Shown piece after piece: positions 1-64,000 of a DNA stretch of 64,000 bases (its first letter is position 1; every line of letters begins with the position of its first letter). A model generated the notes under the pieces. That model worked only from the letters and a program-made list of their open reading frames with translations. It did no database searches and was not told the DNA's origin. Source of the stretch: Morinoia aosen (taxonomy: Eukaryota; Arthropoda; Malacostraca; Amphipoda; Talitridae); contig CM059564.1 of assembly GCA_030386875.1 (NCBI GenBank), positions 46,520,075 to 46,584,074 on the forward strand, given 5' to 3'. The position numbers and the translations under genes were made by a program.

Positions 1-2552
1 AGCTGTTGAATGTTGCTCAAGTCCTGCACAGTGGACACTTGCTCGTCTTCTTCGAGCGGTGCTTTGGACGCTCGGGCTCTCACGGCAGTCAATGTGAGGT
101 TTTATATACCGCTAGTGATACATGCAGCTGTTGAATGTTGCTCAAGTCCTGCACAGTGGACACTTGCTCGTCTTCTTCGAGCGGTGCTTTGGACGCTCGG
201 GCTCTCACGGCAGTCAATGTGAGGTTTTATATACCGCTAGTGATACATGCAGCTGTTGAATGTTGCTCAAGTCCTGCACAGTGGACACTTGCTCGTCTTC
301 TTCGAGTGGTGCTTTGGACGCTCGGGCTCTCACGGCAGTCAATGTGAGGTTTTATATACCGCTAGTGATACATGCAGCTGTTGAATGTTGCTCAAGTCCT
401 GCACAGTGGACACTTGCTCGTCTTCTTCGAGCGGTGCTTTGGACGCTCGGGCTCTCACGGCAGTCAATGTGAGGTTTTATATACCGCTAGTGATACATGC
501 AGCTGTTGAATGTTGCTCAAGTCCTGCACACAGTGGACACTTGCTCGTCTTCTTCGAGCGGTGCTTTGGACGCTCGGGCTCTCACGGCAGTCAATGTGAG
601 GTTTTATATACCGCTAGTGATACATGCAGCTGTTGAATGTTGCTCAAGTCCTGCACAGTGGACACTTGCTCGTCTTCTTCGAGCGGTGCTTTGGACGCTC
701 GGGCTCTCACGGCAGTCAATGTGAGGTTTTATATACCGCTAGTGATACATGCAGCTGTTGAATGTTGCTCAAGTCCTGCACAGTGGACACTTGCTCGTCT
801 TCTTCGAGCGGTGCTTTGGACGCTCGGGCTCTCACGGCAGTCAATGTGAGGTTTTATATACCGCTAGTGATACATGCAGCTGTTGAATGTTGCTCAAGTC
901 CTGCACACAGTGGACACTTGCTCGTCTTCTTCGAGCGGTGCTTTGGACGCTCGGGCTCTCACGGCAGTCAATGTGAGGTTTTATATACCGCTAGTGATAC
1001 ATGCAGCTGTTGAATGTTGCTCAAGTCCTGCACAGTGGACACTTGCTCGTCTTCTTCGAGCGGTGCTTTGGACGCTCGGGCTCTCACGGCAGTCAATGTG
1101 AGGTTTTATATACCGCTAGTGATACATGCAGCTGTTGAATGTTGCTCAAGTCCTGCACAGTGGACACTTGCTCGTCTTCTTCGAGCGGTGCTTTGGACGC
1201 TCGGGCTCTCACGGCAGTCAATGTGAGGTTTTATATACCGCTAGTGATACATGCAGCTGTTGAATGTTGCTCAAGTCCTGCACAGTGGACACTTGCTCGT
1301 CTTCTTCGAGCGGTGCTTTGGACGCTCGGGCTCTCACGGCAGTCAATGTGAGGTTTTATATACCGCTAGTGATACATGCAGCTGTTGAATGTTGCTCAAG
1401 TCCTGCACAGTGGACACTTGCTCGTCTTCTTCGAGCGGTGCTTTGGACGCTCGGGCTCTCACGGCAGTCAATGTGAGGTTTTATATACCGCTAGTGATAC
1501 ATGCAGCTGTTGAATGTTGCTCAAGTCCTGCACACAGTGGACACTTGCTCGTCTTCTTCGAGCGGTGCTTTGGACGCTCGGGCTCTCACGGCAGTCAATG
1601 TGAGGTTTTATATACCGCTAGTGATACATGCAGCTGTTGAATGTTGCTCAAGTCCTGCACAGTGGACACTTGCTCGTCTTCTTCGAGCGGTGCTTTGGAC
1701 GCTCGGGCTCTCACGGCAGTCAATGTGAGGTTTTATATACCGCTAGTGATACATGCAGCTGTTGAATGTTGCTCAAGTCCTGCACAGTGGACACTTGCTT
1801 GTCTTCTTCGAGCGGTGCTTTGGACGCTCGGGCTCTCACGGCAGTCAATGTGAGGTTTTATATACCGCTAGTGATACATGCAGCTGTTGAATGTTGCTCA
1901 AGTCCTGCACAGTGGACACTTGCTCGTCTTCTTCGAGCGGTGCTTTGGACGCTCGGGCTCTCACGGCAGTCAATGTGAGGTTTTATATACCGCTAGTGAT
2001 ACATGCAGCTGTTGAATGTTGCTCAAGTCCTGCACAGTAGACACTTGCTCGTCTTCTTCGAGCGGTGCTTTGGACGCTCGGGCTCTCACGGCAGTCAATG
2101 TGAGGTTTTATATACCGCTAGTGATACATGCAGCTGTTGAATGTTGCTCAAGTCCTGCACAGTGGACACTTGCTCGTCTTCTTCGAGCGGTGCTTTGGAC
2201 GCTCGGGCTCTCACGGCAGTCAATGTGAGGTTTTATATACCGCTAGTGATACATGCAGCTGTTGAATGTTGCTCAAGTCCTGCACAGTAGACACTTGCTC
2301 GTCTTCTTCGAGCGGTGCTTTGGACGCTCGGGCTCTCACGGCAGTCAATGTGAGGTTTTATATACCGCTAGGGATACATGCAGCTGTTGAATGTTGCTCA
2401 AGTCCTGCACAGTGGACACTTGCTGGTCTTCTTCGAGCGGTGCTTTGGACGCTCGGGCCGGCTCTCACGGCAGTCAATGTGAGGTTTTATATACCGCTAG
2501 TGATACATGCAGCTGTTGAATGTTGCTCAAGTCCTGCACAGTGGACACTTGC
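1..2552. repeat. 125-bp satellite array, truncated by the left window edge
   Basis: About 20 head-to-tail copies of a 125-bp unit run from before the window start to about 2552. Most copies are nearly identical. Three units are 127 bp because a CA is duplicated in the CTGCACAG segment (near 524, 901 and 1528). Single-base variants are rare until the right border, where the last copies gain a 4-bp insertion near 2457 and then stop inside the unit after CACTTG at about 2551. Each unit contains a TTTTATATAC stretch. The 70-83 residue ORFs that recur every 125 bp are a by-product of the repeat and change frame from copy to copy, so I do not call them genes. Confidence 0.97.
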
Positions 2553-4220
2553 CGCAACGATGTTGATTGTTTCTAGTCCATTACCGATCGAGGATGGGGT
2601 CATCGACGGACGCAAAGACTGCTCTCTTCAAATAACTCTCTAGAAATGAGCCTGTAGGCTCACAGGCGCTGCTCTACGCCAGGTGCGCCTGAGGTTTTCA
2701 TCCTGCACGTTCAAATGTAACACGAAGCCCTTAATTCTTGTCGTATAAGTGACTTGCGCCAAATTCATTTATCTAAAACATGTGAATATGAGCTTCTCTC
2801 GCTAATTTTGCCAGGCCATCTCTCAGTCTGATTAAATAATAAAATTCTATCTCTTCCTGAATAAATTATATCTCTCCTACGTCGGTGTGGGATGAAGGAA
2901 GTTCGCTTCGTTTTTGTACCTACATCTATAGCTTGTTTTCTCTGTTAATCTGCATCTCGCGGTCATTGTTCAGGTATAAGGACATCGATTAATTAGAATT
3001 CCGGTAAAGTTATCCAGTAATTACAAAAGCGGATTTTAAACACAGGGTGAATAACTCAGTTGAGGGAGCACGTCATGTCTGGCAGGTACAACATTTCTCA
3101 GCATTTGGCCCCACAGACACACCTGTTTAGTAAGCACCAAAGTTCAGCGCGCCAGTACGCTCCTCCAACTTCAGGCAAACACGACAAGCAAACGACTTGA
3201 GACGAACAGCCACTATAATTTACAATATTTACAGTTGGTTTAATCTTCACATCCACTGAAGGGATGTAACCTACACCGCCTGCGTTGCAGACGCGCGGTT
3301 TTCATGCAATGCACGAGCAAATTCCCGTTGCGTGCCTGAGCGCACTGGTCGCTACATGTCAGGTAGCGACGTGCATTTCTCAGGAGCTCGTAATTTGTCA
3401 GCGCCGCGACTCGAGGACACTTCACACACACACACAATTGTGCGTGACAAGCGCTACATCTTCTTCGCTGCAGCACAAACAAAGGCCCACAAACGGCCCT
3501 TGTTTCTTCCCAGGACCTGAAGTAGCCTTGTTTGCTCTCGGCATTTTTCAAAACACTCCCTTATGAGCATCGCCAACAGCGAATACTCAGGCCGTTCCAT
3601 TCCCAAGCAAGAAGGTGACTGCAATAACATCGGTGTGGCTCCTCAAGTATTTGTTTAACCGTTATGCTCCTCTGATGAAATGACCGCATAAGCTGCTGTG
3701 TTGAGTAGCACCTGTGAGGGCCGCTGAAAGTCACGTCTTGGCTGTGAAGAATACGAGGAATTCCTTTGCACAGAAAAACACGTTCGTGTTAAGAGCGTGC
3801 ATTGAATATCATGTTTACAGCTGAGCGACCTACACCGAGGTCCTCTATAGGATATTATATGTGATAAATTATAATTATTATATGCAAAATTAAAAGTTCC
3901 AAGCCGATTACGTGAAGAATTACGACAAGTGGTCCGTGGAGATTTCATGGTTCCGACTGCGACTCTCAGCACTCGGAATGATACAGCTACTTCCGTTATC
4001 CTCTACAACATTCAACATTGCTAAGATGTTTCATGAGATCGCCTTCTCTTCTCCGCTGACTTGAGACGTAGATAGATTAAAGGGACTTGGTGCTACTGCT
4101 AAAACATTCTTTGATTGTTTGTTAAGTTTGCTTTGTGCACAGGCAATGTATGTATATGGACATTAATTACGTACCTGCAGCTTTGTTAACTGGCTGTGCG
4201 AAAATGAATTTTATCTTTTT
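2553..4220. other. Unique non-coding sequence, nothing recognised
   Basis: About 1.7 kb between two arrays. The only ORFs are about 60-105 codons, on both strands, with no recognisable domain or coding bias. A short CA run is present at 3424-3436. I see no RNA gene or transposon end. Confidence 0.6.
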
Positions 4221-5380
4221 TATCCCGATGAAATAGACTTTCAAGAACGATATTCATGACTGGAGCATAACTTTAAGGCTGCAACTGAGAGACTCGTGCA
4301 AAATACTTGAAATTACGTACGAGAGTTATGTGGTTTTCGGGGCTTTTTTATCCCGATGAAATAGACTTTCAAGAACGATATTCATGACTGGAGCATAACT
4401 TTAAGGCTGCAACTGAGAGACTCGTGCAAAATACTTGAAATTACGTACGAGAGTTATGTGGTTTTCGGGGCTTTTTTATCCCGATGAAATAGACTTTCAA
4501 GAACGATATTCATGACTGGAGCATAACTTTAAGGCTGCAACTGAAAGACTCGTGTAAAATACTTGAAATTACGCACGAGAGTTATGTGGTTTTCGGGGCT
4601 TTTTTATCCCGATGAAATAGACTTTCAAGAACGATATTCATGACTGGAGCATAACTTTAAGGCTGCAACTGAGAGACTCGTGTAAAATACTTGAAATTTT
4701 ATCTTCTTTATCCCGATGAAATAGACTTTCAAGAACGATATTCATGACTGGAGCAAAACTTTAAGGCCGCAACTGAGAGACTCGTGTAAAATACTTGAAA
4801 TTTTATCTTCTTTATCCCGATGAAATAGACTTTCAAGAACGATATTCATGACTGGAGCATAACTTTAAGGCTGCAACTGAAAGACTCGTGTAAAATACTT
4901 GAAATTACGTACGAGAGTTATGTGGTTTTCGGGGCTTTTTTATCCCGATGAAATAGACTTTCAAGAACGATATTCATGACTGGAGCATAACTTTAAGGCT
5001 GCAACTGAGAGACTCGTGTAAAATACTTGAAATTTTATCTTCTTTATCCCGATGAAATAGACTTTCAAGAACGATATTCATGACTGGAGCAAAACTTTAA
5101 GGCCGCAACTGAGAGACTCGTGTAAAATACTTGAAATTTTATCTTCTTTATCCCGATGAAATAGACTTTCAAGAACGATATTCATGACTGGAGCATAACT
5201 TTAAGGCCGCAACTGAGAGACTCGTGTAAAATACTTGAAATTTTATCTTCTTTATCCCGATGAAATAGACTTTCAAGAACGATATTCACGACTGGAGCAT
5301 AACTTTAAGGCTGCAACTAAAAGACTCGTGTAAAATACTTGAAATTACGTACGAGAGTTATATGGTTTTCGGGGCTTCAC
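4221..5380. repeat. Modular tandem repeat with 128-bp and 104-bp units, 10 copies
   Basis: Ten copies start with TATCCCGATGAAATAGAC at about 4221, 4349, 4477, 4605, 4709, 4813, 4941, 5045, 5149 and 5253. They share a core of about 95 bp and end in one of two tails. The long tail contains ACGAGAGTTATGTGGTTTTC and gives a 128-bp period. The short tail contains TTTTATCTTC and gives a 104-bp period. The interval order is 128, 128, 128, 104, 104, 128, 104, 104, 104, and the last copy carries the long tail. No copy is coding. Confidence 0.95.
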
Positions 5381-5999
5381 AAAATGTCAGTCTTAAATGT
5401 TTGCAAAAGACAATTTAGAATACACAAGGTCAGAGTTACAGGAAAGTGCAACTCAGCAGAAGATTTGAACATGAATATTTTTTGAACTTAAATTTTTTCC
5501 ATTATTGAGATTGATTTTTATATCCTGCGGATATCACTCACTTCTGCGTTAACATGTAGGCTATTTCTGGTATACTAGTGGTCAACTTTCAGTTAAGAAA
5601 AGTACAAAATTCAGGTCCATTGTAAGTATTTTTTTTTACAAATATGTAAAAGCTCAAATCATCTCAGATGGTGTTTTACATTGATGGCTACTCAAGGAAG
5701 TAACTTTAATTCCGATCAAAATACTGCTCGGAAATTCACGTCCCGCCAAAGTGAAATCCCAGGCCTTCATTCAAGATAATTTGAATGCACACCAATTTTT
5801 CTTCACCAGAGACTCAGCTTGTAACTTTCTATAGAAGCAAACGGCTGCCAGGATCGTTCACAGCTGCTGCAGCTCTATACATGACCCACACAACAGCTGC
5901 TGGCACGCACTTGTATTGAGTGATAAGGTGCCACGCTACCGCACATATGTGCATCTTCACGATTCTACGCAGATAGCTGCGTGCTGCAAAGTACATAAG
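5381..5999. other. Unique AT-rich sequence, nothing recognised
   Basis: No supported gene, RNA or element. A short T run occurs near 5630. The 66-codon minus-strand ORF at 5829-6029 has no recognisable features. Confidence 0.5.
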
Positions 6000-6019
6000 C
6001 GCTCTGCTACTTGCCCTCC

Positions 6020-6300
6020 GTAAATACATAAATGCACTCGAAATACTTTGTCATTCTCCCTTCACAAATATAATGCATAAATGTACTCACAAGTCACCAT
6101 GCTTTGCCATTGGCCCTCCGCGAATAGAAAAATGAACTCACAATACTTTGTACACAATATGATACATATTAAATGTACTCACAATACTTTGCACACAATA
6201 TGATACGTGCAAACTGTACTCACAATACTTTGTACACAATATGATACACACAAAATGCTATCACAATACTTGAACAGTAAACGATTCACACAAAATGTAT
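6020..6300. repeat. Diverged tandem repeat, about 45-50 bp period
   Basis: Degenerate copies of a segment containing TACTCACAATACTTTG followed by ACACAATATGATAC recur near 6130-6170, 6175-6210, 6215-6250 and, more weakly, to either side. Copies differ by substitutions and small indels, unlike the homogeneous arrays elsewhere in the window. Confidence 0.75.
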
Positions 6301-6600
6301 TCACATGCGAGTCTGTTTGCACACACTCTCGCAAAATTCGCACATGTCAGAACTTTGCACCGCTAAGGCAGGGTACACAAGATACGGCACAAACAGCTGC
6401 CGCGAGGAAGTATTCCGTCGCTCCCGTCACACCTGCGCCGTCAGTTCGGCCCGAGCTCTGATTCTCCGTTTCTTATTCACAACAAGAATGTCGGGACGTG
6501 ACTCTAGCGGAGTTGGGGCGGGGAGCGTGTTTTTGCGGGGCCGCTGTTGCGGATGTGGTGTTTTGACAGGGCTCTTTAGTGCCTCCTCTTCCTCCTCACC

Positions 6601-6812
6601 ACACACCGGCCCTCTCTGCCTCCTCACCGCACCCCGGCCCTCTCTGCCTCCTCACCACACACCGGCCCTCTCTGCCTCCTCACTATACACCGGCCCTCTC
6701 TGCCTCCTCACCACACACCGGCCCTCTCTGCCTCCTCACTCTACACCGGCCCTCTCTGCCTCCTCACCACACACCGGCCCTCTCTGCCTCCTCACCACAT
6801 ACCGGCCCTCAG
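6601..6812. repeat. 28-bp pyrimidine-rich minisatellite, about 8 copies
   Basis: Units begin with CCGGCCCTCTCTGCCTCCTC at 6606, 6634, 6662, 6690 and onward every 28 bp to about 6804. The strand is strongly C+T rich, with small variants such as TATACA or CTCTACA in place of CCACACA. The + strand ORFs at 6305-6841 and 6579-7007 read through it in different frames, which is not evidence of a gene. Confidence 0.93.
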
Positions 6813-7740
6813 TCTTCACATGGCGCCGATCAGGAAAATAGATTTCCACAAATTCTACCTTCTCAACTTACCGACCGATGCATATCCTCTGCTCGGTTGC
6901 ACTACTGTGGTCAGCCAAAGATTCTCTGTATTTCAGGCCCTAAACCCCGTTGCCGTTCAAGTGAACTGAGTCTGGAGTCAAATGAGGGAACAAAACATCG
7001 CTCCTGATGTTCTTAATCAACGCGACAAATTCACGTTCGCAGCAATTAAATGATGACAGGATTTGTTGAGTACAGTGGATACGGATAAAAGCTTCATTGG
7101 CAGTTTAACTTGTTGTTGAAATGAATAATTAGTGAACTACGTAATGCATGAAACGAAAAAAACTGGTTCACCTAACGCGCATAACGGACCATGCGGTTTG
7201 TTCAACTCTATCTGATGGACTGGGCAGCTTACGTATCAAGGAATACTGAATTGATTGAGAGACTCGTCATGAACAAAGTGTGCAGTGACTCAACTACTGC
7301 GCCGATCGAATGCATGGTTGATGAAATAGGAAAAGAGCGAAATTTACATCACTGAAGAAGTAGGTAATGAGTGAAACGATAAGCTGCGACGGTATAGGGC
7401 CTAATTCAATTTTTTTTAAGAATAAAATAAAAGCTAGTGAAGAATTTAGCGACGAAATGTCACCCCGAAAGCAAATATAAACGGCAGTGCGCGCCACAGA
7501 CGAGAGGCGTAATGAGTAAACTGCTGAGCTCGTGAAGCGAAAAATCGCAGAGCGTGAGATCGCTGCCGCTATTGAGGCAATAATTTGCCGGGCGAGCGTC
7601 GGCAGGAGAAGATTGAGTCATTGAGGCCTCGTAGCGTTGATAATTTTGTGCTGGGGAGCCTAGAACAGTGGGCCACGGGCCTCCCCTTCTGATCTTGTGC
7701 TCTAGCTCTTGTGTGGCACTGGTTCTTCTTGAACATCTTT
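6813..7740. other. Unique sequence, nothing recognised
   Basis: No domain-bearing ORF, RNA gene or transposon terminus seen. ORFs are below 85 codons. Confidence 0.5.
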
Positions 7741-7744
7741 ATTG

Positions 7745-7885
7745 CCGCTCTAGAACTGTTTTGTTGGTATATGTAGTAGTAGTTCGCGTGGCTCTTGGGT
7801 TTAAATGTCTTCAATTTCTGCTCTAGAACTGCTACTGTTAGTGTAGCAGTAATTCGTATGGATCTTGTGTTGAATGTGTCTGCTG
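7745..7885. repeat. Two diverged direct copies of a short segment
   Basis: Two copies of a segment of about 60 bp start with GCTCTAGAACTG near 7747 and 7831. Each continues through an AGTA-rich stretch to a TTGTGTTGAATGT / TTGGGTTTAAATGT end. A CTG/CAG-rich patch follows at 7880-7925. This is an old duplication of unknown origin. Confidence 0.6.
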
Positions 7886-8155
7886 CTGCTGTGAACTAGC
7901 AACAACAGCAGTAGCAGTTACTTTACATGTGTATTAACTGTTGCTGGTCTCCTGCATTTAAACTTGTATCGTATGCATCAGTGACCTGTTGAACCACAGA
8001 TATGGGCGTTCCAGGCCAACTAAAAAACAACTCCTGCTCCAGTCTATATCACTGGTTCTTCGGGGTTTTGTTGCGAATTGCATAGTTGTCCGCAGGGACT
8101 TGACTGCATCTCCGTTATGCACAGTTAGTCGAAGTTTTGTTGAAAATTTTTTAGT

Positions 8156-8335
8156 TTGATCCTCGCTAGTAGAACCCTCAGTTTTACCCTCGCGAGTGGC
8201 GCCCTCAGTTTTACCCTCGCGAGTGGCGCCCTCAGTTTTACCCTCGCGAGTGGCGCCCTCAGTTTTACCCTCGCGAGTGGCGCCCTCATTTTTACCCTCG
8301 CGAGTGGCGCCCTCAGTTTTACCCTCGCGAGTGGC
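8156..8335. repeat. 27-bp minisatellite, about 6.5 copies
   Basis: The unit is AGTTTTACCCTCGCG followed by AGTGGCGCCCTC. It repeats every 27 bp, with a diverged first copy (AGTAGAACC) and a truncated last one. Because 27 is divisible by 3 it keeps two + frames open, giving repetitive peptides at 8156-8371 and 8196-8546. I see no evidence that these are translated. Confidence 0.93.
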
Positions 8336-10029
8336 CTCTACTTTCGTAGCCCCTCAGAGTATCGCTGCTGACCATCAGTTGGTCGGCCACTTCACACGTC
8401 AAACGAAGAAGGCTGCAGTCGGACTGCAGCGGCGCATGTCCGTGGCTTATATCCATTCCCTCTCGTCAAATGAACTCTCATCTACCATTACGCGTGGCAC
8501 AACCAGGTCGTACTCAATATCATGTGACAACCTAATATTGTGCTGAAAAGCAAAGCAAAAATCACTGTTCGCTTAGTCATATATTTTTTTAATTATTTTT
8601 AGAGTTTTATATCCACGACTATTTTTGTAAGTTGCAGTTTTCTTTTGTTTGTTGTAGTTTTAATTTATTCAGATACGTTTGTTTTATCGCAGAACTTTTG
8701 CTGAAGATGAACCGATGAGTTCGAAACGCACAATTTCATTCATTTGGACTTGCTATTTGCATTAATAAAATGACAAAAGGCACAACGATTTTCGCCTGGC
8801 TTTTCATTTTCAGAATCGGACGTATTTATGCAGATGTAATTTTAAGTAATACAAGAGCCTTTATTAATCTTGAAGGCCACACTCTCTCCATACATGCTGT
8901 AAATAACATATGGCTGAGCAGCAGTTCAGTTTAAAGCTCTTTTGAAACGAAGCTTGAACCCCAGATTTGAGTCGTGCCTGCTGGTAATGATGTGGGAGCG
9001 AGTGTATGGAACAGAAAATGTGCATGTCACGACTTATTTTGGTTATTCCAAGTTGCTGAGAGATTCTGAGCCAATATCGTATTAACAATAAATATTGCAC
9101 TGGTGCAATATTTATTTATTGGAGCAGAATTTCTGGTGTAAAGATTTTGGAGCTGCCAGTAGAGGCCCTGGTCTTCTAAACAAGAGTTACTTATATCTTG
9201 CAAAACTTGACAGTCTGGAGAACAAAATTATAAATTAAAAACAATGCTTAAAGACTAAAATCTTTTGATAAAAGGGTTTCATTTCCTAAATGCGATCCAA
9301 AATTTTTAAGCTAACAAATGCAGCTCTACCAAGTCTGTGAAGTGCAAAAATTTGAGTGACCCTATAAGCTGAGATGCATGAACGACCCTTACTTTAATCA
9401 GTACTGTGTGTGTCGTGTTCGTATTTCGGCTCTTTCTTTCTATTAATAAACAAAAGAATAAACTCATTTTTATGAAAGAGATGGAGTCGATATCGAAAGT
9501 CAAGGCCGTGGTTATTGGCCTCGAATGAGTTTAAAAAATTCAATGATACATCATTTATAAGCACAACTTTAAACGCCGAACAATTCAACGCTACATAAAG
9601 CATAGAGTCCCAACGCTTCGTTTAGCGCGTGACGGCAATGGACAGACAGAAAATAAATGCTCGTAGTATTAAAAAAGTGCTAAGAGTGTGCCGGACGCGT
9701 GAGCGGCGTGAGTAGCGTGAAATGAGCCGCCAACGAAGCGTGACAAGAGCGCGCGCTCCAATTGCTGTGGTGATGACGAGCCGCCGCCGCTCACTCCGGC
9801 AATCTACAAACAAAGACATCGTTTGTGCTGCCAAATGATGCTCTCTTGAATTCCTTGAAGGGGGCGGCAGTCGGTAATGTCTCCTGTATCTCGGCATTGC
9901 TAAGATGGACACTGGCGGGCGCACTCTTTCAGTTGCCCTCGTACGGTTTTTAAGACCTTGCTTCTGATACCACCCAGCGATGGGTCGCTTGGAAAATTTT
10001 AGCAATCTTTATTAAATCAATGGTATTTA
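8336..10029. other. Mostly unique sequence with one hammerhead-like motif
   Basis: No gene recognised. At 8701-8729, CTGAAGATGAAC is followed by a short loop and GAGTTCGAAACG, so GAAC can pair with GTTC between a CTGAAGA box and a GAAA box. This resembles the motif in the Penelope-like element at 11289-11318 and may mark an old element end. The minus-strand 127-codon ORF at 9622-10005 is Arg-rich and unrecognised. Confidence 0.4.
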
Positions 10030-10128
10030 ATGGACCCAGTTGATGTTTGCTATTCCTAGAATTGTTAACAACTTTTAGCTTCAAATTTGAGGTGGATACA
10101 GAACTTAACACCCATGGCAGTGAACGTG
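10030..10128 (+). mobile_element. 3' fragment of the TTAA-type MITE family
   Basis: This segment resembles the right half of the MITE copies at 18338-18557 and 52014-52240 and the sequence after 24000. Shared pieces are a CCAGTTGATGTTTGCT segment (compare CAGTTGGTGTTTGCT at about 24057), an AAATTTGAG(G/T)T stretch and a terminal GAACGTG followed by TTGA. The 5' half is missing or too diverged to see. It is an inactive, non-coding relic. Confidence 0.55.
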
Positions 10129-10658
10129 TTGAAGCGATCCTTGTCACTGGCGATGGCTTCTCCGCCTCACGCAATTCTCGCCGTGCGTCGATGTTTCAAC
10201 ACGAATGTTTTTTTTTTGCAATTTTAAGGTGCATGGACATGATAAATGCAGTTTGTTGAATTATTCTCGGCCAAAAGCTCAAGACTGAAACGAGATGAGT
10301 CTGTAACTTGAGATTACATTTTATATTCCTTAGTTGTTTTTGTCAACTAATATAAAAGAGCTGCAGTATCGTGCTACTAAAAATTTATAGGAGTTGCGAA
10401 GTCACAATAATGTTGTTCGCGCTAAAAGTTAATTAGAGCGTATTTTTGAGCATGCCAGGCTCTTCACTAGAAAACTAACTTCATGGTACGCACGACACAA
10501 CAATTGAGTACTATGAGCCACGAATGTTTGGGATGGGCTGCGTAATTTGTTAAGTCCAGCAGTTTGTGTTGCGCACGACATCTGGACAAGTTTGCCTGTA
10601 TATCAATGCTATACTTAAATAAAAAGCCATGTACCTCTGTTTGAACCTAATCTAGATA
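10129..10658. other. Unique AT-rich sequence, nothing recognised
   Basis: No gene, RNA or repeat seen up to the 12-bp direct repeat that flanks the Penelope-like element. Confidence 0.5.
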
Positions 10659-10897
10659 TATATCTAAGATATCACGTATAGATTTATTTGGGGGATACCT
10701 AAGTTTAATTAAAAACCACAAGACAAAGGCAGGTAAAAACATACTAGTTTAAAATTATTTTACTCTAGAGCTTTCGAGCAATCATTGCTCATCTTCAGTA
10801 GACACTGTAAAAGGCAGAAATATCGTACATAAGTAATCGTATGACATAAGAAAAAATTATAGGAAATCAAAAATAAAAAACAAAATTACATATAAAC

Positions 10898-11254
10898 CTA
10901 ACTTAAAATGTTTAATGGCACAGATGAATCACAGCTATTTAAGGTTGGCTTGCGGTGATGAATTAGAATGCTTTCAGCCAACCTAAGATCAAAAACTTTG
11001 CATTTGGCTATAACTTTGAAACTATTTAAACGTATTGGATGGTCATTCTCATCTGCGTGATCTCTGATTTTGCTATGAAGCGGTGTAGTTACCGGTCGGT
11101 CAGTACGGGCCGACCTACCCCTATGCTCTGCGATGCGCGTGTGGAGGTGACGAGATGTCTCCCCACAATAGGTAGCTTCACACTGGCTACACTTATACCA
11201 ATAAACGACATCGCCGAGCAACATAGTGGGAATTAGGTCCTTTACCCTAAACAA
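10898..11254 (-). CDS. GIY-YIG endonuclease domain of a Penelope-like element (partial)
   Basis: This 118-residue open frame has no internal stop. Near residues 15-45 it shows the Penelope-like GIY-YIG arrangement: a VVY strand, a CxxC pair (KCSQCEATYCGETSR), then RxLxTRIxEH. A His/Asp-rich stretch (HSKIRDHADENDH) and a C-terminal LAESILIHHRKPTLN, where Glu fits the catalytic acid and Asn the conserved last motif, follow. In the intact family this domain follows a reverse transcriptase and nicks target DNA. Here the reverse transcriptase is missing and the frame begins just inside the inverted repeat. I chose the first Met; the true reading would continue upstream in a full-length element. 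It is a non-autonomous fragment, although the domain looks intact. Confidence 0.8.
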   Translation of the reverse strand: MFRVKDLIPTMLLGDVVYWYKCSQCEATYCGETSRHLHTRIAEHRGRSARTDRPVTTPLHSKIRDHADENDHPIRLNSFKVIAKCKVFDLRLAESILIHHRKPTLNSCDSSVPLNILS

Positions 11255-11288
11255 ACTACCAATGGTTAACCTATTGCGAAACAGTGTC

Positions 11289-11318
11289 TACTGAAGATGA
11301 GCAATGATTGCTCGAAAG
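11289..11318 (+). other. Hammerhead-like stem motif in Penelope-type terminal repeat
   Basis: CTGAAGATGAGCAA is followed by TGA and TTGCTCGAAA, so GAGCAA and TTGCTC form a perfect 6-bp stem between a CTGAAGA box and a GAAA box. The same motif is present inverted in the left arm (about 10771-10800). Penelope-like terminal repeats are known to carry hammerhead ribozymes. This copy has one extra T between the first box and the stem, and I find no convincing stem I, so activity is doubtful. Confidence 0.4.
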
Positions 11319-11389
11319 CTCTAGAGTAAAATAATTTTAAACTAGTATGTTTTTACCTGCCTTTGTCTTGTGGTTTTTATATCTAAGAT

Positions 11390-11668
11390 GTATAGGATAT
11401 ATTGTCATGCAGTTACCTTATAAATTTGTTAGAATTTGAACGGCGGCGTTAACTTGAGAACAAACCCATCATCTTCAATAATAAAAACACTCATTTCAAA
11501 ATGTACATTTTTTTGAGCTCTGTTACATGTTGATTTTTTTCTTCATTATATATTGGCAGAATGTTTTCCTTCAGCTGTTATTAGTAAGTTATTTTAAACT
11601 TTTTTATCTTAGTAAATTATTTTCGTTTAGCAATCATTAGCAGCATATTTCTTTTTGCTTGATTAATA
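11390..11668. repeat. Degenerate left shoulder of the 48/49-bp array
   Basis: AT-rich sequence. From about 11565 it contains loose relatives of the array unit next door, such as GTTATTAGTAAG, TAGCAATCATTAGCAGC and AATATTTCCCG. The first part (11390-11560) shows nothing recognisable. Confidence 0.5.
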
Positions 11669-13616
11669 TTTCCCGTTATTATAGAATTTATCCCGTCACC
11701 AGACATTAGCGGAACATTTCCCGTTATTAGTAGAATTTATCCCGTCACCAGACATTAGCGGAACATTTCCCGTTATTATAGAATTTATCCCGTCACCAGA
11801 CATTAGCGGAACATTTCCCGTTATTATAGAATTTATCCCGTCACCAGACATTAGCGGAACATTTCCCGTTATTAGTAGAATTTATCCCGTCACCAGACAT
11901 TAGCGGAACATTTCCCGTTATTATAGAATTTATCCCGTCACCAGACATTAGCGGAACATTTCCCGTTATTATAGAATTTATCCCGTCACCAGACATTAGC
12001 GGAACATTTCCCGTTATTATAGAATTTATCCCGTCACCAGACATTAGCGGAACATTTCCCGTTATTAGTAGAATTTATCCCGTCACCAGACATTAGCGGA
12101 ACATTTCCCGTTATTATAGAATTTATCCCGTCACCAGACATTAGCGGAACATTTCCCGTTATTAGTAGAATTTATCCCGTCACCAGACATTAGCGGAACA
12201 TTTCCCGTTATTATAGAATTTATCCCGTCACCAGACATTAGCGGAACATTTCCCGTTATTAGTAGAATTTATCCCGTCACCAGACATTAGCGGAACATTT
12301 CCCGTTATTAGTAGAATTTATCCCGTCACCAGACATTAGCGGAACATTTCCCGTTATTATAGAATTTATCCCGTCACCAGACATTAGCGGAACATTTCCC
12401 GTTATTAGTAGAATTTATCCCGTCACCAGACATTAGCGGAACATTTCCCGTTATTATAGAATTTATCCCGTCACCAGACATTAGCGGAACATTTCCCGTT
12501 ATTATAGAATTTATCCCGTCACCAGACATTAGCGGAACATTTCCCGTTATTATAGAATTTATCCCGTCACCAGACATTAGCGGAACATTTCCCGTTATTA
12601 GTAGAATTTATCCCGTCACCAGACATTAGCGGAACATTTCCCGTTATTATAGAATTTATCCCGTCACCAGACATTAGCGGAACATTTCCCGTTATTAGTA
12701 GAATTTATCCCGTCACCAGACATTAGCGGAACATTTCCCGTTATTATAGAATTTATCCCGTCACCAGACATTAGCGGAACATTTCCCGTTATTAGTAGAA
12801 TTTATCCCGTCACCAGACATTAGCGGAACATTTCCCGTTATTAGTAGAATTTATCCCGTCACCAGACATTAGCGGAACATTTCCCGTTATTATAGAATTT
12901 ATCCCGTCACCAGACATTAGCGGAACATTTCCCGTTATTAGTAGAATTTATCCCGTCACCAGACATTAGCGGAACATTTCCCGTTATTATAGAATTTATC
13001 CCGTCACCAGACATTAGCGGAACATTTCCCGTTATTAGTAGAATTTATCCCGTCACCAGACATTAGCGGAACATTTCCCGTTATTATAGAATTTATCCCG
13101 TCACCAGACATTAGCGGAACATTTCCCGTTATTAGTAGAATTTATCCCGTCACCAGACATTAGCGGAACATTTCCCGTTATTAGTAGAATTTATCCCGTC
13201 ACCAGACATTAGCGGAACATTTCCCGTTATTATAGAATTTATCCCGTCACCAGACATTAGCGGAACATTTCCCGTTATTAGTAGAATTTATCCCGTCACC
13301 AGACATTAGCGGAACATTTCCCGTTATTATAGAATTTATCCCGTCACCAGACATTAGCGGAACATTTCCCGTTATTAGTAGAATTTATCCCGTCACCAGA
13401 CATTAGCGGAACATTTCCCGTTATTATAGAATTTATCCCGTCACCAGACATTAGCGGAACATTTCCCGTTATTATAGAATTTATCCCGTCACCAGACATT
13501 AGCGGAACATTTCCCGTTATTAGTAGAATTTATCCCGTCACCAGACATTAGCGGAACATTTCCCGTTATTATAGAATTTATCCCGTCACCAGACATTAGC
13601 GGAACATTTCCCGTTC
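11669..13616. repeat. 48/49-bp tandem array, 40 copies, with 11-unit higher-order repeat
   Basis: Forty units built on CCCGTTATTA...GAATTTATCCCGTCACC. Units come in two lengths: short (TTATTATAG, 48 bp) and long (TTATTAGTAG, 49 bp). Reading left to right gives S L S S L S S S L S L S L L S L S S S L S L S L L S L S L S L L S L S L S S L S. Units 5-15 (L S S S L S L S L L S) recur exactly as units 16-26. This gives a 533-bp higher-order period, visible as identical minus-strand ORFs at 11841-12044 and 12374-12577. Apart from the G indel the units are almost invariant. Confidence 0.96.
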
Positions 13617-13636
13617 GTAGTTATTAACGCAATATT

Positions 13637-13951
13637 TCTTTCCCTTCAGTAAGTAGCAGTTTATTTCCCTTCAGTAAGTAGCAGTTTATTTCCCTTCAGT
13701 AAGTAGCAGTTTATTTCCCTTCAGTAAGTAGCAGTTTATTTCCCTTCAGTAAGTAGCAGTTTATTTCCCTTCAGTAAGTAGCAGTTTATTTCCCTTCAGT
13801 AAGTAGCAGTTTATTTCCCTTCAGTAAGTAGCAGTTTATTTCCCTTCAGTAAGTAGCAGTTTATTTCCCTTCAGTAAGTAGCAGTTTATTTCCCTTCAGT
13901 AAGTAGCAGTTTATTTCCCTTCAGTAAGTAGCAGTTTATTTCCCTTCAGTA
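13637..13951. repeat. 25-bp tandem array, about 12.5 copies
   Basis: The unit TTTCCCTTCAGTAAGTAGCA plus GTTTA repeats every 25 bp with no visible variation. It starts about 20 bp after the 48/49-bp array ends and shares the flavour of that unit (TTTCCC, AGTA). Confidence 0.95.
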
Positions 13952-14837
13952 GCTTTTGTAATAAAATTTTTGCCACAAGTTATTAGTAGAACAAATTCCC
14001 GTTAGTAGTTTCTGGCATAATATTCTCCGTGAGCAGTTATCAAGAGAATATCTCCATTAAATAAAATTGCAGAGTTAGAGTAAAGTATTTGTTCCAGCGA
14101 CCATTGCTAGAATGTTTCTCTTCAACAGCGTTGGCAAGAGAATTTTTCAGTTCACCTTTTCACTTGGCCAAATAATTTACATCACAATTTCAAATCCGCG
14201 TTCAGAATTATTTATATACTCAACAGACCTGCATTGTAGACTTGACAACGTGAAACATGAACGATTTAGCCTACTAAACCATTTGCGTGCCAAATAACCC
14301 GCTTCAAAATCATAATTAACATACATCAAGTCTCGACATTCATTTTCTCACCACGAATTGGGAGGAAACATTTAGTTTACTTAGAAGAATTTTAATGTCC
14401 TTTTCGAGTGTAAAGACGCTCCACTCGAAGTTTTCGGTTACGGCTGCGCGTGATGCGCCTCGCAACTGCCGGGATCACGAAGCCGCGCTCGGGTTACTGC
14501 GCCGACACTTACAACTCCGCTTCTGCTTGTAATAAAAAGAGACTTACGTGCTCGTGTAAGACCTGCTTGAGACGTGCACTTGTGTGTACGGACGTGAACT
14601 TTCACGTGTTCTAGTGCGAGTTTTCTGTTCTCGTACCTGTGTTTGAGATAAAAGAACCCTACAGAAATTTTCTGTGAGTTTGCATATTGAAGCAGTCGAA
14701 CGTGGGCTTGTAATTAGACGTTCTTTGCATCCTTTCACGAACAGCCATCGTCCGCAGTTGAGGGAGGGCGGGCAGAAGCAAATTAGCTGAGCTTGTGGTA
14801 AGACGAAAAATGGTTGTTCCACTCAATTAAAGCAACC
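13952..14837. other. Diverged repeat shoulder, then unique sequence
   Basis: From 13952 to about 14100 there are loose relatives of the neighbouring arrays: GTTATTAGTAGAACAAATTC, CCCGTTAGTAG and GAGCAGTTATCAAGAGAATA. Beyond that I recognise nothing. ORFs are below 95 codons. Confidence 0.5.
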
Positions 14838-14881
14838 ATATATATATATATATATATATTTATTGACATATATATATATAT
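14838..14881. repeat. (AT)n microsatellite in two blocks
   Basis: Two alternating AT runs are separated by a TTATTGACA spacer. It is self-complementary and could form a cruciform. Confidence 0.9.
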
Positions 14882-15609
14882 TGTCACGCGCGACTGATTC
14901 TAACAAATTTGAATAAAAAAAATCGAGTGACGTAGAGAAGGATTGTGTGGAGTCAGTACTCGGTAATTGCGTGCGTTGCAGCGGACATCTTACTTATTTG
15001 TGCTCCGTTTTGAGCATAAAAATCCATCAGTAAACTTGAAGCTCCCCTGTAACATTTGAGCTCGTATTTAAGGAATTAGGGCGTTGTCGTACATAAATAA
15101 CGGATATGAAAGTGCGATTAAATTGAATGAATTAATTTCCATCCAAATATTTAAAATCTTTGTTAGATTTTTAAATTTCGCTTTAGAGAGCTGCAGGCTT
15201 GGCATTTGAGAGAAATTATAAGGACATCAACGTCAGACAATCAGGTGTGGGTGAAATTCCTAGGGTTTTGTAGTTTTATTCTTTCATTCACCTCTGTTTT
15301 TTATTGCAGCACAGTTTGTGCGCAGCGTTCAAAATTGATTTTCACATCTCAATGTTTTGTTAATATTTTGATCACGTCAAACTGCGCCATAAGATTATTT
15401 CAAAATTTCTAAGGAATAGCGAGAAATACTTCAGATCGGGCCTCATTTAATATCAGTGTGGTAGTAGTCTGGAAAAAAGCCTTACTCATGCATCCTAAAT
15501 TTTGACAAAACAGCCAAACAGGACTCTGTCCTGACTCTCGTTTCATAAATGAGGTCTATTAGTTAGTCCGTGCGAACGTACGATTGTTCTAACTACCTCA
15601 TTGCTTGGT
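14882..15609. other. Unique AT-rich sequence, nothing recognised
   Basis: No gene, RNA or transposon end identified. The + strand 68-codon ORF at 15206-15412 is unrecognised. Confidence 0.5.
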
Positions 15610-17140
15610 TCAAAATTTCAGTCGAATTACCACAAAAAGCCTCATTTCCCCACCAAAATTTCAGTCGAAGTAACACAAAAGGCATCATTTCCCCACCAAA
15701 ATTTCAATTAAAGTAACACAAAAGGCATCATTTCCCCACCAAAATTTCAATTGAATTAACACAAAAGGCATCATTTCCCCACCAAAATTTCAATTAAAGT
15801 AACACAAAAGGCATCATTTCCCCACCAAAATTTCAATTAAAGTAACACAAAAGGCATCATTTCCCCACCAAAATTTCAGTCGAAGTAACACAAAAGGCAT
15901 CATTTCCCCCCCAAAATTTCAATTTAAGTAACACAAAAGGCATCATTTCCCCACCAAAATTTCAGTCGAAGTAACACAAAAGGCATCATTTCCCCACCAA
16001 AATTTCAGTCGAAGTAACACAAAAGGCATCATTTCCCCACCAAAATTTCAATTGAAGTAACACAAAAGGCATCATTTCCCCACCAAAATTTCAGTCGGAG
16101 TAACACAAAAGGCATCATTTCCCCACCAAAATTTCAATTGAAGTAACACAAAAGGCATCATTTCCCCACCAAAATTTCAATTGAAGTAACACAAAAGGCA
16201 TCATTTCCCTACCAAAATTTTAGTCGAAGTAACACAAAAGGCATCATTTCCCCACCAAAATTTCAATTGAAGTAACACAAAAGGCATCATTTCCCCACCA
16301 AAATTTCAATTGAAGTAACACAAAAGGCATCATTTCCCCACCAAAATTTCAGTCGGAGTAACACAAAAGGCATCATTTCCCCACCAAAATTTCAATTGAA
16401 GTAACACAAAAGGCATCATTTCCCCACCAAAATTTCAATTGAAGTAACACAAAAGGCATCATTTCCCCACCAAAATTTCAATTGAAGTAACACAAAAGGC
16501 ATCATTTCCCCACCAAAATTTCAATTGAAGTAACACAAAAGGCATCATTTCCCCACCAAAATTTCAATTGAAGTAACACAAAAGGCATCATTTCCCCACC
16601 AAAATTTCAATTGAAGTAACACAAAAGGCATCATTTCCCCACCAAAATTTCAATTGAAGTAACACAAAAGGCATCATTTCCCCACCAAAATTTCAATTGA
16701 AGTAACACAAAAGGCATCATTTCCCCACCAAAATTTCAGTCGGAGTAACACAAAAGGCATCATTTCCCCACCAAAATTTCAATTGAAGTAACACAAAAGG
16801 CATCATTTCCCCACCAAAATTTCAGTCGGAGTAACACAAAAGGCATCATTTCCCCACCAAAATTTCAATTGAAGTAACACAAAAGGCATCATTTCCCCAC
16901 CAAAATTTCAGTCGAAGTAACACAAAATGCATCATTTCCCTACCAAAATTTCAGTCGAAGTAACACAAAAGGCATCATTTCCCCACCAAAATTTCAATTG
17001 AAGTAACACAAAAGGCATCATTTCCCCACCAAAATTTCAATTGAAGTAACACAAAATGCATCATTTCCCCACCAAAATTTCAATTGAAGTAACACAAAAG
17101 GCATCATTTCCCCACCAAAATTTCAGTCGGAGTAACACCA
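15610..17140. repeat. 43-bp tandem array, about 36 copies
   Basis: The unit runs CCAAAATTTCAATTGAAGTA then ACACAAAAGGCATCATTTCC then CCA. The main variable block, after TTTCA, is ATTGAAG, GTCGAAG, GTCGGAG, ATTAAAG or ATTTAAG. ATTGAAG dominates the middle and right, and the other versions are mixed in without a clear order. The first copy is the most diverged, and the array ends at about 17140 after an AACACCACCTCC variant. Confidence 0.95.
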
Positions 17141-18337
17141 CCTCCTCACCGAAGAACATTCGAGTGACGCTGGCAACACCCGCAGACAGCGCGCTGAGGC
17201 AGCGCTCCCCGCGGCGTCGGTTCCCGCGCTCGGCACGCGAGAGCCTCCGTTCGCCTGAGTTCCATTTATTGCCTTGTTAACTTGCGGCCTTTAATGGATC
17301 TGCTAATTCTCATCTGCTTCCGCCTTCATTGTGGCCGCGTGTACCATTTGGTGGGGCAAATTAGGAACAACATGTCCTGATTGTGCCCTCTCACTTGCGC
17401 CTGATCTCAGCGATACCGCGGCGCTGACCTAACATGGGGCGGCCGTACATCTGGTCTGTGGTGAGATCTTCGCCGCCCTGCTTCTTGTGTGCCATGGTCA
17501 AGTGATGCTTCTTGGTAAATGTTTGGTGGTATGCTGAGTGATGCTGTGACGTTTTGATAGAACACCGACTGGGAAGGAAGAGAGAGGTTATTTAGCCACG
17601 AAATGTACTCGTGTAACTCATAGAAAAACTTAAAAATCTTTGTAAATGTCTGATGGTATGCTGAATGATGCTGTATTTGTGAAATATTGATTGAATGCGG
17701 AATGTGAAGGAAGAAAGGGTTAATTTAGCTAAAAACGCATCGTGTTCTTGTTAGTCGTACAACAAACACAAAATATTATTGTGAACCCTTCTAACCCTTC
17801 TTAGATTAGAACCGAGTAGCAAATACAAAGGATTTTCAATAATTATAAAAATATCTAAGCATAATTCCGTAAGGGTGAAGTCAAAAACAGCAAGCAAAGG
17901 AATTTCTTAGCAATGAATTATCCATGCACATAAACTTTCTCTGCAAATTTGGTATGATAGTGCTGGGAGTTGTGCAATTCTTAAATTAAGTGTTAGAAAT
18001 CTTCCTGTTGACGTCGTGGATTTCGGAGAAGAGGATTGTAATTGTGGAAAGATAAAAAAGTTTGCCATAGCGTGTTGTAACATTACAAATGAGACTTATG
18101 CAGGATGATGCCGACAGTGCGTGTTTAACGAAACTGCCTCACCTAAGGTAACTTTCCGTTTTTCGATCTGAGCAAACCAAATCTCTAAATGGCATTTCAT
18201 TTCTCAGAATTTGAATACGAACTAGAATTTTTGACAGCTAGCTCAGCTGGAGGCAGAAAAACCAAGATCGCTCCGGATACACCCGAGTTCAGCTGCCGAG
18301 AGCCAGCGTTACCTGCTGCACTGGTCGCTAATTTGAA
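17141..18337. other. Unique sequence with one diverged tandem duplication
   Basis: A GC-rich patch (17150-17270) is followed by two diverged copies of a segment of about 125 bp, at about 17512-17635 and 17637-17760. Each contains TGTAAATGT(T/C)TG(G/A)TGGTATGCTGA and a GGAAGGAAGA or GTGAAGGAAGAA stretch. Nothing coding recognised. Confidence 0.55.
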
Positions 18338-18557
18338 CACTTTGAGTGCGACGTGACCCACCGGTGGCCGTTTAGGGGATTTTCAAAATGCTACTGACCG
18401 ACCAGCAGTCACTGGCTCAATTTTCATAATACTTAATGAAACCTAAATAAAGGCACGATCTATTTAATGTTCTTTATTTTTGAAATTGATCTCTTTAAAT
18501 AACTCTAATTTGAGTTGGATATGTAACTTCAGTTTAATATTCGCCGCACTCAACGTG
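18338..18557. mobile_element. MITE with TTAA-type ends (family member 1)
   Basis: This 220-bp non-coding element has imperfect terminal inverted repeats: CACTTTGAGTGCGACG at the left, and the right end reverse-complements to CACGTTGAGTGCGGCG. TTAA follows on the right and the mutated TGAA precedes on the left. Internally it has CTACTGACCGACCAGCAGTC and AATAAAGGCACGATC, which recur in the copies at 49627 and 52014 and around the 60/53-bp array. TTAA targeting suggests piggyBac-type mobilisation; that part is inference. Confidence 0.75.
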
Positions 18558-20250
18558 TTAACTGGTTCCAAGCTCACATGAGGGATGAAGGCAACTGTGG
18601 ACCATCTGATCGCCCTCTTCAACCCTCTTGACCGCCAGGCTGCAGTTGCCCGACATCTTGGCGGACTTGATCCCTCTTTGTACGACCACCCACGCCCTAG
18701 CCGACAGCTGCACACTCGCTGCTCTGGAAACGATACACAATACTTACTCATTGCGCGCCCGTAAATCCTCTTCTAGGAAACGTTTGTACAACTCTTTAAT
18801 CTGTCTCTCGTTCTAGTTTCGGTTTTCTTTGTTTAGATTGATTTATCTTCGTTTAGATTTATTCATCGTTGTTTTCTTCATTTCCTTATTTTTCTTCGTT
18901 AAATTAATTTTTCTTCTCCATATAGGTATGACAATTCCTTGAAAAACTTGGATGTTGGGTGGTTTGAGGGAATCTAAGATTACGCACAACCTTTTCAAAC
19001 TTTGGAGTAAGTTTGCAGGGTTGAGGAATCCACATTCACGATCACCTGCATTGCTTCAACGAGTTCGCAACTGACGATTTATGTCATAGATGCCAATATC
19101 AACAATCTTGGAAAATTTATATCGTTCCAGGTAGAAGAATTTTGAAGAACAGCGGATTGGATAACAACTTAGACACCGATCCTTAATTGCGCCCGTACCT
19201 GTTAAATTTAAGACTATTTAGACTTACACATCCAAGACTTGCCTATCATTATCCTCAATTGCGCCCGTACCTGTTAAATTTAAGACTATTTAGACTTACA
19301 CATTTAAGACTTGCCTGTCATTATCACGAAATTTCCATCTTTAATCTTGTCACTCATGCATGGTTCGTAGGAACAACTTATTCTCTAAAATTGAAAATGG
19401 GGAGCCAATATTTCATGATATATAAGAACAATTTTTGACTTATTCTCTCTGAAAAATCGAAATTAAAACTTTTTGATGATTTACATTGAAAATTTCAGAG
19501 CAAAGCTTCCACCTCTGATGACAGTTTCGATTGCTAACAATCAATTTTTGGAGCTAAAGACGGGAATAAGTACTACAAATAAAACTGCACCTGAGTCAGA
19601 AATTTAGGCAAGCCTGAACCTCCATGTAGCTTCTTACCACACATACGCCCTCACTATGGAAACATAGGAGCAGGCGCTGCAAATCAGGGCCTTCATGCTA
19701 AATCTTGAACCTTATTTCCGACACGTTATCGCTCGCCAAATTTTGGCAAGTTTGAAGTTTGTACTCGAGGGGATATAGAAGGGAAGAAACACGAGTGTAA
19801 TGCTAGCAATGTCTTTTTTTCGTAGCAAATTTATGATGAAGGAATTGATAAAAAATATGAAGAAGATAAATGGAGAACAAATATGGAAAAGATTAATGGA
19901 GAAGAAAAAATATTACAAGGATTTAATATGAACGTTTTGATCTTAAGATCTTTCTCATCAAAATCTGGAAGCAGCCAAGGGAAAAAAATACTTGATTAAC
20001 ATTGATCTTGCTTATTAAACCAGCTGATTGAAAACACAAGCACAAACCATAAAGAAAGCAGAACAAAATATTACAAAAAACAACTTTTAAAAAAGTGACG
20101 CAAATTAGTTAGAAATGAACATTTTTTAAAGGCTATAAATACTCTGCATTTCGTTCAGGTATTGTTTAGCTTATGAATATGCAGTGACTCAAGAATGTGC
20201 AAGTCGAAATTAGTTTAACCACACAAGCCACCGCAGCTATGCAGCGCAAC
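18558..20250. other. Mostly unique sequence with one 72-bp tandem duplication
   Basis: The only structure found is a near-perfect direct duplication with a 72-bp period at about 19182-19325 (each copy has TTGCGCCCGTACCTGTTAAA). The rest is AT-rich with no recognisable gene or element. Confidence 0.55.
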
Positions 20251-23200
20251 TTGACCGCGGTGTGAGCCGTCGGTACACGGGGGCAATTATCACACTGCTG
20301 CTCACCGACCAGAAGTGAGAAGTGAGCCGTCGGTGCACGGGGGCAATTATCACACTGCTGCTCACCGACCAGAAGTGAGAAGTGAGCCGTCGGTGCACGG
20401 GGGCAATTATCACACTGCTGCTCACCGACCAGAAGTGAGAAGTGAGCCGTCGGTACACGGGGGCAATTATCACACTGCTGCTCACCGACCAGAAGTGAGA
20501 AGTGAGCCGTCGGTACACGGGGGCAATTATCACACTGCTGCTCACCGACCAGAAGTGAGAAGTGAGCCGTCGGTGCACGGGGGCAATTATCACACTGCTG
20601 CTCACCGACCAGAAGTGAGAAGTGAGCCGTCGGTGCACGGGGGCAATTATCACACTGCTGCTCACCGACCAGAAGTGAGAAGTGAGCCGTCGGGGCACGG
20701 GGGCAATTATCACACTGCTGCTCACCGACCAGAAGTGAGAAGTGAGCCGTCGGTGCACAGGGGCAATTATCACACTGCTGCTCACCGACCAGAAGTGAGA
20801 AGTGAGCCGTCGGTACACGGGGGCAATTATCACACTGCTGCTCACCGACCAGAAGTGAGAAGTGAGCCGTCGGTACACGGGGGCAATTATCACACTGCTG
20901 CTCACCGACCAGAAGTGAGAAGTGAGCCGTCGGTACACGGGGGCAATTATCACACTGCTGCTCACCGACCAGAAGTGAGAAGTGAGCCGTCGGTACACGG
21001 GGGCAATTATCACACTGCTGCTCACCGACCAGAAGTGAGAAGTGAGCCGTCGGTGCACGGGGGCAATTATCACACTGCTGCTCACCGACCAGAAGTAAGA
21101 AGTGAGCCGTCGGTGCACGGGGGCAATTATCACACTGCTGCTCACCGACCAGAAGTGAGAAGTGAGCCGTCGGTGCACAGGGGCAATTATCACACTGCTG
21201 CTCACCGACCAGAAGTGAGAAGTGAGCCGTCGGGGCACGGGGGCAATTTTCACACTGCTGCTCACCGACCAGAAGTGAGAAGTGAGCCGTCGGTGCACGG
21301 GGGCAATTATCACACTGCTGCTCCCCGACCAGAAGTGAGAAGTGAGCCGTCGGTGCACAGGGGCAATTATCACACTGCTGCTCACCGACCAGAAGTGAGA
21401 AGTGAGCCGTCGGTGCACGGGGGCAATTATCACACTGCTGCTCACCGACCAGAAGTGAGAAGTGAGCCGTCGGTGCACGGGGGCAATTATCACACTGCTG
21501 CTCACCGACCAGAAGTGAGAAGTGAGCCGTCGGTGCACGGGGGCAATTATCACACTGCTGCTCACCGACCAGAAGTGAGAAGTGAGCCGTCGGTGCACGG
21601 GGGCAATTATCACACTGCTGCTCACCGACCAGAAGTGAGAAGTGAGCCGTCGGTGCACAGGGGCAATTATCACACTGCTGCTCACCGACCAGAAGTGAGA
21701 AGTGAGCCGTCGGGGCACGGGGGCAATTTTCACACTGCTGCTCACCGACCAGAAGTGAGAAGTGAGCCGTCGGTGCACGGGGGCAATTTTCACACTGCTG
21801 CTCACCGACCAGAAGTGAGAAGTGAGCCGTCGGTACACGGGGGCAATTATCACACAGCTGCTCACCGACCAGAAGTGAGCCGTCGGTACACGGGGGCAAT
21901 TTTCACACTGCTGCTCACCGACCAGAAGTGAGAAGTGAGCCGTCGGTACACGGGGGCAATTTTCACACTGCTGCTCACCGACCAGAAGTGAGAAGTGAGC
22001 CGTCGGTACACGGGGGCAATTTTCACACTGCTGCTCACCGACCAGAAGTGAGAAGTGAGCCGTCGGTGCACGGGGGCAATTTTCACACTGCTGCTCACCG
22101 ACCAGAAGTGAGAAGTGAGCCGTCGGTACACGGGGGCAATTATCACACTGCTGCTCACCGACCAGAAGTGAGCCGTCGGTACACGGGGGCAATTTTCACA
22201 CTGCTGCTCACCGACCAGAAGTGAGAAGTGAGCCGTCGGTACACGGGGGCAATTTTCACACTGCTGCTCACCGACCAGAAGTGAGCCGTCGGTACACGGG
22301 GGCAATTTTCACACTGCTGCTCACCGACCAGAAGTGAGCCGTCGGTACACGGGGGCAATTATCACACTGCTGCTCACCGACCAGAAGTGAGCCGTCGGTA
22401 CACGGGGGCAATTATCACACTGCTGCTCACCGACCAGAAGTGAGAAGTGAGCCGTCGGTGCACGGGGTCAATTATCACACTGCTGCTCACCGACCAGAAG
22501 TGAGAAGTGAGCCGTCGGTGCACGGGGACAATTATCACACTGCTGCTCACCGACCAGAAGTGAGAAGTGAGCCGTCGGTACACGGGGGCAATTATCAAAC
22601 TGCTGCTCACCGACCAGAAGTGAGAAGTGAGCCGTCGGTACACGGGGGCAATTTTCACACTGCTGCTCACCGACCAGAAGTGAGAAGTGAGCCGTCGGTA
22701 CACGGGGGCAATTATCACACTGCTGCTCACCGACCAGAAGTGAGAAGTGAGCCGTCGGTGCAAGGGGGCAATTATCACACTGCTGCTCACCGACCAGAAG
22801 TGAGAAGTGAGCCGTCGGTACACGGGGGCAATTATCACACTGCTGCTCACCGACCAGAAGTGAGAAGTGAGCCGTCGGTACACGGGGGCAATTTTCACAC
22901 CGCTGCTCACCGACCAGAAGTGAGAAGTGAGCCGTCGGTACACGGGGGCAATTATCACACTGCTGCTCACCGACCAGAAGTGAGAAGTGAGCCGTCGGTA
23001 CACGGGGGCAATTATCACACTGCTGCTCACCGACCAGAAGTGAGCCGTCGGTGCACGGGGGCAATTATCACACTGCTGCTCACCGACCAGAAGTGAGCCG
23101 TCGGTACACGGGGGCAATTTTCACACTGCTGCTCACCGACCAGAAGTGAGCCGTCGGTGCATGGGGGCAATTATCACACTGCTGCTCACCGACCAGAAGT

Positions 23201-24152
23201 GAGCCGTCGGTACACGGGGGCAATTTTCACACTGCTGCTCACCGACCAGAAGTGAGCCGTCGGTACACGGGGGCAATTTTCACACTGCTGCTCACCGACC
23301 AGAAGTGAGCCGTCGGTGCACGGGGGCAATTTTCACACTGCTGCTCACCGACCAGAAGTGAGCCGTCGGTGCACGGGGGCAATTTTCTCACTGCTGCTCA
23401 CCGACCAGAAGTGAGAAGTGAGCCGTCGGTACACGGGGGCAATTTTCACACTGCTGCTCACCGACCAGAAGTGAGCCGTCGGTGCACGGGGGCAATTTTC
23501 ACACTGCTGCTCACCGACCAGAAGTGGGCCGTCGGTGCACGGGGGCAATTTTCACACTGCTGCTCACCGACCAGAAGTGAGCCGTCGGTGCACAGGGGCA
23601 ATTATCACACTGCTGCTCACCGACCAGAAGTGAGCCGTCGGTGCACGGGGGCAATTTTCACACTGCTGCTCACCGACCAGAAGTGAGCCGTCGGTGCACG
23701 GGGGCAATTTTCACACTGCTGCTCACCGACCAGAAGTGAGCCGTCGGTGCACGGGGGCAATTATCACACTGCTGCTCACCGACCAGAAGTGAGCCGTCGG
23801 TACACGGGGGCAATTTTCACACTGCTGCTCACCGACCAGAAGTGAGCCGTCGGTGCACGGGGGCAATTATCACACTGCTGCTCACCGACCAGAAGTGAGC
23901 CGTCGGTGCACGGGGGCAATTATCACACTGCTGCTCACCGACCAGAAGTGAGCCGTCGGTACACGGGGGCAATTTTCACACTGCTGCTCACCGACCAGAA
24001 GTCACAAACTCAATCTTAAGTAAATACTTTATCAAAACAAAATAAAGGTACGATTCAGTTGGTGTTTGCTGTATTCAAAATTCCTTACTACAATTGACTG
24101 TAAATTTGAGTTGAATGTTATACTTCAATTCTAACTGGCGCAGTCAAAGGCT
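20248..24152. mobile_element. MITE family member expanded internally into a satellite
   Basis: The sequence left of the array (AACTTGACCGCGGTG at 20249-20263) matches the left terminal inverted repeat of the MITE (AACACTTTGACCGC at 52012). The sequence right of it (GTCACAAACTCA at about 24001, an AATAAAGGTACGATTCAGTT segment, AAATTTGAGTTGAATGTTAT, and GCGCAGTCAAAGG near 24138-24150) follows the right half of the MITE to its right terminal repeat. The tandem array occupies the middle. The simplest reading is one MITE copy whose internal segment of about 53 bp was tandemly multiplied. Confidence 0.75.
20254..24000. repeat. 60/53-bp tandem array, 65 copies, inside a MITE
   Basis: The unit is GTGAGCCGTCGGTGCACGGG then GGCAATTATCACACTGCTGC then TCACCGACCAGAA, with or without an extra 7-bp GTGAGAA module (60 or 53 bp). 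The left 27 units are all 60 bp, the middle mixes the two, and the last stretch from about 23006 is almost entirely 53 bp. Variable sites are TGCACGG / TACACGG / GGCACGG and AATTATC / AATTTTC. Because 60 is divisible by 3, frames up to 651 codons stay open on both strands (20166-22192 minus, 20315-21931 plus). These are repeat artefacts. Confidence 0.97.
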
Positions 24153-24349
24153 AAAGGAAGAAAAGGAACCAGTTATTAAATTCACTAAAATAACACGGGA
24201 TGAAATACGCGGAAAAACATCGGTTTACGTTTCCGAATGGTTTCATTTCAAATTTTTTGACTGAAATTAAAAAACATGGTAGGGCATAATAATTGAAAAC
24301 TGTTCGTCAAGTAACACTGTTCTGGACGATGAGTATCTGTTGAAAATTG
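24153..24349. other. Short unique spacer between two 60-bp arrays
   Basis: Nothing recognised. Confidence 0.5.
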
Positions 24350-27300
24350 ACTGGTAATGCGTTGCACTATAATGGCAGGATGGGAGGTAAACAGCATGAA
24401 CCAAAATTGTCTGGTAATGCGTTGCACTATAATGGCCGGATGGGAGGTAAACAGCATGAACCAAAATTGTCTGGTAATGCGTTGCACTATAATGGCAGGA
24501 TGGGAGGTAAACAGCATGAACCAAAATTGTCTGGTAATGCGTTGCACTATAATGGCCGGATGGGAGGTAAACAGCATGAACCAAAATTGTCTGGTAATGC
24601 GTTGCACTATAATGGCAGGATGGGAGGTAAACAGCATGAACCAAAATTGACTGGTAATGCGTTGCACTATAATGGCCGGATGGGAGGTAAACAGCATGAA
24701 CCATAATTGACTGGTAATGCGTTGCACTATAATGGCCGGATGGGAGGTAAACAGCATGAACCAAAATTGTCTGGTAATGCGTTGCACTATAATGGCCGGA
24801 TGGGAGGTAAACAGCATGAACCAAAATTGTCTGGTAATGCGTTTCACTATAATGGCCGGATGGGAGGTAAACAGCATGAACCAAAATTGACTGGTAATGC
24901 GTTGCACTATAATGGCCGGATGGGAGGTAAACAGCATGAACCAAAATTGTCTGGTAATGCGTTGCACTATAATGGCCGGATGGGAGGTAAACAGCATGAA
25001 CCAAAATTGACTGGTAATGCGTTGCACTATAATGGCCGGATGGGAGGTAAACAGCATGAACCATAATTGACTGGTTATGCGTTGCACTATAATGGCCGGA
25101 TGGGAGGTAAACAGCATGAACCAAAATTGACTGGTTATGCGTTGCACTATAATGGCCGGATGGGAGGTAAACAGCATGAACCAAAATTGACTGGTAATGC
25201 GTTGCACTATAATGGCCGGATGGGAGGTAAACAGCATGAACCAAAATTGTCTGGTAATGCGTTGCACTATAATGGCCGGATGGGAGGTAAACAGCATGAA
25301 CCATAATTGACTGGTTATGCGTTGCACTATAATGGCCGGATGGGAGGTAAACAGCATGAACCAAAATTGACTGGTAATGCGTTGCACTATAATGGCCGGA
25401 TGGGAGGTAAACAGCATGAACCAAAATTGACTGGTTATGCGTTGCACTATAATGGCCGGATGGGAGGTAAACAGCATGAACCAAAATTGTCTGGTAATGC
25501 GTTGCACTATAATGGCAGGATGGGAGGTAAACAGCATGAACCAAAATTGACTGGTAATGCGTTGCACTATAATGGCCGGATGGGAGGTAAACAGCATGAA
25601 CCATAATTGACTGGTTATGCGTTGCACTATAATGGCCGGATGGGAGGTAAACAGCATGAACCAAAATTGACTGGTTATGCGTTGCACTATAATGGCCGGA
25701 TGGGAGGTAAACAGCATGAACCAAAATTGACTGGTAATGCGTTGCACTATAATGGCCGGATGGGAGGTAAACAGCATGAACCAAAATTGTCTGGTAATGC
25801 GTTGCACTATAATGGCCGGATGGGAGGTAAACAGCATGAACCATAATTGACTGGTTATGCGTTGCACTATAATGGCCGGATGGGAGGTAAACAGCATGAA
25901 CCAAAATTGACTGGTAATGCGTTGCACTATAATGGCCGGATGGGAGGTAAACAGCATGAACCAAAATTGACTGGTTATGCGTTGCACTATAATGGCCGGA
26001 TGGGAGGTAAACAGCATGAACCAAAATTGTCTGGTAATGCGTTGCACTATAATGGCAGGATGGGAGGTAAACAGCATGAACCAAAATTGACTGGTAATGC
26101 GTTGCACTATAATGGCCGGATGGGAGGTAAACAGCATGAACCAAAATTGTCTGGTAATGCGTTGCACTATAATGGCAGGATGGGAGGTAAACAGCATGAA
26201 CCATAATTGACTGGTTATGCGTTGCACTATAATGGCCGGATGGGAGGTAAACAGCATGAACCAAAATTGACTGGTTATGCGTTGCACTATAATGGCCGGA
26301 TGGGAGGTAAACAGCATGAACCAAAATTGACTGGTTATGCGTTGCACTATAATGGCCGGATGGGAGGTAAACAGCATGAACCAAAATTGACTGGTTATGC
26401 GTTGCACTATAATGGCCGGATGGGAGGTAAACAGCATGAACCATAATTGACTGGTAATGCGTTGCACTATAATGGCCGGATGGGAGGTAAACAGCATGAA
26501 CCAAAATTGTCTGGTAATGCGTTGCACTATAATGGCCGGATGGGAGGTAAACAGCATGAACCAAAATTGTCTGGTAATGCGTTGCACTATAATGGCCGGA
26601 TGGGAGGTAAACAGCATGAACCATAATTGACTGGTTATGCGTTGCACTATAATGGCAGGATGGGAGGTAAACAGCATGAACCATAATTGTCTGGTAATGC
26701 GTTGCACTATAATGGCCGGATGGGAGGTAAACAGCATGAACCAAAATTGTCTGGTAATGCGTTGCACTATAATGGCCGGATGGGAGGTAAACAGCATGAA
26801 CCATAATTGACTGGTTATGCGTTGCACTATAATGGCCGGATGGGAGGTAAACAGCATGAACCAAAATTGACTGGTAATGCGTTGCACTATAATGGCCGGA
26901 TGGGAGGTAAACAGCATGAACCAAAATTGACTGGTAATGCGTTGCACTATAATGGCCGGATGGGAGGTAAACAGCATGAACCAAAATTGACTGGTAATGC
27001 GTTGCACTATAATGGCCGGATGGGAGGTAAACAGCATGAACCAAAATTGTCTGGTAATGCGTTGCACTATAATGGCAGGATGGGAGGTAAACAGCATGAA
27101 CCATAATTGACTGGTTATGCGTTGCACTATAATGGCAGGATGGGAGGTAAACAGCATGAACCAAAATTGACTGGTTATGCGTTGCACTATAATGGCCGGA
27201 TGGGAGGTAAACAGCATGAACCAAAATTGACTGGTAATGCGTTGCACTATAATGGCCGGATGGGAGGTAAACAGCATGAACCAAAATTGACTGGTAATGC

Positions 27301-28727
27301 GTTGCACTATAATGGCCGGATGGGAGGTAAACAGCATGAACCAAAATTGACTGGTTATGCGTTGCACTATAATGGCAGGATGGGAGGTAAACAGCATGAA
27401 CCAAAATTGTCTGGTAATGCGCTGCACTATAATGGCCGGATGGGAGGTAAACAGCATGAACCAAAATTGACTGGTTATGCGTTGCACTATAATGGCAGGA
27501 TGGGAGGTAAACAGCATGAACCAAAATTGTCTGGTAATGCGTTGCACTATAATGGCCGGATGGGAGGTAAACAGCATGAACCATAATTGACTGGTTATGC
27601 GTTGCACTATAATGGCAGGATGGGAGGTAAACAGCATGAACCATAATTGTCTGGTAATGCGTTGCACTATAATGGCCGGATGGGAGGTAAACAGCATGAA
27701 CCAAAATTGTCTGGTAATGCGTTGCACTATAATGGCCGGATGGGAGGTAAACAGCATGAACCATAATTGACTGGTTATGCGTTGCACTATAATGGCCGGA
27801 TGGGAGGTAAACAGCATGAACCAAAATTGACTGGTAATGCGTTGCACTATAATGGCCGGATGGGAGGTAAACAGCATGAACCAAAATTGACTGGTAATGC
27901 GTTGCACTATAATGGCCGGATGGGAGGTAAACAGCATGAACCAAAATTGACTGGTAATGCGTTGCACTATAATGGCCGGATGGGAGGTAAACAGCATGAA
28001 CCAAAATTGTCTGGTAATGCGTTGCACTATAATGGCAGGATGGGAGGTAAACAGCATGAACCATAATTGACTGGTTATGCGTTGCACTATAATGGCAGGA
28101 TGGGAGGTAAACAGCATGAACCAAAATTGACTGGTTATGCGTTGCACTATAATGGCCGGATGGGAGGTAAACAGCATGAACCAAAATTGACTGGTAATGC
28201 GTTGCACTATAATGGCCGGATGGGAGGTAAACAGCATGAACCAAAATTGACTGGTAATGCGTTGCACTATAATGGCCGGATGGGAGGTAAACAGCATGAA
28301 CCAAAATTGACTGGTTATGCGTTGCACTATAATGGCAGGATGGGAGGTAAACAGCATGAACCAAAATTGTCTGGTAATGCGTTGCACTATAATGGCCGGA
28401 TGGGAGGTAAACAGCATGAACCAAAATTGACTGGTTATGCGTTGCACTATAATGGCAGGATGGGAGGTAAACAGCATGAACCAAAATTGACTGGTAATGC
28501 GTTGCACTATAATGGCCGGATGGGAGGTAAACAGCATGAACCAAAATTGACTGGTAATGCGTTGCACTATAATGGCCGGATGGGAGGTAAACAGCATGAA
28601 CCAAAATTGACTGGTAATGCGTTGCACTATAATGGCCGGATGGGAGGTAAACAGCATGAACCAAAATTGACTGGTAATGCGTTGCACTATAATGGCCGGA
28701 TGGGAGGTAAACAGCATGAACCAAAAT
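24350..28727. repeat. Indel-free 60-bp tandem array, 73 copies
   Basis: GTTGCACTATAATGGC falls at exactly every 60th base from 24361 to 28681, so no unit has gained or lost a base. There are only a few variable sites: CAGGA/CCGGA, CCAAAATTG/CCATAATTG, TTGA/TTGT and GGTAATGC/GGTTATGC. The variant order shows block duplications: about 24980-25560 recurs as 25520-26100 (540 bp, 9 units), and about 26540-27480 recurs as 27500-28440 (960 bp, 16 units). Two minus frames stay open for about 1,500 codons (24248-28750 and 24267-28724). The translated 20-residue repeats resemble nothing I know, and I treat the frames as repeat artefacts. Confidence 0.97.
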
Positions 28728-29530
28728 AAATTAAACGTTCTTGTGAGCACGGTTCAATAAAAATATTGCAGGGGGAAGACACCAAAGTTGACATGCTATT
28801 AATCTGGAATGTTTTGCCGCAGGAACTCAAATAATTAAGACCTAAACAAGAAAAAGTGGTCGTCGTGTGGGCAGTTGTATGAATGTGTTGCCGCAACGGT
28901 AAACATAAACGTAAAGAAAACTGATCCTATCATTATCTTATATGTATCTCCAACGTAAAAAGAATTTTAGTTCAAATAGTTCAAAACAGGCATGTGATAT
29001 CTCTGCTTAAGAAGAGCAAAAATATCACAAAATATAGCATTCATCAAAGATTACTTGGAGCCGCTTGGGCACAGATCCAGCCGAGTCAGCTCAGGGTGAC
29101 ACGTAAAAAGGTTTGACAACTTCAGCCCTAATGCCCCAATCAATCTGGTTTTAAAGTGAACCATTGGAATAAAGAACGAATTATGTGAACTGAACTAAGT
29201 TCGAAAAGAGGCTTGAAATATTGCAATACCAACCATTAGAGTGCTCACATTTTGGGACATGGAGTTAAATAAAATATTTTTAGTGTCAGTTAATGGTGTA
29301 TTGTGATAGAGGTTCTTAACATTCATCTGCATTAATCCGAGTCGGAATACACTTCGGACACTCGTACGAATTTGGCATCGCAAAGTCATTTGTGGTGAAG
29401 TTACTGAGAATCGGTACGAGGTACCTTGTTATATGATGAGTTGTGCAGCTGTACTCAGCTCACCTTCAATGGGTTGAATGGGTGGAATTCTAGTAATGTG
29501 TCAAGAAGCAAGCGTTTAGTTTTTTTCGAA
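28728..29530. other. Unique sequence upstream of the Pitx homeobox exon, nothing recognised
   Basis: AT-rich and without recognisable genes. It is probably intronic to Pitx if the N-terminal exon lies further left, but no such exon was identified. Confidence 0.45.
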
Positions 29531-32300
<2,770 letters not shown>

Positions 32301-32517
32301 CTGTGGTTCTTAACCTAGAGGGCGCGAGCCTCCTCAGTAGAGCCTCATTTTTCCCAGTGGTGTTTACGACGACAGAGTGAACTTCCACGGTTGAATATGT
32401 TTGAGGACCTGTTTAAAATATTCTTTGTTGAGAGCTCTTACTTACCAGTCCACCTGCACACAATTTCCCCTGACAATTCTTGAGGGGGCGTGGGAGTAAA
32501 AAGGCTGAGAACCACTG
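32301..32517. mobile_element. hAT-type MITE with 8-bp target-site duplication
   Basis: This 217-bp non-coding element is flanked by a perfect 8-bp direct repeat, CTTTAGTA, at 32293-32300 and 32518-32525. Its ends are imperfect inverted repeats: CTGTGGTTCTTAACCT at the left, while the right end reads AAGGCTGAGAACCACTG, whose complement is CAGTGGTTCTCAGCCTT. The 8-bp duplication and the CAGNGGTTCTNANCC-like terminus are characteristic of hAT elements. It sits in the Pitx intron and has no coding capacity. Confidence 0.9.
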
Positions 32518-32525
32518 CTTTAGTA

Positions 32526-33118
32526 GCTGCCTCAACGTATGTATAGATCTCAATTAAAAATAGCACCTTCATTTTATACGACGTGTGTGCATTAGTTCGA
32601 GGCTATAGGTTGAAAAATATTATTTAATGTAACGAATAATTTTAGCAATCCGTTTTTCAATTCGAAAGCAACTTATTTATTCCAAAACTCAAGGGTTACT
32701 TTTATGTTTGCAAGTCATGCTGGAAAAATGCAATATATTATCAAATGCGAAAAATAAATTTCGAGTTAAAACTCAGTGCATGGAAGAAATACGGCCTTTT
32801 ATTCCGCTATCAATGGCAGTCATAAATACACAAATCAAACGCTCTCATTGCAGATAAATATTACCAGATTCTGGAGTTTATTATTTTACAGCCCTGCCGA
32901 GATTTGCTGGCGGTATCATCAACGTACACCGAGTTTCGGTGTCAGACTACCGTCTCCATAAACTTATTTGCTCTCAAGTTCCGTGTACTGCGCACGTGAT
33001 CTCTATCCACGATGATAATTAGCTCTGCAATATTTGTTTGTTCACTCTTTAGAACATGAGCAGCTTTCGCTAATCCGTAAAGCGATTGTGGAAGGCAATG
33101 CTCAAGCAAAAGCTATAA
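32526..33118. other. Pitx intron: unique sequence between two MITEs
   Basis: AT-rich, nothing recognised. Confidence 0.5.
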
Positions 33119-33368
33119 GGCCGCTGTCACACGGAGACCAAATGGTAGCTTTTCGTAACAATGGTCAACACTCTATGGTGAGCAGTACCACTCGGTCTGT
33201 CCAGCGCTGCGAAACCATAAGATTAAAGCCTTAGTTTGGGACCAGCTTGGTCATACCATGATTTCAGAACCTGAAATCATGGTACGACTAAGCTGGTCCC
33301 AAACTGAGGTCACATAATTAGACGATTATGAAGAAACTTTACCGTTTAGTCTCCCTGTGACAGCGGCC
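33119..33368. mobile_element. 250-bp foldback MITE
   Basis: The left end GGCCGCTGTCACACGGAGAC matches the reverse complement of the right end, GGCCGCTGTCACAGGGAGAC, with one mismatch in 20. The centre is a second, tighter palindrome at about 33232-33306: GTTTGGGACCAGCTT through CATGATTTCAG, then AAC, then the complement. The flanks are TA-rich (ATAA left, TATG right) and no clear target duplication can be assigned, so the superfamily is open. It is non-coding and intronic. Confidence 0.8.
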
Positions 33369-35004
33369 TATGACTCATTTTTGTAAGTATCTCTAATGAC
33401 CCGTCAGCGTTTTTGTACCCCGTAGAAAAATAACTTCTTTAGCTATCACCTGTTTTCATAATGCAGCCAGTAACTGTAATTACCTGCAGCATTTTTGTTC
33501 CTAATGGGACAGTAACTTTTTTAGCTATCATCTCTTTGCATAATCTAGCTAGCAGCTGAAGTGCAGTGAAAACAGCAGAGTTTAAAAGCGGCGGACTGGT
33601 CCAACTTTGCCATCCCACAACCGAACAAGCGAGTAAGCTTCAATTCATTTTTCAGAAAGTTCCAAGCTTCATAGTTTCTGAAAGGCTTCTGATGATATGA
33701 ATTTTATTCACATATTCAACAACTTTTCTACAAATCCGAATGCATTATGGGCTAAATGACACGCAAAGGTATTATATTGAACTATATGCTGTATTTCAGC
33801 AACTCTTCGAAATCTGGGAGCATTACGTTGTGTTCATTAGTTTCCGTTAACGATATGCAGGAGGAAGAGATTGGATTATGGTAAATAAATCTTCCCTCTA
33901 CTGCTGTCAGATGTGTTTTGTGTCTCAATGCTATCGATTATGAAGCTGAAGAGGTAGAAAATATATTTAAAAAGTTCTATATCACTAAACCGATGTGCTC
34001 GGTTAGACATTACTTTCTTTCTCTTTGTAAAATGTTTGTTATTATGACCTTGGCAGATTAATTATTTAATAATGTGATTTATTATTCAAACTTGGAGCAA
34101 GTGTACACACTCTTAAAAAATTTCGAGAAAACTGTTTTGACTCATGAACGAATCTTGCTTATGTCCTCTCAGTATCAGGAACCATCAATAGCATGGACGT
34201 GCCTATAGAAATAGGTGACTGGAAACCTAGTCTTGAATAAATCCCGCTATTAATGTAACAAATAAGCAGCATAAGTTTTCATTGAATTTTTCTCGAATTG
34301 AATGGAAAATTGGGGAAAAGTGTTTACGAAAGTTGACCTGATAGCATCGCTCGAGCCGTGTTATCAGAGGCGCTATCAGGCAGGTGCTATCTGCCCGGTA
34401 GTGACACCTTGGATCATCGGCGTCGCCTTATCTCGTCTGAGTTTGTACGCGCGTGATGATACCTGCATGTTGTGTGACTCACTTACCACAGCGATGATAG
34501 CTCACCAACACTGCAATACTTGCACTGAAAATTCCCACGAGCAGGGGATATGATCGTTTAGGTGATGTGGAATTTGAAAAGAATGCGCTAGGTGTAGGTG
34601 AAAAAGTTTACTTTTGACGGTAAAAATGCAGGGGCCCTTGTAATTTGACTTGAGAAACGCGATGTCAAATCCGCCTATTTCGACGGGTATGAAAAGGAAA
34701 AAAAAGAACATCGATGGTTGAGGTCAAAATGGTCCTCAACCATTGATAAATGAATGAGTAACGCACAGCATTCCTAGCACTGAGAAACATTCGAGGTCGA
34801 AATGATCAACATGAGGAAAGAGTAATGCCTTAATTGTGAGTCAGACCAAAACGTAGATGGACTAATTCGTCCACACGACGAAAAAGTAGAAGTTAAGCAC
34901 GTTAGCTGAAATAAAAATGGTTAAGCAGCAGAAATTGCCAACAAAGACAAGAATGAAGATCTTGTTTTTTTCTACTCGTGATGTTGGTGATGAGAGCCTT
35001 CTCT
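33369..35004. other. Pitx intron: unique sequence up to the CRE array
   Basis: No gene, RNA or element recognised. The ORFs at 34302-34553 and 34502-34711 are small and featureless. Confidence 0.5.
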
Positions 35005-38000
35005 CGCGCTGTAGTGACGTCATACTGGTGTTGTGACGGTGTACTGGCCCCGCGCTGTAGTGACGTCATACTGGTGTTGTGACGGTGTACTGGCCCCGCG
35101 CTGTAGTGACGTCATACTGGTGTTGTGACGGTGTACTGGCCCCGCGCTGTAGTGACGTCATACTGGTGTTGTGACGGTGTACTGGCCCCGCGCTGTAGTG
35201 ACGTCATACTGGTGTTGTGACGGTGTACTGGCCCCGCGCTGTAGTGACGTCATACTGGTGTTGTGACGGTGTACTGGCCCCGCGCTGTACTGACGTCATA
35301 CTGGTGTTGTGACGGTGTACTGGCCCCGCGCTGTAGTGACGTCATACTGGTGTTGTGACGGTGTACTGGCCCCGCGCTGTAGTGACGTCATACTGGTGTT
35401 GTGACGGTGTACTGGCCCCGCGCTGTAGTGACGTCATACTGGTGTTGTGACGGTGTACTGGCCCCGCGCTGTACTGACGTCATACTGGTGTTGTGACGGT
35501 GTACTGGCCCCGCGCTGTAGTGACGTCATACTGGTGTTGTGACGGTGTACTGGCCCCGCGCTGTAGTGACGTCATACTGGTGTTGTGACGGTGTACTGGC
35601 CCCGCGCTGTAGTGACGTCATACTGGTGTTGTGACGGTGTACTGGCCCCGCGCTGTAGTGACGTCATACTGGTGTTGTGACGGTGTACTGGCCCCGCGCT
35701 GTACTGACGTCATACTGGTGTTGTGACGGTGTACTGGCCCCGCGCTGTAGTGACGTCATACTGGTGTTGTGACGGTGTACTGGCCCCGCGCTGTAGTGAC
35801 GTCATACTGGTGTTGTGACGGTGTACTGGCCCCGCGCTGTACTGACGTCATACTGGTGTTGTGACGGTGTACTGGCCCCGCGCTGTACTGACGTCATACT
35901 GGTGTTGTGACGGTGTACTGGCCCCGCGCTGTACTGACGTCATACTGGTGTTGTGACGGTGTACTGGCCCCGCGCTGTACTGACGTCATACTGGTGTTGT
36001 GACGGTGTACTGGCCCCGCGCTGTACTGACGTCATACTGGTGTTGTGACGGTGTACTGGCCCCGCGCTTTACTGACGTCATACTGGTGTTGTGACGGTGT
36101 ACTGGCCCCGCGCTGTACTGACGTCATACTGGTGTTGTGACGGTGTACTGGCCCCGCGCTGTACTGACGTCATACTGGTGTTGTGACGGTGTACTGGCCC
36201 CGCGCTGTAGTGACGTCATACTGGTGTTGTGACGGTGTACTGGCCCCGCGCTGTACTGACGTCATACTGGTGTTGTGACGGTGTACTGGCCCCGCGCTGT
36301 AGTGACGTCATACTGGTGTTGTGACGGTGTACTGGCCCCGCGCTGTAGTGACGTCATACTGGTGTTGTGACGGTGTACTGGCCCCGCGCTGTAGTGACGT
36401 CATACTGGTGTTGTGGCGGTGTACTGGCCCCGCGCTGTACTGACGTCATACTGGTGTTGTGACGGTGTACTGGCCCCGCGCTGTAGTGACGTCATACTGG
36501 TGTTGTGACGGTGTACTGGCCCCGCGCTGTAGTGACGTCATACTGGTGTTGTGACGGTGTACTGGCCCCGCGCTGTAGTGACGTCATACTGGTGTTGTGA
36601 CGGTGTACTGGCCCCGCGCTGTAGTGACGTCATACTGGTGTTGTGACGGTGTACTGGCCCCGCGCTGTAGTGACGTCATACTGGTGTTGTGACGGTGTAC
36701 TGGCCCCGCGCTGTACTGACGTCATACTGGTGTTGTGACGGTGTACTGGCCCCGCGCTGTACTGACGTCATACTGGTGTTGTGACGGTGTACTGGCCCCG
36801 CGCTGTACTGACGTCATACTGGTGTTGTGACGGTGTACTGGCCCCGCGCTGTAGTGACGTCATACTGGTGTTGTGACGGTGTACTGGCCCCGCGCTGTAG
36901 TGACGTCATACTGGTGTTGTGACGGTGTACTGGCCCCGCGCTGTACTGACGTCATACTGGTGTTGTGACGGTGTACTGGCCCCGCGCTGTAGTGACGTCA
37001 TACTGGTGTTGTGACGGTGTACTGGCCCCGCGCTGTAGTGACGTCATACTGGTGTTGTGACGGTGTACTGGCCCCGCGCTGTACTGACGTCATACTGGTG
37101 TTGTGACGGTGTACTGGCCCCGCGCTGTAGTGACGTCATACTGGTGTTGTGACGGTGTACTGGCCCCGCGCTGTAGTGACGTCATACTGGTGTTGTGACG
37201 GTGTACTGGCCCCGCGCTGTACTGACGTCATACTGGTGTTGTGACGGTGTACTGGCCCCGCGCTGTACTGACGTCATACTGGTGTTGTGACGGTGTACTG
37301 GCCCCGCGCTGTAGTGACGTCATACTGGTGTTGTGACGGTGTACTGGCCCCGCGCTGTACTGACGTCATACTGGTGTTGTGACGGTGTACTGGCCCCGCG
37401 CTGTAGTGACGTCATACTGGTGTTGTGACGGTGTACTGGCCCCGCGCTGTAGTGACGTCATACTGGTGTTGTGACGGTGTACTGGCCCCGCGCTGTAGTG
37501 ACGTCATACTGGTGTTGTGACGGTGTACTGGCCCCGCGCTGTACTGACGTCATACTGGTGTTGTGACGGTGTACTGGCCCCGCGCTATAGTGACGTCATA
37601 CTGGTGTTGTGACGGTGTACTGGCCCCGCGCTGTACTGACGTCATACTGGTGTTGTGACGGTGTACTGGCCCCGCGCTGTAGTGACGTCATACTGGTGTT
37701 GTGACGGTGTACTGGCCCCGCGCTGTAGTGACGTCATACTGGTGTTGTGACGGTGTACTGGCCCCGCGCTGTAGTGACGTCATACTGGTGTTGTGACGGT
37801 GTACTGGCCCCGCGCTGTACTGACGTCATACTGGTGTTGTGACGGTGTACTGGCCCCGCGCTGTACTGACGTCATACTGGTGTTGTGACGGTGTACTGGC
37901 CCCGCGCTGTACTGACGTCATACTGGTGTTGTGACGGTGTACTGGCCCCGCGCTGTACTGACGTCATACTGGTGTTGTGACGGTGTACTGGCCCCGCGCT

Positions 38001-40993
38001 GTACTGACGTCATACTGGTGTTGTGACGGTGTACTGGCCCCGCGCTGTACTGACGTCATACTGGTGTTGTGACGGTGTACTGGCCCCGCGCTGTACTGAC
38101 GTCATACTGGTGTTGTGACGGTGTACTGGCCCCGCGCTGTACTGACGTCATACTGGTGTTGTGACGGTGTACTGGCCCCGCGCTGTACTGACGTCATACT
38201 GGTGTTGTGACGGTGTACTGGCCCCGCGCTGTACTGACGTCATACTGGTGTTGTGACGGTGTACTGGCCCCGCGCTGTAGTGACGTCATACTGGTGTTGT
38301 GACGGTGTACTGGCCCCGCGCTGTAGTGACGTCATACTGGTGTTGTGACGGTGTACTGGCCCCGCGCTGTAGTGACGTCATACTGGTGTTGTGACGGTGT
38401 ACTGGCCCCGCGCTGTACTGACGTCATACTGGTGTTGTGACGGTGTACTGGCCCCGCGCTGTACTGACGTCATACTGGTGTTGTGACGGTGTACTGGCCC
38501 CGCGCTGTACTGACGTCATACTGGTGTTGTGACGGTGTACTGGCCCCGCGCTGTACTGACGTCATACTGGTGTTGTGACGGTGTACTGGCCCCGCGCTGT
38601 ACTGACGTCATACTGGTGTTGTGACGGTGTACTGGCCCCGCGCTGTACTGACGTCATACTGGTGTTGTGACGGTGTACTGGCCCCGCGCTGTAGTGACGT
38701 CATACTGGTGTTGTGACGGTGTACTGGCCCCGCGCTGTAGTGACGTCATACTGGTGTTGTGACGGTGTACTGGCCCCGCGCTGTACTGACGTCATACTGG
38801 TGTTGTGACGGTGTACTGGCCCCGCGCTGTAGTGACGTCATACTGGTGTTGTGACGGTGTACTGGCCCCGCGCTGTACTGACGTCATACTGGTGTTGTGG
38901 CGGTGTACTGGCCCCGCGCTGTACTGACGTCATACTGGTGTTGTGACGGTGTACTGGCCCCGCGCTGTACTGACGTCATACTGGTGTTGTGACGGTGTAC
39001 TGGCCCCGCGCTGTACTGACGTCATACTGGTGTTGTGACGGTGTACTGGCCCCGCGCTGTAGTGACGTCATACTGGTGTTGTGACGGTGTACTGGCCCCG
39101 CGCTGTACTGACGTCATACTGGTGTTGTGACGGTGTACTGGCCCCGCGCTGTAGTGACGTCATACTGGTGTTGTGACGGTGTACTGGCCCCGCGCTGTAC
39201 TGACGTCATACTGGTGTTGTGACGGTGTACTGGCCCCGCGCTGTAGTGACGTCATACTGGTGTTGTGACGGTGTACTGGCCCCGCGCTGTACTGACGTCA
39301 TACTGGTGTTGTGACGGTGTACTGGCCCCGCGCTGTACTGACGTCATACTGGTGTTGTGACGGTGTACTGGCCCCGCGCTTTACTGACGTCATACTGGTG
39401 TTGTGGCGGTGTACTGGCCCCGCGCTGTAGTGACGTCATATTGGTGTTGTGACGGTGTACTGGCCCCGCGCTGTACTGACGTCATACTGGTGTTGTGACG
39501 GTGTACTGGCCCCGCGCTGTACTGACGTCATACTGGTGTTGTGACGGTGTACTGGCCCCGCGCTTTACTGACGTCATACTGGTGTTGTGACGGTGTACTG
39601 GCCCCGCGCTGTAGTGACGTCATACTGGTGTTGTGACGGTGTACTGGCCCCGCGCTGTACTGACGTCATACTGGTGTTGTGACGGTGTACTGGCCCCGCG
39701 CTGTAGTGACGTCATACTGGTGTTGTGACGGTGTACTGGCCCCGCGCTGTACTGACGTCATACTGGTGTTGTGACGGTGTACTGGCCCCGCGCTGTAGTG
39801 ACGTCATACTGGTGTTGTGACGGTGTACTGGCCCCGCGCTGTACTGACGTCATACTGGTGTTGTGACGGTGTACTGGCCCCGCGCTGTACTGACGTCATA
39901 CTGGTGTTGTGACGGTGTACTGGCCCCGCGCTGTACTGACGTCATACTGGTGTTGTGGCGGTGTACTGGCCCCGCGCTGTAGTGACGTCATACTGGTGTT
40001 GTGACGGTGTACTGGCCCCGCGCTGTAGTGACGTCATACTGGTGTTGTGACGGTGTACTGGCCCCGCGCTGTACTGAAGTCATACTGGTGTTGTGACGGT
40101 GTACTGGCCCCGCGCTGTACTGAAGTCATACTGGTGTTGTGACGGTGTACTGGCCCCGCGCTGTAGTGACGTCATACTGGTGTTGTGACGGTGTACTGGC
40201 CCCGCGCTGTAGTGACGTCATACTGGTGTTGTGACGGTGTACTGGCCCCGCGCTGTAGTGACGTCATACTGGTGTTGTGACGGTGTACTGGCCCCGCGCT
40301 GTAGTGACGTCATACTGGTGTTGTGACGGTGTACTGGCCCCGCGCTGTACTGACGTCATACTGGTGTTGTGACGGTGTACTGGCCCCGCGCTGTAGTGAC
40401 GTCATACTGGTGTTGTGACGGTGTACTGGCCCCGCGCTGTACTGACGTCATACTGGTGTTGTGGCGGTGTACTGGCCCCGCGCTGTAGTGACGTCATACT
40501 GGTGTTGTGACGGTGTACTGGCCCCGCGCTGTAGTGACGTCATACTGGTGTTGTGGCGGTGTACTGGCCCCGCGCTGTACTGACGTCATACTGGTGTTGT
40601 GACGGTGTACTGGCCCCGCGCTGTACTGACGTCATACTGGTGTTGTGACGGTGTACTGGCCCCGCGCTGTAGTGACGTCATACTGGTGTTGTGACGGTGT
40701 ACTGGCCCCGCGCTGTACTGACGTCATACTGGTGTTGTGGCGGTGTACTGGCCCCGCGCTGTAGTGACGTCATACTGGTGTTGTGACGGTGTACTGGCCC
40801 CGCGCTGTACTGACGTCATACTGGTGTTGTGACGGTGTACTGGCCCCGCGCTGTAGTGACGTCATACTGGTGTTGTGACGGTGTACTGGCCCCGCGCTGT
40901 ACTGACGTCATACTGGTGTTGTGGCGGTGTACTGGCCCCGCGCTGTAGTGACGTCATACTGGTGTTGTGGCGGTGTACTGGCCCCGCGCTGTC
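35005..40993. repeat. Indel-free 46-bp tandem array, 130 copies, one CRE per unit
   Basis: The unit is TGTAGTGACGTCATACTGGT then GTTGTGACGGTGTACTGGCC then CCGCGC. The octamer starts at 35015 in the first unit and 40949 in the last. That is 5,934 bp, exactly 129 periods of 46, so there is no net indel in 130 units. Main variants are GTAGTGACG / GTACTGACG, TTACTG for GTACTG, and GTGACGG / GTGGCGG. TGACGTCA is the palindromic CRE bound by CREB/ATF bZIP proteins. I saw it broken (TGAAGTCA) only at 40075 and 40121. Each unit has four CpGs, or three where GTGGCGG shifts them. The array lies wholly within the Pitx intron between homeobox exons A and B. Confidence 0.97.
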
Positions 40994-41470
40994 TCATGCT
41001 TACGGACGTACTGTGACACTTACTGGAAATGCGCTGACACATACCACTCATAATACACTCACACTTGCTGACATTATACCGACAAATACTGATGGTGCAT
41101 TGACATTTACAAACCTTGTACTAACTCTTATAGACTTCACACTGGTACTTTCTGACATTAAATTGGCCTTTGCTGTCATTGTCTCTTACTGACATTGCAG
41201 TGAAATTTACTGATATTGCACTGACAGTCACTGACATTATGCTGACACTTACTGATACTTAATTACCTCTCCCAACGATACACTGACGCTTATGACATTT
41301 TATTGCCGCTTCCGATGTTACTTTGACACTTACTGATGTTGCACTAACACTTACTGATATTTCAGCAACACTTACTGACATTATACTGACATTTGCTGAC
41401 ACTATACTGACATTACACCAACACTTCACAGACATTTCACATTCGAGCAGAACCATGACACTGACGATCG
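40994..41470. repeat. Degenerate ACTGACA-type tandem repeat adjoining the CRE array
   Basis: Diverged copies of a short motif, about 12 or 24 bp, read ACTTACTGACATT, ATACTGACATT, TTACTGATGTTGCACT and so on, from the right edge of the 46-bp array to about 41410. The best copies (TACTGACATTATACTGAC near 41374) resemble TACTGACGTCATACTGG of the array. The 72-codon minus ORF at 41259-41477 reads this repeat. Confidence 0.8.
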
Positions 41471-41556
41471 ACTGCATCCATGACTGCCGGCTCTAGAAAT
41501 GTAAATTACAGTTTGCCGAGGCCTGCTGTCATGAGTCATTATTTCAATTTCCTTAA

Positions 41557-41729
41557 CCCTTTATCGGCCAACGTCCTTCATGATGGATAGTAAGAAGTCA
41601 CTCAAACTTTTCGCATGTTTTAAATGCTTTAATGAAAAGTTCACACTGCACTTGGCTTCATGAATGACAGTTCGAGCGAAATTGCCGTAATATTTCGTTC
41701 TAATGCAAAACAATTTCGCCGCTACTGGG
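41557..41729. mobile_element. TTAA-flanked MITE of about 173 bp (second type)
   Basis: TTAA flanks both sides (41553-41556 and 41730-41733). The ends are weak inverted repeats: CCCTTTATCGGCCAA at the left, and the complement of the right end reads CCCAGTAGCGGCGAA. TTAA duplication and CCC-starting ends are what piggyBac-type elements have. It is non-coding. The inverted repeats match at only about 10 of 15 positions, so the call is moderate. Confidence 0.5.
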
Positions 41730-42152
41730 TTAAAAATTAAAAGGGAGACTTTAGACTTCGAATGTCGGTTACACAACGAGTCGTTTATTGTCGGTCTCTT
41801 GCTGGTTGAATATATCATTAATTAAAACGCGAATAATCAACAATTATTTTTACGTAGGTATTTACACTTATGGTTTAAATTTGCACAATTATTTTACGAT
41901 ATTTTCAAAATTTCTAGTGATTTCTGTACTTTGACAAGAGTGTCGTTGCTAGACCTGTGACCTGTGCGATGCGTTACTAATGATTGTCATTTTTGCCAAG
42001 CTCTAAATTGCTCATCTTACTCGCGCAAAATACTTGGTTCCCATTGAAGGCACAAAGGAATTAGAAGAAGTTCATTCCATAGTCTCAGTTTTTTTTGTGT
42101 TGACTGCCTGCATTGTGAGTGCAACTAACGACGATTCTTTTCCTGCCCTCAG

Positions 42153-42219
42153 ATACCCCGACTTGAGCGCCAGAGAAGAAATTTCGCTGTGGCTCAGCCT
42201 CAAGGAGGCCCAAGTCAGG
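42153..42219 (+). CDS. Pitx: Pitx homeobox exon B: homeodomain residues 25-46
   Basis: A 67-bp exon between acceptor TCCTGCCCTCAG (ends 42152) and donor GTGAGT (42220). The first base completes the split Arg codon; then 22 codons encode YPDLSAREEISL then WLSLKEAQVR, the end of helix 1, helix 2 and the start of helix 3. It exits in phase 0. The exon is the expected size and phase for a paired-like homeobox. Compared with the Pitx consensus I remember (YPDMSTREEIAVW then TNLTEARVR), about 8 of 22 residues differ, many more than in the flanking homeodomain parts. The reading frame is intact. Confidence 0.93.
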
Positions 42220-44304
42220 GTGAGTCCGTCGCATAAATAATAACTCATTCACTTCTCAAGGGTTTCCATTACAAACAATCATCTCTATCGAGCAGTTTCC
42301 CAGCCTAACTATTTCGCCACCCAAGCGATTTAATCACTTGGGCAGCGAAAAACATGCATACAGGCGGCGAAAAAGTTAGACTGGGTTGTGATGGGACTTG
42401 ACTCTTAATTTGACCTTCTTTTGGGGAGTTTAAATGAATGAAATTGATAAGTTCCGCTAAATCTGTACACCAACACAGATGACCTTCAGCCCGAGTGTGT
42501 AGGGGTGCGCTACTGAGATCAGCGGAAATATTCATAATGTTAAGGGAAGTTCAGCAAACAAATGCTTACGCATACGTGCGCAGTCCTGCAGTCGATATGT
42601 CGTAGTGTAAATCCAGTTTTTATTTTTATTTGAAGCAATAGATGGGCTCAAATTTTGCAGTATCTTATTATTGTGTGATGTTCTGTAAATAAGAAAAGGA
42701 TCTTGCACTTGAAGTTTACAATCGTATTACTGAAGTAAACGTTTTCTAAGTATACATAAAGAGGCTCGATCAGCCTCTCTTCATGGGAAGTAAACGTTCC
42801 CATCGCAGGTGCATCAGAAAAAATGAAAAGGCTGATACATTTTCAGCGATGAACTGACCACACGCCGGGAATTTAAAGTACAGCAACATATTGCGAGAAA
42901 AAGTCCCCGACTATGAAAATAACATTCCTTGGATTAAGCTTGGAGTCTGAGCGAATAATGGCATAACTGTACATCGCACATCAAAACAATTAGAGTTCAG
43001 AAAAAGTAGACAATTGAACGAATGGTAAAACTTAGAGCAATAGCTAGAGTTTATCGATTTAAATTTGGAGTACCTCAAGGTCTACTAAACTGATACAAAA
43101 TTAGGTGACATGTGTCACAAACATTGATAAATCCGAGGCAGGGAAAATCGTAGCACGCCTCTGCGCGGGAGTTGCGTTTCTTGCTTGTTTACGAACGGTA
43201 AGCCCAGGGTCTTAGCTTGTACCCAAGCCTTAGATGATATCTTACGCTGAAGGTAGATGTTGCTATTTTCATGCGTCGTGTATGCGTGCAGGTAGCTGAT
43301 GTATCTCTCTCTTCAGATTGCTTGTGAGGGGTTATGTTGAATTTTATCTTCTCTTCCAAAGACAGAAAGGGATCCGTTTGCTGGTTGTAAGAATTTGAGG
43401 TATGGTTTGGTATATTTATGAAACGTGGGATTGATCCCTCACTACAGCCTTGCGTCGTGCTGCGGCGACATGTCAACAAGGGCCATGGATCTGTATCCAA
43501 ACTAAATCAGGCATCTATGCATATTTTGATAGCCAAGCTGAAGCTCCCTCACGTCACCGCCTACCAGCAAAAATTTATTTTACGGCTGCATTTAGTGGTG
43601 TCTACTGCGGGCCTGATCATTGTTTGTTTCTAATGTACGGTGATTGCCGTCATTTTTTTAAATGAGATACTAATTTCACTAAGATACAAATTTCACTAAT
43701 TTCACTAAGATACAAAATCTTAAATATTCAACACAAGCTTGTCACTCCTCATGATTTATTAAATTTCCAACACATTTAAGCCGTCATCATAAATATGAAC
43801 TCAAACACTCAGTTCTTAGTTAAGACTTTCAATGGTAACTCGAATTTTGAATGCACATTTACCCCACCTAACAACTTACAACCTAATGAAAAGTTCTCCC
43901 CTAACTCGAAGTTTGAGTCGTAGCACGCATACGCTAACTTCAACTTCAAGAAGACCAAGCGAATTGTTCCTGAGTTCTGCGGCGCTGAATATGTTCACAG
44001 ACACGATGCTCGTATAAATGTTGGCAATCAATTCTAACTACACACACTCATGGCGACCAAAGCTAAATCTTAAAAGTGCCGTGTGATATACTCTGTCTAT
44101 GTAGTTCAAATGAGATACTATTTTATTCAATAACGACCTACCTATGCTATGATGGTTTGTGACATTTCTTAATTAGATGCAAGAAGCTGCTTGTTTTCAT
44201 TAGAAAATTATCAGACGCCTTCATTATAAATAGTGCCGGAAGGATGAAACATCCCGTCTGCATTTTGAGCAATATTTTATGAGTGTATTTTCCCTGTGCC
44301 GCAG
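42220..44304. other. Pitx intron between homeobox exons B and C
   Basis: About 2.1 kb without a recognised gene or array. The segment at about 43845-43955 is a diverged relative of 45965-46070 (shared AAGTTCTCC, CTCGAAGTTTG and TACGCTAA). Two minus-strand ORFs (42305-42535, 43189-43500) are unrecognised. Confidence 0.55.
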
Positions 44305-44892
44305 ATATGGTTCAAGAACCGGCGAGCGAAGTGGCGCAAGAGAGAGCGCCACGTGCTGACGTCAGGCATGCCAGGCGACCTGAAGGGCGGCTGGGGCGCT
44401 CAGCTCAACGGCTTCTCGTGGGACGACGGCCTCTACTCCGGCTACTCCACCTACAACAACTGGGCGAAAGTGACGCCCCCAGCCATCGCCGCCAAGAACT
44501 TGCCATGGGGCTTCAACAGCGTCAATATGAACCCGTTAATCACGCAACAACACACGGCCATGGCGCCCATCAATTGTTTCCAGACGGCTGGTCAGACGGC
44601 CTCTACAGGCATCATGCCTACCTCGATGTCGTCGTCCCTGGGTAGCTGCGGTACCCCGTGCCCGTACCCCGCCCCCACCTCCCCGTACATGTACCGGGAC
44701 CAGCCTGGTGCAATGTCTTCCTCCATCGCCTCCCTCCGTCTGCGCGCCAAGTCCCACTCCCCCGCTTTCACCTACTCCACCGCAGGGCCAGAATCTCGCT
44801 CTTCTTCCACCGTAGACAATACGAGCTCCTTCTTCCCGGCTTCCACTCCTTCGTCCGATAAATTTTCATGTATGAACAGCGTAATAGCGTAA
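44305..44892 (+). CDS. Pitx: Pitx homeobox exon C: helix 3, C-terminal region, OAR motif, stop
   Basis: The acceptor TGTGCCGCAG ends at 44304 and the exon enters in phase 0. It encodes 195 residues ending at TAA 44890-44892. Residues 1-14 (IWFKNRRAKWRKRE) finish the homeodomain; Lys at homeodomain position 50 sets bicoid-class TAATCC preference. Then come GAQLNGFSW, the conserved SGYSTYNNWA, a Pro/Thr/Ser-rich region, CPYPAPTSPYMYRD, and the OAR motif SSSIASLRLRAKSH at about residues 138-151, which in this family mediates autoregulation and partner contacts. The tail after OAR is about 44 residues and Ser-rich, longer than I expect for Pitx. ORFs in other frames (44283-44645, 44658-44861, minus 44536-44757) are shadows. 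Confidence 0.96.
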   Translation: MWFKNRRAKWRKRERHVLTSGMPGDLKGGWGAQLNGFSWDDGLYSGYSTYNNWAKVTPPAIAAKNLPWGFNSVNMNPLITQQHTAMAPINCFQTAGQTASTGIMPTSMSSSLGSCGTPCPYPAPTSPYMYRDQPGAMSSSIASLRLRAKSHSPAFTYSTAGPESRSSSTVDNTSSFFPASTPSSDKFSCMNSVIA

Positions 44893-46976
44893 CTCTATTG
44901 CTAGCGATTTAGTTTGCGACTTGCTGTAGTTCTTCCTACGCGGACCTCTCCTTAATTCAATGCTTAGGTCTTCTAATTGTTTGATTGCCACGCATCATTT
45001 TTTTATCGTCATTATTGAGGCAAATGAACGTGATTTACGTCTACCTGATGATGCTTTATGGAGAATTATTATATTCATTAAGCGAGATATTTTGTTGTAA
45101 GAAGTTTTTGCGTACGACTAACCTATAATATTGCCTCAACTTGTTTCCGTTCTGAGTTTGACAGAGCTTCTTTTGTGAGATTTGCGAGGATCTGTCCTCT
45201 CTCCTGTGAATAGGTCATCCACATTAATGTTAAGAGTAGTTTGTACGAGATGCTTTTGAAGATCATTCATTAGTGCACATAATTCATCCATGGGAATAGT
45301 AAATGTTAATTTTAAAAGACGCGTCCGGCTGTCTTATTCATGTGCAAATTCATTCATCTTGCTAAGTAGATAAATATATAAAATGTAAATACAATTCAGA
45401 AGTGGAGATAAAGAGGTCGATTATGTGTTATGCGTCTAGCTCTTAGTTTGCAATATTCTAGCTCTTTCATTGATTAGAACGTACTGTACAGATTCTTCTT
45501 TCGCTTAGTTTAAGGATATAAACTGTGGTTTGCTGATCAAGAACTTTGCAAAAAGCTTAGAACTATTTACCCTCAAACACTGGCGTCTCGCGCTCAGCCG
45601 ACTGAGGGTGTTGGAGATGACTTGGACCTCCGTACCTGCGAGTTGGTGCTGAGCGAGGGAGAGGCGAGGTTCTTGCTTCACAGATTCAGTTCCAAGCAGC
45701 ATTTTCAAAAGTCAAGAATGTATTTTCAGTCTCTTTTGTATCGGTTGGTGTAACCAACTCGAGCTATAGTGGTGGACGGTCTGCGAACTGGAGATTAAAG
45801 CACGGATGTAAGATTGGCCTTTTTCTGCACAGAATTTTTTAAATCGACTGAATGGTGCTTGAAAAACGGCCAAAGTCAAGTATATTCGGGAGAAATATGG
45901 TTATTCTGGTAACCGTGGGCTCGTGTCGCTTAGTTTATACTGAACTCAACGGTCTCGAGAGGACTTTTGAACACACGTTCACCACATCTAATAAGTCACA
46001 ACCTTTTGACAAGTTCTCCATTAGCTCGAAGTTTGGGTCGTATAACATGTATACGCTAAATTCGACTGACCATAGTTCTATGTACGTGATCATGAGGTAA
46101 TTAAGCTGCCGTGCAGCGACAACCCAAAACAAGTGAACATGTCACGCGAATGTCAACATTTTATACTTCATGTGCGAGTGTTACCAAAAATAATTCCCTG
46201 TTTTCTCTTCCGTTAAGCATTACAGCCGATGTTCGCAATGTGCGATTTTATTTTAAACGAACTTCAATTTATACGAATGAAAATTATTGGTAGTTCCTCA
46301 AAAAATACGATACTTGATTACTTGTTCTATAACTGGGGCAGCGGAAATAAATTTTAATTCGTAAAAGTTTAGGCTCGCACAATGAAGTCGTGTAATTGAA
46401 GGAGCGACTATACTTGTATATTTACTCAAACACGAGGGAATATTCCCCGATGAACTCCAGGATAATTCGAACAACTCGTAACAATTCGAGGTGGTAGTTA
46501 AACTACGACTCTAATGGCAAACTGAATTTGAAGCTAGCGTGACCAAGACAAAAGTGACCTACCGTTATCAGTATTTAGTTGGCATGATATGGGCTGAGTT
46601 GGGCCATCTCATCGAAGTCGCTGCGCAAAGTTTATCGGGACCCTGAGGGTCGGCATCCATCTGCTGATCCCAAGGATAATCTAACGTTTCTGGCCCATCG
46701 CGCCGCCCTCTGTGTGCAGCGATCATGTAGGGGAACCTCGGTGTGCGGTCCTAAAGGGTCCCACCGCTACTGCACATACATTTACGTAACTTATATATCC
46801 ATATACTGACTGTTCTCCTGTCTCACCCAGTGGTTGCAGGTGCAGTGAAACGTTCTTTTGGTGCAGCGTTGAAATCTGTGTCTGGCAAACAAGAAAAGTG
46901 CTGCAATGTGTCAGATGGAAGATGTTTACGCACTCATCGTGCACAGGGTTACTTGGCAGCTTTTGATGAGTTCCTC
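44893..46976. other. Probable Pitx 3' UTR and downstream sequence
   Basis: Sequence after the stop codon is AT-rich. An ATTAAA lies near 45794 and an AATAAA near 46346. I cannot say which, if either, is the poly(A) signal. The segment at 45965-46070 is a diverged copy of the intronic segment at 43845-43955. Nothing else recognised. Confidence 0.4.
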
Positions 46977-49155
46977 ACAGCCTTTTGAAGGGTTATACAC
47001 AGCAACGTCAATAGATACGCTGCATGCAGTTATGCGTGGGAGAGTTTTTTGCAGTCTTTTGAAGGGTTATACACAGCAACGTCAATAGATACGCTGCAGT
47101 TATGCGTGGGAGAGTTCTTTGCAGCCTTTTGAAGGGTTATACACAGCAACGTCAATAGATACGCTGCAGTTATGCGTGGGAGAGTTCTTTGCAGCCTTTT
47201 GAAGGGTTATACACAGCAACGTCAATAGATACGCTGCAGTTATGCGTGGGAGAGTTCTTTGCAGTCTTTTGAAGGGTTATACACAGCAACGTCAATAGAT
47301 ACGCTGCAGTTATGCGTGGGAGAGTTCTTTGCAGCCTTTTGAAGGGTTATACACAGCAACGTCAATAGATACGCTGCAGTTATGCGTGGGAGAGTTCTTT
47401 GCAGCCTTTTGAAGAGTTATACACAGCAACGTCAATAGATACGCTGCAGTTATGCGTGGGAGAGTTCTTTGCAGCCTTTTGAAGGGTTATACACAGCAAC
47501 GTCAATAGATACGCTGCAGTTATGCGTGGGAGAGTTCTTTGCAGCCTTTTGAAGGGTTATACACAGCAACGTCAATAGATACGCTGCAGTTATGCGTGGG
47601 AGAGTTCTTTGCAGCCTCTTGAAGGGTTATACACAGCAACGTCAATAGATACGCTGCAGTTATGCGTGGGAGAGTTCTTTGCAGCCTTTTGAACAGTTAT
47701 ACACAGCAACGTCAATAGATACGCTGCAGTTATGCGTGGGAGAGTTCTTTGCAGCCTTTTGAAGGGTTATACACAGCAACGTCAATAGATACGCTGCAGT
47801 TATGCGTGGGAGAGTTCTTTGCAGCCTTTTGAAGGGTTATACACAGCAACGTCAATAGATACGCTGCAGTTATGCGTGGGAGAGTTCTTTGCAGTCTTTT
47901 GAAGGGTTATACACAGCAACGTCAATAGATACGCTGCAGTTATGCGTGGGAGAGTTCTTTGCAGCCTTTTGAAGGGTTATACACAGCAACGTCAATAGAT
48001 ACGCTGCAGTTATGCGTGGGAGAGTTCTTTGCAGTCTTTTGAAGGGTTATACACAGCAACGTCAATAGATACGCTGCAGTTATGCGTGGGAGAGTTCTTT
48101 GCAGCCTTTTGAAGGGTTATACACAGCAACGTCAATAGATACGCTGCAGTTATGCGTGGGAGAGTTCTTTGCAGCCTTTTGAAGGGTTATACACAGCAAC
48201 GTCAATAGATACGCTGCAGTTATGCGTGGGAGAGTTCTTTGCAGTCTTTTGAAGGGTTATACACAGCAACGTCAATAGATACGCTGCAGTTATGCGTGGG
48301 AGAGTTCTTTGCAGCCTTTTGAAGGGTTATACACAGCAACGTCAATAGATACGCTGCAGTTATGCGTGGGAGAGTTCTTTGCAGCCTTTTGAAGGGTTAT
48401 ACACAGCAACGTCAATAGATACGCTGCAGTTATGCGTGGGAGAGTTCTTTGCAGCCTTTTGAAGGGTTATACACAGCAACGTCAATAGATACGCTGCAGT
48501 TATGCGTGGGAGAGTTCTTTGCAGCCTTTTGAAGGGTTATACACAGCAACGTCAATAGATACGCTGCAGTTATGCGTGGGAGAGTTCTTTGCAGCCTTTT
48601 GAAGGGTTATACACAGCAACGTCAATAGATACGCTGCAGTTATGCGTGGGAGAGTTCTTTGCAGCCTTTTGAAGGGTTATACACAGCAACGTCAATAGAT
48701 ACGCTGCAGTTATGCGTGGGAGAGTTCTTTGCAGTCTTTTGAAGGGTTATACACAGCAACGTCAATAGATACGCTGCAGTTATGCGTGGGAGAGTTCTTT
48801 GCAGCCTTTTGAAGGGTTATACACAGCAACGTCAATAGATACGCTGCAGTTATGCGTGGGAGAGTTCTTTGCAGCCTTTTGAAGGGTTATACACAGCAAC
48901 GTCAATAGATACGCTGCAGTTATGCGTGGGAGAGTTCTTTGCAGTCTTTTGAAGGGTTATACACAGCAACGTCAATAGATACGCTGCAGTTATGCGTGGG
49001 AGAGTTCTTTGCAGCCTTTTGAAGGGTTATACACAGCAACGTCAATAGATACGCTGCAGTTATGCGTGGGAGAGTTCTTTGCAGCCTTTTGAAGGGTTAT
49101 ACACAGCAACGTCAATAGATACGCTGCAGTTATGCGTGGGAGAGTTCTTTGCAGA
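46977..49155. repeat. 70-bp tandem array, 31 copies
   Basis: The unit is GCAGCCTTTTGAAGGGTTAT then ACACAGCAACGTCAATAGAT then ACGCTGCAGTTATGCGTGGG then AGAGTTCTTT. The first copy is 74 bp because of a CATG insertion in GCTGCATGCAG. From 47051 to 49151 the period is exactly 70 bp. The commonest variant is GCAGTCTTTT for GCAGCCTTTT; single exceptions are GAAGAG, GAACAG and CCTCTTG. It ends abruptly within GCAGATATTT. Confidence 0.96.
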
Positions 49156-49626
49156 TATTTGGAGGGCGACCCAACGTTTACATAGGCATACGCTGCAGTT
49201 CTACGCGCCGTCTACGATATTATGACACGGACAATATAAGTACGGTTCCGATGTATCATTTGTTCATGGCATTTAGGAAAGACTGTTTAACTTTGACGTG
49301 TAGAAACAAAAGAACTGCAATTTCAGCAGTAAAAATATGGAGGAATACATTTGGTCTATGTTTCTAATTCAAGAATTCAATGTTGGTTAAATCGAAAGGG
49401 CATTTAAGTGAGTAATTTACAATTTGATTGCGCAATAATGACGGTGTTCATTTACTTCTTTTAAAATTTGGTTCATTTTGGGTGTTCATGCTCCTAGTGA
49501 CAGCTGGCGGCAGGCATTACGCAGTAGCGAAGTATGTATGCTACGCTACAACTTAGAAAGCTGTCTACTTTGAGCCGCAGCTAAATTTGCCCAACAAAAC
49601 TTCTTAGAAAGTGGAGCTCACTTCGA
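49156..49626. other. Unique sequence, nothing recognised
   Basis: The 72-codon + ORF at 49149-49367 begins in the array and has no recognisable domain. Confidence 0.45.
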
Positions 49627-49790
49627 CACTTTGACCGCAACGCGCGCCACCCGCGGCCACGGAGGGGAATTTCATAATACTGCTGACCAACAAGAAGTCA
49701 CAAACTCAACTTTCCTGAGTCCTTACTTATAACTAAATGAAGCCAGGCACGATCCAGATAATCTCTGTTATTTTCAAAATTGCTTGCAAC
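49627..49790. mobile_element. 5' part of TTAA-type MITE (family member, truncated)
   Basis: It begins CACTTTGACCGCAACGCG, identical over CACTTTGACCGCAA to the copy at 52014. It continues with GCCACCCGCGGCCACGGAGG, CATAATACTGCTGACCAAC, AAGAAGTCACAAACTCAA and a GGCACGATCCAG segment, then loses similarity near 49790 without a right terminal repeat. Its internal part is homologous to the unit of the 60/53-bp array and is useful as an unexpanded reference copy. Confidence 0.7.
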
Positions 49791-49987
49791 GAAAAAAAAT
49801 TGGGCAAAATTGCTTGCCCCTGTACTACTGACGGAGGTCTGGGCTGCCACGAGAGAGCTGTCCAATGAAGCAGCCTCCGTAAAAGTGCTTCGAGTCTCGC
49901 CTTGACTTCCCTGTGATGCGATGCAAAGCGCGGGAAGACGAGCGGCGGGGACGTTTGCGAGACGTACAGTTCAGGCTGGGGACGCAC

Positions 49988-50600
49988 TGGATAGGGACAC
50001 ACTCCCCAACACTCCAGGCACCAGATAGGGACACACTCCCCAACACTCCAGGCACCAGATAGGGACACACTCCCCAACACTCCAGGCACCAGATAGGGAC
50101 ACACTCCCCAACACTCATGGCACCAGATAGGGACACACTCCCCAACACTCCAGGCACCAGATAGAGACACACTCCCCAACACTCCAGGCACCAGATAGGG
50201 ATACACTCCCCAACACTCCAGGCACCAGATAGGGACACACTCCCCAACACTCCAGGCACCAGATAGGGACATACTCCCCAACACTCCAGGCACCAGATAG
50301 GGACACACTCCCCAACACTCCAGGCACCAGATAGGGACACACTCCCCAACACTCCAGGCACCAGATAGAGACACACTCCCCAACACTCCAGGCACCAGAT
50401 AGGGACACACTCCCCAACACTCCAGGCACCAGATAGCGACACACTCCCCAACACTCCAGGCACCAGATAGGGATACACTCCCCAACATTCTAGGCACCAG
50501 ATAGGGACACACTCCCCAACACTCCAGGCATCAGATAGAGACACACTCCCCAACACTCTAGGCGCCAGATAGAGACACACTCCCCAACACTCAAGGCACC
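49988..50600. repeat. 34-bp minisatellite, about 18 copies
   Basis: The unit is AGATAGGGACACACTCCCCA then ACACTCCAGGCACC, repeated every 34 bp with single-base variants (AGAGAC, AGCGAC, ATACAC, CTCATGG, CATTCTAGG). Frames remain open on the minus strand (49733-50512 and 49825-50580), giving Cys/Leu-rich repetitive peptides. I regard these as artefacts because two frames are open at once and no non-repeat domain is attached. Confidence 0.94.
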
Positions 50601-52013
50601 GGAGAACATTTTCGAGGCCTCCAACAGAGCGCCTCCATAATTAATGCCTACGCTAAGTTGCCCCTCACGTGAAGTCTTGGCTCCATTTTGTGGAGTTTCG
50701 ACGGAGTTCACAAGAAACCTCTTCCATTGTTCTGGACTTTTCTTATCCTTGTCATGAGTTATGACCTTGTCATGACCTTTATGACCTTGTCATGAATTGT
50801 GACCTTCGGCGTGCGCTAATAGATCATGAGCGACAGCAGTTACCTCTTTTTTGTTACTACGGCGTGCGCCTTCTAGCTTGCTTGCAAGTGAGCCCGACAG
50901 GTCTGCCCAGTGGCTGCACATTACTCAGGGACAAACATGCCGTGGGCAAACCATGCACTGCACTCCAGAGAACGCGTTACAATGCTAATACGAGCTAATG
51001 CTTTGGAATAGAAGCCATTGAGCCACGATGATTAGGAAGGTGACAGTAATTATGACTCAAGTATTTAGTCATTACTGGCACAACTACCGTCATCCCCCCA
51101 GAATACGCTTTGTTTCGGCGTGGGGTTGAATTTTATCTTTCGTACTTCTGTCTCCGTTCTCAAATGGCAACACTGAGGAGAAATTTCCCCAAATCGTACG
51201 ACATCGCCACATACTTTGTTTTTACGGTGCTCACCAAGACTCTTTCGAGTACATTTGTTCTTATTAAGAACATGGCATGGTTCAAAGACCATCGCTTCCC
51301 TCTCAATAGAATACCCATCATCCACGAAGTGTATGAGGGCATAGCTCACACCCAACATTTCTAAATTTGATTCTAAATGAAATATTGAAACAAAAAAAAT
51401 TCAGATGAATTACTTCCAAAAATTTTTATTTTTGAGAAAAAAACTTTTCTTAGAGAAGTGATTTTCTAGGTGATATATTTCGATGAATCTCTCACTCAAA
51501 AAGAATAATGTATATTACTGATTAATTTAGCGCATCTGAGAATGATGGTAAAATGCACGCATCACTAACTCAAACACAAACTTATCAATCCAAAAATAAA
51601 CTCATAATTAAGGAAAGACGTTCGTCTTCTCTGCAAAAGTGTCAACTAATTCTTCGTTGGTGCAAGCAGGTGAGGGGCACCTCCCTCACGCTCAATGCTA
51701 AGGCGCACCCGCGACTCATTAAACAAATTTGCTTTACGTTTCCCATCAGTTATACTACGAACATCGAATTTATAATTTGTAATTTCAGAGAATGCTACTG
51801 AATATCGAACATTTAATCCATATAAAAATTTTCAAATCTTGTTCAAAAAGTTGGATGTATTCGGTACTGCAAGAGAACCAAAGTCGCACCTGAGACTCTT
51901 CAAAACATCCCCCATTCGTTTTTCTCCAGTTATGTGAATATCGAGTTTGAAGTTCATAAATTGAGAGAATGTAGATCATATAACTTATATAAAAACCTGC
52001 ATATTTTGCTTAA
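50601..52013. other. Unique sequence with a small TGACC(T)TTGTCATGA repeat
   Basis: Three or four short copies of TATGACCTTGTCATGA lie at 50745-50810. Nothing else recognised. ORFs up to 97 codons at 51065-51364 overlap on both strands. Confidence 0.5.
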
Positions 52014-52240
52014 CACTTTGACCGCAAAGTTCGCCACCTGTGGCTACGGAGAAGATTTTCATAATGCAGCTCACCGACCAGTACTATACTGTCACAAACT
52101 CAGTTTTCATAAATACTTAAATAAAGCTAAATGAGCGCCTGATCCAGTTAATGATTGCAATGTTTGAAATTGCTTATTACATTTGACTTTAAATATGAGT
52201 TGAATGTTGAACTTCAGTCTCACCCCTTGCGGTCAAAGTG
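52014..52240. mobile_element. MITE with TTAA-type ends (most complete copy)
   Basis: A 227-bp element. The left end is CACTTTGACCGCAAAG and the right end is CTTGCGGTCAAAGTG, giving a perfect inverted repeat of 15 bp (CACTTTGACCGCAAG/A). TTAA precedes it (52010-52013) and GTAA, one change from TTAA, follows. Internal landmarks are CAGCTCACCGACCAG, GTCACAAACTCAGTTTTC, CCAGTTAATGATTGC and ATGAGTTGAATGTTGAACTT. This is the best reference for the family that also contains the 60/53-bp satellite. No coding capacity. Confidence 0.82.
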
Positions 52241-55200
52241 GTAAAAGTATTGTCGATAGTGGAAGAGGACGATTTCTGCTGAGTCATGTACGGTAGATTT
52301 TCTGCCGACACCGCTAAGCGCTCCTGCGTGGACAAATATTTACTGTACTGAACAATTGACTGAAGAAATATTCATGAATTCATAATTAACTCAAGAACAT
52401 CTGGAATTTGAGTTAGTTATTATGATCAATCGCCATCAAATCACTGTTTGCGTTGGAGTGAAATAACTCTTTCAATAAATCATGTCTCTAAAAGCATAAT
52501 TTGGCTCAAGAGAAATATAAGAGACAATCTCTGCTCAAGCAAGTCACCGCTTGGCAGAGAGCGTAGGTGTCCTCGACACGTGCCCGCGCGCTGGGACATC
52601 CGTGTAGCACGAGGTATGTTACTCATCCATGTTTCGGTGTAACCGAATGACATTTCTTCTGTTTCACGACCTTTTTGCGTAATTATTGCTATTACAGGAG
52701 GTAAAATGTTATCGTGCCATTGTATTTTTCATATTTATTAGGCAGGGTAAAAATGTAATCGAACTGTAAAGTCGATTTTCTAATCCTGCAACTTGCAATC
52801 TAACCGAACCAACCGTTAACAACCGCGGATACGCAGTGAACGTGTTAATCACGATTTTGAGAATTTTACGTAAAAAAATCCCTGTAGAGCATACGTGCTG
52901 CAACGCACAGCCCTACGAGCAGCTGGCGCACTCCGGAGCTCTGGGCAACAGCTGTGTCCAGGGCACTGACGTCACAATGACCATATTCTCAAGCACCGTA
53001 CATTTTATCACCATAGTTTTATGCGAGTGAAGACGTACATTAATGTCAGGCAAGAAGGGGCTTCAATGCTTGTAATTTTCAGAAGCAATTGAAAATCTGC
53101 GCTTTGCAAGTTTGTCACATCCATGGAAGTACTGGAGTGGAGAGTTCGTTGATCACACGCAGATAGAGAAAACACAACCTTGCATTTCATGCTACATGAG
53201 ACGTGGGAGCGAGGAAGGAGGCACAGAAACGAGCGTTGTGCTGGGATGCAGCCCACACAATCCCATTAGCACAACACACCCGACGACTTGCCTAACTTCT
53301 GAGCCCGACAAATCAACACGCAATTTGGCGCAAGCTACTCAATGCTAATGGGTAAAATTGCTGTGCTAGATTGAATTCAGCGCTGTAATTTTACACAATA
53401 ATTCGGCGAAGAAGTTACATTGGATTCCAAAACTGTATCATGACGTCGAACATTTACATGTCTATTGAGGCTCTCGCTATAACCAAAGTACGATGCACAG
53501 AAAAAATCACACGAAATGTTCCGTGGATCTTACTCTCAAAAAGAACTTTCTTGTTTGACTACTGCTGAGAGACAACTCAAAACAAAACGAAGTAATCATT
53601 TGTTCAATAAAAAGAATGCAGCTGTTGAGTGTGCAATGCTTTACTCTCTAATAAATGTGGTAAAATGAAACTCAGAGAAATTTCTCACTCACAACAAATT
53701 AAGAAAACTCATATACAGAGAAAATATTAAGAAAACTCCTAAGTTGTGTTCAGTTTTGTTGAATGCGGGTGAAAGAAAGTACATATTCACGCCCCTTGTG
53801 TTTGTACGGTGAATGTGACGGGCTTTTTCTCTGCCGTGGCCAGGATCTGACGCCCCTGTGTGGTTGGTGCCTCTGGTGGAAGGTGTCACACGACATGGTC
53901 AAAGGTAGCAATCCAAAAGTCAGATCCAATCCTGTCGCCATACTTCCTTTTTAATTTAGTTCAGGTCAAGTTAACCAGCTCTGAGTGATGAATCTTAGAA
54001 TAACTTGCGCGGGTCACTGTCAGACTATCATCAAAGTCTCGCCACAGGGAGAGAGCAGCGTTTTATGCAGTGTATAACTTGAACGCTTCAACGCAGAGCT
54101 CGAACATGTCAACTCGTTAAGGGAACATTCTATCACAGACCGGGAAAATTCCTTCACAAGCCGAGAACATTCCCTCATGAAACGTGAACATTATATCACA
54201 AAAACAAAGCTGTTCGCCAAGAATACGAGAGTTTTAACTTGCATTCAAGATGGGATAAATTCTGCAAAGTAGAAATGACCTCGAAGAAATTCAAGCGGTG
54301 GAGGTCAAATGGCTCTTGAAAAATAGCAACACTCTAATTACGCACTATAATCCTGCCGCAAAGTTGCGATGGGAATCAAATAGTGTACATTCAGTCGACA
54401 GCCTTTACTCATTTATGACCCTGGATTGAGTGAAGAACATTGAGTTGACTTCCTTCCCAAGGGAAGCTCATTGTGACCTCTCTATTCAATCCAGCACTGG
54501 AACTGGAATTCAACCTCCAAAACTGGAACTCGAATTCAACCCCCAGCAGAGGATCTAAAAGTCAACCCTCAACACGGCGAGGTAGCTTGAATTCAACCCC
54601 AGCTCTGCACTATAGAACCTCAACCCACGGACTATCCGCATGGAAGACAATGGAGCAGCACAATTCGGGTTTAATTGTTTTGATGTAACTTAAAACTATC
54701 TAAAAAACTGCATTATTTGCGTAGAATGTGTCTTTAAAATAGAATTTCACACATACCTTCGTCCAGAATGATAAATTAAAAGGTTGAGAGTATAATAAAC
54801 ATTGGTGGTATAGGACATATTATGTACAAGATGTAACGGGCCAAAATTTCATCCTTCCCGAGCACCCTGCAGAGCCACCCATGGCTGAGGCTGCTAGGTC
54901 ACATGAGGCTCCATCCTCCGCATCAACTCGATATTAATGAATTATGTCACAGAAAACCACGCAATAAAAATACAGAAAACATTTCGCCGCATTGTCGTAT
55001 TTTCGCTCGCTACTATTCCGGTGATGAGAGGAAATTCGCGGTTTTCCCTTCACAGAAAGTTGTGTGCACAAGCGCAATTTGTACGCAGGTTTTATCAGCT
55101 GTACTATAGCGCGGTAAGCGCACCAAGCACGTCGTGCTCCATAAATCAGACCCGTGCGTTTACACAGGCACGAAGATCAATTGTTGCGCACCATACGTCT

Positions 55201-57620
55201 ATTTTTAGACGGTCTCTCGTCGGCAGCAGCTACAATTACACGGTGGCGAAGATGTGGCGCGGCAGCTATCTATTGTGGCTCATCATTGTGGCTGTGGCGA
55301 CTTGTGCCACCAAAGTCAACACCCCTCGCGAGGGTTGATTAATGTCTTCAGGCGCACAACAATGGAGGATGGGAATCAGATGCTACTCTCACATGTTATT
55401 TATCATGATGACACCCCGCCTCATAAACTCGCCCTAGCCCTCTCTCGCCTCCATTACTCCCTCCAGAGCGCCCCTCAAACCGACCATAATGACAATAAAC
55501 TAAAATTGAATATTGCACGCCGTAATTTGAGACCTCACCTTATCCCTTTTTATTTTCGAAGCTGAAATGTTGCCGTGAGGCGCTGAAAAGTTCCTGTCAT
55601 GGCCCGGCAATGAATTTTATTAGAAATATATTTTCATGTTTTATTGACCTTCTCTGTCGCTTTGCTTTGAAGTTCGATTTGCTTGGTAAAATTTGACTGA
55701 AGATTCGATTGTTCAACAAAGGATTCTTTTCAGCTCGTGACGATGTGCTAAGAACTCGATTATTTTCAAACATGCGGTACAATTCCATTAAATTTGCATC
55801 ACATAAATTGAGGGTTCGACTGTTTTCATAAAGCTCCACGTTTTCTAACAGAGATTCATGCAATATAAAACAGATCCGGGGGCTCAATAAATAAATCTGC
55901 TGATTCATAACTTTGCTATTCTATTTAGGCTGCCGTGTGTCCATTTTTGCACAAAACATACGTATTACTTGTGACATTAATTGTGCGTAGTTAGTATAAT
56001 ACACCATGAGACTACTTGAGGTCAGCAGGTCAACACTCGCGACTAGGTGAAGCTCTCTGTATTTTGCCCTCTACAACCATGCAGGGCATGCAATGCACGG
56101 TGCTATGAGAGCGTGAGGCGTGTGAACTCGTCGTGGTTAAACACTATTCAACGGACAACGCTAAAATTTAACACTTTTTAATCATATTTCAGAGCATCCC
56201 AACGATGCCCTGCTTTGAAACGGTTCTTATTTCAAAAATACGGCCAGTAGAGAAACCTACTGTTGCTCTGCATGCTCGCATTCGCATTTCCTGCTAAATA
56301 AAGCATGGATCAAATTAAGCAAGGGCGTGTAGAGGTGTTGCGGGAACAAAAGTCTGTGGTTTTACGCTCAACTAACTAACCAACACACTCCAGTAACTCC
56401 CTGCTACATCGAGAAAACTTGCCACTCTACCATGGCACAACAATGCCAGAGCTTGCGCGTAGGTTCATAGACAGCATCAAATCCCAGTGCTTTATACAAC
56501 GTCGTTTGTATATACAAGCGCGATGCTCATAGCAGAGCTGGTATTTCTGCATGTACTGCCTTCTTTTTTTCTGCTACTGTTCAGTAGGGAGGAGTACAGT
56601 GTTTTTGTTAAGTCAAAGCAATAAATTTTGAATGAACCTAATGATTTTTTTCTTTAACTGAATTTCCATACAAACAATCATGTTTTTTACTTGCGTTCCA
56701 CAACCGTAAAAACGACGGCAACTTCTCTGCTTCGTTTAGTTTCATTTAACGGCACAAGACTCCCCAATCATTTAATCAATTTGATGAACAATAACCGTAT
56801 GCATGAACGAAGATGTCACTTGATTGGGGTTATTGTTTCATAGGAGGCGTGAAATCTTCACGAGGTAATGAACAGGATTTTCCGCGGTAAGGGAATTTCT
56901 CTTGAGAATTAGAAAAAATTAGTGAACATGTTATGAATAAAAATTTATGTACTTTCAATTAGAAAAATTATAAGAAACATGAAACTGTACAAAAACACAA
57001 AATTTATAGTGCAAAACGGAAAATAGGCTTCGAATAACAAAAGCGAACATCTCGTAGTGAGAGCTCGTATACTTCTGCAGCACTGCGACACGTTCGGTGC
57101 GTGCAGGCTTGCATCTTGCTTGCCCAGTTTTTTTTAAATGACAATGCCCAGTCGAACATTTTCGCCGTTGCATCTATAATTTTCCTGCCCTATACAAACG
57201 CTACATTGTGACGGCTAAAATCGTACATGCCATGGCGAAAAAGTTAGACTGGGGACATGATGCTGTCGGTAGCGAATGTGTGGCGCTGGCATGGTGTGCT
57301 TAGAGATATTTCAACATCATAACCTGAATGTTGTATCCTTACATCGTATCTTGTTGTATCTTTATGTCGCAACCCCACAGTGATGAAATGCAATAAATGT
57401 TGTATCATTTACTGGCCAAATTTGCTTCTTTTGGGGCTCCCAGAGAGAGGAACGGTGCAGACGCTATTTCATTGGGGAATACTTGAACTTGGTTACATGT
57501 ACATGAATTAATTTTATGTTTCTTCAATAAAACAGAAGAAAATGCTCGCATTCGAGGGCGATGAGAAAAAGTGCTCAGCTGTGTGGCCTGTGTGTGCTCC
57601 ACATGTCGCTGTACAAAAGA
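52241..57620. other. 5.4 kb of mostly unique sequence, no gene recognised
   Basis: ORFs are at most 133 codons (54937-55338) and lack recognisable domains. Minor structure: a perfect TGACGTCA at 52966; a possible right-end relic of the TTAA MITE (GCAGTGAACGTGTTAA) at 52834-52849; and diverged short repeats with GGAACT(G/C)GAATTCAACC at about 54495-54600. Confidence 0.5.
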
Positions 57621-57826
57621 ATTTAAAACTCGTGTGAAGCTCTATTAATTACTGCGTTATATATGCCGGCACATTCACTCCATCAATTGCCATCAATCCT
57701 ACATGGGCTAGTTCTCGACATGACAAAACTCGTGTGAAGCTTTATTAATTACTGCGTTATAGATGCCGGCACATTCACTCCATCAATTGCCATCAGTCCT
57801 ACAATGGGCTAGTTCTCGACATGAAA
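57621..57826. repeat. Tandem duplication of about 101 bp, two copies
   Basis: Two near-identical copies start with AAAACTCGTGTGAAGCT at about 57626 and 57726 and end at CTCGACATGA. They differ by a few substitutions and one inserted A (CTACATGGG/CTACAATGGG). It looks recent. Confidence 0.9.
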
Positions 57827-58448
57827 CGGACATTTCGCTCAAATTTTTAGCAAACTCTTCATGTATTTAACAAAATTCGGTTAACTACTAAGGGAATTTA
57901 ATTGAAATTAAAACAGATATAAAAATTTTAGAACCATTTTGAGCACAAATTGAGCGTGAGCATGACGGCAAGCTGTGCAGCAGAGTATATATATATATGT
58001 ATATACGCACACATACACACACATAGACATGTATGTCTAGATGTATCACACTCATATATGTCTATGGACATACTGTATATATGGAAAATGGTGCACGCGT
58101 TATCTGCACGGGTCTTGGGTATCATGCATGCCTTATTCCTTGGTTGGATTGAGTCACTCTCCACGTGATCATTTCGATGACTTTGCTTATTTGGCATCTA
58201 TCCGAAATGCCCTGTGCATCTAAGTGGGTGTCCGACTTCAATTTGGACGTTGGATTCTGTCATTTATTACAAAAAGTTTGGAAGCGCCAAGTTTCAATTT
58301 TTTGCTTCAGCTCCGATGATATGAGTAGTTTTTGTTTTTCCTTTCCCTTTTAGATCCAATGCTGCACGACGGTTTTTTTGCGTGACACTCGAGACTACAT
58401 TTGTTCATGAGCCTTCTAGCGGCTAGCCAACACAGGGTAATTTTTAAA
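57827..58448. other. Unique sequence with TA/CA microsatellite
   Basis: A TATATATATATGTATATACG / CACACATACACACACATAGA microsatellite lies at 57984-58030. Nothing else recognised. Confidence 0.5.
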
Positions 58449-59013
58449 TATGGGGCCCTAAAGAACATTTATTATCTCTAATAATATCAAATGGATTTTG
58501 AAAAACGAAGGATGAAATTTTAAAAAATCTTAATTTCGTTGGACGTGTTTGTAATCAAGATAAACAGTCTGGCACATAAGCCGCATTCAGGGAAAAAGCG
58601 CACGATTTTAGAGTTACTCCGAAAATGACGAGCCGGGTAATAGAACAACTCTTCTACACTTTATGATATCATCTTCTCTCTGAGCCATCACCATTGTTTT
58701 TTTATAATGTGGATACCTTAAAGGAGAAGTGTACCGCAAAAACCAACAAACCTACACCAGCTCCAGGCCTCCACCAAAGAAGAAGCCCAGCGAGCTGGAC
58801 CTGATCTCCCCAGCGCCGCAACGAGCAGCCTGCGTAGTCGTGCAGACTTTTGTCTGCACTCAGGGGAGCGACACTTGAAGGATATTATGTTCAATAATAA
58901 TCAGAATAAGATTAGTATTTTTTAGGATTCCACAAGTATCATAAATACTTTGTTTTTCAAATCCATTCATTAATACAGGAGTTATTAAATTTTCTTTTAG
59001 GCCCCATATTTCC
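58449..59013. mobile_element. Possible non-coding element with short inverted ends
   Basis: AAATATGGGGCCCTAAAGAA at about 58448-58467 is the near-complement of TTCTTTTAGGCCCCATATTT at about 58992-59011. That is an imperfect inverted repeat of about 20 bp around a segment of about 525 bp. No target duplication is evident, because the ends themselves are palindromic, and the interior has no ORF of note. A C/A-rich patch lies at 58740-58830. It could be a MITE or chance plus local duplication. Confidence 0.4.
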
Positions 59014-59289
59014 CATAAACACGAGTGCTATGATGTCGTGTGTCTTCCTGTACCATTCACATGTTCATGTGCATTTATTTGAGATTTTTGAGTATTTATT
59101 TTGTATTATTTACTTTCTGCTTGTTAACTTTCCGAGCTCCAAGTTTGTTCACTTTCAACGCGTTACAATTTTCATGTAGCCCTTCCTTCTGTTTTCTCCC
59201 CGCCACTTCATCTTGCCAATACAACACGTTTTCCCATTCAAAAATTACACACAAACTCATTACTACAAAAGAACGCCCAGTTTCGTTAA
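59014..59289. other. Unique sequence, nothing recognised
   Basis: Overlapping small ORFs on both strands (59040-59312 and 59096-59296) are unrecognised. Confidence 0.4.
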
Positions 59290-59519
59290 TTCTCAACTGG
59301 CAGTCGTTTTAAAACCAACTTTCAGTTACTCCTTATAAAAAACTCTCAGCTCTTCAGTATTCGACCATAACTCTTTCTAAAAAACTCTCAGTCATTCCAG
59401 TAATCAACTGTAACTCTTTTTAAAAGAACTCTCAGCTTTTCAGTACTCAACTGTTACTCCTTTTAAAAAATTCTCAGTTCTTTCAATTCTCAACTGTGGC
59501 TCATTTGAAATCGCAGTTC
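59290..59519. repeat. Diverged tandem repeat left of the 43-bp array
   Basis: Degenerate units of about 55-60 bp contain AACTCTTTTTAAAA, AACTCTCAG and TCAGTACTCAACTGT. They become progressively more like the homogeneous array that follows. Confidence 0.75.
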
Positions 59520-59950
59520 TACAAGTGCTAACTGTAACTCGTTTCAAATAGCAGTTTCACTAATACCTACTCAACCATAATTCATTTCAAATAGCAGTTT
59601 CACTAGTACCTACTCAACCATAATTCATTTCAAATAGCAGTTTCACTAGTACCTACTCAACCATAATTCATTTCAAATAGCAGTTTCACTAGTACCTACT
59701 CAACCATAATTCATTTCAAATAGCAGTTTCACTAGTACCTACTCAACCATAATTCATTTCAAATAGCAGTTTCACTAGCACCTACTCAACCATAATTCAT
59801 TTCAAATAGCAGTTTCACTAGTACCTACTCAACCATAATTCATTTCAAATAGCAGTTTCACTAGCACCTACTCAGCCACAATTCAATTCAGATAGCAGTT
59901 TCACTAGTACCTACTCAGCCACAACTCAGTTTAAATAGCAGTTCCACTCG
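59520..59950. repeat. 43-bp tandem array, about 9 copies
   Basis: The unit is CAAATAGCAGTTTCACTAGT then ACCTACTCAACCATAATTCA then TTT. The central copies are almost identical. Copies at both edges (near 59540 and 59880-59940) diverge, so the array is homogenised in the middle. Confidence 0.94.
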
Positions 59951-61117
59951 AGCTATCCTCCTCGCTGCGCAAGACAGGCTGGTGCGCTGGAGACCAACAT
60001 TCGAGATGTCATTACACGCTCGTCATCCCCCCCTCCCCTCCACCCTTCCCTGCGCAGTGCGCGGCCCGGGTTGTCAGCAGAAGGCAGGCTGCAGGTCGCG
60101 CTGTTGTCCTATGATAATAAGCCATATGTGGCCATTATGGCTCCCCCTCCCTTATAGCCCTCCCGCCACACACACATGATCCAAACAGCCGCCCAGCTCT
60201 GAGTTCTTTACTGGTATCTCACCTCGTTCAAATTTAACGCGCCATTGCCGCAAACCGACACCGAAGCTCTTTCTATAGGTCTGCCTCGTAATCTATGGGT
60301 TTATTTAGCGAGCGTCGTCGTCAAGTTCAGGAGCAATACTTTAAGCAATAGGGTATGCTGGATACTCTAAAATGTTTTGTAAGTCGACCTGCGGTTAAAA
60401 TATTGAAATCAGTGCAAGTATTGATTTGGTGTGGCTTCAACATTTCAGTGGTGTGTATGTAGCAATTTTCACTGAAAAAAGTTCGGCAGATATACATGCA
60501 CTGAGAGGATATCGTGGAAGCTAATGGGGCATTGAACTGAGGAGCAGACGGTAAATGGGTGAATGGATGCTGTGCTGCGCTGCTGGAATCACTTACGATG
60601 TGTTAAACATGAAACGTAATAATGATCGCAAGAGAATTTAACGATGAAATTCAGCTTAGAAGTAGTCGGGAGACAAGCCCGACCACGAGGTGTTCTGTAT
60701 TTGGAGGATCATGCAATCCTAAAAACATGCAACTTTTGAGTTGCCGCTAACGCATATAGCAGCGCATTGATACCTGAAAATCCTGCCCTTCTGAACGCTT
60801 ACTATTAGGTGGCTTCCAAAAGAAACTAATGACGATGCTGGGACGAAACGGAAATGTTAATAAAAAAGGATAGAATCATAGAGAGAAAACAACGTTATGA
60901 TTCTGCTACACAACTCTCGTATAGAAACACTTTTTTCCAAGAATTAATTAGAATTTACGGGCCAATTAGTTGACTTTTATTACCAAAACTGCCTATTTGC
61001 TTTGGTAAGTCAATTCTATGAGGAATATTTCCCTTATTTTTTTATAAGTGCCCCACAACTCATTTGGTGTCACAATTCTTTTCCTGTTGCTGCGGGAATT
61101 TTTTCCTAAGATCAACG
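59951..61117. other. Unique sequence, nothing recognised
   Basis: A C-rich patch (60025-60050) and otherwise AT-rich sequence without recognisable gene or element. Confidence 0.5.
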
Positions 61118-64000
61118 TTTTGGCGCCGCAGCCTCTGTCTTCAGCGATGATGAACACGACCAACACTGACACGCATTTGGCGCCGCAGCATCTGTCTTCA
61201 GCGATGATGAACACGACCAACACTGACACGCATTTTGGCGCCGCAGCCTCTGTCTTCAGCGATGATGAACACGACCAACACTGACACGCATTTGGCGCCG
61301 CAGCCTCTGTCTTCAGCGATGATGAACACGACCAACACTGACACGCATTTTGGCGCCGCAGCCTCTGTCTTCAGCGATGATGAGCACGACCAACACTGAC
61401 ACGCATTTTGGCGCCGCAGCCTCTGTCTTCAGCGATGATGAACACGACCAACACTGACACGCATTTTGGCGCCGCAGCCTCTGTCTTCAGCGATGATGAA
61501 CACGACCAACACTGACACGCATTTTGGCGCCGCAGCCTCTGTCTTCAGCGATGATGAACACGACCAACACTGACACGCATTTGGCGCCGCAGCATCTGTC
61601 TTCAGCGATGATGAACACGACCAACACTGACACGCATTTGGCGCCGCAGCATCTGTCTTCAGCGATGATGAACACGACCAACACTGACACGCATTTTGGC
61701 GCCGCAGCCTCTGTCTTCAGCGATGATGAACACGACCAACACTGACACGCATTTTGGCGCCGCAGCCTCTGTCTTCAGCGATGATGAACACGACCAACAC
61801 TGACACGCATTTGGCGCCGCAGCATCTGTCTTCAGCGATGATGAACACGACCAACACTGACACGCATTTGGCGCCGCAGCATCTGGCTTCAGCGATGATG
61901 AACACGACCAACACTGACACGCATTTGGCGCCGCAGCATCTGTCTTCAGCGATGATGAACACGACCAACACTGACACGCATTTGGCGCCGCAGCCTCTGT
62001 CTTCAGCGATGATGAACACGACCAACACTGACACGCATTTTGGCGCCGCAGCCTCTGTCTTCAGCGATGATGAACACGACCAACACTGACACGCATTTGG
62101 CGCCGCAGCATCTGTCTTCAGCGATGATGAACACGACCAACACTGACACGCATTTGGCGCCGCAGCCTCTGTCTTCAGCGATGATGAACACGACCAACAC
62201 TGACACGCATTTTGGCGCCGCAGCCTCTGTCTTCAGCGATGATGAACACGACCAACACTGACACGCATTTGGCGCCGCAGCATCTGTCTTCAGCGATGAT
62301 GAACACGACCAACACTGACACGCATTTGGCGCCGCAGCATCTGTCTTCAGCGATGATGAACACGACCAACACTGACACGCATTTGGCGCCGCAGCATCTG
62401 TCTTCAGCGATGATGAACACGACCAACACTGACATGCATTTGGCGCCGCAGCCTCTGTCTTCAGCGATGATGAACACGACCAACACTGACACGCATTTGG
62501 CGCCGCAGCATCTGTCTTCAGCGATGATGAACACGACCAACACTGACACGCATTTGGCGCCGCAGCCTCTGTCTTCAGCGATGATGAACACGACCAACAC
62601 TGACACGCATTTGGCGCCGCAGCCTCTGTCTTCAGCGATGATGAACACGACCAACACTGACACGCATTTGGCGCCGCAGCATCTGTCTTCAGCGATGATG
62701 AACACGACCAACACTGACACGCATTTGGCGCCGCAGCCTCTGTCTTCAGCGATGATGAACACGACCAACACTGACACGCATTTGGCGCCGCAGCATCTGT
62801 CTTCAGCGATGATGAACACGACCAACACTGACATGCATTTGGCGCCGCAGCCTCTGTCTTCAGCGATGATGAACACGACCAACACTGACACGCATTTGGC
62901 GCCGCAGCATCTGTCTTCAGCGATGATGAACACGACCAACACTGACACGCATTTTGGCGCCGCAGCATCTGTCTTCAGCGATGATGAACACGACCAACAC
63001 TGACACGCATTTGGCGCCGCAGCCTCTGTCTTCAGCGATGATGAACACGACCAACACTGACACGCATTTGGCGCCGCAGCCTCTGTCTTCAGCGATGATG
63101 AACACGACCAACACTGACACGCATTTGGCGCCGCAGCATCTGTCTTCAGCGATGATGAACACGACCAACACTGACAAGCATTTGGCGCCGCAGCATCTGT
63201 CTTCAGCGATGATGAACACGACCAACACTGACACGCATTTGGCGCCGCAGCATCTGTCTTCAGCGATGATGAACACGACCAACACTGACACGCATTTGGC
63301 GCCGCAGCCTCTGTCTTCAGCGATGATGAACACGACCAACACTGACAAGCATTTGGCGCCGCAGCCTCTGTCTTCAGCGATGATGAACACGACCAACACT
63401 GACACGCATTTGGCGCCGCAGCCTCTGTCTTCAGCGATGATGAACACGACCAACACTGACACGCATTTGGCGCCGCAGCCTCTGTCTTCAGCGATGATGA
63501 ACACGACCAACACTGACAAGCATTTGGCGCCGCAGCCTCTGTCTTCAGCGATGATGAACACGACCAACACTGACACGCATTTGGCGCCGCAGCCTCTGTC
63601 TTCAGCGATGATGAACACGACCAACACTGACACGCATTTGGCGCCGCAGCCTCTGTCTTCAGCGATGATGAACACGACCAACACTGACACGCATTTGGCG
63701 CCGCAGCCTCTGTTTTCAGCGATGATGAACACGACCAACACTGACACGCATTTGGCGCCGCAGCCTCTGTCTTCAGCGATGATGAACACGACCAACACTG
63801 ACACGCATTTGGCGCCGCAGCCTCTGTCTTCAGCGATGATGAACACGACCAACACTGACACGCATTTGGCGCCGCAGCCTCTGTCTTCAGCGATGATGAA
63901 CACGACCAACACTGACACGCATTTGGCGCCGCAGCCTCTGTCTTCAGCGATGATGAACACGACCAACACTGACACGCATTTGGCGCCGCAGCCTCTGTCT
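61118..64000. repeat. 57/58-bp tandem array, at least 50 copies, one E2F-type site per unit; runs off the right edge
   Basis: The unit is TTGGCGCCGCAGCCTCTGTC then TTCAGCGATGATGAACACGA then CCAACACTGACACGCAT. The octamer TTTGGCGC occurs at 61119 and last at 63979: 2,860 bp, matching 40 units of 57 and 10 of 58 bp, so 51 octamers. The ten 58-bp units (an extra T before GGCGCC) lie almost all between 61200 and 62220. Other variants are GCATCTG/GCCTCTG and GACAAGC, GACATGC or GACACGC. TTTGGCGC fits the E2F/DP consensus TTTSSCGC. Long ORFs on both strands (up to 352 codons) arise because 57 is divisible by 3. Confidence 0.96.

Follow-up and report, generated by a model that had tools for sequence, protein, structure and literature searches.

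A 46-bp minisatellite carrying 128 CRE octamers in a probable Pitx intron of Morinoia aosen

The 46-bp tandem array in a probable Pitx intron of Morinoia aosen is best read, with a probability of roughly 0.87, as an ordinary young, locus-private minisatellite whose amplified unit held a CRE octamer (TGACGTCA) by chance, the sites not being under selection. The array sites may well bind CREB/ATF proteins in vitro, and an effect of the array on Pitx is not indicated.

Tandem Repeats Finder (TRF) describes the array, within the 64-kb window (the whole stretch of DNA analysed), as a repeat of period 46 with 130.2 copies, 98% matches and 0% indels at 35005-40992 (Table 1). In register, it comprises 130 full units (35005-40984) followed by 8 bases, and the spacing of the units shows zero slips along its whole length, in agreement with the exact 46-bp phase over 5.9 kb described by the first-pass annotation. 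The ~128 perfect octamers reported there are 128/130 by count, and the only broken ones (TGAAGTCA) start precisely where it had placed them, at 40075 and 40121; lying in neighbouring units, they probably represent a single mutation copied once. The window contains 130 copies of TGACGTCA, 128 within the array and two elsewhere (44357 and 52967), compared with a mean of 1.11 and a maximum of 4 in dinucleotide shuffles of the window (n=100). DNA makes one helical turn per 10.5 bp, at which each unit spans 4.38 turns, matching the earlier estimate of ~4.4 and placing consecutive CRE sites on different faces of the helix. The phasing gives no sign of cooperative binding, 46 bp not being a whole number of turns.

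Table 1. Features of the array, its 3' flank and the probable Pitx gene (window positions)
Feature	Positions	Strand	Basis
Tandem array, 130 full 46-bp units CGCGCTGTA(C/G)TGACGTCATACTGGTGTTGTGACGGTGTACTGGCCC plus 8 bases	35005..40992	+	TRF, in-register units
128 perfect TGACGTCA octamers, spaced 46 bp except across two broken units	35015..40956	.	motif count
Two adjacent units with octamer TGAAGTCA	40065..40156	+	unit alignment
21-bp repeat, decayed, bearing TACTGACATT-like motifs, 3' side of array; likely seed of unit	41021..41425	+	motif count, alignment
Probable Pitx exon, first part of homeodomain; start inferred from preceding AG	29848..29989	+	homology, domain scan, splicing
Probable Pitx intron, 12,163 bases, GT...AG, containing the array	29990..42152	+	splicing
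Probable Pitx exon, middle of homeodomain	42153..42219	+	splicing
Probable Pitx exon, recognition helix, OAR motif, stop	44305..44892	+	splicing, domain scan

Splicing of 29848-29989, 42153-42219 and 44305-44892 yields a single open reading frame that encodes a Pitx-type homeodomain, carrying lysine at position 50, and an OAR motif (23.1 bits, cut-off 20.1), and the sequence of the host gene makes it a probable crustacean Pitx. The closest solved relatives of the first exon are Pitx2/3; the homeodomain portion in this exon alone, as distinct from the spliced domain, scores 21.8, slightly below the cut-off of 22.9. The in-frame splicing confirms the placement of the array in a Pitx intron (29990-42152) between homeobox exons, with the array taking up half of these 12.2 kb. 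Coding function was sought as stop-to-stop frames of at least 120 aa in the array, of which neither strand has any. RNA structure was rejected, three 3-unit pieces folding about as well as their shuffles (z of 0.90, -0.16 and -1.21, matched by 161, 86 and 24 of the 200 shuffles, respectively), as was a higher-order repeat, the longest recurring run of unit types being 10, where shuffles (n=300) give 8.9 on average and 20 at most.

With 128 octamers in 5.9 kb, the array shows the many close copies of one motif that characterize a homotypic cluster. Better preservation of the motif than of its surrounding bases was not found in this array, where only 5 variable columns give low power and would leave weak selection on the octamer invisible. 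Changed cells amount to 2/1040 in the CRE and 14/4810 in the rest of the unit when the balanced column 9 is excluded (p=0.75), or 78/4940 outside the CRE when it is included, and variable columns to 1/8 and 4/38, respectively (p=1.0). Ranked by their number of perfect copies, 23 of the 46 octamers in the unit stand above the CRE, 2 level with it and 20 below. The special role suggested for the octamer, which was to be checked against the other 38 bases, is contradicted by this equality of substitution rates. The near-perfection of the octamer follows from that of the entire unit, which we attribute to homogenisation of copies outpacing mutation and not to selection for CREB/ATF sites.

A homotypic-cluster enhancer or conditionally silenced element, in which CREB/ATF or AP-1-like proteins on the 128 sites raise Pitx transcription or, via a repressor, lower it, is accordingly unlikely. 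Its precedent is a repressed intronic enhancer: according to PMC13373173, a tandem repeat located within FOCAD, in an intron ~100 kb from IFNB1, contains 45 PU.1 motifs and acts as an IFNB1 enhancer repressed by MORC3, and AP-1 clusters are present in other restricted repeats. The Pitx-intron array resembles this element in that both are intronic minisatellites with homotypically clustered motifs of a single factor; it also lies within an intron of a developmental regulator, and the CpG of its octamer is undecayed, remaining intact in 128/130 units. Against this, the unit's three other CpGs, all outside the octamer, are intact in 130/130 units, the 4.38-turn spacing is not face-aligned, and many other places in the genome also hold CRE triplets. 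For the IFNB1 element, experiments demonstrated binding, enhancer activity and repression, and Spi-motif tandem repeats reportedly occur there in other mammals too (PMC13373173), whereas the CRE of the Pitx-intron array is no better conserved than the remaining unit.

The homogeneity of the array falls within the range of its neighbours. Eight other arrays of at least 500 bases in the window, all without CRE and reaching up to 4.4 kb, differ by 0.9-7.5% per base, compared with 1.3% in this array, in a comparison that excluded the array at 4215-5346 and duplicate TRF rows and kept indels outside the model. Intermediate-frequency variants are mixed as at random in this array (63 runs, ~66 expected) and are also randomly interspersed in the five other arrays tested. 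In the other CRE array analysed (n=1, 31-bp unit), the octamer is intact in 27/36 copies, and 18 of the 31 octamers of the unit are intact in more copies than the CRE. Given how often the CRE occurs in the genome, the probability of a CRE octamer in at least one of the nine analysed units is 1.8%, which counts against a chance CRE, though the figure concerns one particular octamer and many other known sites would be equally eye-catching to a reader.

Exact single CRE octamers number 65,022 in the assembly, the most of the four octamers so counted (CRE, ACTGCAGT, TCAGCTGA and AGTCGACT). The genome contains 3080 CRE triplet starts, ~124 of them from this array by arithmetic, and the CRE ranks second among six palindromic octamers, under ACTGCAGT (5307) and over TCAGCTGA (1427), ATGCGCAT (771), TACGCGTA (259) and AGTCGACT (220). 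Per single octamer, triplets amount to 4.7% for the CRE (3080/65022), 10.0% for ACTGCAGT, 3.9% for TCAGCTGA and 1.8% for AGTCGACT. An expected rarity of the CRE in arrays relative to control octamers did not hold, four of the five controls being lower in triplet number; since the CRE is second in triplets and commonest singly, a general preference for it in this genome is possible. Among the matches listed (up to 35.9 Mb of contig 1), CRE triplets occur at 7 places, 5 of which are visible tandem repeats with differing units.

These totals also bear on a titrating decoy, by which the 128 sites would soak up CREB/ATF genome-wide. The action of repeated sites as decoys is an established idea, and the sites here are perfect and densely packed, but they make up 0.2% of the exact octamers in the assembly, so that the array hardly alters total site number, and we give this explanation next to no credence.

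That the CRE itself drives array growth is highly improbable. The proposal is that the minus-strand ATGACGT, identical to the fission yeast M26 heptamer, attracts breaks that promote unequal exchange; according to PMC9775316, this heptamer binds Atf1-Pcr1 to form the meiotic break hotspot M26, a mechanism that lends the proposal support. Its reverse complement, ACGTCAT, occupies columns 12-18 in 128/130 units, the core being common to the array and the M26/CRE-like hotspot (PMC9775316), and the CRE is rather common in the genome both singly and in triplets. However, adjoining CRE-free arrays are similar in size and homogeneity, ACTGCAGT exceeds the CRE in triplets by number and per octamer, and not all fission yeast CREs are hotspots according to PMC9775316, where M26 is a lone site acting via Atf1-Pcr1, in contrast to the many sites of this animal array. 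A related proposal, that ATF-family proteins open germ-line chromatin and promote breaks, with CRE minisatellites a by-product of factor-guided recombination in Morinoia aosen, is very doubtful too.

For the locus-private minisatellite, the 3' flank suggests an origin. The decayed 21-bp repeat is the likely but unproven seed of the 46-bp unit, a suggestive link drawn from sequence resemblance: the CRE-bearing portion of the unit agrees with TACTGACATTATACTG at 41373 in 14/16 positions, and the seed alignment scores 22, a value above the 20 that real segments (n=82) did not exceed, but Markov sequences (n=300) attained 24 and shuffled units (n=300) 22. ACTGAC-like motifs number 15 in the flank, with 0.46 expected, for a motif set picked after viewing the flank, and rare unit variants are concentrated toward this side (p=0.0009). 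Amplification would have started from 46 bp that probably bordered the older decayed TACTGACATT-type repeat and proceeded head to tail, presumably by unequal exchange or slippage. This stretch would have carried by chance TGACGTCA, which differs from the TGACATTA of the flank by two substitutions, so that every copy inherited the octamer. A dispersed repeat or transposon origin was rejected, unit and flank each being found at this place only: all 56 genome matches of a 35-base unit pattern lie inside the array (56/56, exact matches only), and 40993-41460 has one genome occurrence in a search that passes over simple repeats and very common words.

The 46-bp unit lies within the roughly 10-100 bp of minisatellites (130 units, no indels), and exact matches of the unit pattern place it at a single locus. 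Of the enhancer, decoy and neutral satellite offered earlier, neutrality thus stands, the octamer being no better kept, and the satellite gives way to a single-locus minisatellite; satellite DNA, with many loci and megabases, was rejected on this exact-match genome search. The array shares with minisatellites/VNTRs its head-to-tail order, high identity, few variant columns shuffled among copies, single place and intronic position, but differs from them in its length (6 kb, 130 copies), freedom from indels and canonical transcription-factor site. No description of a CRE array in Pitx was found among literature titles and abstract openings. In a genome rich in homogenised minisatellites, more than 100 perfect factor sites can arise without selection, so that an enhancer should not be deduced from copy number and perfection alone. 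An action of the array on Pitx, should there be one, would make this a natural CREB/ATF array of very large size and a handy test case for copy-number effects.

A single-locus homogenised tandem array, carrying the CREB/ATF-type CRE octamer TGACGTCA in perfect form in 128 of its 130 units, fills 5,988 of the 12,163 bases of an intron (29990-42152) of a probable Pitx gene. In two neighbouring units, at 40075 and 40121, the octamer is replaced by TGAAGTCA; the first-pass annotation had placed the array exactly and had named both broken octamers correctly. Shuffles of the window hold a mean of 1.11 TGACGTCA octamers, so the 128 sites are no chance build-up of independent sites; the 128 unit copies are the product of one amplification.

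Features of the Pitx intron and neighbouring tandem arrays (window coordinates)
Feature	Coordinates	Remarks
Complete 46-bp units	35005-40984	n = 130, plus 8 bases to 40992, without indels
ACTGAC-like motifs of 3′ flank	41021-41425	
Exon	29848-29989	splices into one frame with the other two
Exon	42153-42219	as above
Exon	44305-44892	as above
Variant-mixing test	15611-17138	
Variant-mixing test	24343-28727	
Variant-mixing test	35005-40992	CRE array
Variant-mixing test	46978-49154	
Variant-mixing test	49990-50600	
Variant-mixing test	61119-64000	

The three-exon frame encodes an OAR motif and a homeodomain whose residue 50 is lysine. The closest solved relatives of exon 29848-29989 are Pitx2 and Pitx3, and the homeodomain part in this exon alone scores 21.8 bits, slightly below the Pfam cut-off of 22.9. 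The 37 homeodomain residues encoded within 42153-44350 differ at nine positions from the form common to most animals. The three-exon protein has 44 matches in the assembly (1.99 Gb, 29 contigs; window at C9:46520075-46584074), the best outside the window being 59% identical over residues 29-87 only, and thus no second Pitx gene was seen in this search. One extra TGACGTCA lies at 44357-44364, within the coding sequence of the last-listed exon. Hemocyanin-family genes give 17 matches in two clusters; the gene compared scores 441 bits with 1hc1 (from a spiny lobster) and 440 with 6l8s, versus 212 with 3ixv and 190 with 1lla (from a horseshoe crab), a much closer fit to the first pair that suggests a crustacean.

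The 130 units comprise nine types with five variable columns, one inside the octamer (2 copies) and four outside (4, 64, 1 and 9 copies). Changed cells number 2 of 1040 inside the octamer and 78 of 4940 outside. Excluding column 9, the balanced C/G column immediately before the octamer, leaves 14 of 4810 outside, so that the comparison of octamer with rest of unit proposed in the first-pass annotation yields similar change rates (p=0.75). The two changed octamers probably represent one event. Read as a circle, the unit contains 46 octamers; compared with TGACGTCA, 23 have a higher number of perfect copies, 2 the same number and 20 a lower one. Of the unit's four CpGs, three are retained in all 130 copies, and the CRE's own CpG, in 128, is the least well kept. 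The octamer is not special within the unit, with little power against weak selection because so few columns vary.

Minisatellites are unusually abundant in the window, where tandem repeats of period ≥10 cover 46.7% of bases; ten 10-kb stretches of the same genome, chosen by the analyst at round coordinates, average 6.6% (range 0-19.7%). Ten loci of 3.2 kb, each around another homeobox match, include one (L032) that is 76.6% tandem repeat and five that have none. Eight further window arrays of ≥500 bases, with 34-125-bp units lacking the CRE, differ by 0.9-7.5% per base, compared with 1.3% in the CRE array; the splitter takes no account of indels, covered 29 of the 61 units in the 20262 array and 19 of the first array's 20, and therefore misstates some values, and the compound array 4215-5346 was left out. 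Intermediate-frequency variants show a random-looking distribution along the CRE array and the five others so tested, with no significant clustering of biallelic intermediate-frequency columns in any of the six; this suggests short-tract exchange or very thorough shuffling of copies rather than duplication in blocks. The CRE array is not special in behaviour among its neighbours, one turnover apparently acting on all of them. Two overlapping minus-strand frames (24248-28753), open from stop to stop over 1501 and 1487 codons, run through a 60-bp array because its unit length is divisible by three and the unit holds no stop.

The 1.99-Gb assembly contains 65,022 copies of TGACGTCA, ~2-fold the uniform expectation and above the single counts of three further octamers (53,031, 36,333 and 12,229). 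Its triplets (gaps of 8-38 bases) have 3080 starts, counted as starts and not as arrays, versus 220, 259, 771, 1427 and 5307 for five other palindromic octamers with the CRE's base composition. Triplet starts per single occurrence are 4.7% for the CRE and 10.0%, 3.9% and 1.8% for the three singly counted controls. The CRE is therefore upper-middle among control octamers, neither unique nor beyond their range; a moderate genomic preference for it in triplets is possible. Among the matches listed (to 35.9 Mb of contig 1), CRE triplets occupy at least seven separate places, five being visible tandem repeats with units of ~21, 26, 31, 32 and 39 bp and the remaining two short clusters; no tandem array across the CREs was found at L009, the one short cluster fetched. 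In the 31-bp array at C1:15.78 Mb, the CRE is intact in 27 of 36 copies, a number exceeded by 18 of the unit's 31 octamers, equalled by 7 and not reached by 5. Given its genome-wide rate, TGACGTCA would fall in one of the nine analysed window units with a probability of 1.8%, which we do not count as evidence of function, since any well-known site would have drawn remark.

The 3′ flank, a decayed ~21-bp repeat with 52.5% self-identity at lag 21 over 41061-41460, is the likely, if unproven, seed of the unit, judged by sequence resemblance. Its 468 bases contain 15 ACTGAC-like motifs versus 0.46 expected (maximum of 3 in 500 simulations), the motif set having been picked after the flank had been viewed. 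Flank TACTGACATTATACTG matches unit TACTGACGTCATACTG at 14 of 16 bases; the flank-unit local score is 22, above anything reached by 82 segments taken from other parts of the window (maximum 20), level with the top score among 300 shuffled units and below the maximum of 300 Markov sequences (24). The 5′ flank shows nothing comparable. Rare variants, column 9 excluded, are concentrated toward the array's 3′ end (p=0.0009), as expected if this edge is less homogenised. The old repeat would have decayed, one 46-bp stretch of it carrying a chance CRE would have been amplified, and inter-copy exchange would maintain the uniformity of the array.

Among the enhancer, decoy and neutral-satellite readings offered earlier, we infer that the array is neutral. 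It could in principle have a regulatory effect, by analogy with a FOCAD-intron tandem repeat bearing 45 PU.1 motifs, described in the MORC3 paper as a repressed enhancer of IFNB1, alongside AP-1 clusters in other repeats (PMC13373173). The array's sequence adds nothing to this precedent for a regulatory role; the PU.1 repeat gives the strongest reason to test the array.
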